From contig JAQWPM010000010.1 in the NCBI GenBank assembly GCA_029245345.1, forward strand, positions 7,501 to 66,719: a DNA stretch of 59,219 nt, given 5' to 3'. The notes under the pieces were generated by a model. That model saw only the letters and a program-made list of their open reading frames with translations. It searched no databases and was not told the origin of the DNA. The DNA is from Longimicrobiales bacterium (GTDB lineage: Bacteria; Gemmatimonadota; Gemmatimonadetes; Longimicrobiales; Gaopeijiaceae). The translations under genes and the position numbers were made by a program. Below, one piece after another: positions 1-59,219 of the stretch. The first letter of the stretch is position 1. Each line of letters opens with the position of its first letter.

Positions 1-1264
1 GTCCGACCCGGACGACGAAGAATTCGTCCATGTTCGCGGAGAAGATCGACAAAAAGAGGAACCGCTCTAGAAGCGGAAGCGAATCGTCTTCTGCCATCTC
101 CAGGACACGCTGATTGAACTCGAGAATGCTCAGCTCGAGGTCGAGATAATCATCATCCCCCTTCCCTGGCTTCGTTCCCCCGTCTCGTGCCTCGAGGGGC
201 AGCTCGGTGGGAACCCCTAGACGGACCGGAGCGTCACGCAGCAGCTTGAGTCCGATTTCAGACCGAACAAGCAACAGCAGCGTCGCGACGAGGCCCGGTT
301 CACGGAGCCGCGGTCCCCCGATGCGTTCCATCAGCTCATCGAGCGGGATCCAAACGAGGCCGGATGGCGGCTCGACCATGGACGGTAGTTGGTGGAGCCA
401 AACCTCTAAGTCCCCTCCCCCCTGGCTCATCGGGGCGAAGCCTACGAGGTCAAGTTCCAGCTCGGCGCCCTCGTGCTCGAGCAACTCGGAGATGTATTCG
501 CGAGCGAGATCCTCACCCGAACCCCTCGTGCGCGGGAGCGTCAGGCCCTTTCTCGCTTCAATGAGTGCCACTTTTCCGTCAAGAAGCAGCAGCGGTGTAA
601 CGAGCACCTCTTGCGGAACCTCCGCCTTAGGCGCCTTCGGAGATGTAGAAAGGGCTTGCCGGACGCGCTCGAACGTGTCCAGACCATCGTTGTCGACGGA
701 GAAGTCGGACCGAAGTCGATTCCCCAGCGTTTCAAGCGTAGTCGCGCCGGCACCCATCTCGATCAGGGTGATCTCTTGAAAGGCCCGAGTCGCCCCGGGA
801 ACGTGAGCCACGATCTGATCGAAGGAGATTCGATGTTGGGGTCGGCGCCAGAAACGGGCCTTCAGGTCTCGCGTTTCTCGATCGATGTCCAACGCGACCT
901 GAGGCCGAAGTGCGTCCAGCTCGGTGAACTCCCGAACGCGGGTCGCAACTTCAGAAGTGCCAGCCAGTGTGCCATAAAGCCCGCCAGACACGACGGGTGT
1001 TTCAAGAATCGTCTCTTCGACGACGCCCTGCAGATTCACGGCATCCAGGACGCGCAGTTCCAGGACCTGGCGCCCACGCGCCTCGGCGCGCAGTCGGAGT
1101 GTGATCTGATTCTCGCGTAACGTCCCCTCTGGAGTGTCGAAGAAGGTCTCGCGAAGCAGCTGATAGGTCGATTGGCAGCCGGACATGCGGGCAGTCCGCT
1201 TGGCGCCCGCCATCGCTTCGAGCGTCAGAGCATCGGGGATCGGGATGTTGAGCCTGCGGCTCAC
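1..1264 (-). CDS. ppk1: CYTH-like / degenerate Nudix / polyphosphate kinase 1 fusion, 3' end beyond window
   Basis: The open frame runs from a GTG at 1264 to the left edge (421 codons) with no stop. I translated it codon by codon. Residues about 1-195 look like a CYTH (triphosphate tunnel) domain: [10 protein letters not shown] near residue 40, a basic ITLRLRAE strand, and a later FQEITLIE strand. The family's N-terminal ExExK motif is absent, so this part may be non-catalytic. Residues about 210-330 look like a Nudix fold; the box keeps the spacing E251-x7-S259-E-L-L-E-H-E-G266, but the Arg is Ser and one metal-binding Glu is His. From about residue 375 the sequence matches the PPK1 N-domain ([30 protein letters not shown]). 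PPK1 transfers ATP gamma-phosphate to polyphosphate; its catalytic half lies outside. The GTG overlaps the upstream stop (GTGA), so translation is probably coupled. The PPK1 call is firm; the Nudix call is inference. Confidence 0.85.
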
Positions 1265-2109
1265 CGGGAGACCTCCGGGTTCGTTGGATAGTACATCGTG
1301 ATACGTGCACTTCGTCCGTTCTGCTCATCTGCTATGAACAAGGTGCCGTCAGGGCCGATCGCGAGTCCTTCGGCCTGTGCATGGCGACGACGCGCCAGTT
1401 TGAACCCAGCGATGATCTGGCCCTCCTCAGAGACTTCGATCATGGCCTCCTCTCGGGCTGCCACCAGAATCAGGCTGGGTGCTGAGGGATCAGAAACAAC
1501 CGCGGATCCGTGGAAATCGCTGGAGAGCCCGAAGGCCCCAAGAAGGCTCCGCGAAATTTCAATGGGCGGGCGCCGTTCCTTGTCTGGATCAAGGGGAAGA
1601 CGGTGCAGAACGATCGTCCCACGATCCGGCGTGGATGTCTTACAGAGGATGAGCAACTCGTCCCAGTTAGCCTGGTAGTCCAACCCCTCGACTTCACAGT
1701 GCCTTCCGATGCCCGTATCCGTGACGCGGTATGGCATCTCCTCCCTGTCAGCACCCTCCCGGGATTCGTAGAGGAGTCCGCCACTCGAAATCAGAAAGAA
1801 CCGCTCCCCGACGATCGCCATCCCCTCAAAGTCGTCGCGGGCCGTCTGGTTCCCGAACATGAACCGTTTTCCGACTTCGCCAGTCTCCACGTCGATCTCA
1901 TGCACCCACGCACGTTCATCATCGTGGGCGAACAGGCGACCATCCGGTGTGATGGCTAGGCCTGAGACCTCGGCCAACCGGCCTGGCAGGTCTGCGCGCA
2001 AGGATCTGGTGCCGAGGTCGTAGCGCGACAGCAACCCTGGTTCTTGCGTCGCCGCAAACGTCGCACTGAACGCTGCAGCGAACAGGACGAGGATTCCGAT
2101 GGATCTCAC
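1261..2109 (-). CDS. Secreted SdiA-regulated/YjiK-like beta-propeller protein
   Basis: 282 aa. The GTG start shares one base with the stop of the upstream DUF4956 gene (TAGTG); much longer readings of the frame would run through that gene and are rejected. Residues 1-19 form a Sec signal peptide ([14 protein letters not shown]). The rest has propeller-like strands with repeated markers: [51 protein letters not shown] and [17 protein letters not shown]. This is the pattern of the SdiA-regulated/YjiK family, whose members are periplasmic or extracytoplasmic and of unresolved biochemistry; some resemble phytase-like propellers. Sitting between DUF4956 and the CYTH-PPK1 gene, it is probably an extracytoplasmic partner in the same process. 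Family fairly sure, function unknown. Confidence 0.75.
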
Positions 2110-3176
2110 TAGAGCTTCTTTAAGCCTTTGAGCGAGCGGAGTTCTGCACTGGTGATTACACCATCGGGTGCATTGTGCAGCCGGTCGACGACCGCGCCTT
2201 CTGCAGAAGGACCATCGAGCCGCGCGAGGTAGTGAAGGAGATGCCCTTGGCCTTCTACAGGACCGATCTCCAGGAGCTTGAAGCGGACCGCGAGTTCCTC
2301 TAACAGCTGATCGACATACGCTTGCGCGGTTTCTGCACTCGGCCCGTGCGCCAATACGAGGACGTTTGCGCGCTGTTCCTTCTTCTTTTCGCGTTCCCCA
2401 GCGAGGTATCGCTCGATTCGGACCGCACGCTCGGCGATTTCTGCGAGATCTTCCGGAGCTGCCGCATCTAGGATGGCAGGATCGCCGACTCGGAGCGCGG
2501 ATGCGGCTGATGCCGGTCCAGCGAGCACATCCCCCAGGGCCAGAGGGCCAGATCTCGTGTTCTGGTCCGCATAAATGTTTCCGAACTGGGTCCGCCACAA
2601 GACGAGTACAACAACGTTGAATACAACCGAGAGTACGAAAGCGATGCCTAACGCCTGAACTCCCGAGGCGAGACCCACGCCAATAGCCAGAAAAACGTAG
2701 ACCGCGTCTTTAGTGTCTTCGAGCGTGGTCCGGAATCGGACCGCCGCAACGATTCCCGCCAGTGAGAAGGCGAGCGCTACGCTGTTCTGTACGATCATCA
2801 CGATCCCGGTCACCGCGATCGGCAGAATCAGGAGCGTGTGCACCACCGACTCGTGGTATCCGCGGTGGCGGCGCGTCACCATATAAACCCATGTGACCGG
2901 AACCATGATCGCGAGCGCACCGACCATGGAGATCAGCGCCAGGAGCGGGCCCATCCAGGTGGAGGGTGCGGCAATTGGACTGCCGACCGCTGCCGGCGCG
3001 CCTGCGCCGAAGATGTCAGCTGCGGAAAGCTCTTGCAGACGCTGGCCCGAGATCGCGTTCGCGACGGCTGGTAAGTATTGCGCGAGCGCGAGTACCGCAG
3101 CCACGAGGACTACGTAGTAGACCAAAACCCGACCGAGGCCACGTCCGGAGGACACTGGATTACGGGGCTGCGTCAT
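2109..3176 (-). CDS. DUF4956 integral membrane protein
   Basis: 355 aa from ATG 3176; a GTG two codons upstream is the alternative. There are about four hydrophobic segments in the first 205 residues. Immediately after the third comes the family signature RFRTTLEDTKDAVYVF followed by LAIGVGLASG, as in DUF4956 proteins (typically RFR-x-TxxDTxD-xxxxF-x-AIGxGxAxG). The C-terminal 150 residues are soluble and charged (KKKEQR), and end with an alpha/beta segment of the kind these proteins carry in the cytoplasm. In other bacteria DUF4956 genes commonly sit beside VTC/CYTH-type polyphosphate polymerase and CotH-like genes; that context is reproduced here. It is the first gene of a coupled three-gene operon. 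Biochemical role unknown; polyphosphate translocation or polymerase anchoring is a reasonable inference. Confidence 0.85.
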   Translation of the reverse strand: MTQPRNPVSSGRGLGRVLVYYVVLVAAVLALAQYLPAVANAISGQRLQELSAADIFGAGAPAAVGSPIAAPSTWMGPLLALISMVGALAIMVPVTWVYMVTRRHRGYHESVVHTLLILPIAVTGIVMIVQNSVALAFSLAGIVAAVRFRTTLEDTKDAVYVFLAIGVGLASGVQALGIAFVLSVVFNVVVLVLWRTQFGNIYADQNTRSGPLALGDVLAGPASAASALRVGDPAILDAAAPEDLAEIAERAVRIERYLAGEREKKKEQRANVLVLAHGPSAETAQAYVDQLLEELAVRFKLLEIGPVEGQGHLLHYLARLDGPSAEGAVVDRLHNAPDGVITSAELRSLKGLKKL

Positions 3177-3226
3177 GACCACTCGAAGATAGGGGGCGAA
3201 CCGGGAGAATCCGGCGAATCGACGTT

Positions 3227-3278
3227 CCTACACCGAGCATGATGCGCCCGGTGTAGGGTACCTTGCAAGGAATCCTTG
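3227..3278. promoter_or_regulatory. Nested palindromes in the divergent promoter between the polyphosphate-like operon and the CotH-like gene
   Basis: CCTACACCG (3227-3235) and CGGTGTAGG (3249-3257) form a perfect 9-bp inverted repeat with a 13-nt spacer. It is followed at once by the perfect palindrome CCTTGCAAGG (3261-3270), which overlaps another, CAAGGAATCCTTG (3266-3278). The whole lies in the 158-bp spacer between divergent starts at 3176 and 3335. Such a layout suits a regulator binding site, or a hairpin in the leader of one transcript. No regulator gene is adjacent. Confidence 0.5.
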
Positions 3279-3334
3279 GAATTGTCCGCATCATACCGAT
3301 ATTGTAACCACTACCATCTCAAGTGAGGATACTG

Positions 3335-4420
3335 ATGACTGTTCAATTCTCCCTTCCATTCGTGGTGCTTGTCGCTCTTGCCTACACCGGTTCCGCTGCG
3401 GCTCAGGACGTCGTCGAGTTCCCGACGCCGGCCGAGTACGCGGAAGCGGCCGCGGAGGCAGAAGCGGCTCCGCTCTTTCAGTCTGAGGAGCCAATTAAGA
3501 TCACGCTCCTGACCGACATCAAGTGGCTGAGAGACAGGCGTATCGACACGATGGAGGTCGACGGGACGGTCACGTTCCGGGACCTAGACGGCTCGATGAC
3601 CGAGTCAACTGTCGAGGTGAGAACCCGTGGGAACTTCCGACGTGACAAGCAGAACTGCAATTTTCCGCCGATCCGATTGGATTTCCCTAAGAGTGAGATG
3701 GAAGGGACGGTCTTCGAGGGCCAGGACAAGCTGAAACTTGTGAGTCCGTGTCACGACTCTCGGGACGACTTCCAGCGCTACATCTACAAGGAGTACTTGG
3801 TCTACAAGCTCCAGGCGTTGATCTCGCCGATCTCGTTTCGGGTCAGACTTGTGGAGATCACGTTCGTCGATATCAACGACGACTACGACTCCCGCACTAA
3901 GATCGGCTTCCTGATCGAGGACGAGGAGCGGATGGCCGAGCGGAACAGCGCTTTGGTTCAGGACCTTGAGCAGATGCACCCCGCCCTCCTGGACGGCGAG
4001 GGTGCCGTGGTCGCTTCTATGTTCAACTATATGATCGGGAATACCGATTCCTCCCCCGTGTTCTTCCACAACGCGAAGCTCATTTTGACTCAGGACAGCC
4101 GGTACCTTCCGGTACCGTACGACTTCGACTTTTCCGGCGCCGTAGACACCCGCTATGCGACGCCCGCTCCTAGCTTGTCGATCCGGAGGGTCACCGATCG
4201 CCTGTATCGAGGCTTCTGCCGACCAGAGCTGCAGTATGAGCCCATGAGAGCACTATTCGACGGACAGCGTCAGGCCGTATGGAACTTGTACGAGGGGTCC
4301 ACCCTGCTCGACGAGGATCACAAAGAGGACGTGATTGAGTTTTTCGAAGACTTCTACGAAGTGATGGATGATCCTCAAAAATTTGATCGTGAGATCATGC
4401 AGGCTTGTAGAAACTGGTGA
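3335..4420 (+). CDS. Secreted CotH-like (HipA/spore-coat kinase fold-like) protein
   Basis: 361 aa. ATG 3335 is preferred over GTG 3323 because AGTGAGG lies about 7 nt upstream. Residues 1-24 are a signal peptide ending TGSAAAQ. The mature protein has the layout of CotH-type proteins: VRTRGNFRR near residue 98, FPPIRLDF, a DKLKLVSPCHDSRDDFQRY segment, FLIEDEERMAERN, then FNYMIGNTDSS and a late VPYDFDFSG motif resembling the metal-binding Asp block of the kinase-like fold. CotH family proteins are protein kinases of the secretory or extracytoplasmic type and are often found near DUF4956 and VTC-like genes. The gene overlaps the next by 4 nt. Family placement is by motif and context, so it is moderate; catalytic activity is not shown. 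Confidence 0.6.
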   Translation: MTVQFSLPFVVLVALAYTGSAAAQDVVEFPTPAEYAEAAAEAEAAPLFQSEEPIKITLLTDIKWLRDRRIDTMEVDGTVTFRDLDGSMTESTVEVRTRGNFRRDKQNCNFPPIRLDFPKSEMEGTVFEGQDKLKLVSPCHDSRDDFQRYIYKEYLVYKLQALISPISFRVRLVEITFVDINDDYDSRTKIGFLIEDEERMAERNSALVQDLEQMHPALLDGEGAVVASMFNYMIGNTDSSPVFFHNAKLILTQDSRYLPVPYDFDFSGAVDTRYATPAPSLSIRRVTDRLYRGFCRPELQYEPMRALFDGQRQAVWNLYEGSTLLDEDHKEDVIEFFEDFYEVMDDPQKFDREIMQACRNW

Positions 4421-5034
4421 CTGCCGGCGGCCGGGCGAAAAAACTCCAAACACAGAGAAAAGTCGAACAAGGCCTAGCTGAAATGGTGGGCCTTGTTCGG
4501 GGTGTGATCGCAGACGGTTCCGTGTCCGAGGACGAGGCGAACCACCTTTCCGAATGGACTCGAGAAAACCCGGAGGTGGCAACCCGGTGGCCGGCCAACA
4601 TTCTCTCCCGTCGACTAGAGAGGATCTTCGCGGATGGGCACGTGGACAGCCGCGAGCGGAAACACCTCGGTGCGCTCCTTAGCCAACTCGCGGAAAATCC
4701 AGGCGGGCTCGGTGGTGGATTTCCGACCGCGACTGACCTACCTCTGACGGTCCCGGAGCCCGCTGTGACGTTCGAGGGCAAGACCTTCCTATTCACGGGA
4801 GAAATGGCGTACGGCCCGACTCACGCCTGCGAGCGAGAAGTCCAGGAATTGGGGGGCACGGCTGAGCGTGGAATCAACCGCCGCACGGACTATGTGGTCC
4901 TTGGAGCGATCGGCGCGGCCGACTGGTGCCAAGCGCCCTTCGGCAAAGTGATCAACGAGGTGGTCCACTACCGCGCTCGGGGAGTACCGATCGCGGTGAT
5001 CTCAGAAGAACACTGGACGGCTGCGCTGCCCTGA
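4417..5034 (+). CDS. TerB-like helical domain plus C-terminal BRCT domain protein
   Basis: 205 aa from a GTG that overlaps the CotH-like gene's stop (GTGA), so the two are probably co-translated. The N-terminal ~95 residues are helical with two matching IADGSVSEDE / FADGHVDSRE loops, as in TerB-like or EF-hand-like tandem helices. Residues ~113-205 form a BRCT domain: GKTFLFTGEM, then the conserved LGGTAERGINRRTDYVVLG, and the terminal Trp in ISEEHWTAAL, closely resembling the BRCT of NAD-dependent DNA ligase. BRCT domains bind phosphoproteins or DNA ends. No ligase catalytic part is present. The pairing with a secreted CotH-like protein is odd because BRCT proteins are cytoplasmic. Domain call is firm, role unknown. 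Confidence 0.75.
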   Translation: MTAGGRAKKLQTQRKVEQGLAEMVGLVRGVIADGSVSEDEANHLSEWTRENPEVATRWPANILSRRLERIFADGHVDSRERKHLGALLSQLAENPGGLGGGFPTATDLPLTVPEPAVTFEGKTFLFTGEMAYGPTHACEREVQELGGTAERGINRRTDYVVLGAIGAADWCQAPFGKVINEVVHYRARGVPIAVISEEHWTAALP

Positions 5035-5096
5035 CAAACCGGGGACTACCGAAGATTCTCCTGGCCTTCAAAGAAACCGTGGAGAGTTCCGCTGAC

Positions 5097-5119
5097 GGGG
5101 CGACCCATGTGGCCGCCCC
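5097..5119. terminator. Possible hairpin between convergent genes
   Basis: GGGGCG (5097-5102) pairs with CGCCCC (5114-5119) around an 11-nt loop, in the 102-bp gap between convergent stops at 5034 and 5137. There is no T-run, so Rho-independent termination is uncertain. Confidence 0.3.
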
Positions 5120-5136
5120 AGCCTGAGCCGCAGACC

Positions 5137-8100
5137 TCAGGTCACCGGCCTGGGCAGGTAGATCTCAGGCAGCCCAGCCGCGCGTAGCACCTGGTTGAGC
5201 TCAGGAATATCGCGCGTCTTCAGAGTCTGAAGTTCAGTCGCGTACTCGCTCCATTCCGTGAGGTAGTCCGCCGCGACCTCTTTGACCCCGTCCGTTACCG
5301 GGACGTTCGCGCCCCCTATTCGGCCCAGCAGGTCCTTGTACTTCATGAGAAGCCTGGCCTCGTGCTGATAGGCGTTCTGAAACGTCTTCAACTCCCGTTG
5401 GAGGATCTTCGCGATCCAAGCGTCCACTGCGGCGTTCAATGCTTCGCTCTGTTCCGTCACCCCGGCTGAGGCAGAGACCTCCAGAACGAAATCGAGCTGT
5501 TGCTTCACCTGGCGCATGTCCATGACGCCCTGCGACATCTCGGTCGCACCGGCCAGGAGCGAAGCGGAGATACGATCCAACTCCGCATATTCGGCTGCCG
5601 GGTCTGCTGCGACATCCTTCAAGCGTGGGTCGATCAGGATCTCGAAGCTCTGAGTCTGGGAGAAATCACCCACGGTCAGGCGTGCCTGATACTGCCCCGG
5701 TGCAGCCGGATAGGCGCTCAACCCGGGGGACGTGGCAGTGATCTCAGGAATACAAGCGAAGCGACCCACTTGCATGTCCCAACTCCACGTGTTGGCCCCG
5801 GCGGTCCGCCGGAGAGCACGACTACGCGGTGACGCTGCGCAGTCCGTGCTGTCGTCTGGAGACAGCTCCGAGAAGACCATACGGCCGTTCGCATCCAGGA
5901 TCTCCATCGAGATGGGCGTGTCCTCAGCAACGGCATCACCCAGGACATAGTTCACCTGGAGTCCGCCAGGCGGGTTCTCTCCTGGGCCACCTTCTGCGTA
6001 GTAGCCCCGCGCGATACTCCGGTACGGATCACGCGGGTCGTACAGATAGTGCTCGGCTTCAGCCACGGCGTCCGAGACCTGATGCAAAGGGGTCAGGTCG
6101 TCGAGAATCCAGAGCGACCGCCCCTGCGTGGCGACCACAAGGTCTTTCTGCCGCACTCGTAGGTCAGTAACCGGCACCTCGGGCAGGTCGAGCTGGAGTT
6201 CCTGCCAGACCCCACCGTCATCGAACGAGACAAAGACGCCCGTCTCCGTCCCCGCATACAACAGGCCTATGCGATCGGGATCTTCGCGAACGGAACGTGC
6301 GAACGTGTTTCCCGGAATTCCGTTGACGATGGACTCCCAGGACGCCCCGTAGTCCGTGGTCTTGAAGATGTGCGGGGCGAAGTCGTTCATCTTGTACCCA
6401 GCCGCCACGAAGTACGCCTTCGCGGGATCGTGCGGGGACGGCTCGACAACGTTGATGATGCTCTCACTGAGTCCGGCCGGCGTGACGTTGGTCCATGTGC
6501 CCCCTCCATCACGGGTGACGTGGACGAGTCCGTCGTCCGAACCCACCCAGATCACACCTTCTTCCAGCGGTGACTCCTCGATGTTGAAGACGTTGTTGTA
6601 GCTCTCCGCCGTGATCTGCTCGTTGGAGATCGGGTAGCCGCCGCGGCCCTGGTGCTCGGGATCATTTCGCGTGAGGTCCTCGCTGAGCACCTCCCAGCTG
6701 TTGCCGCGGTTGGTGGACTTCATCACGTACTGAGATCCGTAGTAGATCACGTCGGGATCGTGCGGCGAGATGGTGACGGGGCCGTTCCAGTTGGCCCGGT
6801 ACTTGAGGTTGCGAGGCTCCTCCCCGGTCACACGTTCGGGATAGGGCCGGACCATCCGATAGGCGTGGGTGTCTCGATCCCATTCGCCGAGGAAGCTGGC
6901 AAAGAAGGTGGAGTAGACGAACTTTGGATCTTCAGGATCGAGGCCGATCGTCGCGGATTCACCGGAACGGATCGTGGTCCAGTGTGTCTGCCCAATACCT
7001 CCCCCGAGCGTGCGACTGTCGATGACGATACCACTCGCGTCCTGCTGCCCTGAGTAGACACGGTAGGGGTACTGATTGTCGGTGATCACACGGTACATCT
7101 GCGCAGTCGGCTGGTTCATGACGGTGGACCACGTCTGGCCGCCGTTGAACGTCACCGAGGCGCCGCCGTCGTTCCCGTTGATCATGATGTCCGAGTCGTC
7201 GGGGTTGATCCACAGGGCGTGGTGATCGACGTGGCTGTCTGGGATGCGCGTGTAGGTCTGCCCTCCATCAATGGAACGCATGGCGCCGCTGTTCATCACC
7301 CAGACCTCGTCTTCGTCATTCGGGTCCGCGATGATGTGCATGTAGTACCACGCACGGGCCCAGGTGCGGGGGTCGTCACTGACTTGGCGGAAGGTCTCGC
7401 CGGCGTTGTCCGAGCGATACACACCGCCCTGCCCTTCGCCTGCTTCGATGGCCATGTAGACGATGCGTGAGTTCGCCGGTGAAATGGCGATCCCCATCTT
7501 GCCTTTCAAGTCAGGTAAGCCGGCGTTGATCTCGGTCCACGTCTCACCGCCGTCGGTCGTTTTGTGAACACGGCTGCCGGGGCCGCCACTCTTCACGACC
7601 CAAGGCTTCCGGCGGAAGTCCCACGACGTGGCCATCATGAAATTCGGATTTGCTGCGTCTACGGTGAGGTCGACGATGCCGGAGTCCTCGTTGACGTAGA
7701 GGATCTTGTCCCACGTCTCTCCGCCGTCTTCGGAGAGGTAGATCCCACGCTCTGCATTAGGGCCCCATGGGTTTCCTTGGGCTGCCACGTACACCCGGTC
7801 CGGATCGTTGGGATCAACGATGATCCTGCTGATGTGCCGGGTTGGCTCGAGGCCCATGTGCGTCCAGGTCTCACCCGCGTCGGTCGATTTATAGACTCCG
7901 TCGCCATGGGATGTCTTCACGCCCCGTACGGGTGACTCCCCTGTACCGACGTACACGACATTTTGATCGGACGGCGCCACCGTGATGGCTCCGATGCCGG
8001 TGGTGTTGAAGTAGCCGTCGGAGATGTTCTGCCACGTCGTACCCGCGTCCGTCGTCTTCCAGACGCCCCCACCGGTGGCCCCCATATAGAACGTGTAGGT

Positions 8101-8274
8101 CTGGCCTGGTATCCCGGTGACCGTGGTGACCCGCCCGCCCCTGAAGGGGCCTATGTTTCTGTAGCTCATGGACTGGAAGAGCGACGGGTCGACCTGGGCT
8201 TGTGAAACATTCGGCAGAAGGAGAAGCGCCAAAAGGGCGGCACCAAACATCAAGAGGCGGCAAGGGCTTGGCAT
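5137..8274 (-). CDS. Secreted sortilin/VPS10-type BNR-repeat beta-propeller protein
   Basis: 1045 aa. ATG 8274 is chosen because it opens a clean signal peptide (LLMFGAALLALLLLPNVSQA); a longer reading would add 19 residues without one. The mature protein starts with SYRNIGPFRGGRVTTV and contains many BNR/Asp-box repeats of the form S-x-D-x-G-x-T-W (KTTDAGTTWQN, KSTDAGETWTH, LSEDGGETWDK, VTRDGGGTWTN and others), giving two stacked propellers over about residues 30-730. A helical C-terminal domain of roughly 200 residues follows. This architecture is very common in Gemmatimonadota and Acidobacteriota, annotated as WD40/YVTN/BNR-like or VPS10/sortilin-like. Glycan or peptide binding or hydrolysis is assumed for related proteins but unproven. 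Monocistronic or weakly linked to the next gene upstream (71-bp gap). Confidence 0.85.
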   Translation of the reverse strand: MPSPCRLLMFGAALLALLLLPNVSQAQVDPSLFQSMSYRNIGPFRGGRVTTVTGIPGQTYTFYMGATGGGVWKTTDAGTTWQNISDGYFNTTGIGAITVAPSDQNVVYVGTGESPVRGVKTSHGDGVYKSTDAGETWTHMGLEPTRHISRIIVDPNDPDRVYVAAQGNPWGPNAERGIYLSEDGGETWDKILYVNEDSGIVDLTVDAANPNFMMATSWDFRRKPWVVKSGGPGSRVHKTTDGGETWTEINAGLPDLKGKMGIAISPANSRIVYMAIEAGEGQGGVYRSDNAGETFRQVSDDPRTWARAWYYMHIIADPNDEDEVWVMNSGAMRSIDGGQTYTRIPDSHVDHHALWINPDDSDIMINGNDGGASVTFNGGQTWSTVMNQPTAQMYRVITDNQYPYRVYSGQQDASGIVIDSRTLGGGIGQTHWTTIRSGESATIGLDPEDPKFVYSTFFASFLGEWDRDTHAYRMVRPYPERVTGEEPRNLKYRANWNGPVTISPHDPDVIYYGSQYVMKSTNRGNSWEVLSEDLTRNDPEHQGRGGYPISNEQITAESYNNVFNIEESPLEEGVIWVGSDDGLVHVTRDGGGTWTNVTPAGLSESIINVVEPSPHDPAKAYFVAAGYKMNDFAPHIFKTTDYGASWESIVNGIPGNTFARSVREDPDRIGLLYAGTETGVFVSFDDGGVWQELQLDLPEVPVTDLRVRQKDLVVATQGRSLWILDDLTPLHQVSDAVAEAEHYLYDPRDPYRSIARGYYAEGGPGENPPGGLQVNYVLGDAVAEDTPISMEILDANGRMVFSELSPDDSTDCAASPRSRALRRTAGANTWSWDMQVGRFACIPEITATSPGLSAYPAAPGQYQARLTVGDFSQTQSFEILIDPRLKDVAADPAAEYAELDRISASLLAGATEMSQGVMDMRQVKQQLDFVLEVSASAGVTEQSEALNAAVDAWIAKILQRELKTFQNAYQHEARLLMKYKDLLGRIGGANVPVTDGVKEVAADYLTEWSEYATELQTLKTRDIPELNQVLRAAGLPEIYLPRPVT

Positions 8275-8345
8275 GCTCAATACGATCCTGGAGAGATGAA
8301 GTTGAGTCTTCGGCGATGGCGTAGCGCGCACGGTAATGGAGCCGG

Positions 8346-9869
8346 TCAGCGCCTACGACTCACGGACGTTCCGTCGAAGTACATCGTGGGACCTACCCAA
8401 GATCGATGTACCGTGAGCGTGTAGCGTAGGCCGTCGAGACCCGTGGTAGCTACGATGGAATCCGCGACGACCTCTACGTCCACGACGTCGGGCCCGTCCA
8501 GAAGCGCTTCTGAAATCACTCGGCCGTCCAACCCGTCAGGGACGGATGTGCCCAGAAGAGCTAGTACTGTCGGGACGATATCGATGTTCCCAGTCGGGAC
8601 CCTGCTCGTCACACCCGGCTTCACGTCAGGTCCCGATGCTAGAAAAGTCGCCCGAATGTCCAATGGGCTCGAGCTTCCGTGCCCAGCAACTCCGGGACTT
8701 GTGACCTCTCCGGCATATCCGAACCCATTCACGGCGTCACTCCAGTTCGGGCTCACGAGAATGTCTGAAGAGCGTTCGTGACTCCAACCCACAGCGGAGA
8801 ACGCGACTGTGCCAGCCTGGCTCCCGACTTCAGCTTCGGGTGAACCGGTGCGCGTGAATACCGGGCCGACCCAGTCAGTCTTTTGAAGCAGTTGGACGAT
8901 GCTACTGATGCGTTCTTCACCGCCTTCCCTGACATGGATGGCACTGCCTGCCACGACGACGTCCGTGGAGGTGGACGAGGTCTTGAGCCCCGCTTCCACG
9001 AGAAGGGCCGATGTGGACTCCGAGCCCGTGCGGGTCGAGAAGCCATGGTCAGAGGTGACGAGAATGTTCGTCGTGGCGAGAACTCCACGTTCCTTCAGCC
9101 CGTCGAGCAGCCGCCCGATCTCGGCATCGACGTCAGCAAGCACCGAGAGCGTTTCGGGAGCCCCGACTCCGTGCCGGTGTCCCGTGCCGTCCGGCTCGGT
9201 GACCCAGATTGCGAGCACATCCGCATCTGCCCGGTCCACACCGATACGCAGGAGGGCATCGATGGCGCGTGCCGCCAGAGGCACCGAGGGGCTACCCGTC
9301 GGGATGCTCGGTACCGGACCCAATAGCTCTTCCACGATCGAGTCCAGTGTGTCCGGAAGCGCGAAGGTGTGGTGGACCAAGCCGGCACTGGCACCCCGGT
9401 GGTTCATCAGAAGTCCCGATCCACTTCCTCCGGACGAAGCTGCGAAATAGGTCAGGCTCTGCTCTTCCAGGATCTCGCCCAGTGAGGGGGCCGTTAAGAG
9501 CGCGGAGTTCGTCGCTTCGTCGATGAGGCGGAGGTCCGCAGCATCTCCGGCATTGAGGACGCGGCTCGAGTCCACTTGCTCGAAGAAGACGGTGTTTCCC
9601 ATCTGGCCGTGACCGCCCGGATAACGCCCTGTGAAGATCGAGGGGCCGTTTACTCTCGTCTCAGTAGGAAAGACAGCGTGATGAGCGAGGCCCCGAACAC
9701 CCTGCTCTGCCAGAGCATTCAGGCGAGGCATGAGTTCGGGAGTCACGTAGTCCGGGCGCAATCCGTCCACGACTAGAATCAGGACACGGGGCTTTTGTGC
9801 TTCGTCAGTGGGAGGCGCCGTGCACTGCGTGAGCGCAACAGCAGTTGCCAGGATCAGGAATGGGCGCAT
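8346..9869 (-). CDS. Exported type I phosphodiesterase/nucleotide pyrophosphatase (alkaline phosphatase superfamily)
   Basis: 507 aa from ATG 9869; a longer frame adds 13 residues before the signal peptide. The leader MRPFLILATAVALTQC could be a lipoprotein signal, although Gln at -1 is unusual. The metal and nucleophile motifs are visible: LVVDGLRPDY (first Asp), FPTETRVNG with the catalytic Thr, FTGRYPGGHGQMGN, then TEPDGTGHRHG, LVTSDHGFS and VAGHGSSSP carrying the other zinc ligands. The family hydrolyses phosphodiesters or pyrophosphates outside the cytoplasm. Substrate not predictable here. Confidence 0.85.
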   Translation of the reverse strand: MRPFLILATAVALTQCTAPPTDEAQKPRVLILVVDGLRPDYVTPELMPRLNALAEQGVRGLAHHAVFPTETRVNGPSIFTGRYPGGHGQMGNTVFFEQVDSSRVLNAGDAADLRLIDEATNSALLTAPSLGEILEEQSLTYFAASSGGSGSGLLMNHRGASAGLVHHTFALPDTLDSIVEELLGPVPSIPTGSPSVPLAARAIDALLRIGVDRADADVLAIWVTEPDGTGHRHGVGAPETLSVLADVDAEIGRLLDGLKERGVLATTNILVTSDHGFSTRTGSESTSALLVEAGLKTSSTSTDVVVAGSAIHVREGGEERISSIVQLLQKTDWVGPVFTRTGSPEAEVGSQAGTVAFSAVGWSHERSSDILVSPNWSDAVNGFGYAGEVTSPGVAGHGSSSPLDIRATFLASGPDVKPGVTSRVPTGNIDIVPTVLALLGTSVPDGLDGRVISEALLDGPDVVDVEVVADSIVATTGLDGLRYTLTVHRSWVGPTMYFDGTSVSRRR

Positions 9870-9897
9870 AAGAAGGTCTCCAGTGCGGTGGGAGGGG

Positions 9898-9972
9898 CTA
9901 GTGGCCACCGGGGGGATGCGCCTCCAGCCACTCGCGAGACAGTCGTTGGGCCCCTATTTGCTCACGAGTCAT
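9898..9972 (-). pseudogene. Remnant of the C-terminus of a Sel1-repeat protein
   Basis: A 24-codon frame reads MTREQIGAQR then LSREWLEAHPPGG before a stop. This is the usual tail of Sel1/TPR-like proteins (MTxEQIAxAQRLxREW). A better-preserved paralogous tail occurs at 55409-55555 and a worse one near 57905-57936. The rest of the gene is absent, so this is a decayed copy in the 265-bp spacer. Confidence 0.55.
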
Positions 9973-10134
9973 GCGGCGCCTTCCCCGTGGAGGCTCTGTG
10001 CTTGTGTGAGCAGAGGGACGGCTGAGGGCACACCGTTCGCGAACATATGCGCAGGCGCGGGAAAACGGCGTTCCCAAGAAGGATTCACCTTATTCCGAGC
10101 GACCGCACTTATGATCTATCAATTGTCATTATGA

Positions 10135-10698
10135 TCAAAAAATAAAGCCGACGTTCGCGATTCGGATCGTTGGTATAAGCGTCAGATCCACGTCCTGTGA
10201 GGCTCCGACGAGTCGCTTTAGGCCAATCCCGAGGCCGACATAGAAGTTGTCGTTTGGTCCTAGGACCCAGCTGCGATTGAGATCAAAGCCATAACCGAAG
10301 TAGGTCTCACCCTCTACCCCGGTAATGCCCGCCTTCACGCCAAATGCCCACCCGACAGGAGCTCTGTACGTCCGGGTCCGGTTACTGCCTGGGTAAAACC
10401 GCCAGAACACGTCAAGGTTGACATATCGTTGAGTTTCGACCGAAAAATCACTTTCCATCTCATCGCAGCACGCTTCCACTTCTATAGTGGAACCCCCAAA
10501 GCCAATTGTGCTGGTCCGAGAGATGACACGCTCGTACTCTGCGTTGAATAACCCCAGCATAAGTCCAAACGGGTTGGCCGAAATGACGTTCCGTGGCTGA
10601 AAGTCTTCACTTTGTTGAGCGGCGAGTGGCAGGCCTGATGACACGAAGATCAGGATCGCCAGGGAAACGACAGAGCTTGAAGAGTTGATTCTAATCAT
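10135..10698 (-). CDS. Predicted small outer-membrane beta-barrel protein (DUF3575-like)
   Basis: 187 aa. Signal peptide at residues 1-28 (AILIFVSSGLPLAAQ). The mature chain alternates hydrophobic and polar residues: NPFGLMLGLFNAEYERVIS, YVNLDVFWRFYP, WAFGVKAGITG, NFYVGLGIGLKRL, and ends in IANVGFIF with a terminal Phe, the signature of BAM-inserted barrels. It resembles the DUF3575/OmpA-like 8-stranded barrel group. Base composition is visibly less GC-rich than neighbouring genes. A copy of the dispersed intergenic repeat lies about 60 bp upstream. Function unknown. Confidence 0.7.
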   Translation of the reverse strand: MIRINSSSSVVSLAILIFVSSGLPLAAQQSEDFQPRNVISANPFGLMLGLFNAEYERVISRTSTIGFGGSTIEVEACCDEMESDFSVETQRYVNLDVFWRFYPGSNRTRTYRAPVGWAFGVKAGITGVEGETYFGYGFDLNRSWVLGPNDNFYVGLGIGLKRLVGASQDVDLTLIPTIRIANVGFIF

Positions 10699-10756
10699 TG
10701 TTTTATTTCACCAAATCAATAGCTATAGCCCAGCCGAGGCCCATGCATCAATTCTG

Positions 10757-10845
10757 CCCCATTCCACTTAGGCTCGCAACTCGGGACGCGAAAAACACTG
10801 CTTGATCGCTCGGTGTGGCTGGGTGCCACCGACGTGCCCCCCTGA
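10757..10845. repeat. Dispersed structured intergenic repeat, copy 1
   Basis: Contains the shared blocks CCACTTAGGCTCGCAACTC, an ACACTGCT segment, and the hairpin GTGGCTGGGTGCCAC (GTGGC/GCCAC stem). Related copies are at 16755-16840, 23044-23112, 48851-48938 and 56641-56686. All are intergenic. Confidence 0.65.
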
Positions 10846-11057
10846 AACGAGACCGGGGCGAGCGATGCGTGCAGACCGGCGGGAAACGGACAGAGCTGTG
10901 TGGAACGATCACGGACGACGAGAGGGGTACGAAGCTCCGCCTACGTCACTTGATGACGGTGGGAGCACCCTTCGTGGTGGCCACACGAGCGGGGCGGACA
11001 CCAGAAGGAAATCACCACGGTACTCGCCCGGCGCAGCCGTCGAGGTCCGGCGGGCAC

Positions 11058-11165
11058 TCACACCGGTGTACCTAGGACGTCGATCACAGCCGCGGCCACA
11101 CGATCAATCCCTGCGTCATCTATCACCAATGGAGGGAGGAGGCGCAGCACACTCGTGCCCGTTAC
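11058..11165 (-). pseudogene. Remnant of a class III aminotransferase (ArgD-like) C-terminus
   Basis: On the minus strand a frame reads TSVLRLLPPLVIDDAG then IDRVAAAVIDVL and a stop at 11058. This is the standard C-terminal strand-helix of acetylornithine/ornithine-type aminotransferases (LRLLPPLxIxxxEID). The frame is lost a few codons upstream and the catalytic domains are missing. The rest of the 572-bp gap (10699-11270) holds only repeat copy 1 and no supported gene. Confidence 0.6.
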
Positions 11166-11270
11166 TGGTGGTCTCACTTGTAGAAACAAGTCTCATGTTG
11201 ACGGCAGTGGCTTGAGCGGGTCTTATGGCACTACAGTCATTTGTTAACCCACTCTGTTCAGAGGACTCTC

Positions 11271-11753
11271 ATGCTCGGACTCAGAAGCGTCTCTTCACTC
11301 ATCATCGCGGGCAGTATCGCTGCGTGTGCGACGGAGACTGCACCCATAAACCACGAGACTGAGCGTTCTCAGTTGGAGGCCGCGAACGTGGCGTTCACCG
11401 GGGCTATTTCGGCATTTGACTTGGAAGGAATCATGTCATGGATCGCAGATGACGCGCTCTTCTATCCACCAAACGCCGAGATGCTCTCCGATAACGCTTC
11501 GGTGCGTGCCTTGTTCGAAGCGGGTTTGTCGGATCCGAACGCAGCCGCCGAGTTCGAGCACCTGTCCTCCGCGATTTCGGAAGATGGCAGCATGGGCTAT
11601 ACAGTTAGCATGCTCCACTTTACCTACACCGCGCCAGATGGAAGCATTACCACAGACCACGACCGAGACCTCCACATTTGGAGGAAAGACAGTTCCGGCA
11701 ATTGGAAGGTGACGCTCGACATGTGGAACTCTGGCTCTGGCGAGATGCAGTAG
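11271..11753 (+). CDS. SnoaL/DUF4440-like lipoprotein
   Basis: 160 aa. ATG 11271 follows AGAGGA at good spacing. The leader ends SLIIAGSIAAC, a clear lipobox, so the mature protein is lipid-anchored. The body has the NTF2-like cone fold of the DUF4440/SnoaL family: ANVAFTGAISAFDLEGIMSW, ADDALFYPPNAEML, YTVSMLHFTYTAPDGS, DLHIWRKDSSGNWKVTLDMWNSG. Such proteins bind small hydrophobic ligands or steroids or have isomerase-like activity; no active-site prediction is made. Stands alone. Confidence 0.8.
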   Translation: MLGLRSVSSLIIAGSIAACATETAPINHETERSQLEAANVAFTGAISAFDLEGIMSWIADDALFYPPNAEMLSDNASVRALFEAGLSDPNAAAEFEHLSSAISEDGSMGYTVSMLHFTYTAPDGSITTDHDRDLHIWRKDSSGNWKVTLDMWNSGSGEMQ

Positions 11754-11881
11754 TCGAAGAGCGGTGTGATCGTGATCCCGGTCAGGTTCTAGCGCCACCA
11801 ATCGGCAGCAGCAGAAGTTCAACGAGGTGATGCGCCACGAGCGGGATTTCTGGCGGATGACCTGGTAGGGATGAGAAGGAG

Positions 11882-12565
11882 ATGACGACTCAGCCGTTGC
11901 ACGTCACCCTGTGGGAGGAGAATCTCACGCAGGTTCAGGCTTGCTCAGTCCATCCGTTCGTCCAAGGGCTGGGAGACGGGACCCTGGATGCGGATGCGTT
12001 CAGGGGCTATGTGGCCCAGGACGCGTTCTTCTTGGGGGCCTTCTTCAGCGCCTATGCCCTGGCCACGGCCAAGGCAGTAGAGCAGATCGACGTGGCCCAG
12101 AGACTGCACCGGCTCATGGGGGGTGTGCTCGACGAACTCAAGCTTCACGAGGGGTATGCCGAGAGTCTGAGCATCGAGTTGGTGAACGTCCGGCCATACC
12201 CAGCCACGAGGGCCTACACGGACTTCCTGCTTCACACGGCATGGACCGCCGAAGTGGGGGAGATCGTGGCAGCGATGACGCCTTGCATGCGGCTTTATGC
12301 CCACCTAGGCCAAGGGTTGGCCACCCACGACCACTCTGGAAACCCTTATCGGGACTGGATCGCCACCTACTCCAGCCCGGAGTTCGAAGCACTGGCCAGC
12401 GAGCTCGAGTCACTGCTCGATCATCTGGCCGAGGACAGTCGTGAAGTCGCCGGCATGTACCGGTACGCGATGCGCTGTGAGTTCGACTTCTTCACTGCCT
12501 GCCTCCCTTCGGACGGCGATGGTGGCACGCCCGAGATCCACGGAGGCGGTGCCGTCAGACGGTGA
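11882..12565 (+). CDS. tenA: TenA family aminopyrimidine hydrolase / thiaminase II-like
   Basis: 227 aa, matching the ~220-230 of the family. All-helical with the TenA landmarks: FVQGLGDGTL, FRGYVAQDAFFLGAFFSAYALA near residues 38-60, AAMTPCMRLYAHLG with the catalytic Cys near 138, and CEFDFFTAC carrying the late catalytic Glu. TenA hydrolyses aminopyrimidine products of thiamine breakdown to salvage HMP. No thiamine genes or TPP riboswitch are adjacent, so salvage is inferred from family alone. GAGAAGGAG provides a good ribosome site. The gene ends convergently, overlapping the IscA-like gene by 11 bp. Confidence 0.85.
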   Translation: MTTQPLHVTLWEENLTQVQACSVHPFVQGLGDGTLDADAFRGYVAQDAFFLGAFFSAYALATAKAVEQIDVAQRLHRLMGGVLDELKLHEGYAESLSIELVNVRPYPATRAYTDFLLHTAWTAEVGEIVAAMTPCMRLYAHLGQGLATHDHSGNPYRDWIATYSSPEFEALASELESLLDHLAEDSREVAGMYRYAMRCEFDFFTACLPSDGDGGTPEIHGGGAVRR

Positions 12566-12882
12566 ACGAGCTCCCGCACCCGCAGCCGCCACTCGAGCTA
12601 GGATTCCGGAATGTGAAGCCCTGACCCATCATGCTCGTGACGCAGTCGATCTCGACCCCCTCCAGGTACTGCGCACTGAACGGGTCCACGAACACCTTCA
12701 CGCCGTCTACTTCAATGATGTCGTCGTCGGCCTCGGGTTCCTCTTCTACGTTCAACCCGTGCTGGAAGCCCGAGCATCCACCAGGGAGCACCGCCACGCG
12801 GAGTCCCGAGTTACCCTGCGGCGCCATGCTCCCAGACGAAGTCAAGGACCTTCTCGGTCGCCGTTCGCGTCATCGTAATCAT
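12555..12882 (-). CDS. IscA/ErpA-type iron-sulfur carrier interrupted by a +1 frameshift
   Basis: The N-terminal part (ATG 12882, ITMTRTATEKVLDFVWEHGAAG) stops at a TAA at about 12812-12814. The remainder continues one base over as GNSGLRVAVLPGGCSGFQHG and ends SSSGGCGCGSSF. Joined, the two parts make a normal ~108-aa A-type carrier with all three Cys ligands (GGCSGF and CGCGS). The junction reads GCA GGG TAA; skipping one G restores the frame. Either the gene is a pseudogene, the assembly has an extra base, or there is a +1 recoding site with an in-frame stop. An internal ATG (12827) or TTG (12845) could only yield a protein lacking its first helix. Confidence 0.75.
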
Positions 12883-13065
12883 GGGGCAGACATTCTTTTG
12901 GCTGCGCTGCGGATCTCCGTGCGAACCATCCGCACTACGCTTTGGCGAGCGAGCCTCGGCGCGCATATGCTCCCCGAGCGATGGATCGAACTCAGGAAGT
13001 CGGGTCGAGTCGCTCCGCATCACCCCTTCCTCGCTCCCCTGCCTCAGCCGCCCTTCAGTCCTTGA

Positions 13066-15132
13066 TCAGCTGACCGGTCGCGTCGGCACTCGGTACTTAT
13101 CGAACCAGCCTTTGAGGGTCGTCATCTTCGAAATACCGTGGCTCGGTCGTCCCCAGATCCCGTGTGACTCACCGGGGACTCTGACGAGAACCGTCTCCAC
13201 GCCCACTAACTTCAGAGCCTTGTAGTACTGCTCCGATTCGGACATCGGCGTCCGCCAGTCTTCCTCCCCTGTCATGATGAGCGTCGGGGTTGTGACGTTG
13301 TCCACGACCGAGAGCAACGAGCGGCTCTCGTAGTGCTCGACGTTGTCCCACGGGTTGCCGGGAAACCAATAGCGGGTCGTCATCGCGGCGATGTCGGCGG
13401 TCAAGTTGAACGAATACCAGTTGATGACCGGGTAGAACGAAAGTGCCGCTCTGAAGCGATCGGTGTTGCCCACCATCCACGCCGTGAGCACGCCACCCCC
13501 GCTCCCCCCAGTCACGAATAGGTTGTCCTCGTCGATGTACCCCCGGTCGATGACCGCGTCGACACCGGAGTCCAGATCGTAAAAGTCGTCCCCCGGATAC
13601 GCGTGGTGGATGAGGTTTCCGAAGTCCTCTCCGTAGCTCGTGCTGCCGCGTGGGTTCGTGTAGAGAACCACGTTGCCATCCGCCGCCATCATCTGCTTTT
13701 CGACGTCGAAGCCATCGCCGTAGGCCGCGAACGGTCCGCCGTGGATTTCCAGAATCAGCGGGTATTTCTGAGCGGGGTCGAATCCCGGAGGCTTGATGAT
13801 CCAGCCATGGATCTCGCGACCGTCTATCGAAGACTCCCATCTGATCTCCTCCACCTCGCCAAGCTCCTTACCAGCGAAGAGATCGGCGTTCACCTCGGTG
13901 AGTACGCTGACCCCGCCTCCTCGGCGCATCACGGCCACATCACCGGGGCGGTGTGGCCCGTTGGTCAGAAACGCAATCGAGCCGTCGCTTCCGAGTGAAT
14001 AGCCCGCGGCGCCCGCGTATGCCGACTGGCCTGATCCGAGCTCCTCGGCAACGACCTCGTGACTGCCGTTAAGCGAAAAGAGCGCCAGCTTCGGGTCCCC
14101 TTGATCCGTATACGCGGCGTAGATCCCGCTTCCGTCCGGTGCCCACTGCGGCGATCCGACCGTACGATCCAGGTGATCCGAGATGCTCCGAGCACCCGAC
14201 CCGTCGCGATTCATCACATACAATTTCGTCAGCTGGTACCCGAGGTTCCGCTCCTCGTTGCCCAGGTAGGCGATGTGGCGGCCATCGGGCGAAACGATCG
14301 GAGAACCATCCGGCCCCCGACGATCCGTGAGCTGAACCTGAGAGCCGTCCGAAACCGAAATCTCATAGATCTCGGAATCCCTCATCGCCATCTCCGCGTC
14401 CTCCCGGAGATTGGCAGACACTACGAGGCTGCGACTGTCCGGCGTCCAACCGAAGCTGGCCCCGCCAAAGGCGGTGCCATAGCTCCGGGCTCCTCCCGTG
14501 ACTTGGCGCGCGGTGCCCCCCTCGGCAGGAACGACGAAGAGATGCGTGTTTCCCGGCGGAACCTCCCCGACACCGTCGAATCTGAACACCATATCATCTG
14601 TATACTTGGCCGGTGCGGCCCATTCCGCTCCGGCCGGGGCCTCGGGCATCTCACCGATCACGAGCGCCGCTTCGGGCACGAGCTTGGCGAAGGCAATCTG
14701 CGCACCGTCCGGCGACCACTCGACGCCCATCGGGGGCTCCGTGAGATCGGTCACTGGTGCGGCCTCGCCCGTATCCATCCAGCGCACGAAGATCTGTGGC
14801 ATCCCCTCGCGATCGGAGACATACGCCACACGTGTGCCGTCCGGTGACCAGCGTGGGACGTTGTCTTGAAAGTCCCCGGTGGTGAGCCTCCGGTGCCCGG
14901 AGCCATCGCTCTTGATGACCCAGAGGTTCGAGTAGTTCATGTCCGTCATGACGTCCGCATACCGGCGCACGTACACGATGGTCGACCCATCCGGTGAAAG
15001 CTGCGGATCGCCCACATACTCGAGATTGAACACGTCCAGGTGGGTCAGCCGATCCGAGTTGGCCTGTTGAGCCTGGGCGGGAGTGGCAAGCGCGAGCGCT
15101 ACGAACAGAAAGGCGCCGAGTCTAGAACGCAT
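13066..15132 (-). CDS. Secreted S9 family prolyl oligopeptidase-type peptidase
   Basis: 688 aa from ATG 15132, which opens a signal peptide (FLFVALALATPAQAQ); the longer frame reads through non-coding DNA. Residues ~30-430 are a TolB/WD40-like propeller with repeated LSPDGSTIVYV and WSPDGTRVAYVSDREG elements. Residues ~440-688 are the alpha/beta hydrolase domain with nucleophile Ser in VTGGSGGGVLTAW, Asp in TGEEDWRTPM and His in GESHGIWGRP. This is S9C acylaminoacyl-peptidase/dipeptidyl-peptidase-like. It digests short peptides in the periplasm. Monocistronic. Confidence 0.9.
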   Translation of the reverse strand: MRSRLGAFLFVALALATPAQAQQANSDRLTHLDVFNLEYVGDPQLSPDGSTIVYVRRYADVMTDMNYSNLWVIKSDGSGHRRLTTGDFQDNVPRWSPDGTRVAYVSDREGMPQIFVRWMDTGEAAPVTDLTEPPMGVEWSPDGAQIAFAKLVPEAALVIGEMPEAPAGAEWAAPAKYTDDMVFRFDGVGEVPPGNTHLFVVPAEGGTARQVTGGARSYGTAFGGASFGWTPDSRSLVVSANLREDAEMAMRDSEIYEISVSDGSQVQLTDRRGPDGSPIVSPDGRHIAYLGNEERNLGYQLTKLYVMNRDGSGARSISDHLDRTVGSPQWAPDGSGIYAAYTDQGDPKLALFSLNGSHEVVAEELGSGQSAYAGAAGYSLGSDGSIAFLTNGPHRPGDVAVMRRGGGVSVLTEVNADLFAGKELGEVEEIRWESSIDGREIHGWIIKPPGFDPAQKYPLILEIHGGPFAAYGDGFDVEKQMMAADGNVVLYTNPRGSTSYGEDFGNLIHHAYPGDDFYDLDSGVDAVIDRGYIDEDNLFVTGGSGGGVLTAWMVGNTDRFRAALSFYPVINWYSFNLTADIAAMTTRYWFPGNPWDNVEHYESRSLLSVVDNVTTPTLIMTGEEDWRTPMSESEQYYKALKLVGVETVLVRVPGESHGIWGRPSHGISKMTTLKGWFDKYRVPTRPVS

Positions 15133-15372
15133 CAGAACAACTCCTGAGTACCGGGACAAACGGGCCGCAACAAATAGGACCACGACGGCGAGGGGGCAAG
15201 CCGCGAGACGCGAATTTTCTGTTCGGCGCGGATGCGCACAAGCGAGGGGGGGGCACCGACTGCGCGACGGTGAGATCAAGAGTCATGCCGCATACCAGAG
15301 CGGCGTTGGTGCATGGCTCCGGGATTAGCTACCCGATGAGGACGAAACGCCCCCTGCCCGAGGTCCCCACCG

Positions 15373-15498
15373 ATGAAGTATCCCGAGCGCAGCCAATACA
15401 AGTATGCGAAGTCTCAGTCTCGGGTGCGGAACTGGCCCGAATACGAGGCTGGTCTGAAAAAGCGGGGTGACCTGACTGTCTGGCTTTCGGTTGATCCA
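15373..15498 (+). mobile_element. Truncated IS5-like transposase N-terminus
   Basis: An ATG-started frame reads MKYPERSQYK, then VRNWPEYEAGLKKRGDLTVW, the hallmark start of IS5-family transposases (RNWxEYxxxLxxRGDLTxW). The resemblance ends about residue 42; the DDE catalytic domain is missing. It lies just downstream of the lower-GC gene at 15549-16340 and marks past insertion. Confidence 0.7.
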
Positions 15499-15548
15499 TC
15501 AAATCCGACAGAGCAGCAGAACGGCTCGGGATCGATAACGTATCGTGT

Positions 15549-16340
15549 TCAGTTCATGTCTGGCATTTGTGCCCACAGTTCATCTTTGTGGGCGATAGCC
15601 ATGGTCCAGATTTCATGATCTAGGGGGATGTTCTCGAAGAAAACAACCTGGGCATCATCAATGGTATCCCAGTCATCGAAAAAGACGACCAGATTCCAGT
15701 TGAATTCACCACCCATATTATGATCCTCTACCACATATCCTCTCATGAGTCCATCAGAGATTGCTACATCAAGCGCTGGCAGGACCTCGCCCCAAAGTTC
15801 ATTCCATTTGGCCAAGTCAGCTCGATTAACTTTAAAAAGGTTCTCGTACAGGTAGGCTGCTTCATCGGGTGATTCCACATTCCGCGCACCAAGAGTCCAG
15901 ATCTCGTCCTTGTGAGCCAGAATACTCCTGTTGAATGCCTCTAATGCTTCAGAATCCGCAGCATCTAATCCAGTAGTGATCGCTGTCCAAGCTTGTTCGA
16001 AATTACTTCCTTCCATACCTGATAAACTCCAGCGGATATTGTACTTACCACCCACGTTATGCATCCGTACGCCATAACCCCCGATCATTCCATCTTCCAC
16101 TAGGGTTTCCATTATAGGCACTGCCGCACCCCTATAGAGGGCAGAAAACGCAGGGATATCACTAAAGCGAACGCTGTACGATGCTATCGATATCCGAGTT
16201 GCCCCCTCACTAGCCTGAGCGTCCGCGCTAATCTGGGCGCCCACGACGAGCACGTCCTGGTCGTCCGCGCTAGTCTGGGCATCCGCGCAACTGACGGTCG
16301 CACTGCTCAATAACCCGATGGTCATCAGCTTCTTCAGCAT
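15549..16340 (-). CDS. Secreted protein with two copies of a ~95-aa domain
   Basis: 263 aa with a perfect AGGAGG site 5 nt before the ATG. Residues 1-22 form a leader; ATVSC could be a lipobox. Two similar units follow: unit 1 has VPIMETLVEDGMIGGYGVRMHNVGG and HKDEIWTLGARNV; unit 2 has LPALDVAISDGLMRGYVVEDHNMGG and HKDELWAQMPDMN. The pattern suggests a tandem dimeric alpha/beta-barrel-like fold (NIPSNAP/EthD-like), but I do not recognise a named family. GC content is about 50% by eye against about 60% around it. With the transposase remnant on one side and a helicase remnant on the other, it is probably horizontally acquired. Confidence 0.75.
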   Translation of the reverse strand: MLKKLMTIGLLSSATVSCADAQTSADDQDVLVVGAQISADAQASEGATRISIASYSVRFSDIPAFSALYRGAAVPIMETLVEDGMIGGYGVRMHNVGGKYNIRWSLSGMEGSNFEQAWTAITTGLDAADSEALEAFNRSILAHKDEIWTLGARNVESPDEAAYLYENLFKVNRADLAKWNELWGEVLPALDVAISDGLMRGYVVEDHNMGGEFNWNLVVFFDDWDTIDDAQVVFFENIPLDHEIWTMAIAHKDELWAQMPDMN

Positions 16341-16366
16341 TGAATCCTCCTAGACTTTCTAAAACA

Positions 16367-16378
16367 AGAGCTAGCTCT
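16367..16378. promoter_or_regulatory. Perfect 12-bp palindrome upstream of 15549-16340
   Basis: AGAGCTAGCTCT is a perfect palindrome 27 nt before the start codon of the downstream minus-strand gene, near an AT-rich stretch that could hold its promoter. Candidate operator only. Confidence 0.3.
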
Positions 16379-16559
16379 ACACACTGTTATCTAATAATAG
16401 AGGGCTCCGCCAGTAGAGCGGCATCGTCATGGATGCGAGCAGGTTGGCCAGGAAGGTCACCCCGGAGGATCTACACCACCTCGCCACGTGGCCCATCGTC
16501 CTAGTTGCTTTGCCGAACGCAGATGTCGTCGTCTACTCCCTCGACCCCCAAGGGTCTCG

Positions 16560-16744
16560 GCTACGAGACCAATCCCGAGGTCCCCACCCCCGCGATCAGG
16601 ATAGTCGTCCCACAGCCATACTTTCTTGAACTGATGGCGTGTCTCTGGCGCGTTCTCGAGCAGCCACTTCACCGCCCGCTCAAACGTCGTACCACGACGG
16701 TCATGGTCGGGGATCACTGCGATGTCAGAGAGTAGCTGGCACAT
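16560..16744 (-). pseudogene. Remnant of the N-terminus of a predicted helicase / restriction-type protein
   Basis: The frame reads RGTTFERAVKWLLENAPETR, then FKKVWLWDDYPDRGGGDLGI, GLVAET. This matches the Mrr-like N-terminal domain of large predicted helicases of restriction systems (FERLxKWxLExxPxYxxxFKxVWLWxxWPxRxGxDxGIDLVAE). The catalytic Asp region survives, but the frame decays after about 60 residues and the remaining >1000 aa are absent. The rest of the 609-bp gap (16341-16949) carries a palindrome, a repeat copy and nothing else I can support. Confidence 0.6.
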
Positions 16745-16754
16745 ACCCCGATTC

Positions 16755-16840
16755 TGCTCCGTGCCACTCAGGCCCGCAAATCAGGACGAGCAGAACAGTG
16801 CTGGATAGCGGGGTGCCACGGAGGGGGCTCGTTGCCGTCA
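16755..16840. repeat. Dispersed structured intergenic repeat, copy 2
   Basis: Shared blocks: GCCACTCAGGCCCGCAA, TCAGGACGAGCAGAACAGTG and GGGTGCCACGGAGGGGGCTC. AGCA/TGCT can form a small hairpin around GAACAG. Confidence 0.7.
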
Positions 16841-16949
16841 GCTAGGCCGCAGGGTCGGCGTGTGGCCGTCATAGCCTCACTAATTGCAGCTTGATCCAGG
16901 TGAAGGCTGACGCGACTCTCGTGCCTGGCGACGAACAACTGACCCGGGG

Positions 16950-19256
16950 TCAGCCGCCCGGCACGAGCCTCAGCCGATACGCCGCGTTCGCTTCGACGGC
17001 TTCCCGACTGAACGACATCGGGAAGTACTCCTGGTCGGCCCAGCTCTGCGCGAGATTGCCGTAGAAGGGGCTTCCGGGACGGCCGGACTGACCGGGTGCG
17101 TTCGTCGCGACCGAGCCGTCGAGATCGGAGAAGTCGATGATCTCCCGATACGTTGCGCCGACTGCGGCCACCGTACCCCCACCGCCGAGCCGCTCGACCG
17201 CGGGTATGTCGAATGCGGACACGAGCGAGTGGGGAAACTCACTCCGATTCGTGCGCCCCCACCGCCACTGCGCCGGATCGTCGCCCTGCTGCTCACGGAG
17301 CCGCTCGAGCGCGGTCGTGAGTGCCGCCTCAGGGTCGATATTGGTTGGAGCCGGTCCCCCCCCGCGGCCTCCGCCCGACAAGATGAGGCGCAGTTGCCCG
17401 AAGATGGCTGCCGCACGATTGTCGCGGTCGTACACAGCGTCCCATGCGACTAGTTCCTGCCGGTACCCCTCGATCTCCGGATCGTCGGAGGTCCATCCGC
17501 GGAAAAGTTCCAGCGATGTCGCCGCTGAGGCCGAATAGGCGTCATGCTGCAGATCGCGGGAATCCTGGACGGTGAAGTCGCTGCCGCCGGCGAGCAGGCT
17601 GGAGACGCGATCGAAGCGCTCGAACGGGCCCTGGGTCTTGAAGAAGAGGGGGGGGTCGTATCCCTCGGGGTGAATGTCATTGTTTGCGGTCGCGATCCAT
17701 CCGCGTTCCGGGTTCAACTCCCGGGGGAGGTCGTCGCGAAATCCGTCCCACTCGTACGCGCCGGTTCCGGGGACGGGCAAACGACCCTGCCACCCGTCTC
17801 GTTTCGGAGAGAGAGCTGACGCCTGCCAGGCGATATTCCCGTCCGCGTCACCGCAGACCATGTTCTCCGTCGGAGCCATCCAGGCGTCGAGCGCATCGAG
17901 GAATTCGACGCAGTCGTCCGCGACGTTGAGGCGAAGCGCCGCCAGGTATCCGGTCGACCCCGGCTCGTGCATCGTCGAGCGCAGCGCATACGCCTTTTGG
18001 TTCTCTGCGTCCTCATAGAAAATGGGACCGTGACGGGAGAACTTGAGTTCGACAACCTCGGGTGCGGCTCCCTTCACGAGGACCGTATCGTACTCGATGC
18101 GGAGCGATTCCCACTCCCCGTTCCAGAGGACCTGGTTGGGATCGTTCGGATTCACTTCCTCCACGTAGACATCGGACTGGTCCGTCCCGACGATCGTGAG
18201 GCCCCACGCGACGCGTCCGTTGTGGCCGATCGCAACACCCGGGATGACCGGCTCGGTGGAACCGATCGCCGTCCAACCCGGAGCGTTGAGGTGCACCATG
18301 TACCTCAGCGACGGGTTGTTGACGCCTCGGTGCGGATCGTTCGCGACGATCACCTCGCCGCTGGCGGTCAAGCTACCGCTGATCGCCCAGTTGTTGCTGC
18401 CCGGTGAGTTCTCCCGAGCGCCGAGGTTGGCTGAGACTTGCGCGTCCACCCAGGAGTCGTATGGGGCCACGAGGGGCGGTTCGACGACCGTTCCCTGGAA
18501 GCCGCGGAGGCCGGCGGCCACGGCGTCGCCGATGATCGAATAGTCCACGTCGCTCGGAACCATCAGGTCACGGTACGGAGTCGGCCGCGCCCTCCGGTTG
18601 GCCTCCGCCGCTCCGAATTCCTCAACGCTCTGCGCGAGCGAAAACTCACGTCGAGCATCGCCGGTGGGCATCGCGGTCGCGATCCTGAGAAGCGGCGTCT
18701 CGATCGACCACGGGAGGGGTCGGATGCCGGTGATCTCGAACTCCACCGGCAACTCGCCGGCGCTTTCTGCGTGGGCCATGTATGCGTTCACGCCCGACGC
18801 GAACGCCTGCAAGATACGCCGCCCCTCCGGGTGGTAGCTGTTGAACTCCTCGTCGGTCCAAGGACCACGGTACTTGAGGAGGCGCGCGACGCGGTCGTGC
18901 CGGAGTGCCTCGGGCCCGAGGATCTCAGCGAGGCGACCCTCGCCGGCCCGCCGGTACATGTCCATCTGCCAGAGCCGGTCCTGTGCCTGAACGAAGCCCT
19001 GAGCGAAGAAGAGGTCGTCGAGGTTGTCGGCGAAGATGTGAGGAACGCCCCACGAGTCCCGGATCACCTCCACTTCGGCCCGCAGTGACGGGATCTGGAT
19101 CGAACCTTCGATCTGTGGCAGTCTCGCCTCGGCGAGCTCGTCGAAGCTGGTCGGAGGGGAATCACAGGCGGCGAGCGCCAAGACGACCGCTGCCGCCAAA
19201 AAAGTGGGGGCGAGGGCTCGTCGGCTCGCTAGGGCCTGCTGATGTTCACTGCGCAT
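16950..19256 (-). CDS. Penicillin acylase family (Ntn hydrolase) lipoprotein
   Basis: 768 aa. Leader ends VVLALAACDS, a clear lipobox. The alpha-chain region includes VIRDSWGVPHIFADNLDDL and FAQGFVQAQDRLWQMD. The autocatalytic site is GSNNWAISGS, whose Ser becomes the N-terminal nucleophile of the beta chain, followed by IVANDPH. Length and layout are normal for the PF01804 family, which hydrolyses amide bonds in beta-lactams, acyl-homoserine lactones and related acyl-amides. Natural substrate unknown. Stands alone, with decayed DNA on both sides. Confidence 0.9.
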   Translation of the reverse strand: MRSEHQQALASRRALAPTFLAAAVVLALAACDSPPTSFDELAEARLPQIEGSIQIPSLRAEVEVIRDSWGVPHIFADNLDDLFFAQGFVQAQDRLWQMDMYRRAGEGRLAEILGPEALRHDRVARLLKYRGPWTDEEFNSYHPEGRRILQAFASGVNAYMAHAESAGELPVEFEITGIRPLPWSIETPLLRIATAMPTGDARREFSLAQSVEEFGAAEANRRARPTPYRDLMVPSDVDYSIIGDAVAAGLRGFQGTVVEPPLVAPYDSWVDAQVSANLGARENSPGSNNWAISGSLTASGEVIVANDPHRGVNNPSLRYMVHLNAPGWTAIGSTEPVIPGVAIGHNGRVAWGLTIVGTDQSDVYVEEVNPNDPNQVLWNGEWESLRIEYDTVLVKGAAPEVVELKFSRHGPIFYEDAENQKAYALRSTMHEPGSTGYLAALRLNVADDCVEFLDALDAWMAPTENMVCGDADGNIAWQASALSPKRDGWQGRLPVPGTGAYEWDGFRDDLPRELNPERGWIATANNDIHPEGYDPPLFFKTQGPFERFDRVSSLLAGGSDFTVQDSRDLQHDAYSASAATSLELFRGWTSDDPEIEGYRQELVAWDAVYDRDNRAAAIFGQLRLILSGGGRGGGPAPTNIDPEAALTTALERLREQQGDDPAQWRWGRTNRSEFPHSLVSAFDIPAVERLGGGGTVAAVGATYREIIDFSDLDGSVATNAPGQSGRPGSPFYGNLAQSWADQEYFPMSFSREAVEANAAYRLRLVPGG

Positions 19257-19352
19257 GATTTCGACGGAGGTTGAGGTTGGGGAACGTACGCTTAGGCGAT
19301 AGCACTCAATCGGTCAATTCTCGTCCCAGCGGCACCTTCATCGGAGCGCTAT

Positions 19353-19652
19353 TCAAAACTGGATGCTACGGAGGGGGGTGGGCCCGTGGCGGTTGCTCAC
19401 GAATGGTTCCAGTGCATTGGGAGGGGTTCCGGTTTGCGGAGGAACCAGAACTACGTTCCCGCGCACGCCCGCACGCACGTTAGCGCTCTGATCGGTCTCA
19501 TCAACCCAGAGCGCCTGAGGCGAAAGGAGCGAGGATACGGCCGCATTTTCGGTACGTTTTACATCTAGTGGCTCGCGTGCCGATACGATCGTGAGCGCCG
19601 GTGCCGCGGCGGCGGCGGACTTCAAGTAGTCGCGATCGGCCACTGGCTCCAT
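19353..19652 (-). pseudogene. Orphan Tat-type leader remnant
   Basis: The first ~25 codons read VADRDYLKSAAAAAPALTIV, very like the Tat leaders of exported Gfo/Idh oxidoreductases (DRRxFLKSAAAAxPALTIV) but with the second Arg of the twin pair lost. The following ~70 codons resemble nothing. Probably the surviving head of a deleted gene in the 406-bp spacer. Confidence 0.45.
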
Positions 19653-19662
19653 GTAAGCGTTC

Positions 19663-20820
19663 CTAGCGCCGGGCGTGCCAGGCAGCCAGGACTTCCTTTT
19701 CGCGCTCCGCCGAGATGCCCGCTCTAAAATCTGCCTGCCGCTCAGGAGTGCGAGAGAAGTGGTATTCCAAGGTGTCGCGGGCAGTGACCGCCAGCGGCCG
19801 GAACGTCAGTCCTGCCTCGATCTCTGGGGTGAGGTCGAATCGCGCGAAGCCCTCAGATCCTTCGGTCGGTGGTCTCCAGACAGGCATATCTGAATAAGGG
19901 CGGATACCGATCTCGCTGAGGAACTCACGGTTCACCCAAGTGAACGTCGTCTCCGCCGTGGTCACGCCACGGATCCCGTAGAGAAGCTCCGCCATGGGAC
20001 GCGGCGTCCTCGGTCCTACACCATTGAATACCCCAGTCGTGCCGTCTTCGGCCATGCGGATCATCCATTCAGTCAGGTCGCGCACGTCGATGATTTGCAC
20101 GGGGTCGGTCGGGTCACCAGGCGCAAGCACTTCTCCACCCCGATGGATACGCACAGGCCAATATGTGAAACGGTCTGTCTCGTCGTCGGGACCGATGATG
20201 AGCCCAGGTCGCACGATATTCGTGCGGCCTTCTAAAATACGTTGGGCTTCTCTCTCGGAGAGCGCCTTCGCGAGACCGTACGGCAGCTGCTCCGCATCCC
20301 GACTGACCCCAGCTGTCTCATACGTGAAGGTCGGCGCGTCCGCGGTCATGGGGACCGTACTCGTATCGCTATACGCGGAGCGTGACGAGACGTAGAAATA
20401 CCGGTCCACGGAGTCCTTCAAGAACTCGGCAGACAGGCGCACCCAATCGGGATTGGATCGAGAGTTGTCGAAGACGACGTCCCATGTCCGCCCCGCTAAC
20501 GAGTCCAACTGCCCGTTGCGGTCCCCGACAAGCCTCTCCACTTCGGGAAAGAGATGGGTGTTGGTACGTCCCCGGTTGAAGATCGTGACCGAGTGACCTC
20601 GTTCCAGCGCATACCGAACTTGATAAGGGCCAATGAAACCGGTGCCGCCGAGGATGAGGATCCGGAGGGCTCTCTTCGGAGATCCAACCAGACTCTCGCC
20701 GTCCTCACCCTTCTTTTGAACGCATGCGGCGGCGCTGAGCGTCAGAGCGGCTGCCCCCCCCGCTGCCGCGGCGAGCTTCAGGAAGTCCCTGCGATCGGTC
20801 GCCGTGGCCGTAAGTTTCAT
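19663..20820 (-). CDS. Tat-exported NAD-dependent epimerase/dehydratase
   Basis: 385 aa from ATG 20820, preceded by AGGGA at 4-nt spacing; ATG 20844 would add eight residues. The leader has TDRRDFLKLAAAAGGAAAL, a Tat motif, and continues to AAAC, a possible lipobox. An extended-SDR fold follows: ILILGGTGFIGPYQVRYAL (NAD site), IFNRGRTNTHLFP, a VSSRSAYSD strand and YGLAKALSE in place of YxxxK. It is a sugar-nucleotide-like or isoflavone-reductase-like dehydratase of unknown substrate, exported folded with its cofactor. If the upstream ATG is used, the N-terminus contains a second, decayed copy of the Tat motif. Confidence 0.85.
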   Translation of the reverse strand: MKLTATATDRRDFLKLAAAAGGAAALTLSAAACVQKKGEDGESLVGSPKRALRILILGGTGFIGPYQVRYALERGHSVTIFNRGRTNTHLFPEVERLVGDRNGQLDSLAGRTWDVVFDNSRSNPDWVRLSAEFLKDSVDRYFYVSSRSAYSDTSTVPMTADAPTFTYETAGVSRDAEQLPYGLAKALSEREAQRILEGRTNIVRPGLIIGPDDETDRFTYWPVRIHRGGEVLAPGDPTDPVQIIDVRDLTEWMIRMAEDGTTGVFNGVGPRTPRPMAELLYGIRGVTTAETTFTWVNREFLSEIGIRPYSDMPVWRPPTEGSEGFARFDLTPEIEAGLTFRPLAVTARDTLEYHFSRTPERQADFRAGISAEREKEVLAAWHARR

Positions 20821-20931
20821 GATATCCCTAGGATCGGTCGCCATAACTGTGTTCTCCGTAATACTGTTCGACTAGCCCGAATCGATGCACTGGAGGCCCA
20901 TTCCCCTAGGCTGCGCTTGTTCTATTCCAGC

Positions 20932-21257
20932 TCAGTCACCCCGCACGACAGCAGCCGGGTGGATCCGTGCGACTCTCCGTGCCGGGATGATACACGCCAG
21001 CGCGGCTAGCGCCAGGAAAACGAGCGGACTCGCTATGAAGGTGAGCTTCTGCTGTAACGGACCGTTCTCGTGGTAGCCCTCAGTCGGTCCGTCTCGAAAC
21101 CCGTCCTTTAGGTGCTCCTTATCCGCAACTTACCGTTCTCGTAGTAGGTCTTGTACGCACCGTCCTTTTTCCCGCCCTTAGGGGCCCCACAATGCGGACA
21201 GGCGGGTGCCTTGTCGCTGATCTCCTTCTCGCATTCGTAGCATTCGATATAGTGGGT
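20932..21257 (-). pseudogene. Chimeric remnant: zinc-ribbon + MORN-like head and FtsX/MacB permease tail
   Basis: The frame from 21257 reads YIECYECEKEISDKAPACP then HCGAPKGGKKDG, a double-Cys2 zinc ribbon, followed by YKTYYENGKLR, a MORN/YwqK-type repeat, then a stop. After it, GPTEGYHENGPLQQK resembles another such repeat, and the sequence passes directly into SPLVFLALAALACIIPARR and VARIHPAAVVRGD then stop, the usual C-terminal helix and tail of FtsX/MacB-type permeases. There is no start codon and an upstream TAG precedes it. A deletion apparently fused two unrelated decaying genes in this 546-bp gap. Confidence 0.6.
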
Positions 21258-21366
21258 CTAAATTTTTGCAGATAATTTTTCGGGGTCTGGGGCTCCTACT
21301 CAATTTGAAATTAGAAAATCCCCTGCGCAAAAAAGATTTGATCAAATGGATTGCCTACGATGCTCG

Positions 21367-22929
21367 TCATAGTCCATCACCCGGACTGCGCCTCGGCGGC
21401 CGACATTGAGGCCATTGTCCAGGTTGACCCGTACGCGGATCGGTGGGCAAGACCCGGGTGTCCGCGGGCACCCGCTCTGGATCCTCTGACGCCTGGTACG
21501 CGAGCATCGCGGCAAGGGTCGCGTTATTACGGAGGTCCGCAAAAACAACCTTATCGAACGTGTCTCGGTTGGTATGCCAGGTGTATTGCCGATAATCCGG
21601 GTAGTTCGACTGGAGACGGAATCCCGGAACGGGCTTACAGATGAAAGACATATGATCGCTTCCGCCAGTCTCCGGAACCCCGGGAATATCCAATTCTATT
21701 TGGCCGGTAATCTCCACCGGCATTTTTGAGAACCATCTACCGAAATGCGCGCCGGCACCGGTGAATCCCTGCATCCGTATGTAATCAATCCGCCAAGTCC
21801 CGTTGTCCTGGTTAAACGCGGCCTGTAAACCGTCGACAACCTCCGGATTGTCGGCTACAAAAGCTGCCGAGCCGATCAACCCCTGCTCTTCGCCTCCCCA
21901 ATGTCCGACCATGATTGTCCTACGCGGGTTGGGATACGCTGCCTTCAGAATCCGCATCGCCTCAAGCATCATGACCGTACCGGTGCCGTTGTCGGTTGCA
22001 CCTGAAGCTCCGTCCCACGAGTCAAGGTGCGCACTCAGGAGCACGTATTCGTCTGGCAACTCGGTGCCGGGAATTGTGCCAACCACATTGAATGCCGGAA
22101 CCTCACCGAGAAATTCAGCCTGGGCGTCGATCCGGATCCTAGGTGACTGTCCCCTCTCTGCTAATCGAGTAACAAGGCCGTAGTCCTCGCAGCTCAGATG
22201 GACCCCGGGTATGCCCGTGGTCGGAGAGCTGAAGATCTTGTCCACGCCCCAGCCTGCAGACCAACGCCCAGTTAAAACTGCGATCGCACCCGCCGCCGCA
22301 ATTCTCTCCGGAGCCCCAGGTCCCATAGCCCGTGTTGACATCCCAAATGCTTGCCGTGCCTCATCCCTAGCGGCGTTCAGCGCCTGGAAAGACTCCTGTG
22401 TCGCGTGGTCCAACCAAGACTGATCTTCGCGGCAGGTCGGCTCTGCCAGGGAGATCGCGACAATTCGACCGTCGACTTGGGGCAACCACGCCTCGAATTC
22501 GTCAGAATTCGCGAACAGTGGCGGTACAATCACCTCACCCTCAATTGGGCCTTCGGTCCCCGGGCTCCAGGCAAGGATGGTTCCCTCCAGTGTTCGTTTC
22601 CGAGGTGCGACAAGATCAAGGTGCGTGTAGCCACGATCCCACCCGGTCCAGGTGCCGTATACCTGCCTTTCTGCGCTGACACCCCAGGCCGTGTAATTGG
22701 AAATCAACCAGTCACCAGCAGCATCAAAACCGGGCGAACCCATGAGTCGCGGGCCGATCGAATCGAGAAGTGCTTGGGCCAAGTTGACGACCTGCGATCG
22801 GCTTCCCATCCCCTCGTCCCACATCTGTTGGATGACCGCGTCGTCTGTCGGGAATGACTGGCCCTGAATGTCCTGACCAGAAAGGCCGATTGTTGCGAGT
22901 ACGAAAAGGAAGGGCCATGTCTTCTTCAT
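21367..22929 (-). CDS. Secreted M28 family zinc aminopeptidase with inserted PA-like domain
   Basis: 520 aa with a signal peptide (FLFVLATIGLSGQDIQGQ). Zinc ligands are visible: His and Asp in SAHLDSWDGASGATDNGTG, the Glu pair in GHWGGEEQGLIGS, a later Asp in AAFNQDNGTW, and His in QYTWHTNRDTFDK. The region from about residue 100 to 280 includes an insertion resembling a protease-associated domain (VIVPPLFANSDEFEAWL, AAAGAIAVLTG). M28 enzymes release N-terminal residues or dipeptides. The C-terminal ~25 residues are unusually basic and proline-rich, perhaps altered relative to homologues. Stands alone. Confidence 0.9.
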   Translation of the reverse strand: MKKTWPFLFVLATIGLSGQDIQGQSFPTDDAVIQQMWDEGMGSRSQVVNLAQALLDSIGPRLMGSPGFDAAGDWLISNYTAWGVSAERQVYGTWTGWDRGYTHLDLVAPRKRTLEGTILAWSPGTEGPIEGEVIVPPLFANSDEFEAWLPQVDGRIVAISLAEPTCREDQSWLDHATQESFQALNAARDEARQAFGMSTRAMGPGAPERIAAAGAIAVLTGRWSAGWGVDKIFSSPTTGIPGVHLSCEDYGLVTRLAERGQSPRIRIDAQAEFLGEVPAFNVVGTIPGTELPDEYVLLSAHLDSWDGASGATDNGTGTVMMLEAMRILKAAYPNPRRTIMVGHWGGEEQGLIGSAAFVADNPEVVDGLQAAFNQDNGTWRIDYIRMQGFTGAGAHFGRWFSKMPVEITGQIELDIPGVPETGGSDHMSFICKPVPGFRLQSNYPDYRQYTWHTNRDTFDKVVFADLRNNATLAAMLAYQASEDPERVPADTRVLPTDPRTGQPGQWPQCRPPRRSPGDGL

Positions 22930-23043
22930 AGCATTTTATCCGGTTGAGCTACCAATACGGTGCCGAATCCCTAGGCTTCTATATGGAACGGTTGCGGTGT
23001 ATAAATCCGAAGTTGCCCCAATTGTGCTTGGACAACCCGCGGG

Positions 23044-23112
23044 GCCGCAACTCAGGACGAGCAGAACACTGCTGGCTAAGGGTGGCTGGGTGCCACGGAG
23101 GGGGGAGCTAGG
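23044..23112. repeat. Dispersed structured intergenic repeat, copy 3
   Basis: The cleanest copy: GCCGCAACTCAGGACG, hairpin AGCAGAACACTGCT (AGCAG/CTGCT) and hairpin GTGGCTGGGTGCCAC, followed by a G-run. It lies between a minus-strand M28 gene and a decayed gene. Confidence 0.75.
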
Positions 23113-23114
23113 GG

Positions 23115-23611
23115 CTAGCTAGGTTGAGAGGACGCGAACAATCGAAACACCCGAAGCCCTTCTTCGTCCTGATAGCCCAACGCACTGCCTCTTTTGTGGA
23201 AGAGATTCTCCGGACGGCGGGCGAACTGGGGGAGGTTCAACTCTGGTGAGCGAAAATAGATAACGCTTTCTGGTACTGTATCACTATGTGCGCCGCCACC
23301 GATCGTATACTGATAGCCGCAAATCCCAACTTCAAGCTGTTCCGAGCCGCCGTGCAGCATATTCCGGATCTTTCTGGAACGCCCTTGGGAGAACAGCGGA
23401 ATTGCATGTCGTCGCCCTTCGGATAGAAAATGGATCCCATCTCCTCAGCAACTTGTTTGAACTCCTTGGTTCGCTGCTTTTCGTACTGGCGCCACACGAT
23501 CACGATCAGAATCGCAGCGATGAACGGGATGATTATGCTGACGACGATGCTACCGCCGCAGAGGTAATCCCGACCGAAAAACAGTGTCACGGCAGTTGCC
23601 AGCAACACCAA
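23115..23611 (-). pseudogene. Frameshifted single-span membrane protein of an uncharacterised family
   Basis: The first part (from 23611) has a transmembrane helix (VVSIIIPFIAAILIVIVW) then YEKQRTKEFKQVAEEMGSIF and PKGDD. The family sequence then continues in another frame from about 23400: FSQGRSRKIRNMLHGGSEQL, EVGICGYQYTIGGG, YFRSPELNLPQF, RPENLFHKRGSALGYQD. The C-terminus jumps from GYQD to EEGLRVFRLF, consistent with a short internal deletion. I know this as a widespread unnamed family with one membrane helix and a conserved FSQGR-x-x-KIRNM core. At least two lesions make it a pseudogene. Confidence 0.65.
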
Positions 23612-23688
23612 TCCGGTTGCAAGCCATGCGAGTGCTACTGGGGGTTCTCTTCATGCCTCCAGTCTCGTCCACGTAGCCACCCGGCACC

Positions 23689-25050
23689 CTACGTCTTCCC
23701 GAACTCCTCCATAATCGCGGCGGCGTACTTGATGCCCTGGAGGTACTTCGCGACATGGATGTTCTCGTCTGGAGCATGGAGGTTCGCCTCAGGATTGGCG
23801 AAGCCTGTCAGGACACAGGGAATCCAGACGTGGCGCAAAATAGCACCCTCGGCGGACACTCCGTTCACCACAGGGAGCTCACCGTAGACCTCAGTGGCAG
23901 CCGCGATGATCGCCTGGCTTATGTCCTCCTTGACCGAGATTTTGTACGGTGGCTCCGCGCCATCGAAAGCCTTGACCTCGATGTGACCGAAGCCGTGTTT
24001 CTCGAGGTGCGCCTTCAGTTTTCGGATCGCGTCAGCAGGCTGAATGTTGGGAATCAGCCTGAAATCGATCCGAACCCTAGCCTCGTTGGGGATGATGGTC
24101 TTGGTACCGGGACCGGTATATCCAGCAATGATTCCCTGGATGTTGGCCGTGGGTTCGTACGTCCGTGCTCGGATCGCGTCCACTCCGTCACGCCCCATAG
24201 CGAACTCCGAAATGCCCCACTCTTCCTTCATGGCGTGGAGGTCGACTCGGGCTGCCTTGTCCTGTAACTGGGCATCATCATCGGGACCGAGCTGCCAAAT
24301 CCCTTCCTCCCAATCGTCGATGAGAATCTTGCGATTACGATCGAGGATCGTGTTCAGGGCCCAGATGAGCTCCCACACGGGAGACGGGACCAGAGGAAAA
24401 TTTAGGGAGTGGACATCCTTCTTCGCCCCTCGGGCAATCAGTTCCACGAAGAGTACGGACTTGAGCCCTAGCGAGACGTCGGGAACGTCCGTGCCCGTCT
24501 CGATGGATCCGTCCAGGCAGTGCATTCCGTCCGCCTCGAGGAGCTCTTTGTTACGCGCTGCCCACGCTGCCAAATTCGGGGACCCGATCTCTTCCTCCCC
24601 CTCGATGAGGAACTTGAGGTTCACCGGGACCTCACCGCGGACCTGCAGGAAGGCTTTCGCGGCTTTGTTGAAGGCCAACACCCCTGACTTATTGTCCGTA
24701 GCTCCCCGACCGTAGAGCACGCCGTCCACGATGTCGCCGGACCAGGGTCCGCCGTGGCTCCATTCGTCGAGCGGCTCCGGAGGCTGCACGTCGTAGTGTG
24801 AGTAGCACAGGATGGTCTTCGCAGGCTTCTTCGCCTTGAGATGCCCGAATACCACCGGAGGGCCCTCGTCGAGTTCGTGGAAATCTGCCGGGAGTTCATC
24901 GTCGTGCATGATCTCACGGACTAGCTCTGCACACTCTCGAAGCCCTACGCCTTGAGCGGAGATGGACGGCTGTCGTACCAGTCGCTGCAGGTCTCCGACA
25001 CACTCCTCGGCGTGGGCATCGATCCAGTCGTAGATGGGCTGCATGCTCAT
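23689..25050 (-). CDS. M20 family dipeptidase / metallo-carboxypeptidase
   Basis: 453 aa. ATG 25050 overlaps the upstream SDR stop (ATGA). Metal sites: CYSHYDVQPPEP (HxD), GRGATDNKSG (bridging Asp), EGEEEIGSPN (general-base Glu and ligand). A lid/dimerisation domain with SLNFPLVPSP follows. Length and motifs fit the cytosolic CNDP-type dipeptidases (no signal peptide). It is the last gene of the 15-gene minus-strand arm of the catabolic island, so it probably cleaves a dipeptide-like or N-acyl-amino-acid intermediate. Confidence 0.9.
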   Translation of the reverse strand: MSMQPIYDWIDAHAEECVGDLQRLVRQPSISAQGVGLRECAELVREIMHDDELPADFHELDEGPPVVFGHLKAKKPAKTILCYSHYDVQPPEPLDEWSHGGPWSGDIVDGVLYGRGATDNKSGVLAFNKAAKAFLQVRGEVPVNLKFLIEGEEEIGSPNLAAWAARNKELLEADGMHCLDGSIETGTDVPDVSLGLKSVLFVELIARGAKKDVHSLNFPLVPSPVWELIWALNTILDRNRKILIDDWEEGIWQLGPDDDAQLQDKAARVDLHAMKEEWGISEFAMGRDGVDAIRARTYEPTANIQGIIAGYTGPGTKTIIPNEARVRIDFRLIPNIQPADAIRKLKAHLEKHGFGHIEVKAFDGAEPPYKISVKEDISQAIIAAATEVYGELPVVNGVSAEGAILRHVWIPCVLTGFANPEANLHAPDENIHVAKYLQGIKYAAAIMEEFGKT

Positions 25051-25757
25051 GTCGTGAGTTCCTGCTGAGTGAGGACCCACGCGTCTAGTCGTTGACCGGA
25101 AAGATGCATGGGCCGGGAAGCGAGATAGGAGAACGCCGGTGCTAAAACGATGGGATCTACCCACTTCTCGCGGAGCTCCGGAGGGTAGGTCGTCTCGGAC
25201 ATCGGCGTGTGAATGTACATGCCGGGTGTGATGGTCACGGACAGAATTCCGTGAGGCTCACCCTCTAGTGCCAAGCACTTGGAAAACCCTTCCAGCGCAT
25301 GCTTCCCGGCACAGTACGCGGTCTCGTTGGCGAATCCCTCGACGCCGGACCGGGAGGAGACGTAAACCAGTGCACCACCCTGCTTCTTCATATGTGGCCA
25401 CACCGCCTGAGTCAGCTGGAAGGCCGCCTGGATGCCGACGTTGAGCGTCGCCTGAAAAATGCCGAGGCTCACAGTTTCAAGCGGCTCGACCCGGAGGATC
25501 GCGGCGTTGTGGATGAGGGTGTCGATCGGACCAGTCACCACCGCGGCGATCGCCCGCTCCGTGTCACCGACGTCGGAAAGGTCGACCACGGCGGAGGTAG
25601 CTCCCGGGCAAGCTGCACAGGTCTCGGCCAGTCCTTCGCCATCGCGGTCGAGCAGAATCAACCCAGCGCCCAACTCGTGGAAGTGTCGCGCGATGGCAGC
25701 GCCTAGCCCCTGGGCCGCACCAGTGAGCACGACGGACTTCCCTTCAAGAGCCGACAC
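25047..25757 (-). CDS. Short-chain dehydrogenase/reductase
   Basis: 236 aa from GTG 25757, nested 14 bp into the upstream Gfo/Idh gene; longer readings of the frame are overlap artefacts. Classical SDR motifs: VVLTGAAQGLGAAIA (TGxxxGxG), DLSDVG, HNAAIL, YVSSRSG (Ser), and YCAGK (Tyr and Lys). NAD(P)-dependent alcohol/ketone oxidoreductase in the catabolic operon. Confidence 0.85.
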   Translation of the reverse strand: MSALEGKSVVLTGAAQGLGAAIARHFHELGAGLILLDRDGEGLAETCAACPGATSAVVDLSDVGDTERAIAAVVTGPIDTLIHNAAILRVEPLETVSLGIFQATLNVGIQAAFQLTQAVWPHMKKQGGALVYVSSRSGVEGFANETAYCAGKHALEGFSKCLALEGEPHGILSVTITPGMYIHTPMSETTYPPELREKWVDPIVLAPAFSYLASRPMHLSGQRLDAWVLTQQELTT

Positions 25758-26826
25758 TAATGTCCTCCGGTCGGACCCAACGACGCTCCGTTCCCGAAAT
25801 TCGGACCGCATCGAGCACTCTCTGATTCGCCAATCCATCGGCGAAGGTGGCACCCCGCGAGGGCTCCCGCCCTTCCCGGATCGCGGACGCGAGCTCCTGA
25901 AGAAGAGCCACGACCGAGACGTTCCAGACCCCTGCGTTCACCCCGGCGAGTTCCCCGTTCGGATCGGCGACACTGATGTCCTGGAACTCCTCACCCTCCT
26001 TGGCGAACTGAAGTTTCTCGTCGTCGTTGGACAGGATGATCGTTCCGCGTGAGCCACAGATCCGAGTCAGGTTACCCATGTTGTGGGCACCAACCCCGGA
26101 CATGAGTACCTGAGCGACAGCTCCCGACTCCATTTCGAGGGTGAAGTAGGCCACATCGTCTGCCGTCGCAGTCCACGGTCGACCCGTCTCCGGGTCCGTC
26201 CGATCAGGTATCATGACCTGCGCAGCACCACTGACCCACGCGACCTCGCCCAGCCACCATCGCAGAAGGTCTATCTGGTGGCTCCCATTGGCTCCGAGAC
26301 GCCCCCCTCCCATTTCCGCGAGGCTCCACCAGTCGCCTTCGCGACGACTCGCATGATCGGTCCAACTCTTCCCGACATTGGTGATGTCCACATGTCGAAT
26401 TTCACCCAGAGCTCCCTCCGAGATGAGCTCGGCGATACGCATGCGGTTGGGATTGAACCGGAGTTCATGGTCGATCATATGGACACGTCCTGCGGACTCA
26501 GCAGCCGCGAGCATCTGGGCCGCTTCCCCAGCATCCATGGCGGTGGGTTTCTCGCAGAGGACGTGGGCACCCCCGGCGAGAGCCATGAGCGTCTGAGGCT
26601 GGTGCAAGACCGTCGGCGTAGCGATGCACACGAGATCGAAATCGTGAGAGCCCAGCATCAACTTCCAGTCGTCGTAGGCGTGCGGAACGCAGAATTCCTG
26701 AGCCGCCTCACGGGCACGCTCAATCCGCGCCGAGGCCAGCGCCACGACCTCGGCTCCAGGCACGTGACGAAGGGCCGGCAGATAAGCAGCCTTCGCGAAG
26801 CTCGCCCCAATGATCCCAACCTTCAT
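25744..26826 (-). CDS. Gfo/Idh/MocA family NAD(P)-dependent oxidoreductase
   Basis: 360 aa. N-terminal Rossmann fold MKVGIIGASFAKAAYLP, the CEKPTA motif near residue 93, and a C-terminal beta-sheet domain with GSHQIDLLRWW. Cytosolic; the family oxidises sugars, inositols or amino-sugar-like alcohols. One of two paralogous Gfo/Idh genes in the arm (the other at 30359-31363). Confidence 0.85.
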   Translation of the reverse strand: MKVGIIGASFAKAAYLPALRHVPGAEVVALASARIERAREAAQEFCVPHAYDDWKLMLGSHDFDLVCIATPTVLHQPQTLMALAGGAHVLCEKPTAMDAGEAAQMLAAAESAGRVHMIDHELRFNPNRMRIAELISEGALGEIRHVDITNVGKSWTDHASRREGDWWSLAEMGGGRLGANGSHQIDLLRWWLGEVAWVSGAAQVMIPDRTDPETGRPWTATADDVAYFTLEMESGAVAQVLMSGVGAHNMGNLTRICGSRGTIILSNDDEKLQFAKEGEEFQDISVADPNGELAGVNAGVWNVSVVALLQELASAIREGREPSRGATFADGLANQRVLDAVRISGTERRWVRPEDISVGS

Positions 26827-26858
26827 GTACGATTCCTCATGTGCGTTTTATGAGCATT

Positions 26859-27767
26859 CTATGTGCGTTCCCGCAAGCGCGGGTCCAAAAAGTCCCGGAG
26901 CCAGTCGCCTAGGATGTTGAAACTCAGCACCGTCAGCATGATGGCCACACCTGGGAAGACCGCGAGCCACCACTTGTTGGCTATGAGCGTGTCACGGCTC
27001 TCCGCCAGCATGCTGCCCCAGGTAGGAACCGACGGAGGCACCCCGAGTCCGAGAAAGGAGAGCGCCGCTTCCGAGAGGATCACGGAAGCCACATTGAACG
27101 AGGCGATGACCGTGAGCGGGGCCAAGATGTTGGGCAGGATCGTCCGAAAGATGATGGACAGCGTGCTGTCCCCGAGAGCTCGGGCCGCTTCGACAAATTC
27201 CTTCTCTCTCAGAGAGAGCGTATCGGCTCGCACGATTCGGGCATACGTCACCCACTGCCCCACCCCGAGGACAAGGACGAGGTTCCAAACCCCAGCGCCC
27301 AGAACCACCAAAAACATGATCGCTAGGAGAATGAAGGGGAACGCGAGCTGGATATCACCCACGCGCATGATCAGATCGTCCACCCATCCCCCGAAGTACC
27401 CCGAAAGCAGCCCGGCCACGATCCCTATCGTCCCCCCAACGGTGATGGCGGCGATTCCTACCAGTAGCGAGACCCGGGCCCCAGAAAGGAGCCGGGAAAA
27501 GACGTCCCGGCCAAGCGCATCGGAGCCCAGCAGGAAGACGGAGCCATCCGGGCCTGCCGCCATGGGCTCGGCTAGCCGGAGAACGAGGTTCTGTCGATTT
27601 GGGTCGAGTGGGGCGAATAAAGGGCCGAACACAGCCGCAATCGATGCGGCGAGCAGGAAGATCACTGCAAATATCGGCCAGCGCGCCTCCACCATCACGC
27701 GAGCAGCCCGTCGGATTTCCCGCCGGAACGCGGTATCCCGGGCGGGCACGCTTAGATGATCGCTCAT
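26859..27767 (-). CDS. Dpp/Opp-type ABC transporter permease (DppC-like)
   Basis: 302 aa, six transmembrane segments, N-terminal extension ending RWPIFAVIFLLAASIAAVFG. Family motifs: LLGSDALGRDVFSRLLSGAR and the EAA loop EAARALGDSTLSIIFRTILP. Its start overlaps the DppB-like gene by 4 nt. Forms the inner-membrane channel with the DppB-like protein. Confidence 0.9.
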   Translation of the reverse strand: MSDHLSVPARDTAFRREIRRAARVMVEARWPIFAVIFLLAASIAAVFGPLFAPLDPNRQNLVLRLAEPMAAGPDGSVFLLGSDALGRDVFSRLLSGARVSLLVGIAAITVGGTIGIVAGLLSGYFGGWVDDLIMRVGDIQLAFPFILLAIMFLVVLGAGVWNLVLVLGVGQWVTYARIVRADTLSLREKEFVEAARALGDSTLSIIFRTILPNILAPLTVIASFNVASVILSEAALSFLGLGVPPSVPTWGSMLAESRDTLIANKWWLAVFPGVAIMLTVLSFNILGDWLRDFLDPRLRERT

Positions 27768-28753
27768 CCCCGTCCCTCCATCAGCTTCATTCTAGGATCA
27801 AGACGGACGTAGACGAGATCTACCACGAGGTTGAGCAAAATGAAGATCCCCGCCAGAAGAATGACCCCGGCCTGTACAAGGGGGATGTCCCGCTGATTGA
27901 TCGCGGCAAAGAGGAGGCGACCGATCCCCGGATAACTGAAGACCGTCTCCACGACCACCACCCCACCCAGCAGGAAGCCGAACTCGAGACCGATGATGGT
28001 CACGACCGGGAGCCACGCATTGCGCAGGGCGTGGTGAATCAGGACCCTCATCTCAGGAAGCCCTTTCGACCGAGCGGTCCGCACGTAGTCCTGCTCCATC
28101 ACCTCCAACAAAGAGGAGCGAATAAGGCGTGTGTTTCTCGCGAGAGAGTATGTCCCTACCGCGATCCCCGGAAGAATGAGGTGGAGGATTGTACGGGGAA
28201 GGTTCGAAATCGCCGTGCCGAAGTCTCCAGCCATCATGGGCGCGATGAACGGGACGTGTCCCGAGATGGGAAACCAGCGCAGGTAGAGCCCGAAGAAGAG
28301 GATCATCATGATCCCCAGCCAAAAGTTCGGAATCGACTGACCCAGCATGGCAAAGGTGGTTATAGACCCGTCCCACGCCGTCCCTCGATTGATCGCCGCC
28401 AGCACCCCCAGCGGGATGGCCAGGAGGAGCGCAATCACCATGGAAAAGATGGTTAGTTCGATTGTAGCCGGGAGCGCCTCCAGGACAATATCCATGGCAG
28501 GCTGCCGGTAGGAGAGGGACTGCCCGAAGTTGCCCCGGGCGAGGTCTCCCACGAAGCTCGCGTACTGAACATGGAGAGGCCGATCGAACCCTAGGGCCCG
28601 ACGGGTCGTTTCGATTTCCTCCTGGGATGCCCGCTCACTAACGAACAGGTACGTCGGGTCGCCTCCCGCTTGGAGCGCGAGAAAGGTTACCAGGGTCACA
28701 CCGATGACGACGACGATGCTCTGGAGAAGCCTCCGCAATATATATGATCCCAT
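27764..28753 (-). CDS. Dpp/Opp-type ABC transporter permease (DppB-like)
   Basis: 329 aa. Starts MGSYILRRLLQSIVVVIGVT, typical of DppB. Contains the EAA-type loop YVRTARSKGLPEMRVLIHHAL and ends LVYVRLDPRM. Coupled by a 4-nt overlap to the DppC-like gene and 28 nt after the binding-protein gene. Confidence 0.9.
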   Translation of the reverse strand: MGSYILRRLLQSIVVVIGVTLVTFLALQAGGDPTYLFVSERASQEEIETTRRALGFDRPLHVQYASFVGDLARGNFGQSLSYRQPAMDIVLEALPATIELTIFSMVIALLLAIPLGVLAAINRGTAWDGSITTFAMLGQSIPNFWLGIMMILFFGLYLRWFPISGHVPFIAPMMAGDFGTAISNLPRTILHLILPGIAVGTYSLARNTRLIRSSLLEVMEQDYVRTARSKGLPEMRVLIHHALRNAWLPVVTIIGLEFGFLLGGVVVVETVFSYPGIGRLLFAAINQRDIPLVQAGVILLAGIFILLNLVVDLVYVRLDPRMKLMEGRG

Positions 28754-28781
28754 CGAGCCTCCCTTTATGCCCGCACCGGGC

Positions 28782-30341
28782 TCACCTCAGCCCGGCTTCG
28801 AAGACCTCAACCCTCTCGTCTCGGCGAGCTTCCCATACGACCCGATTCGACACCCCGTAGAAGTCCGGTTGAAAGTACAGATGCACCCAGGGCCCATCGT
28901 CGTAGAACACTTGCAGCATTTCGTCGATGATCGAACGCGTCTCTTCGGGCGTCTCAGCGTCCGACAGGTCGGCCCAGCGGCTGAACCAGCGGTCGTCATC
29001 CCAGTGGGTGTAGTTGGTACTCGAGGCCACGTCGGCCATATCAGTCATGTCGTAGATGGGACTCCACAACCCCCCTCCCGTTCCGAGAAAGAAGAGCGGG
29101 CCCATGCTGCGCTCTCGGAGGAGAGGCGTGTAGACCGAGGCCCATTCCATGAGCTGCACATCTACATCGAGTCCCACGTCCTGCAGGTACTGGCCGATGG
29201 CTAAGACGATGTTCACGTCGTTCACATAACGCCCCTGTCCCGCTTGGAGCTGGATGGAAAAACGATTCCCGTCCGCGTCTCGGGCCCAACCCGCTTCGTC
29301 CAAAAGGCGCTCAGCGGTCGCGGGGTCGAACGGATACGGACTCAGGTTGGGATTGCCGAGCGGTGGATTGACCGGCCCCGTGGCACGCTCGCATTCGAAG
29401 CTGAGGAGTTGCCGGCAAATGGTCGGGACGTCCACGGCATACTGGAGGGCGCGCCGCACCCGGGCGTCCTGGATCGCATCCCCTCCCGGCTGCGCACGGG
29501 ACTCTTCCGATAGGTTGAATCCCAAGTACATGCGCCGGGTCCCCGAGACCACCCGTACCTCTGCGCGCCCCGAGTTATTGATGGCATCGACCTGCTCGGG
29601 GACCACGTTCGTGATGATGTCCACATTTCCGGCGATCAGTTCCGCCGTCCGAGTGGACGCTTCGGGAATGATTCGCCACACGATCTGCTGGAAGGTCCCG
29701 GGGTCTCGGACCTTCTCTAGCACCACTTCCGACCCTCGGGTCCAGGACGCCAGACGATAGGAACCCGACCCGACAGGGCCCGATGCCGCTTCATCGAGTG
29801 TCATCCTCTCATAGCTGTCCTTGCAGTGAATGTAGACTTCGGTGAGCAGGCCGAATGCGATGGGATTCTTCCGTGCCAGATTGATCTTAACCCGAAGATC
29901 GTCGATCACTTCGGCACCCCGGAACGCGATGGCGGTGAGGACGAAACCGGGCGTATTGCCCGTGAAGCGGTTCTCTGGGTCGACCACCCGATTGAAGGTG
30001 TACGCCACATCTTCTGCTGTCAGGGGCTCGCCATCGTGACAGGTCAGCCCGTCGCGCAGGGTGTAGATATAGGCCGTCCCGTCGTCCGAGACCTCCATGG
30101 TGTGGGCAAGCTCCGGCAGGTGCTCTCCGTCAGGGTTCAGAGAGAAGAGGCTGCCGAAAATGTGGCGGGCAATGTTGCCGTTATCCCGACTAGAGATCAT
30201 CCCCGGCTCGAAGGTCGTGATGTCGGCGCTAAGTCCGACCACGATGGTGTCAGGGGATCGTTCAGAGCAGCCGGTGACCAGGACAACGGTCCCCAGGAAT
30301 ACGGCGGCTTGGGCCAGATGCACTCGAAGTTTCATCGACAA
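28782..30341 (-). CDS. ABC transporter substrate-binding lipoprotein, family 5 (DppA/OppA-like)
   Basis: 519 aa. Leader ends TVVLVTGC, a lipobox. SBP family 5 landmarks: GNIARHIFGSLFSLNPDG, LRDGLTCHDGEPLTAEDVAY, a central DARVRRALQYAVDV, and the late AERLLDEAGWARDADGN. These proteins bind di/oligopeptides, but also opines, glutathione, nickel or ureide-like ligands, so the ligand cannot be read from family alone. It is the specificity component of the importer whose ATPases are at 46609-48584 on the other arm. Confidence 0.9.
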   Translation of the reverse strand: MSMKLRVHLAQAAVFLGTVVLVTGCSERSPDTIVVGLSADITTFEPGMISSRDNGNIARHIFGSLFSLNPDGEHLPELAHTMEVSDDGTAYIYTLRDGLTCHDGEPLTAEDVAYTFNRVVDPENRFTGNTPGFVLTAIAFRGAEVIDDLRVKINLARKNPIAFGLLTEVYIHCKDSYERMTLDEAASGPVGSGSYRLASWTRGSEVVLEKVRDPGTFQQIVWRIIPEASTRTAELIAGNVDIITNVVPEQVDAINNSGRAEVRVVSGTRRMYLGFNLSEESRAQPGGDAIQDARVRRALQYAVDVPTICRQLLSFECERATGPVNPPLGNPNLSPYPFDPATAERLLDEAGWARDADGNRFSIQLQAGQGRYVNDVNIVLAIGQYLQDVGLDVDVQLMEWASVYTPLLRERSMGPLFFLGTGGGLWSPIYDMTDMADVASSTNYTHWDDDRWFSRWADLSDAETPEETRSIIDEMLQVFYDDGPWVHLYFQPDFYGVSNRVVWEARRDERVEVFEAGLR

Positions 30342-30358
30342 ATATTCCTCTATTGTTC

Positions 30359-31363
30359 TTAGAGACTCACAGCCCCCTCGCCAGCGGAGGACCGAATGCA
30401 GGCTTCCACCATACGAAGAGAATTCAGATGATCAGTCCCCGGGCACGGGAGTGGTGCTTCGTCCCGGAGGTGGCCGACGAAATCCTGGAGAAGAGCTCGT
30501 GCATCGTCGACCCAGGGTTCCTCAGGGGCAAGAGGCACGGGGGTCAGCTCCGGGTCATCCCTTAACGCGTAGCTCAGCGATCCGAACATCTCCTCCTGCA
30601 CGGCAATCCCGCGCTGACACTCGGTCCGCCACTCGAATCCCATGTGTTGCCAGTTCCCAGCCCACGTTCCCTGGTAGGTGACTTCGGTCCCCCCGGCGAA
30701 GGTGATGAGTGCACCGACATTGGCATCGCCCTCGTACATAGACCACGAAGGGTTGAAGGTCCGGGCCGAGATGCAAACCGGCTCCACACCATAAACGAAG
30801 CGCATGAGGTCGAAGTGGTGAATCGCCTGCTCCCAGAGCATAGGTTGAGTCATGGTCAGTGGGTACTTGTTCAGTTTCGGGAGCTTCCCGTCTCGCCACC
30901 GCTCATACGTGAATCGGCCAAATTCCGGCTGACCCAGTCGCTCCGGAGAGAACAAATCCTTGAGCGCCCGAGTCACCTTGAGGTACCGAAAATTGAGTCC
31001 CACAGCGAGCGGGACACCGGCCTCGGCCGCGGCCGTCACATGTGACTCAGCGGCAGCAACGCTGTCGGCGAGCGGCTTCTCCGCCAAGATGGCGAGGCCG
31101 GCGGCACACGCGGCAGCCACCTGCGCGTGTCGTCCACCCGGTGGCGTGCAGAGAAGAGCAACGTCCGCGTCCGTTCCCTCTGCCACCTCCTCCAACGATG
31201 CGCCACCTACGGCCCCAGGCGTCTCCGCCACAGCCTCAGCAAGTCGGTTCGGATCCGTCTCCACGAGGCCCACCAAACGATAGTCCGAGTGCTCTTCCAA
31301 CACCCTCCGCCAAATGCGAGACCGGGCACCCAACCCAACCAAGATAAACCGGAGGGGAGTCAC
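30359..31363 (-). CDS. Gfo/Idh/MocA family oxidoreductase (second copy)
   Basis: 334 aa. FILVGLGARSRIWRRVLEEH at the N-terminus is a variant of the GxGxxG dinucleotide site, then ALLCTPPGGRHAQVA and ILAEKPLADSV with the catalytic Lys of the EKP motif. C-terminal domain contains WEQAIHHFDLMRFVYG. The start overlaps the stop of the upstream epimerase by 4 nt. Confidence 0.85.
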   Translation of the reverse strand: MTPLRFILVGLGARSRIWRRVLEEHSDYRLVGLVETDPNRLAEAVAETPGAVGGASLEEVAEGTDADVALLCTPPGGRHAQVAAACAAGLAILAEKPLADSVAAAESHVTAAAEAGVPLAVGLNFRYLKVTRALKDLFSPERLGQPEFGRFTYERWRDGKLPKLNKYPLTMTQPMLWEQAIHHFDLMRFVYGVEPVCISARTFNPSWSMYEGDANVGALITFAGGTEVTYQGTWAGNWQHMGFEWRTECQRGIAVQEEMFGSLSYALRDDPELTPVPLAPEEPWVDDARALLQDFVGHLRDEAPLPCPGTDHLNSLRMVEACIRSSAGEGAVSL

Positions 31364-32268
31364 GCCCGTACCTCTCGAGCCAGGAGCACCCGCAGACCAT
31401 CGTCCGGAGAAGTCCAGGCAAAATCGCGGAGCGCCGGGATGTCGCTAGGAACCATCGGTGGCTTGACCTTTCCCGTCGCCGAAGCTCTTACGGGATTCGG
31501 GCCGGAAAGCTGAGACGCGATGAGGGTGGCGAACGCAGAGTCGCTCAGTACGTGCGGACTCCCTAGATGGACAGGGCCCGCTGCGGCAGGACCATCCACG
31601 GTCCGCTCGAGCGCTGCCGCCAGGTCGGCGATGAAGGTCCAGTCGCGCCGGGGATCATCCGCTCGAACGGCGAGAGGGTGGCCTTCCCGGGCTGAATTCA
31701 CCCAACCGGCCACCTGTGACACACCCAATCGGCTGGGTCGGGCCGCCTCGCCGGGACCGAAGAGGTAGCCCAAACGCATTACATGGCCCGCCGTGTCCTT
31801 TTCGAGGGCCACCGGGACCAGCAACTCTGCCGCCCTCTTGGCTACGGCATAGGGGGACGTCCCTGTGGGCTGGTGGGCATCGGTGAGCCCTTCGTCGCCG
31901 TCCGAGAGTCCAAAGACTCCGGACGAGCTAAGAAAGACGAAGGCGGCCGGACGGGTCCGGGCGCTGTACTCCAAAACAGCCAGGAGAGGTCGGACATTCA
32001 GGGCGACATACGCCGCCGCTGTCACGCCGAGCGTCTCGGCGTCCGTAGTAGTCCACGCTGCGTGCACCACCAGGTCTACTCCTGGTAGATCCGACGGCAC
32101 CCCATCGGCGAGTTCAGCGGTAACCTGACGGATACCATCGTCCTCCCATGCCGCGTCGAACGAACGGTCCAGGCCGATCACCTCCCAATCGAGCCGAGCG
32201 AAGCCCAGGGCCAGAGCGTTTCCAACGAAGCCACCCGCTCCGGTAACCAGCACCCGACGTGGCTTCAT
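31360..32268 (-). CDS. NAD-dependent epimerase/dehydratase (extended SDR)
   Basis: 302 aa from ATG 32268, which overlaps the GntR gene's stop (ATGA). Motifs: RVLVTGAGGFVGNALALGFA, DLVVHAAWTT, VFLSSSGVFG and YAVAKRAAE (YxxxK). Cytosolic, unlike the Tat-exported epimerase at 19663. Confidence 0.85.
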   Translation of the reverse strand: MKPRRVLVTGAGGFVGNALALGFARLDWEVIGLDRSFDAAWEDDGIRQVTAELADGVPSDLPGVDLVVHAAWTTTDAETLGVTAAAYVALNVRPLLAVLEYSARTRPAAFVFLSSSGVFGLSDGDEGLTDAHQPTGTSPYAVAKRAAELLVPVALEKDTAGHVMRLGYLFGPGEAARPSRLGVSQVAGWVNSAREGHPLAVRADDPRRDWTFIADLAAALERTVDGPAAAGPVHLGSPHVLSDSAFATLIASQLSGPNPVRASATGKVKPPMVPSDIPALRDFAWTSPDDGLRVLLAREVRA

Positions 32269-32969
32269 TCCGGCCTCTCGGCGATGCTGACCGGATCGAA
32301 GTCGGTAAGGGCATTGGCATGCTCGGAGACGAGGCGGACCGCCTGCTCTACGTCGTTGGCCTCCAGCCCTTTCACGATGGGTGGGTGTGTTCCCGCGATG
32401 TCCGCCAGGTCGACTTCCAGATCGTTGCGAAGCGACATGACTTGATGAATACGCAGGTACAGCCCCGCCCATAGCTGCGCCAGTAATTGATGATCGCAGA
32501 GAAGGATGAGGGTTCGGTGGAAGGCCCCGTCCGCCGCAATCAGAGCCTCTCGGTCACCCGCCCCGGCCGCCTCTTCCATGGCCCTACAGGGTGCCCAAAG
32601 CGTGTCCACAGGGGTGCCGTTCTCCAGGATGCGGCGCACAGCCATCACCTCGAAGTGTTCTCGCATCTCGCAAATTTCAGCCACCTCTCGAACCGTCAGC
32701 GGCTTCACGCGTTTCCCCTTGTAGGCCGCGGTCTCTACCAGGCCATCATTCTCGAGGTCTTGGATCGCCTCTCGGATGGGCGCACGGCTTACGTTCAGCT
32801 GTTCGGCCAGGGCGGTCTCCACCAGCGCAGCCCCCGGACGGAGCTTGCCCGTGACGATTGCGGAGCGGAGGCGCTCGGCGACCTGCACCCTAAGGGGCGT
32901 CTGCTCGATTGGGCCTAGCGACGACGTAACTTCCGACTGCGCACCCTCGAGCTCGTCGGATTCAGCCAT
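32265..32969 (-). CDS. GntR-type regulator, FadR/FCD subfamily
   Basis: 234 aa from ATG 32969, seven bases into the end of the AllA-like gene. Winged helix: TPLRVQVAERLRSAIVTGKL, LVETALAEQLNVSRAPIREA and LENDGLVETAAYKGKRV. FCD effector domain: EICEMREHFEVMAVR with later Asp and His (DGAFHRTLI, HPPIV, SEHANAL) that bind a metal and organic-acid ligands in this family. As the only regulator within the island it probably controls both arms; FCD regulators usually bind TnGT/ACnA-type palindromes, and such a site occurs at 38645-38654. Confidence 0.9.
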   Translation of the reverse strand: MAESDELEGAQSEVTSSLGPIEQTPLRVQVAERLRSAIVTGKLRPGAALVETALAEQLNVSRAPIREAIQDLENDGLVETAAYKGKRVKPLTVREVAEICEMREHFEVMAVRRILENGTPVDTLWAPCRAMEEAAGAGDREALIAADGAFHRTLILLCDHQLLAQLWAGLYLRIHQVMSLRNDLEVDLADIAGTHPPIVKGLEANDVEQAVRLVSEHANALTDFDPVSIAERPE

Positions 32970-33459
32970 CTGCGTGTGCTCGTGTGGCGGGGGCCACACC
33001 GGTTACCTCGAGCGAGGAGATACTAGCGAAGACGTCGTCCTCGTCCCCGCCCCGCCACATAAGGACGGCGAAGCTTGCCTCGGCATCGAGTACAGAAATC
33101 CCGGCGTGCCATGTCCCTGGGTGGTAGGCTACGCCCATGGTGCCCTGGAGGACGAAGGCAAGCGCGCCTGCGGTGTCAGGGGCCCCAGCCTCGTCGGCCG
33201 GCATGACGGTCACTAGGTAGCGTGATACCCCCATTGGAAGAAAGAGCTGGGAGGCATGGGGGTGGCGCTCGACCGTTTCCAAGCGGACCGGGAGCGTCGA
33301 GGGAGCCACCCGATTCAGGTGGCACTGCTGCGAAAGACCGGGCACCGGCTCCAGCCACTGGCTGAACATCGACCGATCCCCCACTCCGGCCGGCGATTCG
33401 AGAAAGGTCCCGAACGGCGCAAACGCAGCCGGATCCGGGTCGCGAGCGACTAGGTGCAT
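32962..33459 (-). CDS. allA: Ureidoglycolate lyase (AllA) family protein
   Basis: 165 aa from ATG 33459, overlapping the PuuE-like stop by 10 bp; a longer reading is overlap noise. AllA landmarks: FAPFGTFLES, CHLNRVAPSTLPVRLETVER, HPHASQLFLPMG, and the cupin core GVAYHPGTWHAGISVL with the catalytic His residues. AllA cleaves (S)-ureidoglycolate to glyoxylate and urea, the last step of allantoin breakdown. No allantoinase, allantoate amidohydrolase or urease is seen nearby, so the enzyme may act on a related ureido or amide compound. Confidence 0.75.
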   Translation of the reverse strand: MHLVARDPDPAAFAPFGTFLESPAGVGDRSMFSQWLEPVPGLSQQCHLNRVAPSTLPVRLETVERHPHASQLFLPMGVSRYLVTVMPADEAGAPDTAGALAFVLQGTMGVAYHPGTWHAGISVLDAEASFAVLMWRGGDEDDVFASISSLEVTGVAPATRAHADG

Positions 33460-34370
33460 GCGCGCACCTCCGGGGGAGGCACCTGCGCACGCCAGTGAGC
33501 CGCGAGATCCCCACGCCGGCAGATCCACGTGTCGTCCCGATTCTCTATGTGTTCGATGAAAGCTCGGAGCCCCCCAATTCGACCGGGCTGCCCCAGGATG
33601 CGGGCGTGCATCCCTACGGACATCATCCGCGGGTGCACCGCGGCCTCCGAGGCGAGTTCCTCGAAGGCGTCGATGAGGAACTCTCCGAAGGCCCTCCCCG
33701 TCACGAGGGGGCCTCCCACGAGCTTCGCGTCGTTGGTTACCAGCGAGTACGGCACGACCAGGTGGGGCTGATCCGCCACCGAGACCCAGTAGGGCAGTTC
33801 GTCGTTGTAGGCGTCGCTGTCGTAGGTGAAGCCCCCGTGCTCGACGAGAAGCCGCCGCGTGACAGAGGACGGTGCGTAGCGGCAGTACCATCCTTCAGGA
33901 GCGCGGCCGACCAGTCGATGAATCGTATCGAACGCCCGGGTGATCTCATCTCGTTCCGTGGCCTCGTCGAGGAGGTAGTGCTCGATCCACCGCCTCCCGT
34001 GACACACCACGTCCCAATCGCTGTCGGCGACAGCCTGGGCCGCGGCAGGATTTCGCTCAAGGGCAAGCGCCGAGGCGAACACGGTGAGCGGCAGTTCCCG
34101 GTCGCGGAAGAGCCGGTATAACCGCCAGAACCCCACCCGACTCCCGTACTCGAACATGCTTTCCGCCCCGAGGTCCCTTTGGCCCACGGGCACCCGGGTC
34201 TGCGCCACCTCTGAAAGCGCTGCGTCGGAGCGTCCATCTCCATCCTCTAGGGAGTACTCCGACCCCTCTTCGTAATTCAGTACGAAATTTACGGCCACGC
34301 GTGCTCCACCCGGCCACCAGATATCCGGTGGGCTCGGGCCGTAGCCCACGAAGTCGCGTTGGGTCTCCAC
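33450..34370 (-). CDS. puuE: PuuE-type polysaccharide-deacetylase-fold amidohydrolase
   Basis: 306 aa. N-terminus RDFVGYGPSPPDIWWPGGAR and VAVNFVLNYEEGSEYS are characteristic of PuuE cofactor-independent allantoinases, as are VGFWRLYRLFRDRELPLTVF and DVVCHGRRWIEHY. The fold is NodB-like, but the family acts on cyclic ureides rather than chitin. Immediately followed by the AllA-like gene. Whether the substrate is allantoin or another cyclic amide is open. Confidence 0.8.
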   Translation of the reverse strand: METQRDFVGYGPSPPDIWWPGGARVAVNFVLNYEEGSEYSLEDGDGRSDAALSEVAQTRVPVGQRDLGAESMFEYGSRVGFWRLYRLFRDRELPLTVFASALALERNPAAAQAVADSDWDVVCHGRRWIEHYLLDEATERDEITRAFDTIHRLVGRAPEGWYCRYAPSSVTRRLLVEHGGFTYDSDAYNDELPYWVSVADQPHLVVPYSLVTNDAKLVGGPLVTGRAFGEFLIDAFEELASEAAVHPRMMSVGMHARILGQPGRIGGLRAFIEHIENRDDTWICRRGDLAAHWRAQVPPPEVRACT

Positions 34371-34372
34371 AA

Positions 34373-35365
34373 TCAGTCTCGGGTCCCTTCGACTTTACAG
34401 AAGAAGCAACACCAGTCCCCGGTGGTGACGTTGGGGAGTGCCCGCAGCCCGAAGAACATCCCATCCGCCGGCGCCTCGAGTTGGGCGAGCGTGTCTCCGA
34501 ACACATTTACGATCCGCGCAATCGGATCGCCCTTCGCCATCATGGTGAGGAACTCGACGCCCGGCTCCGGAATGAAGATCCCGGACGCAGGAGCGAGGAG
34601 CGCCTCCTGCTGACCCCGGTAGCGCGGTGACGGATACAGCGCCTCGCCAGGATACATCTCGTAGTGTCGTAGGATGTTGAGGATGCTGTCGGCCAGCTCA
34701 CGACCCACGCGAGCGAACGCGGAGGGAGAGGTCGCGGAACGTCCACCAAGCTCCACGGTGATGCCGACCTTCCCGAGCTCCTTCATGTACGCCATGGGAC
34801 TTCCCGACGGGTTGAAGGAGGACATGATGCACCCCCAACCCACGCCCATGGCCGTCGCTAACTCCACCGACTCGGGCCGCTCGTCCACGAAGATGGCCTT
34901 GTCGAGGAAGGAGTGGGATCCACCCGAATGAATCGAGATCTCCAGATCCGCGACAGGTCCCATGGCGGCCGCATGGGCGGCAGCCACGCGCTCGCTGAGG
35001 TAGCCGGCGGGGTTCCCCGGATAAATCCGGTTCATGTCGTAGGCGAAGGTGTCCGCCGGGTTGCCTCGCTGCGCCGCCTCGAAGGCCGGAACATTCAACA
35101 CCGGGCAGAGGACGAGCGTCCCCGACAATTGTGCTGGGTCCACCTCCGCAAGCGCGATCTGACAGGCCAACGGCCCCTCTGGCTCATCGCCGTGGATCGC
35201 CCCATTGACCCAGAAGCAGGGCCCCTCGTTGGCCCCATTGGCGACCACGACGGGAATCTCGAGGGGGGTCCCCCCGGCAAGTTCGGTTACGGGAATCGCC
35301 CCACGGACAGCGGTCCCTGGCGCTGCGCTGGCGGTTCCTACGGTGACGGTACGGGTCGACGTCAT
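34373..35365 (-). CDS. Succinylglutamate desuccinylase/aspartoacylase family (M14-like) amidohydrolase
   Basis: 330 aa. Zinc site WVNGAIHGDEPEGPLA (HGDE), a mid-protein Arg in YDMNRIYPG, His in LEISIHSGG, and the catalytic Glu in GITVELGGRS. The C-terminal third (LLAPASGIFIPEPGVEF, KGDPIARIVNVFG) resembles the biotinyl-like barrel of this family. It removes N-acyl groups from amino acids. Two-base spacing to the PuuE-like gene. Confidence 0.85.
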   Translation of the reverse strand: MTSTRTVTVGTASAAPGTAVRGAIPVTELAGGTPLEIPVVVANGANEGPCFWVNGAIHGDEPEGPLACQIALAEVDPAQLSGTLVLCPVLNVPAFEAAQRGNPADTFAYDMNRIYPGNPAGYLSERVAAAHAAAMGPVADLEISIHSGGSHSFLDKAIFVDERPESVELATAMGVGWGCIMSSFNPSGSPMAYMKELGKVGITVELGGRSATSPSAFARVGRELADSILNILRHYEMYPGEALYPSPRYRGQQEALLAPASGIFIPEPGVEFLTMMAKGDPIARIVNVFGDTLAQLEAPADGMFFGLRALPNVTTGDWCCFFCKVEGTRD

Positions 35366-35366
35366 T

Positions 35367-35864
35367 TCAAATTCCCTTGAAATCCTCGTATTCTTTCAAC
35401 TGTTCGGTCGTGTAGACCTGCATGAACTCGATCTCGATACCCCCCGCCTCGTCATCCAAAAAGGCGACCCATCCCTCAGGGTGCGGATGGGAGCCGTGGA
35501 TCTGGCAGGCCTGGCAGATCCTGAGCTCTGCCCCCTGGGCTTTCGCGTGGTCTAGAGCCGCGTCGATGTCATCCACCTCGTAACAGATGTGGTGAAGACC
35601 TTCGGCACCCCGCTCCGCGATCCACTTCGCGAACCGTCCCTCGGGGTCCATGGACTCGCAGAGCTGATACTCGATTCCCCCGAGATAAAAAAGCGCCACC
35701 CGGTTCTGCGACTTGGGGTAGACCTCGATGTCCGTCGAGGCGGGAACGTGTAGAAAACGGGCGTAGGACTTCAACGCCTTCGCGGCATCTCGCACAGCGA
35801 AGGCCATGTGCTTGATCCCGCGAACATTCGGATTGTCTGATTTCATCGGTGCGTGTCCTGTCAT
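35367..35864 (-). CDS. VOC superfamily protein (glyoxalase / methylmalonyl-CoA epimerase-like)
   Basis: 165 aa if ATG 35864 (ATGA overlap with the aminotransferase stop) is used, or 159 aa from ATG 35846, which has AGGA nine bases upstream. Two beta-alpha-beta-beta-beta units: IKHMAFAVRDAAKALKSYAR with a metal His, LCESMDPEG with a Glu, GLHHICYEVDDIDAALDHAK with the second His, and GIEIEFMQVY with the second Glu. All four metal ligands appear present. Epimerase, lyase or dioxygenase within the pathway; not distinguishable. Confidence 0.8.
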   Translation of the reverse strand: MTGHAPMKSDNPNVRGIKHMAFAVRDAAKALKSYARFLHVPASTDIEVYPKSQNRVALFYLGGIEYQLCESMDPEGRFAKWIAERGAEGLHHICYEVDDIDAALDHAKAQGAELRICQACQIHGSHPHPEGWVAFLDDEAGGIEIEFMQVYTTEQLKEYEDFKGI

Positions 35865-37066
35865 GCGACGGAGGTTTCTTGGCGTATGGACGCGACCACC
35901 CGGGCCATGCGTTCCAGTGCTTCGTGGATGCGAGGAATGGGTTGAGTCAGGGAGAAGCGCGCGTAGTCGTCCGTGTAGTCCCCGTAGATCAGTCCTGAAA
36001 AAATCATGACCTGCCCTTCGCGGAGGAGGCGCTCGCAGAACTCTGTGGCGCCGATACCGGTCTCCGCGACCTTCGCGTAGACGTAGAAGGCCCCTTGGGT
36101 TTCGGCGAACGGTATACCCAGGGACGCGAGACCGTCGCAGAGCACCTTCCTGCGCTCGTCGTAGGTGCGGCGCATCTCCTCCACGCACTCCTGCGGACCT
36201 GTGAGTGCGGCAAGCGCGGCGTGCTGACTCACGGCGGCGGTGGAGATCGCGAAGGAGTGGTGTATCTCGGCCAGCGCCGGCACGAGGTCAGAGGGACCAG
36301 CAAAATAGCCGATCCGCCATCCGGTCATGGCGTAAGCCTTCGAGAACCCCGAAAGGGTGAAGGTACGGTCCTGCATGCCAGGGAGCGGTGCTACCGGCTG
36401 CACCGTGTGGCCTTCGAATGTGATGCGAGCGTAGATCTCATCGGACACCACGAGCAGGTCATGCTGGCGAGCCACCTCGCAGATCCGGACTACCTCGTCC
36501 GGCGGAATCACAGTTCCGGTCGGATTGCCCGGGTTGATGAGAACCAGAACCTTGGACCGAGGCGTGATGTATTCCCGAACGAGGTCGGCCGTGAGCGTGA
36601 AATTCGTGGCACTCGTGGTCCGGATGTTCACCAGAGTGGCCCCGCTGAGCTCGGCCGCTTGGTGGTACGGGTTGTACCCCGGGCACGGAACGAGCAGCTC
36701 GTCTCCCGGGTCCAAAAGTCCGAGTGCGAGCACGAACATCGCCTGCTGCCCACCCGGGGTGACCACGACGTCTTCCGGAGCATAGCGAGCGCCCCCGTGG
36801 GCCTCGATATTCTCTACGATCGCCTGGCGAAGCTCGGGAATTCCCAGTGGATGCGTGTAGTGAGTGGCCCCCGACGCCAACGCCTCCTGACCCGCGCGGA
36901 TGATATGATCGGGCGTGTCTAGATCAGGGTCGCCACGGCCAAGTTTGATCACATCAGTCAGGCCCCCGGCTATGTCCATCATCCGGGTGACAATGTGGGC
37001 GTCCTTCAGCTTGACGCGTTTGGCGAGGCGACTTCGCCCCTGGGACACCCCAGTTTCAGAGTCCAT
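35861..37066 (-). CDS. Class I/II PLP-dependent aminotransferase
   Basis: 401 aa from ATG 37066, overlapping the M32 gene stop by 11 bp. PLP site: SGFSKAYAMTGWRIGYF (Lys and phosphate-binding Arg), NPGNPTGTV, VSDEIYARITFEG. AspC-like fold type I; substrates in this subfamily are aromatic or acidic amino acids. A paralogue with the same GLTDVIxLGRGDPD opening is at 43977-45155 on the opposite arm. Confidence 0.9.
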   Translation of the reverse strand: MDSETGVSQGRSRLAKRVKLKDAHIVTRMMDIAGGLTDVIKLGRGDPDLDTPDHIIRAGQEALASGATHYTHPLGIPELRQAIVENIEAHGGARYAPEDVVVTPGGQQAMFVLALGLLDPGDELLVPCPGYNPYHQAAELSGATLVNIRTTSATNFTLTADLVREYITPRSKVLVLINPGNPTGTVIPPDEVVRICEVARQHDLLVVSDEIYARITFEGHTVQPVAPLPGMQDRTFTLSGFSKAYAMTGWRIGYFAGPSDLVPALAEIHHSFAISTAAVSQHAALAALTGPQECVEEMRRTYDERRKVLCDGLASLGIPFAETQGAFYVYAKVAETGIGATEFCERLLREGQVMIFSGLIYGDYTDDYARFSLTQPIPRIHEALERMARVVASIRQETSVA

Positions 37067-38576
37067 AAATATCCGAGTACTTCTGCGTGAGGTGTTCAAT
37101 GTAGAAGCTGGGGTCGAGTCCCTGTCCCGTCGCCATCTCCAGCAGCTGATCTCGTGAGTATCGCCGACCGTGGCGGTGAATGTGCTCGGTCATCCACTCT
37201 CTCAGAGGCAGGTAGTCCGCTGAAGACAATCCTTCCCGCACCTGGGTGTCTTTCGTAGCGGAATGGAAGAGCTGCCCCGCCATGACATTGCCGATGGTGT
37301 AGTTGCAGAAAGTGCCCACCTGGCCCGACGACCAGTGGACGTCTTGAAGCACACCAAGCCGATCATTCGGAACATCTATATCCAAGTACTCCTTCATCTT
37401 AGCTCCCCACATCTCAGGCAGATCCGCAACACTGAGACTCCCATCGATGAGCGCTGCCTCGATATCCACACGGAGCATGATGTGGAAGTCGTAGGTCAAC
37501 TCGTCGGACTCCACCCTGATGAGCCCTGGCTCGACCCTGTTCACCGCCCGCCAGAAGGTTTCGGCGTCGATCCCCGCCAGCTGTTCGGGGAAGGCGTCGT
37601 GGAGTTCCCCATAATTCAGATCCCAGAACTCACGGCTCCTTCCTACGTGGTTTTCGAAGAGGCGAGACTGGCTCTCATGGGCCCCAAAGCTCACGCCACC
37701 CACTGCGTAAAGTCCGACGAGGTCAGTGGCCAGCGGCGTGCGGGTGTAAGCAGGGTCGCAGAACTGCTCGTAGAGACCGTGCCCCGTCTCGTGGAGGGTG
37801 CCGAAGAGGCTCTTGGGCATCCACTCGTCATTGACGCGCGTTGTGATCCGGACGTCGTTACGGGTGAAGGAGATCTCGAAAGGGTGGACGGTCAGGTCCA
37901 ATCGCCCCCGATCTGTGTCGTAGCCGAGCTTCTTAGCCATTTTAAGGGCGAAGGCAAGCTGCGACTCCACCGCGAAGGGGCGTTGGAGGAAGTCAACCCT
38001 CGGCGCCTCTTTTTCGCTGATAGCCTTCAGCAGGGGGAGGAGTCCTTCCCTGAGTGAAGCGAAGAGCGGCTGAAGGGAGGCGACGGTCTCGCCCGGCTCA
38101 AATCTGTACATGAGGGCGTCATACGGATGCTCTTCATACCCAATGCATTCCGCCATCTCCCGGTTCAGGGCGAGGGTCTCTTCAAGAACCGGAGCGAAGG
38201 ACGCGAAGTCGCTGTCCTCCCGTGCCTTCACCCACACCACCTGCCCCATGGCACCCACCTCGGCACGTTTGTGCACCAGAGCTGCCGGAATGCGAAGGTG
38301 ATAGTCGATGGCCTCCCTGACCTGCGTGCAGATCGTGCGTTCGACACTGCTTGCGTCGAGATTAGCGGTCTCGGCCTCGGCCTTCTCCAAGAGACGACGG
38401 GTGTCGTCCGCGACCAGGCGGTCGCGAGCGAGCACGGTCAGCGTGGCGAGCTGCTTCGCGCGTGTGGCAGCCCCACCCGAGGGCATCATCGTCCTCGAGT
38501 CCCAACTGAGCATCGACTCAGCGCAGAGGATATCGTTGACCTCTCCCATACGCTCTAGGAACGCTTTGTATCCCAT
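37056..38576 (-). CDS. M32 family metallocarboxypeptidase (Taq carboxypeptidase)
   Basis: 506 aa from ATG 38576. HEXXH site is TLHETGHGLYEQF; further M32 blocks are RTMMPSGGAATRAKQLA, FENHVGRS, and EADELTYDFHIMLR-like ESDELTYDFHIMLR. Length is normal for the family (~500). Cytosolic removal of C-terminal residues from peptides. First gene of the minus-strand arm, so it starts directly at the shared promoter region. Confidence 0.9.
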   Translation of the reverse strand: MGYKAFLERMGEVNDILCAESMLSWDSRTMMPSGGAATRAKQLATLTVLARDRLVADDTRRLLEKAEAETANLDASSVERTICTQVREAIDYHLRIPAALVHKRAEVGAMGQVVWVKAREDSDFASFAPVLEETLALNREMAECIGYEEHPYDALMYRFEPGETVASLQPLFASLREGLLPLLKAISEKEAPRVDFLQRPFAVESQLAFALKMAKKLGYDTDRGRLDLTVHPFEISFTRNDVRITTRVNDEWMPKSLFGTLHETGHGLYEQFCDPAYTRTPLATDLVGLYAVGGVSFGAHESQSRLFENHVGRSREFWDLNYGELHDAFPEQLAGIDAETFWRAVNRVEPGLIRVESDELTYDFHIMLRVDIEAALIDGSLSVADLPEMWGAKMKEYLDIDVPNDRLGVLQDVHWSSGQVGTFCNYTIGNVMAGQLFHSATKDTQVREGLSSADYLPLREWMTEHIHRHGRRYSRDQLLEMATGQGLDPSFYIEHLTQKYSDIYGL

Positions 38577-38752
38577 GCTGTGGCCTCTTTTTCCCACGAT
38601 GGGGCCCGATTTGCATCGGAGCCTCGGGTACCGTAGTCTGTATGTTGTCGACAATCCACAGGCGACTGAGCAACCTGCCCTCCGTCGACCGGGCTTGTCA
38701 AGCAGGTGCCTCGACACCCGTCACATGGGCTGCTTCAGCGCTCCGGAGATGT
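38577..38752. promoter_or_regulatory. Shared divergent promoter region of the catabolic island, with TTGTCGACAA palindrome
   Basis: This 176-bp spacer separates divergent starts at 38576 and 38753 and is the only sizeable spacer within 24 genes. It contains the perfect palindrome TTGTCGACAA at 38645-38654, close to the TnGT(n)ACnA pattern of FCD-type GntR operators. CGGAGATGT gives a ribosome site for the plus-strand gene. No other copy of the palindrome was noticed in spacers of the window. Confidence 0.55.
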
Positions 38753-39622
38753 ATGAACGAAGAGCTTCGGTGGAACTTCGACGAACTCGTGGACATGGCG
38801 GTGACCGGGCAGGTGAGTCAGCCCGCGATGCGTCGCGGCGGATACGTCCACTGGCCCGATGGCGTCGGTGTCATCCTCCCCGGCATGTACGGGATCACCT
38901 ATAACGCGCGGGTGGGCGACCGGGCCTTTGGTTGGGCTGGGGACCACGTAGAGCCAGGGGTTTCCATAGCCAACCCAGACGAACAGGCCGACTACGCCCT
39001 GCACTATTTGAGCTGTATCGGGAACGAGGCCGAGGTCGTGACAGGCCTAGCTCGGGGTGCCCGCGGCGTGGTTACGGGCGAGCATGCCCGTCTTCTCGTT
39101 GATTTTCCCCCCGAAGTCCTCGAGGAGATGACCATCGGCGACACCGTCCAGGTCCGGACCCGGGGTCGCGGACTTCGGCTGCTGAGCCATCCCGCCCTCG
39201 AATTCAAGCAGACCAGCCCTTCCCTTGCCCGGGCGCTGGCACTCGAGATTCAGGGCAATAAGGTGACGTGTCCCGTGGCCATGGAGCTCCCGCCCCGCAT
39301 CATGGGCTCAGGTGCCGAACTAAACGCCGAGTTCGTAGACCAGGACCTCATGTCTGGAGACCGAGCCCTGATGGCGGAACTCGGTATTGATCAGATGCGC
39401 CTTGGGGACCTGATCGGAATCCGGAATGTCGACCATCGTTTCGGACGCTCCTACCGAGATGGATGGGTGGCCATCTGCCTCTGCATCCACGGAGACTCGG
39501 TCATGACAGGCCACGGACCCGGAATCCTTACCCTCATCACAGGTCCGGCCGACCTCTTGGACTTTCATATCGAACCCGAAACGAACATAGCCCACTCCCT
39601 CGGCATCCGGGGTTCGACATGA
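38753..39622 (+). CDS. DUF4438 family protein, first of a tandem pair
   Basis: 289 aa from ATG 38753 with GGAG upstream; a longer reading would enter the promoter region. Signature blocks: GVILPGMYGITYNARVGDRA, FGWAGDHVEPGVSI, LSCIGNEAEVVTG, GARGVVTGEH and DQMRLGDLIGI. DUF4438 proteins are known structurally from Thermotoga but have no assigned activity. The conserved Asp/Glu/His set around GDHVEPG could form a metal or substrate site. First gene of the plus-strand arm. Confidence 0.85.
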   Translation: MNEELRWNFDELVDMAVTGQVSQPAMRRGGYVHWPDGVGVILPGMYGITYNARVGDRAFGWAGDHVEPGVSIANPDEQADYALHYLSCIGNEAEVVTGLARGARGVVTGEHARLLVDFPPEVLEEMTIGDTVQVRTRGRGLRLLSHPALEFKQTSPSLARALALEIQGNKVTCPVAMELPPRIMGSGAELNAEFVDQDLMSGDRALMAELGIDQMRLGDLIGIRNVDHRFGRSYRDGWVAICLCIHGDSVMTGHGPGILTLITGPADLLDFHIEPETNIAHSLGIRGST

Positions 39623-40509
39623 CCCAACAGAATTCGATCGCCACCAACGAAGTCGATCTCATTGCGGTCTCCGTGGCTGGAGTCGTTGCACACCCCGCCT
39701 TCCCGGGATTGCCCGCTGAGCCCTATCGGCTGGCAAACGACGGCACGCCCTTTCTGCTCCCCACCTACGGGGGCATCGTCTACAACGTCTCGACGGGAGA
39801 TCGAGCCTTCGGATGGGCAGCAGACTGCATCCATCCGGGCGTGAGCATCCACCAGCCCGACGACAACCAGAACCGGGGGTTAAACGTCTTCGCCTGTGTT
39901 GGGAATCGAGCCCGTGTGGTGTCCGGCGGGGCCGCAGGGACGACGGGGGTGGTCACCGGCAAGTCCGGCCGCTTCTCCGAGCAGGTCATCGTACACATCG
40001 CTCCTGAGGCCAGGACCCGTATGGCCGTGGGGGACCAGGTGCTGATCCGAGCCGAGGGTGTGGGCCTCAGCCTCACGCATCACCCCGGAGTCACGCTCAA
40101 GGGGATTTCGCCGGGACTATTGGCCGCGCTGCCGGTTCGTGAAGAAGAGGGACATGTCGCCTTCGGCGTGACCGCACAAATCCCCGCGCACCTCGTCGGC
40201 GCCGGGCTCGGCCTGACCTCTGAAGGCGGAAGCCTACACATGCAGTCCACCGACAGGGAGCTGTTGGCGGAGCTACGACTAGATCAACTACGCCTCGGCG
40301 ATCTGGTGGCGCTGGACGACACCGACAGCCGTTACAACCACGGATACCTGCGTGGCGCGCGCGCGATCGGCGTGGTTGCCTCCACCGATGGTCCCCGAGC
40401 CGGTTACGGACCGGGAATCGCCATTCTCATGACCGCTCCCGCCGGGCAACTCGGGAGCTTCGAGTCGCCTGAAGCCAACCTCGTCCAACTTCTGAATCTG
40501 GAAGACTGA
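39619..40509 (+). CDS. DUF4438 family protein, second of a tandem pair
   Basis: 296 aa from ATG 39619 overlapping the previous stop (ATGA). Same blocks as its neighbour: LLPTYGGIVYNVSTGDRAFG, WAADCIHPGVSIHQPD, FACVGNRARVVSG, GTTGVVTGKSG, LRLDQLRLGDLVALDDTDSR. The copies differ throughout, so they are old paralogues and may form a heteromer. Function unknown. Confidence 0.85.
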   Translation: MTQQNSIATNEVDLIAVSVAGVVAHPAFPGLPAEPYRLANDGTPFLLPTYGGIVYNVSTGDRAFGWAADCIHPGVSIHQPDDNQNRGLNVFACVGNRARVVSGGAAGTTGVVTGKSGRFSEQVIVHIAPEARTRMAVGDQVLIRAEGVGLSLTHHPGVTLKGISPGLLAALPVREEEGHVAFGVTAQIPAHLVGAGLGLTSEGGSLHMQSTDRELLAELRLDQLRLGDLVALDDTDSRYNHGYLRGARAIGVVASTDGPRAGYGPGIAILMTAPAGQLGSFESPEANLVQLLNLED

Positions 40510-40513
40510 CGCC

Positions 40514-41593
40514 GTGATTCCTATGACCGCAGTGACCGGAGAGAGTCTCGGCGTGTTCGTTGTCGAAGTCCTTCGGGCGATGGGACTCCCTGAGGAGGAG
40601 GCCGAGATCTTTGGTGGTGCCCTCCTCTTCTCCGAACTCCGCTTCCACCCCGGCCACGGCCAGGGGGTCAAGAAGCTGAGGCGCTACGGCGAGCGGTTCG
40701 CACGAGGGCTCGTGGACCCCTCCGCGCCGTGGGAACCGGTAAAGGAGAGCCCCGCACTGGCCTTGGTCGATGCCCACAACGGAATCGGCACGGTCGCCGC
40801 CGCCCGAGGCATGCGCCTGGCCATCGAGAAGGCCAAGGTATGCGGAATCGGACAGGTAGTGGTCCGGAATTCCACACACTTCGGCTCAAGTGCCGTACAT
40901 GCATGCCTGGCGGCAGACGAGGGATGCATAGGCATCGCCCTCACCAACGCCGGGCCCGAGATGGCACCATGGGGTGCACGGGAAGGTGCCGTGGGCACGA
41001 ATCCTTGGGGAATCGCCGCACCCACCGGACTCGGGTTCCCAGCAGTGCTCGACATCGCCCTTACTACGGCCGGAAAGGGCATGATGACCTGGAATGCCCA
41101 AGAGGGGCGCTCCATGCCGCTGGACTGGGCGCTCACGCCCGAGGGGGAAGAGACGGACGATCCGAGCGCCGCCATGGCCGGAGCCCTGCTGGGTATCGGA
41201 CGTTACAAAGGCTATGGGCTGGCGTTTATGACCGACGTGCTCACCGGTGTCATCGCCGGAGGCGGGTACGGTCTCACGCCGTACTCCGTCGAGGGGAAAA
41301 TGGACGTGAGTCACACACTGATCGCCCTTGATATCGATTGGTTCATGCCGCTCGAGGAATTCCGGAAACGGATGGACGACTTCGCGTCGATGGTAAAGTC
41401 CAGAGCCCTTCGACCGGGCTTCGATGAAATCCTCATCCCTGGGGAGCAGGAAGCTAGACGCGTCGCCCGAAAGTCCGCGGCCGGAGTCCCTTTGGAGAAC
41501 GGAGCACTCGACGACCTCCGAGTTCTGGGAGCAGAGCTCGGCGTCACCGCGGAAATCGTCGTCGTGGGCCCGTGGGAGGACGCAACGCTTTGA
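40514..41593 (+). CDS. Malate/L-lactate/ureidoglycolate dehydrogenase (Ldh/AllD family)
   Basis: 359 aa from GTG 40514; ATG 40523 is the alternative. Family blocks: FSELRFHPGHGQGVKKL with the catalytic His, VVVRNSTHFGSSAVHACLA, IGIALTNAGPEMAPWGAREG, VGTNPWGIAAPTG and YKGYGLAFMTDVLTGVI. The HFG...APWG region is like AllD ureidoglycolate dehydrogenases and like YlbC/MDH2. With AllA-like and PuuE-like genes on the opposite arm, an alpha-hydroxy acid or ureidoglycolate-like substrate is plausible. Confidence 0.85.
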   Translation: MIPMTAVTGESLGVFVVEVLRAMGLPEEEAEIFGGALLFSELRFHPGHGQGVKKLRRYGERFARGLVDPSAPWEPVKESPALALVDAHNGIGTVAAARGMRLAIEKAKVCGIGQVVVRNSTHFGSSAVHACLAADEGCIGIALTNAGPEMAPWGAREGAVGTNPWGIAAPTGLGFPAVLDIALTTAGKGMMTWNAQEGRSMPLDWALTPEGEETDDPSAAMAGALLGIGRYKGYGLAFMTDVLTGVIAGGGYGLTPYSVEGKMDVSHTLIALDIDWFMPLEEFRKRMDDFASMVKSRALRPGFDEILIPGEQEARRVARKSAAGVPLENGALDDLRVLGAELGVTAEIVVVGPWEDATL

Positions 41594-42741
41594 AGCCCCT
41601 TCCCTCTTCCTTCTACGACAACGTCCGCCAGCGACTGCGGGAGCGGGCTCAAGGAAACCGACTCGACGGGCTTCTGCTGCTAGGAGCCGGGAATGTTGGG
41701 TACGCGACGGGCTGGCACTTCTCCGTGAACGAGCGCCCTATGGGACTCTGGCTCCCGGTGGATGGCGCAGCGCTTCTCCTCGTGCCTCATCTGGAGCTTG
41801 AGAACGCTATGGAGGTGCCCGGGGTTGAGGTACGTACCTACGACGAGTTCCCTGGTGAGCGTCCCCCAGTCCTCTGGATGATCGAGGAGGCAGGTGCGAA
41901 GCAGATCGCAGTGGACAGGTTGGACGCCAACCTCCTTGCGCCGGCACGGGCAAGCCTCACCCGACTGGACCTCGTTGACCACGCGAAGCCGGAGCGCGCG
42001 GTCAAAGACGGCGCAGAGCTTGGGTTAATACGTGAGGCTGCGCGTTTCGCCGATATGGTCCTAGAGCGACTCCTCGGGATGGGGGGAGACATCATCCAAC
42101 AAGGCGGAACGGAGGAGGACCTGCTCGAGGACTGCACCGGGCATGTAAGGAAGCTCCTTTCGGCGACCCACGGGGAAGCCTTCCAGGGAACGCAAACACG
42201 CATCACGGCATCGGTCCACTCCGGCTCGCGGGCCGCCCTACCGCACGGCTCCGTGACGGCCCGCCGCCCTCTTCCCGGAGACCCCATCGTGGCTGGAATC
42301 GGGTGCAGCCTCGGGGGCTACCATGCCGAGAGCGGGGCGACCCTCGTGCTAGGAGAGATTCGCCCCGAGCAACGGCGGGTGATGGAGGCTATGGCCGAGG
42401 CTGGCGCTGCCACGGTCCACGCGCTCGAGCGGGGTTGGACTTGCTCCAAGGTGAACGAGGCCGCGCTCGCCCCCATTCGGGGTGCTGGGTTGGCGGACTC
42501 GATTCGCCACCGAATCGGCCACGGAATGGGCGTTGAGGGGCACGAGGCGCCTTGGCTGGCACCCGGTGACCACACCCCCACCGCCCCAGGCATGGTCTTC
42601 TCGTGTGAGCCCGGCGTGTACCGCCCGGGTTTGGACGGATGGCGTACCATTGATACCCTCGTGGTCGGTCATGAAATGGTTGAGCTGGCGAGCCGCTTCC
42701 AGACCCGCCACCCTCTTGAGACTCGAACCCTTTCCTGCTGA
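41590..42741 (+). CDS. M24 family (creatinase/aminopeptidase P fold) protein with altered metal ligands
   Basis: 383 aa from TTG 41590, which overlaps the Ldh stop and has GGGAGGA 8-9 nt upstream; GTG 41572 is an alternative. N-terminal creatinase-like domain, then the pita-bread fold: ALPHGSVTARRPLPGD (His), RIGHGMGVEGHEAP (His), SCEPGVYRPG (Glu). The two usual Asp ligands are not found: AGIGCSLGGYHAESGATL has Gly and Glu where a peptidase has Asp, and the last Glu is Asp in WRTIDTLVV. Creatinase and ectoine hydrolase are non-metal members with similarly changed ligands, so this is probably an amidohydrolase rather than a peptidase. Confidence 0.8.
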   Translation: MKPLPSSFYDNVRQRLRERAQGNRLDGLLLLGAGNVGYATGWHFSVNERPMGLWLPVDGAALLLVPHLELENAMEVPGVEVRTYDEFPGERPPVLWMIEEAGAKQIAVDRLDANLLAPARASLTRLDLVDHAKPERAVKDGAELGLIREAARFADMVLERLLGMGGDIIQQGGTEEDLLEDCTGHVRKLLSATHGEAFQGTQTRITASVHSGSRAALPHGSVTARRPLPGDPIVAGIGCSLGGYHAESGATLVLGEIRPEQRRVMEAMAEAGAATVHALERGWTCSKVNEAALAPIRGAGLADSIRHRIGHGMGVEGHEAPWLAPGDHTPTAPGMVFSCEPGVYRPGLDGWRTIDTLVVGHEMVELASRFQTRHPLETRTLSC

Positions 42742-42753
42742 GGAGCCCGTTGT

Positions 42754-43980
42754 ATGCCGGAACCCGCTGCCTGGCGTTATCAGAAAATCACCAAGCCCAT
42801 GTTCGACCTTCCGACCCCGCACCTAGTGCTCACGGGACGGGTGCTGACCATGGTGGGGGACGTCATCGAAGACGGATACGTGGAGCTACTGGAGGGCAAG
42901 ATCGTGGCGGTCGGTCCCCGGGCCGACTTGGAGGCGGGGTCCGCATTAGTGGAGGAGACCGGTGGTACTCTGATGCCGGGCCTCATCAATAGCCACGCGC
43001 ACCTGAATTGGGACGGCATTCACGATCTCGCTCGCCAATCGATGGACGACCCTCGTCCGATCTCGGCGTTCAAGGCAGCCGGAAACATGCTAAAGAGCTT
43101 ACGAGCCGGCGTCACGATGGTCCGAGACCTAGGGTTCCACGAGATGAACCTTTTCTCCAAGCAGGCAGTGGAACAGGGGATTTTTCCGGGACCGAGACTG
43201 AAGGTCTGCGGGGCTGCCATCATCCAGACGGGAGGGCATACCTACTGGGTCTGCAAGGAGGCCAGCGGTGCGGACGAGATGCGCCGGGCGGTTCGGGAAC
43301 AGGTCAAAGGAGGAGCAGACCTCATCAAGATCATGGCTTGCCACGACACCCTCGAGTTCACCGACGAGGAGCTGCACGCCGTCATCGACGAGGCACATCG
43401 CAACGGCCTTCCCATTACCGCGCACGCCACCTACGACGCCTGCATTGAGCGAGTAGCCCGCTTCGGGGTGGACTGCATTGAGCACGGAGGGTCCATGTCG
43501 GACGCCACCGTGGCACTACTCCTGGAGAATGAGATCCCAGTGGTCACGACCTTCGCGCCCCTCGTACAGCAGAGCCAACCCGACATCGCGCGCCGCTTCG
43601 GGATTCCTGAGTGGAAAATCGAAGAACGACAAAAGGCGGTGGCCAACCCGGATCGGTATGAGGGGCTGGTGAAGGCTGCCCGCGCAGGTGTCTCCATCGT
43701 CTTCGGGACCGACGCAGGGAGTCCGGCGGTCGAGCATGACGTCATTGCACCGGAACTCGCCCATATGGTGAAGGTCGGAGTGTGCACGGACAATATGGAT
43801 GCCCTGGCGTCCATCACCGTTCGTGCAGCCCGGCTCTCGAAGATGGATCACTTAGTGGGTACGCTTGAGGTCGGGAAGGCGGCCGACCTCATCGTGGTCG
43901 ATGGCCGTCCGGACCACGATCTGAGCAACCTAGAGTGCGTAACGACGACCTTCGTCGGTGGCCGAAGAATGTACGGATGA
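42754..43980 (+). CDS. Metal-dependent amidohydrolase (imidazolonepropionase/prolidase-like)
   Basis: 408 aa; GAGGA before the ATG. Amidohydrolase ligands in order: GLINSHAHLNWDG (HxH), ADLIKIMACHD (carboxylated Lys), PITAHATYDACI (His), CIEHGGSMSD (His), and VFGTDAGSPAVEHD (Asp). C-terminal GTLEVGKAADLIVVDGRPD returns to the composite beta-sandwich. The subgroup acts on Xaa-Pro, Xaa-Arg/Lys dipeptides, imidazolone or related cyclic amides. Cytosolic, no signal peptide. Confidence 0.9.
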   Translation: MPEPAAWRYQKITKPMFDLPTPHLVLTGRVLTMVGDVIEDGYVELLEGKIVAVGPRADLEAGSALVEETGGTLMPGLINSHAHLNWDGIHDLARQSMDDPRPISAFKAAGNMLKSLRAGVTMVRDLGFHEMNLFSKQAVEQGIFPGPRLKVCGAAIIQTGGHTYWVCKEASGADEMRRAVREQVKGGADLIKIMACHDTLEFTDEELHAVIDEAHRNGLPITAHATYDACIERVARFGVDCIEHGGSMSDATVALLLENEIPVVTTFAPLVQQSQPDIARRFGIPEWKIEERQKAVANPDRYEGLVKAARAGVSIVFGTDAGSPAVEHDVIAPELAHMVKVGVCTDNMDALASITVRAARLSKMDHLVGTLEVGKAADLIVVDGRPDHDLSNLECVTTTFVGGRRMYG

Positions 43981-45155
43981 GCCTCCTCACAGATCGCCTG
44001 GCCCCCCGTATCCTCGAAGAAGACGGTGCCTTCCGGACCCGCATGCTCGGTATCGCGGCTGGCCTAACCGACGTTATCGCTCTGGGACGAGGTGACCCGG
44101 ACTTCCACACGCCGGCCCACATCGTGACAGCCGCCAAAGCGGCACTCGACGCCAACCAGCATCACTACACCGGCCCCACAGGGATCCCGGAGCTTCGCGA
44201 CGCGATCGCCGCGGACCTCAACTCCCAGTACGGGCTCGATTACAGGTCCGATGAGATCGTGGTCACAGCTGGGGCCCAAGAGGCCATCATGCTCACCATG
44301 CTGGGTCTCTGTTCACCCGGAGACGAGGTGCTCATTACGAGTCCCCGGTTCACGACCTACGACACGGCGGTTCATCTCTGTGGAGGCACACCCGTACCCG
44401 TCCCCACCTTCGAACGGGACGACTTCGCCCTAGATGTGGCAGAAATCGAGAAACGGATCACCCCTCGCACCAAGATGTTCGTGCTGGTGTCCCCCAATAA
44501 TCCGACTGGAGCCGTGACACCTCCGGCGGCGATCCGGGCGATCGCCGACCTGGCCATAAGGCACGACCTCATCATCGTGGCCGACGAGATTTACGGGCGG
44601 ATGATCTATACGCCGAATGAGCATCTCTCCATCGCCACGCTTCCCGGCATGCGCGAGAGAACGATCACGCTCAACGGCTTCTCCAAGACATACGCCATGA
44701 CCGGATGGCGGATCGGGTACCTCGCCGCCCCCGCCGACTTGGTGGAGGCGTTGACCGAACCGCGGCACACCCTCTCAATCAACAGCTGCACCATCAGCCA
44801 GCACGCCGCACTGGCGGCGCTCACCGGTCCGCAGGAACCCATCGATGCGATGATGGAGACATACGGCGAACGTCGGAGCTGGCTCATGCCCGCTCTGACC
44901 GAGGCTGGCTTCACCTACGGCCACCCCGGAGGAGCCTTCTACATCTACACGAACGTCTCATCTTCGGGGCTCACGGCCCCCGACTTTTGCCTGCGCCTCC
45001 TCCAGGAGGCGGGAGTGATGGTCTTCCCGGGGACCATGTTCGGGGACGACAGCACCGACTATATCCGAATCAGCTATCTCCAGCCGCTCCCGATGATCCA
45101 GGAGGCGGTTGAACGCATCGCCTCCTTCACCTCCCGCGTCAGAACCGCCTCATGA
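43977..45155 (+). CDS. Class I/II PLP-dependent aminotransferase (second copy)
   Basis: 392 aa from ATG 43977 overlapping the amidohydrolase stop. GLTDVIALGRGDPDFHTPAH opening, NNPTGAV, VADEIYGRMIY, and NGFSKTYAMTGWRIGYLAA with the PLP Lys. Clearly paralogous to 35861-37066; both arms thus carry one copy. The presence of two suggests two transamination steps or a heteromer. Confidence 0.9.
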   Translation: MSLLTDRLAPRILEEDGAFRTRMLGIAAGLTDVIALGRGDPDFHTPAHIVTAAKAALDANQHHYTGPTGIPELRDAIAADLNSQYGLDYRSDEIVVTAGAQEAIMLTMLGLCSPGDEVLITSPRFTTYDTAVHLCGGTPVPVPTFERDDFALDVAEIEKRITPRTKMFVLVSPNNPTGAVTPPAAIRAIADLAIRHDLIIVADEIYGRMIYTPNEHLSIATLPGMRERTITLNGFSKTYAMTGWRIGYLAAPADLVEALTEPRHTLSINSCTISQHAALAALTGPQEPIDAMMETYGERRSWLMPALTEAGFTYGHPGGAFYIYTNVSSSGLTAPDFCLRLLQEAGVMVFPGTMFGDDSTDYIRISYLQPLPMIQEAVERIASFTSRVRTAS

Positions 45156-46576
45156 GCACGCCCGAATCGAAGAACCCCTTCGTCGGCATCCAAGTGAGTC
45201 CCATCAGTTTCGTAGACGAGGGCGTAGACACGGTTCTGGACACGCTGCAGAACCGGGTCGGCGTCAACGTCCTGATGCTGGGCACCGTGAGCTGGCTGGG
45301 ACTCAAGTCCGGTCGTTCGATCAGCCACGAGGTCGACGGGTGGCCCGATCACGGCGTCCCGGAACCGTACCAGATGCGGGGCGGGGCCTACTTCGACCCG
45401 GACCCCCGCTACTACACCGATACGTTCATGGCTGACTTCAGGAGCCAGGATCCCGAGTTCGAGGGTCGCGACATCCTGAAGATGGTGATTCCCGAGGCAC
45501 ACGCCCGCGGCATGAAGGTCTACATCGAGCTGATGGAGCCCTTCTTCAAGTATGCCGGGCACGGATCGGCCGGAACGGTTGAGACCCCTAAGCTGGCCCA
45601 GGCCATGGAGGTGGACCTCTTCGGTCGTCTAGGCTCTGAGCCCTCGACCTCGCATCCCGAGTACCGACGCTGGATCCACTCCATGATCGAGGACCAGGTG
45701 CGCAACCACCCGATCGATGGCGTGATGTGGTGCAACGAGAGGAATTCCCCGCTCGATACGCTGATTCAGGGAGGCGCACCAGGCGACTTCTCCGAAGCGG
45801 CGCGCCGTGAGGCCGTGGAGCGTGGCATTAATGTGGAGGCGTGCCGGCAGGCCCTTCTCCGTCTCTACGATTTCATGCAGGAAGCAGCGGCGGGAAAGAC
45901 CTTCACGGACGGCCCGCTGATAACCTTCCTCCGCGTACTCCTGGACAACCCCGAAGCCCTCGTCTGGGAAAAATTTTGGCTTGAGCGGAACAAGGACCTA
46001 GACCGGGAACTCTACGGCCTGGTGAAGTGGTGCAAGCCGGACCTTCCGTTCGGGCTGAACGTGTGGAACCGCAATCACTTCAACCTGATCCGCCGCGCGC
46101 AGTGGCCCTGGGCCGAACAGACGCGCTACGCCGACTTCGTGAAGCCCATCACCTACCAACATCAGGCAGGTGAAATCTGGGCCAAAGAGCTCTCGTTCTT
46201 TCGGAAGACGATTCTGCGGGACTTCGAACCCGACGAGGCCACCCGGGCGCTGTTTCGGATCCTTGGACTGAACGAGGCCCCGTTCGAGGAACTGGTATCC
46301 ACTGGAATGGACCCTGACAGCTACGTCCACGGCCAGTGCGCGGACGCCGTGCGGGGCGTGGATGGACAGGCAAACGTCTATATGGGTATCGGGGTGGACG
46401 CCCCACGGATGCGCCCGGAGGTCGCGAAATGCTCGCAGGACATCGTGTACCGCTCGGTGATGGCCACCTACCGGGCCGGTGGGGACGGGGTGGTCTTAGC
46501 TCCGAACTACGCCTCTATGCACCTGACCCACCTAGATGGCGTGGCCCAGGCCCTCGAGGAACTAGGACTGAAGTGA
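45152..46576 (+). CDS. Predicted TIM-barrel protein of unknown function (glycosidase-like)
   Basis: 474 aa, ATGA overlap with the aminotransferase. Features of a beta/alpha barrel: GVNVLMLGTVSWLG, HARGMKVYIELMEPFFKY, NHPIDGVMWCNERNSPLD, PDLPFGLNVWNRNHF and YRAGGDGVVLAPNYASMHL. The acidic residues at ends of strands (YIELMEP, WCNERN) resemble glycoside hydrolase-like barrels. I do not recognise a named family. No signal peptide, so it acts in the cytoplasm. Confidence 0.7.
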   Translation: MSTPESKNPFVGIQVSPISFVDEGVDTVLDTLQNRVGVNVLMLGTVSWLGLKSGRSISHEVDGWPDHGVPEPYQMRGGAYFDPDPRYYTDTFMADFRSQDPEFEGRDILKMVIPEAHARGMKVYIELMEPFFKYAGHGSAGTVETPKLAQAMEVDLFGRLGSEPSTSHPEYRRWIHSMIEDQVRNHPIDGVMWCNERNSPLDTLIQGGAPGDFSEAARREAVERGINVEACRQALLRLYDFMQEAAAGKTFTDGPLITFLRVLLDNPEALVWEKFWLERNKDLDRELYGLVKWCKPDLPFGLNVWNRNHFNLIRRAQWPWAEQTRYADFVKPITYQHQAGEIWAKELSFFRKTILRDFEPDEATRALFRILGLNEAPFEELVSTGMDPDSYVHGQCADAVRGVDGQANVYMGIGVDAPRMRPEVAKCSQDIVYRSVMATYRAGGDGVVLAPNYASMHLTHLDGVAQALEELGLK

Positions 46577-46608
46577 GCGTCGAACGACCAGCCGTCAAAG
46601 GAGGGTCC

Positions 46609-47619
46609 ATGAAGTCGCCACCCTTGTTGGAGGTGCGCGACCTCCAGACAAGCTTCAGCCTCGGCGGACGTGAGCCGCTGGTCGCTGTAGATGCGATCGG
46701 GTTTACGGTGGACCATGGAGAGACACTCGCCGTCGTTGGCGAGAGCGGGTCGGGCAAGTCGGTGACGGCGCTCTCCATCATGCGCCTGCTTCCGCCCAGG
46801 GTGGGACAGATCACCGGAGGATCGATCCGGCTCGGAGACCGAGAAATCACCACGCTATCTGAGGAAGAGATGCGCGCCATTCGCGGCCAGGAGATCGGGA
46901 TGATCTTCCAGGAGCCGATGACGAGCCTAAACCCGGTGCACACCGTGGGCGTACAGATCGCCGAAGTGCTCATCGAACACGAAGGGCTCACTGCCCCGGA
47001 GGCCCGGGAGCGGGCTATCGCCCTGATTGAGACCGTCGGCATTTCAGAGCCGATGCGGCGCGTCGACAACTATCCCCACGAGATGTCGGGAGGAATGCGC
47101 CAGCGCGCCATGATCGCCATGGCGCTGGCGTGTCGTCCGAGTATCCTCATCGCCGACGAGCCGACGACCGCTCTCGACGTCACCATCCAGGCTCAAATCT
47201 TGGATCTCATGGAAGAGCTCCAGGCCCGGCTCGGGATGGCGCTCATCTTCATTACGCACGACTTGAGCGTAGTGGCTCAGATGGCAAAGCGGGTCGTGGT
47301 CATGTACGCCGGACAAGTCGTGGAGGCCGGTCCAGTGGCGGAGATCTTCAGCAACCCCAAAATGCCCTACACCGCCGGACTCATAGCATCGATTCCCCGG
47401 CTGGGCAGCTCGAGACGGGGCCAACGCCTCCCAACCATTCCCGGGCACGTCCCCTCGCTTTCGGAACGTCCGTCCGGTTGCCGATTCTCCACCCGATGCC
47501 GCCACGTACAGCCTGACTGCAGAGCCGGGTCTCCCCCCCTTGAACAGGTCTCCGACGGACGCGAGGTGCGGTGCCTGCGTTGGCGTGATCTGGACCTGAC
47601 TTCGGAAGGTGCTTCGTGA
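46609..47619 (+). CDS. Dpp/Opp-type ABC transporter ATP-binding protein (DppD-like)
   Basis: 336 aa from ATG 46609 with an ideal AAAGGAGG site. Walker A GESGSGKS, signature [15 protein letters not shown], Walker [13 protein letters not shown], switch His ITHDLSVV. C-terminal oligopeptide-type extension with Cys residues in [14 protein letters not shown]. Energises import with the permeases at 26859-28753. Located on the opposite arm from them. Confidence 0.92.
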
Positions 47620-48584
47620 CGAACGACATTCTTCGCGTGGAGGGTCTCGTGAAGCGCTTCCCCATTCGAGGAGGCACGCTTAATCGCGTGGTCGATCATG
47701 TCCAGGCAGTGAATGGCGTGTCCTTCACCGTGCGCCGCGGAGAGGTTCTCGGGCTCGTGGGTGAGAGCGGTTCAGGGAAGACTACCGTGGGCCGCCTCGT
47801 GCTACGGCTCGCGGAGGCGACCGCGGGTAAGGTGATCTTCGACGGGACGAACCTCCTAGAACTGTCGAAAAGAGACATGCGGCTCTTCCGGAAGCGAATG
47901 CAGATCATCTTCCAGGATCCCTACGCGAGCCTGAACCCACGGGAGAAGGTTCGGACAGTCCTCGGACACGCCCTGGCATTGCATCGCATTGGTACGCCCG
48001 AGAGCAGGAGCGAGCGTACCGTAGAACTCATGCGCAAGGTAGGGCTCTCTCCCGCTCAATTGGACCGATTTCCCCACGAATTCTCCGGCGGGCAGCGCCA
48101 GAGAGTCGGAATCGCTCGAGCTTTGGCGGTAAACCCCGAGTTCTTGGTGGCGGACGAGCCGGTCTCAGCGCTCGATGTGTCCATCCAGGCCCAAGTGATC
48201 AACCTCCTGAGTGATCTCAAGGATGAGCTGGACCTAACCATGCTCTTCATTGCCCACGACCTGGCAGTGGTGGAGCACATATGCGATCGGGTAGCCGTGA
48301 TGTACCTCGGCAAAATCATGGAGATCGCTCCCTCCGGGGCCTTGTACGACAAGCCGAATCATCCGTATACCGAGGCGCTCCTCTCGGCGATCCCGGTGCC
48401 GGAGCCCGGCCGCGCTCGGAAGAGGACCGTCCTGACCGGGGACATCCCCAGCGCGATCAACCCTCCCTCCGGATGCGTCTTTCGGAGTAGATGTCCGCGT
48501 GCGAAGGCCATCTGCGCACAAGAGACGCCCGAACTGAAGCCGGTCGGCCCGGACCACTTCAGCGCCTGCCACCTAACGACCTGA
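47616..48584 (+). CDS. Dpp/Opp-type ABC transporter ATP-binding protein (DppF-like)
   Basis: 322 aa from GTG 47616 overlapping the DppD-like stop (GTGA). Walker A GESGSGKT, signature FSGGQRQRVGIARAL, Walker B FLVADEPVSALD, IAHDLAVV. Q-loop region includes MQIIFQDPYASLNPREKVRT. Ends CVFRSRCPRAKAICAQE, the Cys-rich OppD/F tail. Last gene of the plus-strand arm. Confidence 0.92.
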   Translation: MTNDILRVEGLVKRFPIRGGTLNRVVDHVQAVNGVSFTVRRGEVLGLVGESGSGKTTVGRLVLRLAEATAGKVIFDGTNLLELSKRDMRLFRKRMQIIFQDPYASLNPREKVRTVLGHALALHRIGTPESRSERTVELMRKVGLSPAQLDRFPHEFSGGQRQRVGIARALAVNPEFLVADEPVSALDVSIQAQVINLLSDLKDELDLTMLFIAHDLAVVEHICDRVAVMYLGKIMEIAPSGALYDKPNHPYTEALLSAIPVPEPGRARKRTVLTGDIPSAINPPSGCVFRSRCPRAKAICAQETPELKPVGPDHFSACHLTT

Positions 48585-48687
48585 GTAGGGCACCCACCCC
48601 ACTTAGGCTTGCCTGAATTATTTGGGATCGCCGACTTGCCAAGGACCGTGGCCGGCTCCAACCGCCGCAGCAACTCGGAGATCTCAC

Positions 48688-48840
48688 CTACAGCCGAATT
48701 AGGTTCTGGGTCAGGGACGCACATCCTCCAACGCAGACGAGTGAGGTTGTGCCCGCGCAGGAAGCCGATGAAGCAAGCTGTGCACCAACCCCAACGGAGA
48801 TGGCTGCTAGGGCGAGCACGAACAGCAGGGCTTTCTTCAT
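48688..48840 (-). CDS. Small secreted Cys-containing peptide, hypothetical
   Basis: 50 aa: a clean signal peptide (KKALLFVLALAAISVGVGA) then a ~30-residue mature part with three Cys (ASCAGTTSLVCVGGCAS). ATAAGGGC precedes the ATG. A copy of the dispersed repeat lies directly upstream. Could be a real bacteriocin-like or surface peptide, or a gene truncated early. The rest of the gap 48585-48977 holds only the repeat and a stray GCCTAAGTGGGG core near 48600. Confidence 0.4.
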   Translation of the reverse strand: MKKALLFVLALAAISVGVGAQLASSASCAGTTSLVCVGGCASLTQNLIRL

Positions 48841-48850
48841 GCCCTTATCG

Positions 48851-48938
48851 TGCTCCGCCCCACTCAGACCCACACCTAAGGAGGAGTGACACACTGCTCG
48901 GCAGCTAGGCGCGGCTGGGTGCCACAGAGGGGGGCTAT
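48851..48938. repeat. Dispersed structured intergenic repeat, copy 4
   Basis: Shares CCCCACTCAGACC, ACACTGCT and GGCTGGGTGCCAC with the other copies; the GAGCAG arm is diverged. It lies immediately upstream of the small secreted peptide gene. Confidence 0.6.
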
Positions 48939-48977
48939 CGGTCGGCGAGGCTCGACAGATAAGGAGTAGGCGGCGGC

Positions 48978-50819
48978 CTACTGGTCACGTCCACCCAGCG
49001 GGTCGCCGTAAAAGCGCCACGAAGCCTGGTGGTCGCGATCGATTTCCTGGCCGGTAAGACGCGCCCGCACCATCTCGACCGGCATGCGACCGCCGAGCAG
49101 CACCGCGTCGTGGTACTCGCGCGCGGTCATCTGCCCTGAATCGACGAGCTCCTCGTAAAGCGCCCTGAACTGCAACGCGCCCATCATGTAGCCGACCTGG
49201 TAGAGAGGTGAGTACGTGCTCTGGAAAGACCGGCGCACCTCGGCCTCCGCGTTTGCGTACTCGTGACCAACCCGCTCCACCAGGAAGTCGATGGCTTCCT
49301 GGGGCGTCATCTGCTCTAGGTGGAAGGAGAGCGAGAAGATGATCCGGGCCGCCCGGTGCATGCGCCAGAAGAGCATGCCGATCTTGTCTTCCGGACCGCG
49401 CGTAAACCCCTGATCCCAGAGGAGCATCTCCCAGTACACGGCCCATCCCTCACCCCAGAACGGTGTGCGGAACATGTTGCGGTGACCGTTGAAGCGATCA
49501 CTCATGAAGCCCTGCAGGTGGTGCCCCGGAATCAGCTCGTGATGCACGGTCGCGCGGTTGAAATGGGGGTTGTTGCCCCGCATGCTCATGAGCTTGAGGT
49601 CGTGCCCCATCGTGTTCGTAGGATACGACACACTGAGCACTTCTCCCCCCGTGAAGAACGGATTGATGAGCTGCCGCTCCGGCGTCATCATCTGCATGCG
49701 CCAGATCTCGGCGGCGAGCGGTGGGAGCGTGATCGTTCCGCTCTCCTCAATGAAGGTGAGCGACTGGTTCGCGAGCTGCCGAATCACTTCCGGCTTCCCG
49801 CCCGGAGGCACCGCGAGCTCCTTCACCGCCTCCTGAGCACCCTGCCAGTTGTCGCCGTATCCCATCTCACGGGAGGCGATGAGGAGCTGCTCCTCACACC
49901 ACGCGAGCTCGGCATAGCCGATCGCGATCAGCTCTTCGGCCGCATAGGGGATCATCTCGTGTGCGAGATGCGCTCGCAGGCCCTCGGCACCGATGGGGTC
50001 TCCGATGATGGGGTCCTGATCGCTGCCCAGGATTCCCGCGAGATCTTCCCGGATGACGTCGACGTGCGCTGCGATCGCCTCGTCCGCTCTGATGTACGCC
50101 GTCTCGGCCCACCATGTGAAAAGAGGGTCGTAGCCGGAGTAGTAGGTGTACCAGTCCCGGAGGGTGCGGCGAAGCGAGCCCAGATGATTGGCAGCTCGAA
50201 ACGCTGAGACTCGCTCGGCTCGCGAGGGCTCGCCCGACGAGGAAGACCGCAGCGTCGAAGTGAGGGCCTCGACCTCGTCCGCCAGATCGTCCAGGGTCTG
50301 CGCCGCAGCCCGACCCACGATCGGCTCTCGATCTCGTCGACGCTCCTGCAATTCGGTGATGACCGGCGCGAACGGAATCAACGGAGCCATCTCCGCAGTG
50401 AAGCGCTCTTCGGCATCCAGCGTCTCGAGTTCGAAGACCAAGCGGTTGCTCAACATCACGTAGTCAGCCTGCCCCTCGTGGTTCAGGGCCTCGAAGTCGA
50501 GCTCCTCGAGCCGGGACTGCCATCCTCGGTAGAAGAGTCGCATGCGTGCCCGCAGGGTCGGAGAGAACTCGACGTCGTACCTCCGGTGCAGTGCGGCGCG
50601 GTCCTCGGCGTAGCGCTCCAGAGCCACCCGGAGATCACTCTGGCCGTTCGCGAACGACATGAGGTCATCAAGCGACGGAACGTCGGCGACGACTCCTTCC
50701 TGCGGCGGATGGTCGAGCGTTTGTGCGCGGATCGCGCCAGGGAGTACCCATACCGAGAGGACGATCATGAGCAGCACTTGGGCGTGCTGCAGCGGGATGT
50801 GGCGAGTCGCAGCAAGCAT
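48978..50819 (-). CDS. Secreted DUF885 family metallopeptidase-like protein
   Basis: 613 aa from ATG 50819; a TTG ten codons upstream is possible. Signal peptide VLLMIVLSVWVLPGAIRAQ. The zinc-binding motif typical of DUF885 is TVHHELIPGHHLQGFM, with the downstream Glu in FWGEGWAVYWEM. The N-terminal half is helical. DUF885 proteins are thought to be M32/M3-like metallopeptidases; natural substrates unknown. Divergent from the exporter operon that follows, with 133 bp between starts. Confidence 0.9.
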   Translation of the reverse strand: MLAATRHIPLQHAQVLLMIVLSVWVLPGAIRAQTLDHPPQEGVVADVPSLDDLMSFANGQSDLRVALERYAEDRAALHRRYDVEFSPTLRARMRLFYRGWQSRLEELDFEALNHEGQADYVMLSNRLVFELETLDAEERFTAEMAPLIPFAPVITELQERRRDREPIVGRAAAQTLDDLADEVEALTSTLRSSSSGEPSRAERVSAFRAANHLGSLRRTLRDWYTYYSGYDPLFTWWAETAYIRADEAIAAHVDVIREDLAGILGSDQDPIIGDPIGAEGLRAHLAHEMIPYAAEELIAIGYAELAWCEEQLLIASREMGYGDNWQGAQEAVKELAVPPGGKPEVIRQLANQSLTFIEESGTITLPPLAAEIWRMQMMTPERQLINPFFTGGEVLSVSYPTNTMGHDLKLMSMRGNNPHFNRATVHHELIPGHHLQGFMSDRFNGHRNMFRTPFWGEGWAVYWEMLLWDQGFTRGPEDKIGMLFWRMHRAARIIFSLSFHLEQMTPQEAIDFLVERVGHEYANAEAEVRRSFQSTYSPLYQVGYMMGALQFRALYEELVDSGQMTAREYHDAVLLGGRMPVEMVRARLTGQEIDRDHQASWRFYGDPLGGRDQ

Positions 50820-50952
50820 CGGTCTCTCATCCAGGTCGGTGGTTTTCAAACGTTCGTAATTAGAAGGCTTACATTAGCTTTCGCACAGCGCGCTGCCCAT
50901 TGTGGGACCGGAATCTCGTGGTTCCGCCCTCCCGCCCCCTCCAGGAGTCGCC

Positions 50953-52248
50953 GTGAACTGGCAGGATGTCTGGACCCTGTACCGTCGAGAGCTTCGCTCT
51001 GCATTTCGCGAGCGGACGATCGTGGTGAACAGCATCCTCATGCCGGTCTTCCTATATCCGGTCATGATGTGGGTGATGTTCACGGGACTGATGTTCGTGT
51101 CCGGCCTGGCCGATCGCGCGCACTCCCGTGTGGTGCTCCTCGATGCGCCACGCAATCATCCGGTTCTGATGGATACGTTGGAGAATCGGGAAAACGTCGA
51201 GCTTCGCGACCAGATCACCGCGGAATCTGCGGTCTCGCTCATACGAAACGGCGAACTCGACGCGCTCGTGGAGTTCGCACCGCCTGGTGCGGAGGGCGAC
51301 GAGCTCGCTGACAACTTTCAGGTCGCCATCTCGTACGACCGCGCCGTGGAGCGCAGCCGAAGGGCGAGCGACCGGATCGAGGCCATCGTCGACAACTACC
51401 GAGAGGAGTGGGTCGACTCCGAGGCCGCTGAACTCGGCATCGCTGGTGCGGACCGCGAGCAGTTCCGGATCGTGCAGGAAAACGTATCGAGCGACGAACA
51501 GATGGGTGCGCTCCTCCTCGGCAAGATGATCCCGCTCTTCCTGGTCCTCATGGTGGCGCTCGGTTGCTTCATCCCGGCAATCGACAGCACTGCCGGAGAG
51601 CGAGAGCGCTCGACGTGGGAAACGTTGATGACGGTCTCCGCGTCCCGGTTGAGCGTCGTGACGGCCAAGTACCTCTATGTCGCGACCGTGGGAATCATAG
51701 CCGGGGTGCTCAACGTCACAGCGGTGTTCCTGTCGCTCGGCGCGATCATGGCCCCCCTACTCGCCGAGGCGGGCGATCAGTTCCAGTTCACGCTGCCGTT
51801 CCTCGCCCTGCCCGTGATGATCGTCGCCGCGATTTCTCTGGCGCTCTTCTTCGCGGCCGCGATGATGATTCTTGCCTCGTTCGCGCAGAGTTTTAAGGAC
51901 GGACAGGCCATGGCGATGCCGGTCTATTGGCTCGCTCTCCTGCCCTTCGTGCTGGGTCAACAGACGGATCGGACCCTGACGCCTGTGATCGCTGCGATCC
52001 CGGTCGCCAACGCGGCGATGATGATCCGTGACGCGATCAACGGGGTCTTCCTGTGGCCACTCATCGCTGAGACGCTCGTCGTCCTGCTGGTGATGGTGGC
52101 GCTTTGCCTCATGCTCGCCCGCATGGTGCTTCAGTTCGAGGACCTGCTCATGGGCTCTTTCGACGGGAGCTTCTGGCGCTTCGCGAAGGAGCGCCTTCTG
52201 AATCGGAACGGCAAGAAGACCGCCGGGGCCAAACAAGGAGTTGTCTGA
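50953..52248 (+). CDS. ABC-2 type permease (NatB-like)
   Basis: 431 aa from GTG 50953 with AGGAG six bases upstream; a further 17 codons in frame have no such site. One N-terminal membrane helix (VNSILMPVFLYPVMMWVMF), a large extracytoplasmic loop of ~180 residues, then about five helices starting PLFLVLMVALGCFIPAIDS, with the conserved AGERERSTWETLMT loop of NatB permeases. Works with the ATPase downstream in sodium or drug efflux by family analogy. Confidence 0.85.
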   Translation: MNWQDVWTLYRRELRSAFRERTIVVNSILMPVFLYPVMMWVMFTGLMFVSGLADRAHSRVVLLDAPRNHPVLMDTLENRENVELRDQITAESAVSLIRNGELDALVEFAPPGAEGDELADNFQVAISYDRAVERSRRASDRIEAIVDNYREEWVDSEAAELGIAGADREQFRIVQENVSSDEQMGALLLGKMIPLFLVLMVALGCFIPAIDSTAGERERSTWETLMTVSASRLSVVTAKYLYVATVGIIAGVLNVTAVFLSLGAIMAPLLAEAGDQFQFTLPFLALPVMIVAAISLALFFAAAMMILASFAQSFKDGQAMAMPVYWLALLPFVLGQQTDRTLTPVIAAIPVANAAMMIRDAINGVFLWPLIAETLVVLLVMVALCLMLARMVLQFEDLLMGSFDGSFWRFAKERLLNRNGKKTAGAKQGVV

Positions 52249-52249
52249 C

Positions 52250-53056
52250 ATGGAAAACGCCATGGTCCGCGTCGAGGGACTGCAGAAGTCCTTCTGGGAC
52301 GAGTCTCGAGGAGAGGTCCACGCTGTCGACGGCATCGACTTCGACTGTCGACCCGGGGAGGTCTTCGGGCTCCTCGGGGCCAACGGCGCCGGCAAGACGA
52401 CGACCCTCCGAATGCTCGCGACGATTCTGAAGCCCACCGGCGGGAGAGCTTCGCTCAATGGTCACGACGTGCTCGCCGAGCCGGAAGCGGTTCGCCGCTC
52501 GCTGGGTTTCTTCTCCGCGTCGACGGCGCTCTATCCGCGGCTGACCGGCCGAGAGACCCTCGAGTTCTTCGCCCGAATCAATCAGTACCCGCCGGACCGC
52601 GTGGCTGAGCGCGTCGAGTCTCTCATCGATCGATTCGGGATCGCCGAATATGCCAACGCCCGTGTGGAGAAACTGTCGAGTGGAATGAAGCAGAAGATCT
52701 CCATCGCGCGGACGATCGCTCACGATCCACCCATCCTCATTTTTGATGAGCCGACGGTGGGACTGGACGTGATGGCCGCGATCGAAATGCAGCGTGTCGT
52801 CGGCGAACTCCGCGATGAGGGGAAGACGGTCATATTCTCGACACACATCATGAGTGAGGCCGAAAAATTGTGTGACCGGATCGGCATCATCCATCGGGGT
52901 CGGATTCTCGCGCTAGGAACCCTCGACGAGCACCGACAGGCGACGGGTCAGCACTACCTGGAGGACATCTTCGTGCACTACGTCGCGGCCACGGGCGCAG
53001 GTGGTGGCGCAGCAGCGGCGATCGGTGCGCCCGGCCCCGGAGAATCCGGTCAGTGA
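52250..53056 (+). CDS. ABC exporter ATPase (NatA-like)
   Basis: 268 aa from ATG 52250, nine bases after AAGGAG; TTG 52241 overlaps the permease. Walker A GANGAGKT, signature LSSGMKQKISIAR, Walker B ILIFDEPTVGLD, switch STHIMSEAEKLCD. The last ~25 residues are Gly/Ala/Pro-rich. Lies between two permease genes. Confidence 0.9.
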   Translation: MENAMVRVEGLQKSFWDESRGEVHAVDGIDFDCRPGEVFGLLGANGAGKTTTLRMLATILKPTGGRASLNGHDVLAEPEAVRRSLGFFSASTALYPRLTGRETLEFFARINQYPPDRVAERVESLIDRFGIAEYANARVEKLSSGMKQKISIARTIAHDPPILIFDEPTVGLDVMAAIEMQRVVGELRDEGKTVIFSTHIMSEAEKLCDRIGIIHRGRILALGTLDEHRQATGQHYLEDIFVHYVAATGAGGGAAAAIGAPGPGESGQ

Positions 53057-55200
53057 GCGGAGAACCTTCCGTCGGAGGAAACCGGAGCGTTCTCCTTACG
53101 CTGTTCCGGTACGAGATCAAGCGTCTTATGCGCGATACGCGCATGATCCTGATCGCGATCGTGGCACCACTCGTCCTCTTCCCCGTCATGATCCTCGTGA
53201 TGCGGGCGGTCGAGCAGAACGAAGAGAGACGACTCGAGGATACCGTATACGAATACGCCGTAACCGGTGACGAAGCTGAGTGGGGCCGGCGGATGGTCGC
53301 GGCCGCGCTTGAACTGGAAGCGAATGATCCGGACACGACCCGGAACCCGGTTCGATTCCAGGAGGTCCAGACGAACGAGGCCGACTCACTGTTGATTGCG
53401 GCGGAGATCCACGTCGTCGTCGAAGCCCTGTCGCCCGAGGCATTCGAGCGGATTCGTGCGGAGGAAGAGGCCGCGGCTGACGCGGAACGTGAAGCTGCGG
53501 GGGAAGAAGACGAAGCAGAGGAAGAAGACGAGTCCGAGCCTGAGCTGTCGCTGCCCGCGGTGCGCCTCAGGCATCGAGGCCAGAGTGACTTTTCACGCAC
53601 GGCATCGCGTCTGCTCGGGAGCCGGATCGCGGAAGTGCGCTCGGAGCTTCGTGACAGCGTCTACCGCGCAGGTGGGCTCCCCATCGAGGTCAGCCAGATC
53701 GCGTCGGTCACGACGGAGAACACCGCGAGCGCAGAGCGCGAAGGTGGCGCGATGCTGGGGCTCGCACTGACGCCCTTCCTGCTTCTTCTCATGCTGAGTG
53801 GCGGCTCGATCATGGCCGTCGATACGATAAGCGGTGAAAAGGAACGGGGAACGCTCGAAACTCTTCTTACGACAGCGGCGGCCCGGTCGGACATCGTCAC
53901 AGCGAAGATGATGGGCGTCATCGCGGTGGGCATCGCGGTGGCGGCCATCAACATCCTGAACCTGCTGCTCTACCTCGTGCTCGGGATCGTGGACCTGCCG
54001 GAGCAATTCGCGATCGCGCTATCGCCACTCGATCTGGTTCTGTTCCTGATCCTCTTCCTGCCGCTCACCGTTCTCGTGGCGAGCGCGCTGTTGCTCCTGT
54101 CGGGGTATGCGAAGAGTTACAAGGAATACCAGATCTACTTCTTCCCGCTCTTCCTCGTATTCCTCGTGCCGTCGCTCGCCGGAATGCTGCCGGGCATGGA
54201 CCTGAGGTCCGCGATCGCGTTCTTCCCGATCGCCGGCATCGGGGTAGCGGTTCGTGAGATCATGATCGGTGAGTACGACTGGCCCTTCCTGATGCTGGCG
54301 TTCGCCTCGACCGGCACCGCCGCGTGGTATGCTGCGCGGCTCACCGAGAAGACACTGTCGACTGAGCGGCTGATCTCGGCATCGGACCTGGACGAAGCCG
54401 ATCTCACAGGCGGCGCGGCACTTTTCCCTCGCCACGTGTTGCGTTGGTTCGGTGTGATGTGGGTGACGCTCCTGATCACCTCGCTCTGGTTCGGGGAATC
54501 GCTCGGGCTGCGGGGCCAGATCCTCGTGAACCTCTGGGGGATCTTCCTCGGTGGATCACTCCTGATGGTGCGCGTCTACAAGCTCGATCCAAAGACCGTG
54601 TTCGCACTCAGGCCGGTTCATCCGGCCGTCTGGCTCGCCGTGCTGATCGGAATCCCCTCGGGGTACATCGTCGGCATGGGACTTGCCGGGCTCGTGAACA
54701 CCTACGTCTTCCCGGTCCCTCAACCGGTGCTCGAATCGTTCGGGGAATCGCTCCTGGGCGACGACCTGCCGCTTTGGCAAATCATCCTCTTCCTCACGAT
54801 CACGCCGGGGATTCTGGAGGAGCTGGCTTTCCGAGGGGCACTGCTGCACGGCCTCAGGAAGACCTTCCGTCCCGTGGTCGTCTGTCTCGTAGTGGGAGCG
54901 ATCTTCGGGCTCTTCCACGTGTCGCTCTTCAGACTGCTACCGACTGGCTTCCTCGGTGTGCTGTTCGCGGGTGCGACTCTGCTTACGGGTTCGATCTTCC
55001 CGGCCATGCTCTGGCATTTCGGCAACAACTTCATCGGCATCGTGCCCGTTCAACTCGGGTGGATCACCGAAGAGACCGTGATCCCGATGTGGACGTATGG
55101 CGTGGGGCTCGTCGGGTTGGCAGTCGTCTTTGCGATCCTCTGGCGGGTGCGGACCCCCTACCCAGACCTGAAGAAGAAGAAGCCTGAGGAGTTCATGTGA
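53053..55200 (+). CDS. ABC-2 permease fused to a CPBP intramembrane protease
   Basis: 715 aa from GTG 53053 overlapping the ATPase stop. Residues 1-~440: permease half with a large soluble loop that contains an acidic low-complexity stretch (EEDEAEEEDESE) and the SGEKERGTLETLLTTAA motif after the second helix. Residues ~460-715: eight-helix CPBP (Abi) domain with the metal motifs ILEELAFRGALL (EExxxR), GLFHVSLFRLL (His), and AMLWHFGNN (final His). Such permease-CPBP fusions exist in related phyla. The protease may mature a transported peptide or regulate the exporter. Confidence 0.9.
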   Translation: MSGEPSVGGNRSVLLTLFRYEIKRLMRDTRMILIAIVAPLVLFPVMILVMRAVEQNEERRLEDTVYEYAVTGDEAEWGRRMVAAALELEANDPDTTRNPVRFQEVQTNEADSLLIAAEIHVVVEALSPEAFERIRAEEEAAADAEREAAGEEDEAEEEDESEPELSLPAVRLRHRGQSDFSRTASRLLGSRIAEVRSELRDSVYRAGGLPIEVSQIASVTTENTASAEREGGAMLGLALTPFLLLLMLSGGSIMAVDTISGEKERGTLETLLTTAAARSDIVTAKMMGVIAVGIAVAAINILNLLLYLVLGIVDLPEQFAIALSPLDLVLFLILFLPLTVLVASALLLLSGYAKSYKEYQIYFFPLFLVFLVPSLAGMLPGMDLRSAIAFFPIAGIGVAVREIMIGEYDWPFLMLAFASTGTAAWYAARLTEKTLSTERLISASDLDEADLTGGAALFPRHVLRWFGVMWVTLLITSLWFGESLGLRGQILVNLWGIFLGGSLLMVRVYKLDPKTVFALRPVHPAVWLAVLIGIPSGYIVGMGLAGLVNTYVFPVPQPVLESFGESLLGDDLPLWQIILFLTITPGILEELAFRGALLHGLRKTFRPVVVCLVVGAIFGLFHVSLFRLLPTGFLGVLFAGATLLTGSIFPAMLWHFGNNFIGIVPVQLGWITEETVIPMWTYGVGLVGLAVVFAILWRVRTPYPDLKKKKPEEFM

Positions 55201-55324
55201 CCCTCGTCCGGTTCCTGGGCCTCGTCCAGCTCCTGAACGTGGCCCGTTACTGATGTGGGAAAACCTGACCTATCGTGATTGTTCTCCATGGGGAACGCCC
55301 CATTCCCACGCCTGCGCATTAGGC

Positions 55325-55342
55325 TCACGCGTGCGCGCGTGA
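55325..55342. promoter_or_regulatory. Perfect 7-bp inverted repeat hairpin
   Basis: TCACGCG-TGCG-CGCGTGA forms a 7-bp stem with a tetraloop, 125 bp after the exporter operon. A second potential stem, AGCCCCC near 55358 with GGGGGCT near 55404, flanks a T-rich stretch. Either could act in termination of the exporter transcript. Confidence 0.35.
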
Positions 55343-55408
55343 CCACGCCCTGTGTCTAAGCCCCCACGGAGAACTACCTAAATTTTTTAGCGATGGGGGG
55401 GCTGGGGG

Positions 55409-55555
55409 CTAGTTGCCGGGGGGATGCGCCTCAAGCCACTCGCAGTCCATCTGTTGGACCTCGGCTATTTGTTCGCGAGTCATCGGTGACTCGGCTATGT
55501 CTTTGTGATCCTGTGCACTCTCATGTCCTTGGGCCGCCCCGAGACTGAACAACAT
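55409..55555 (-). pseudogene. Remnant of a Sel1-repeat protein C-terminus (best preserved)
   Basis: A 48-codon frame reads MLFSLGAAQGHESAQDHKDI, AESPMTREQIAEVQQ, MDCEWLEAHPPGN and a stop. This is the last Sel1 repeat plus tail (AAAQGxxxAxxxxDxxxxxMTxEQIAxAQ). The frame is stopped a few codons upstream, so only the end of the gene survives. The rest of the 55201-55580 gap holds the hairpin above. Confidence 0.6.
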
Positions 55556-55580
55556 ATAGCCTTCACCCCACCTTCAAGTC

Positions 55581-56624
55581 ATGAAGTATCTTGCGCCGAG
55601 AAAGACGCTGAGGGTCAAGCTACACGCTCTGGTAGCTGCGATCTTGCTCCCCGCCTGCGGAGACAACGCAACCGCCCCTATCGTTGTCGAATCGCGCCCG
55701 GTTCCGTGCTTGTCGACAGAATCGATCTGTACGGAACGAATCGCGACCGGGACTTCCCTGTACCTCCCTGTCTTCAGTACGCACTCGCTATATGAAGGGA
55801 ACGATGAAGTCACCCGCGGCTTGATCATCGTGCACGGCACGGGCCGTAACGCGGACGACTACTTCCGCACAGGCTTCCAGGCAGCGGAAGCCGCCGGACT
55901 ACGGCAGCATACCGTCGTGGTTTCACCACACTTTCAAACCTCTTCGGATGGCCCTGCCGCCGATGAGCCGTTCTGGAGCAGCGGAGGCTGGAAGCGCGGA
56001 AGTCTTTCTTCCTCCGATGGGCCACGCCCTCGAGTGAGTTCGTACACTGCGATCGATAGAATCGTCGAACTTCTGTCCGATCCAGCACGTTTTCCGGCAC
56101 TGACAGAAATTGTTATGACAGGTCATTCGGCGGGTGGACAGGTCGCCCATCGATATGCCGCTGCGAGTCGTGCTGAGGAGAACTTCGGGGCCGTCTCATT
56201 CCGTTATGTTGTCGCAAATCCATCGACGTATCTCTACCTCCGTCCCGAGCGAGAAGTCGACAGCACTTTCGTCGTTCCCGATGTATCAGGATGTCCGGGC
56301 TATGACGACTGGCACTACGGCCTCCAATCACCCTACAACTACGCGACCGTGGTTGGAGTGGACACCATCCGGGCCCAGTTGATACGCCGAGACGTTCGTA
56401 TCCTCATCGGGAGCGCCGATACCCTCAGTGCGCAATTAGATGTTAGCTGTGGTGCGAATCTGCAGGGTCGCCATCGGCTTGAACGTGGCCAAACCCTTGT
56501 GCGCTTCATGGACTGGCTCTCTAGCCTCCATGGGCACCAGGAGATGATCGTCCCTGGCTCGGGGCACTCAAGCAGTGGCATGTACCTCTCGGCGGTGGGG
56601 CTCGATGCCCTATTCGGTAGGTAG
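55581..56624 (+). CDS. Alpha/beta-hydrolase lipoprotein
   Basis: 347 aa. Leader ends VAAILLPACGD, a lipobox. Oxyanion strand GLIIVHGTGRNADDYF, nucleophile elbow VMTGHSAGGQVAHRYA, and a late His in VPGSGHSSSGM. Two Cys pairs in the mature protein could form disulfides. Probable surface or periplasmic esterase; no named subfamily recognised. Confidence 0.85.
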   Translation: MKYLAPRKTLRVKLHALVAAILLPACGDNATAPIVVESRPVPCLSTESICTERIATGTSLYLPVFSTHSLYEGNDEVTRGLIIVHGTGRNADDYFRTGFQAAEAAGLRQHTVVVSPHFQTSSDGPAADEPFWSSGGWKRGSLSSSDGPRPRVSSYTAIDRIVELLSDPARFPALTEIVMTGHSAGGQVAHRYAAASRAEENFGAVSFRYVVANPSTYLYLRPEREVDSTFVVPDVSGCPGYDDWHYGLQSPYNYATVVGVDTIRAQLIRRDVRILIGSADTLSAQLDVSCGANLQGRHRLERGQTLVRFMDWLSSLHGHQEMIVPGSGHSSSGMYLSAVGLDALFGR

Positions 56625-56640
56625 AGAGTGCCGATTACCC

Positions 56641-56686
56641 GCTCCCCAGGCCCACAACTCAGGACGAGCAGAACAGTGTTTAGTAG
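56641..56686. repeat. Dispersed structured intergenic repeat, partial copy 5
   Basis: Carries GGCCCACAACTCAGGACG and GAGCAGAACAGTG, but lacks the GTGGC/GCCAC hairpin half. Located between convergent genes. Confidence 0.6.
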
Positions 56687-56752
56687 TTCTGGGTCAGCGG
56701 CGATAGTGTTGAAAGATTTTCTCGGGTTGTTAACTATTTTCTCGTTAGGTAC

Positions 56753-57739
56753 TCAACCACCCTCCTTGAGCACCCGGACCGAGTCGCCGACGATTTCCAG
56801 TACTTCTACGGAGCCGCCGTAATCATTTCGTGCCGCGTAATAGGCGGCCATGGCTACGTCGATACGCCACGCGCGCGCGCCGCACGCGCTGGTAATCCCC
56901 GACTGTTGGATGGTATGTCCCATGACGATTCGTTTGGCCTCCAACGCATTCAATGCCTTTTCCAGGACTGAGCATGCCGAAGAATCAGGATCATCAGAGT
57001 ACAATCGAGTCCACTGGGGACTAAACGAGCCCGACAAGACTGAGGGAAGGTCTGCATCCCCTCGAAGCCATGCTTGCGCTGAACTGTTGATCGCGTCGAT
57101 ACCGTACGCGACGTGCTCAGGAAGCACACCACCGTGAACAAAAATATTGTCGCCGACCCGGGCAATCACCTGCCTCTTGGCCAGTAGGTTAGCGTAGGGA
57201 CCACCCGGCATGAACGCGGCCACACGAGGTCGCTGATGTGGTTCAAACTCGGCCATAGTTGAAGATCTAAAGCTTGCAGATGATCCGTCCCAGACTTGAA
57301 TAGAGTCACTGGGATCGTACTCCACGACGTCCATGAAATCGGCATAGCCGCCGTCCGTCACGTAACGGAAGTCAAGGCGCGCATTCAGGAGTTCGTGGTT
57401 ACCCAGTAAGGCGTGGAACGCTCCCCCGGCAGCTTCCGACTCAATCCTTAGTCTCTCGAAGAGATCCAGAATCGCTTGTTCCTGGTCACCGCGGTCGAGC
57501 TGATCTCCGGTCTGCACTACAATGAGGTCACCACCGATCCAACGGTCCTGGTCATCGATAGCACCTGCGAGACGAAGCGCGCCTCGTGCGGCTTCGAGGT
57601 CCCCGTGCACGTCTCCGAAAGCCACGATGCGCTGATCGCCTCCCCCAACACATGAGGTCGCTACCACCAACAGCGTCAACGCGAACACCTGATACGCTCT
57701 GCGTCTTCGTGAAGTCCAGCACATCAGCAACTTGTTCAT
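56753..57739 (-). CDS. Shelph-like metallophosphoesterase lipoprotein
   Basis: 328 aa from ATG 57739; upstream ATGs at 57763 and 57799 would only lengthen the leader. Leader ends TLLVVATSC, a plausible lipobox. Metallophosphatase motifs in order: IVAFGDVHGDLEAAR, VVQTGDQLDRGDQEQ, ALLGNHELLNAR, IFVHGGVLPEHV, VMGHTIQQSG. The GDVHGD/GDQLDRG pattern is that of bacterial Shewanella-like phosphatases (PPP family). It probably dephosphorylates proteins or small molecules outside the cytoplasm. Confidence 0.85.
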   Translation of the reverse strand: MNKLLMCWTSRRRRAYQVFALTLLVVATSCVGGGDQRIVAFGDVHGDLEAARGALRLAGAIDDQDRWIGGDLIVVQTGDQLDRGDQEQAILDLFERLRIESEAAGGAFHALLGNHELLNARLDFRYVTDGGYADFMDVVEYDPSDSIQVWDGSSASFRSSTMAEFEPHQRPRVAAFMPGGPYANLLAKRQVIARVGDNIFVHGGVLPEHVAYGIDAINSSAQAWLRGDADLPSVLSGSFSPQWTRLYSDDPDSSACSVLEKALNALEAKRIVMGHTIQQSGITSACGARAWRIDVAMAAYYAARNDYGGSVEVLEIVGDSVRVLKEGG

Positions 57740-57904
57740 AGTTTCTCGTTCAAATGTGTCCATTCTTGAAGACTTTTTCTGGACAAGTAGGAATCCCAAG
57801 GCAACCTGACATCGGAAACTTCACCTGTGCAAAACCGCATTTCTAAGGGTACCGACACGGGCGGTCAAGACAGAGGGGGGCGGGGGTACTGGGGAGGGCT
57901 CGTT

Positions 57905-57936
57905 GCCGCTGGGATGATACGCCACTCGCCACTCGC
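57905..57936 (-). pseudogene. Further decayed Sel1-tail remnant
   Basis: MSREWRVAYHPSGN in the minus frame matches the end of the Sel1 tails (LSREWLEAHPPGG), followed by the GGGCTCGTTGCC block that also follows repeat copy 2. No more of the gene is visible. Confidence 0.35.
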
Positions 57937-57954
57937 GGGACATCAGAGGTGGCG

Positions 57955-58326
57955 CTAGTCAGTCTTCCATCGAATGACGGTGGCGGAGAGGCGTTGGACC
58001 TTCATCCCGTCCCTCCCCTCTGAGAACGTGTCACTCGACTGGATGATGAGGGCATCCCCTCCGGCCAAGCACCCCTCCTCCATGATCTTGGGCAAGATAT
58101 CCTCCAAGCCCGACTTCCACGCGCGTCCCTCTCCTTCCACGATGCCGATCTCCTCGTATTCTAGATCTGGAACCGCAGAACTAAACACCTCGATCTCGCA
58201 GGAACTGTTCCTGGACGGATACGCCGTGGCCTGAGTCGGTATGAACGTAGCACCCACGCATCCTCCGGAGACGACAATCGTCACAAGGCAGGCTATCCAT
58301 CCAAGGAGTCTCCGGGGCTTATTCAT
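57955..58326 (-). CDS. Small lipoprotein (RcsF/DUF4156-like), function unknown
   Basis: 123 aa from ATG 58326. Leader MNKPRRLLGWIACL...SGGC is a strong lipobox. The mature part reads CEIEVFSSAVPDLEYEEIG, IVEGEGRAW, then LPKIMEEGCLAGGDALIIQS. The pattern 'Cys-x-hydrophobic strand, YEEIG, then a helix ending GGDALI' recalls the RcsF/DUF4156 group of small lipoproteins. Role unknown. Confidence 0.7.
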   Translation of the reverse strand: MNKPRRLLGWIACLVTIVVSGGCVGATFIPTQATAYPSRNSSCEIEVFSSAVPDLEYEEIGIVEGEGRAWKSGLEDILPKIMEEGCLAGGDALIIQSSDTFSEGRDGMKVQRLSATVIRWKTD

Positions 58327-58853
58327 CGGGCCATCCACCATCAGTGAGTGCTCTGCGAACATACTAGCCTGATCGGACGTGTGCGACACTGTTCACAGGT
58401 CCAGCGTCAGCGCCGGTGGAATAGGCGTGCCCCCCGGGTACTGGGGTCTCGCCTGTCGGCAAAAGGGACGCGCCCCAGCTACCACAATTCTTCGGGGAAT
58501 GGTATTGAAGTGGCGTCGATGTGTGCGGTCCTGTACGAGTACCGCCCCGTGGCCGCCAATGAGGGGGGTAAGCAGTCGGAACCCCGATGGAAAGCGGGTA
58601 TTTCGTAAGACCAAAGCGTGTGACGAAGTGTGTGATGTTCAATGACCATGGGCTTCGTATAGTGCGTAAGTCATTGTGATACAAGTTCTTAGGATAATAT
58701 CACCCAACTGCCTCATGTAGCGAAATACTCCCCCCTTAGTTTCCTAGCGTTCTCCCCGCTTGCCCGCGGCTCGTCGCGGCGGGATGTTGGACCGAGCTCA
58801 GGGCATCGGTGCCTTTGGCTTTCGTGCGGATCATCCCCGTAAGGAGTCCCTTC
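58327..58853. other. Gene-free stretch
   Basis: No frame here resembles a protein. It contains a CCGCG/CGCGG stem near 58765 and the AAGGAG ribosome site for the next gene. I see nothing else. Confidence 0.5.
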
Positions 58854-59219
58854 ATGAGCCGGATCGCAGGACTCGCTGTCGCGCTACTCATCACAAGCTC
58901 CGCAGTCTTCCCCGCTTCGGGACAAGAACTCCATCCGGTCGCGGGCCGCTCGCCAAGCGACGATCAAAGGGTAGTGTTCGTCACTGGCTCCACCGGCGGC
59001 CTCGGAAGAGAGGTAGCCCGAGGTCTTGCTGCGAGCGGCGACCACGTCGTCATCCACGGAAGGAGTGTGGAGCGGGGGATGGAGCTTGTGGCCGAGATTG
59101 AAGCCGAGGGGCGCGGGAGCGCACGCCTGTACCTTGCTGACCTCGCTTCATTCGACGAAGTCCGGTCGCTGGCATGGGCGATCCGGCGTGACTACGATCG
59201 GATCGACGTGCTCATCAAC
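58854..59219 (+). CDS. Exported short-chain dehydrogenase/reductase, 3' end beyond window
   Basis: 122 codons to the right edge. ATG 58854 follows AAGGAG at 8 nt. Residues 1-22 are a Sec-type signal peptide (GLAVALLITSSAVFPASGQ), then QRVVFVTGSTGGLGREVARG (TGxxxGxG), IHGRSVERG, LYLADLASF and DRIDVLIN, the normal SDR first half. An SDR behind a Sec leader is unusual, as NAD(P) is cytoplasmic. The catalytic YxxxK lies outside the window. Confidence 0.8.
   Translation, partial: MSRIAGLAVALLITSSAVFPASGQELHPVAGRSPSDDQRVVFVTGSTGGLGREVARGLAASGDHVVIHGRSVERGMELVAEIEAEGRGSARLYLADLASFDEVRSLAWAIRRDYDRIDVLIN

Follow-up and report, generated by a model that had tools for sequence, protein, structure and literature searches.

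Paired DUF4438 paralogues, one with a canonical and one with a rewritten site, as candidate subunits of a heteromeric enzyme in a catabolic cluster found in several phyla

The closest described relative of the two proteins studied here is TM1086 of Thermotoga maritima, which consists of the DUF4438 domains PF14505 and PF20999. The literature on TM1086 and its structures 3DCL and 3N99 yielded a single paper, a report on structural-genomics methods in which TM1086 crystals are described as having an asymmetric unit of more than 1 MDa (PMC2661377), and no open-access paper naming the DUF4438 family was found. We compared TM1086 with the products of two adjacent genes, A and B, in the window (the whole stretch of 59,219 nucleotides that was analysed). 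AlphaFold models of A (pLDDT 94.3) and B (pLDDT 92.1) resembled TM1086 in the whole fold (TM about 0.9, 35–38% identity); the query-normalised TM scores given by Foldseek were 0.91–0.92 for A and 0.89–0.90 for B. No significant match beyond TM1086 was obtained when the models were compared by fold, and the structural matches listed for them included neither acetamidase/formamidase (FmdA_AmdA) nor any other amidase. The fold comparison pointed to no known enzyme, and the sole whole-fold match is itself without known function. In addition, the N-terminal barrel lies near the barrel of the F1-ATPase alpha subunit (Z about 9 over about 68 residues, VIA-align), a likeness that we rejected as a functional clue because this small barrel is common.

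Both domains, PF14505 at the N terminus and PF20999 at the C terminus, are present in A (4.2e-46, 156.4 bits, and 2e-37, 128.3 bits, respectively) and in B (1.4e-48, 164.5 bits, and 1.1e-37, 129.1 bits), far above the Pfam gathering cut-offs of 24.9 and 27. A matched TM1086 (3N99, 3DCL) at 3e-58 and B matched it at 4e-55, while A and B share 38% identity with each other. A and B are ancient diverged paralogues. The window's genome holds these two DUF4438 copies and no third. An initial annotation of the window had described a DUF4438 tandem overlapping by 4 nt and had singled out the segments GDHVEPGVSI in A and ADCIHPGVSI in B; the shared ATGA, the two domains in each protein and both segments were found as described (Table 1).

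Table 1. Positions of the DUF4438 genes, their neighbours and related features (window coordinates unless a locus or genome is named)
Feature	Position	Strand	Basis or remark
DUF4438 A, canonical-type subunit, 289 aa	38753..39622	+	Pfam, TM1086 homology, residue census, AlphaFold model
DUF4438 B, putative partner with rewritten site, 296 aa	39619..40509	+	Pfam, TM1086 homology, residue census, AlphaFold model
ATGA stop/start overlap of A and B	39619..39622	+	Sequence; gaps in 98 pairs
A segment DHVEPGVSIA (D64-H65-V66-E67)	38942..38971	+	Sequence, alignment, residue census
B segment DCIHPGVSIH (D69-C70-I71-H72)	39823..39852	+	Sequence, alignment, residue census
Palindrome TTGTCGACAA, candidate GntR/FCD operator	38645..38654	.	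Within divergent promoter region
M32 carboxypeptidase, divergent from A	37056..38576	-	PF02074 6e-170; conserved
Ldh_2-family NAD(P)-dependent dehydrogenase, directly after B	40514..41593	+	PF02615
M24 peptidase-fold hydrolase	41572..42741	+	PF00557
Amidohydrolase	42754..43980	+	PF01979; arginine carboxypeptidase and Xaa-Pro dipeptidase entries are among its solved relatives
Class I/II aminotransferase	43935..45155	+	PF00155
GHL10-like protein, 474 aa	45152..46576	+	PF02638 weak, 22.5 bits, below cut-off 27.9
Opp/Dpp-type ABC ATPases, two genes	46606..48584	+	PF00005, PF08352
Second class I/II aminotransferase	35861..37099	-	PF00155
VOC/glyoxalase-fold protein	35367..35846	-	PF13669
AstE/AspA deacylase, DoeB-like	34373..35365	-	PF24827; below DoeB cut-off
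PuuE-allantoinase-like polysaccharide-deacetylase-fold protein	33450..34370	-	TIGR03212 354.1 bits, below 424.6; structure 3CL6 (PuuE)
Ureidoglycolate-lyase family protein	32962..33501	-	PF04115, 86 bits
GntR/FCD regulator	32265..32999	-	PF00392, PF07729; candidate palindrome binder
Dpp-type permeases and substrate-binding protein	26859..30341	-	PF00496 (binding protein); permeases by sequence
Fused DUF4438 pair in L030	1102-2970	-	N half degenerate, C half canonical
Fused DUF4438 pairs, further genomes	G891, G958, G996, G1004, G1012 (L182-L192)		N half degenerate, C half canonical

To gain an overview of the pairing, 98 distinct pairs from several phyla were collected; A lay directly upstream of B in each, with gaps of at most 44 bp throughout, and the two genes overlapped in 76 of the 98, an upper bound because B starts were picked nearest the overlap. 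When one genome per species was scanned with a profile, 80 loci with a B-type gene were detected in Gemmatimonadota, Alphaproteobacteria, Acidobacteriota, Deinococcota, Chloroflexota and a cyanobacterial MAG (taxa as labelled in the records), and an A-type gene was directly upstream in 80/80. No B without A was found in the loci examined. In one locus (L249:6706-8228) the B-type frame behind the A-type gene is shortened, possibly through decay, a frameshift or a sequencing error. When whole genomes from widely spread loci were inspected, exactly two DUF4438 copies lay side by side in 16/16, and the distance matrices of A and B correlated with r 0.94, a co-divergence expected for any neighbouring genes. 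The cluster is patchy: within the window's own family, DUF4438 was detected in 17 of 121 genomes and was absent from the sole congener listed, and in the family of G270 it was present in 6 of 198 sampled genomes, with two copies in each of the six. Furthermore, matches to Rhodobacteraceae and Acidobacteria records reach 73–76% identity, and identities this high across phyla suggest that the A/B cluster spread horizontally, with binning errors in MAGs as the alternative. One locus (L074), labelled Enemella evansiae and thus an actinobacterium by name, grouped with Rhodobacteraceae in the genome sample and is probably mislabelled or misassigned.

To compare the two paralogues residue by residue, columns conserved at ≥95% in 48 single-copy proteins were tracked through A, B and the halves of fused DUF4438 proteins (see below). 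Nine of these columns hold functional-type residues (H60, E62, H106, S184, D195, D197, R228, H243 and H251 in TM1086 numbering). Their equivalents in A are H65, E67, H111, S186, D196, D198, R232, H246 and H254, all nine canonical, and those in B are C70, H72, S116, A195, S205, H207, H241, S255 and Y263, none of them canonical; overall, the canonical residues occurred at 0.99–1.00 in A (n=96) versus 0–0.03 in B (n=93). Invariant Gly/Pro positions were retained in B at 26 of 29. Loss fell on charged residues and histidines rather than on Gly/Pro in B (Fisher p 0.002) and in the fused N half (p 0.003), with no bias in A or the fused C half, although these p-values count columns as independent and serve as a guide only. 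The replacements in B are themselves fixed, with H72, H207, H241 and S205 each in 92/93 sequences, Y263 in 87/93 and C70 in 85/93, which argues that B has not simply decayed. B has lost only part of the site in five deeply diverged pairs: H60, E62, S184, D195, D197 and R228 were lost and H106, H243 and H251 were largely retained, while A showed two changes. We infer that the nine canonical residues of A form a candidate catalytic or metal-binding site, and the earlier suggestion that the conserved segment could hold a metal or a substrate is thus borne out to the extent that the census marks a likely functional site. The Glu/His pair stressed in that annotation is real, as E67 in A and H72 in B are each fixed on their side, but it is one among nine changes.

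A tree of 259 sequences separated A and B into a clade each, beside a single-copy group including TM1086, and the five diverged A copies were placed with uncertainty. In a third arrangement, a single open frame of 622–778 codons encodes two DUF4438 units as a fusion; this was found in six genomes, of which one belongs to Gemmatimonadota (L030) and the other five come from the Acidobacteriota sample; the L030 protein has an apparent signal peptide. The fused N and C halves are sister clades (support 0.985) within the single-copy group and therefore stem from a duplication separate from that of A and B. In the C half eight canonical residues occurred at 1.00 and R228 in 4/6, while in the N half the canonical residues were lost, except S184 in 3/6 and R228 in 1/6, and mostly non-ligand residues stood at the lost positions. 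The fused proteins are like A/B in combining one canonical with one degenerate unit, but they do so in one polypeptide, with the degenerate half first, so that the order is reversed, and among other neighbours. A second duplication with the same one-sided loss suggests that an asymmetric heteromer arose on two occasions.

Considering the pairing and the census together, A and B are probably two different subunits that together make up a single heteromeric DUF4438 enzyme. A would contribute the canonical site and B would retain the fold with its site rewritten to the six fixed residues; given this rewriting, B is most likely not a duplicate of the same enzyme but an obligate partner whose role is to shape, complete or regulate the site. 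Both subunits would be made from the overlapping start and stop. Asymmetric heteromers of paralogous subunits are a known kind of assembly, and A/B would be a new case of it in a family without function.

As a special case of this heteromer, B might be a pure pseudoenzyme that only stabilises A or controls it allosterically, as could be expected from a protein in which all nine canonical residues are gone from a retained glycine scaffold, and the fused N half resembles a true pseudo-half. We regard this as rather doubtful, given that the replacement residues of B are strongly conserved, which suggests more than a scaffold. It is unlikely that A and B are separate homo-oligomeric enzymes for successive or parallel pathway steps, with B having gained a new specificity through residues of its own. 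Such a B would account for the fixed replacements as parts of a working site, TM1086 as a single copy needs no partner, and constant adjacency and co-inheritance would also fit successive enzymes that horizontal transfer had carried along as a unit; however, B does not occur without A in the loci examined (the shortened frame above still follows an A), the start and stop of the two genes overlap, and the fused pair, which arose independently, has likewise lost the site on one side only, with mostly non-ligand residues in the lost half. That DUF4438 is a binding or carrier protein whose conserved residues hold a ligand or metal without turnover is improbable, because a His/Asp/Glu/Ser/Arg set that is invariant across phyla, among catabolic enzymes and beside dehydrogenases, would be more typical of a catalyst, even though the whole-fold comparison brought up no enzyme and TM1086 was crystallised without an assigned function.

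To explore the setting in which the proposed heteromer would act, gene neighbourhoods were counted in the 58 AB loci whose flanks were complete. Ldh_2 and a class I/II aminotransferase were each present in 55, a VOC protein in 51 and the GHL10-like protein in 41; M32, M24 and amidohydrolase genes were each found in 40, PuuE-like genes in 36, and ureidoglycolate-lyase-like and DoeB-like genes in 35 each. The clusters of some relatives hold an extra allantoinase/dihydroorotase-like hydrolase, an M20 deacylase or an M14 carboxypeptidase. Judged from these families, the context of the A/B branch is one of amide, ureide and peptide chemistry. The window's cluster is flanked by an M20 peptidase (23689-25164), a peptidase-like exported protein (21367-22929) and a DUF885 protein (48978-50849), which add to the peptide-degrading theme. 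The GHL10-like protein, for which no PDB relative was found, is another orphan of the pathway, present in most clusters. Beyond the regulator gene the minus arm goes on (19663-32268) with Gfo/Idh, SDR and NAD-epimerase genes, and the Chloroflexota versions of the cluster are likewise headed by Gfo/Idh, epimerase, GntR and binding-protein genes. One A–B pair without the usual Ldh_2 has an FmdA/AmdA (acetamidase/formamidase) gene close by (L098:9760-10683).

The plus arm opens with A, whose start lies 176 bp from the divergent M32 start; this layout would be consistent with A and B being the first genes expressed, as the initial annotation had proposed. A promoter scan of this 176-bp region found no sigma-70 consensus. 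The region does contain the palindrome TTGTCGACAA, whose core TGT(C/A)(G/T)ACA was present upstream of A in 64 of 77 loci (consensus ATTGTCGACAAT), compared with 0.7% of the other chunks of the same loci and 1 of 51 single or fused genes. The palindrome is therefore a probable GntR operator, and the GntR/FCD gene within the cluster is the candidate binder; A and B would then probably be produced under this regulator. The 12-mer TTGTCGACAATC has one further location in the window's genome, which was rejected as a chance occurrence because it lies in an unrelated gene region.

Single-copy DUF4438 genes have other surroundings. In the sample of the phylum of G274, taken as Pseudomonadota because G274 is part of the Rhodobacteraceae sample, DUF4438 was present in 69 of 299 genomes, nearly always as a single copy. 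A nitrilase-family gene followed single-copy DUF4438 in 26 of 30 loci, with aat ahead of DUF4438 in several; these nitrilases are closest to deaminated-glutathione amidase, yet score below its cut-off. The Pseudomonadota loci L194-L222, L236-L241 and L250 have DUF4438 directly upstream of the nitrilase, often with aat upstream. Other single copies adjoin selB (L161), CO-dehydrogenase-type genes (L166) or unrelated genes. The initial annotation had taken context to tie DUF4438 to amide, ureide or peptide catabolism, a link that holds for the A/B branch in many genomes and breaks down for the family as a whole, in which the single copies beside nitrilase and aat, selB or CO-dehydrogenase-type genes are DUF4438 genes without catabolic context. 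A family-wide catabolic role was accordingly rejected on these single-copy contexts, while the nitrilase beside them points again to amide chemistry.

In the pathway that we propose, a peptide-like compound would be imported via the Dpp-type transporter and its amide or ureide bonds would then be broken. Five diverged pairs have a 344–347 aa protein directly upstream of A, which is D-2-hydroxyacid dehydrogenase-like (one was confirmed by Pfam). Because a dehydrogenase of another family here replaces Ldh_2, we speculate, with considerable reserve, that the adjacent Ldh_2 handles a 2-oxo or 2-hydroxy acid and that A/B acts on an amide or cyclic amide of this acid. More broadly, it is plausible, if short of probable, that DUF4438 is an unrecognised amide/cyclic-amide enzyme family whose homo-oligomer gave rise to an asymmetric heteromer on at least two occasions, and that A/B marks an undescribed, horizontally spread pathway with a GntR operator in several phyla. 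The initial annotation understated the pair. For a family with two solved structures and no function, the census gives nine positions to mutate, the contrasts between A and B and between fused half and half are internal to the family, and the operator may mark a regulon. Census and cluster together would make a testable enzyme out of an orphan family and point to a widely shared catabolic pathway, and the recurrent one-sided loss would be a clean case for how homo-oligomers turn into heteromers.

A literature search on the family names of the cluster gave no match, and no cluster member reached the equivalog cut-offs of the named allantoin or ectoine pathway enzymes. The cluster has homologues of three enzyme families of allantoin/ureidoglycolate degradation (PuuE, ureidoglycolate lyase and AllD), but its PuuE match and its match to the AllD ureidoglycolate dehydrogenase equivalog (135.8 vs 496.2) are below the curated cut-offs, and allantoin degradation is without the DUF4438, M24, M32 and aminotransferase genes that are all present in the window's cluster. 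Ectoine catabolism (DoeA/DoeB) combines an M24-fold hydrolase, a DoeB-like deacylase and aminotransferases as the cluster does, but the cluster's scores are far below the cut-offs (DoeA 36.5 vs 575 bits; DoeB 98.2 vs 402.7), and to our knowledge the known ectoine pathway includes no DUF4438 protein. With TM1086, A shares all nine site residues and B shares none, and where Thermotoga has a single copy, the window has a pair.
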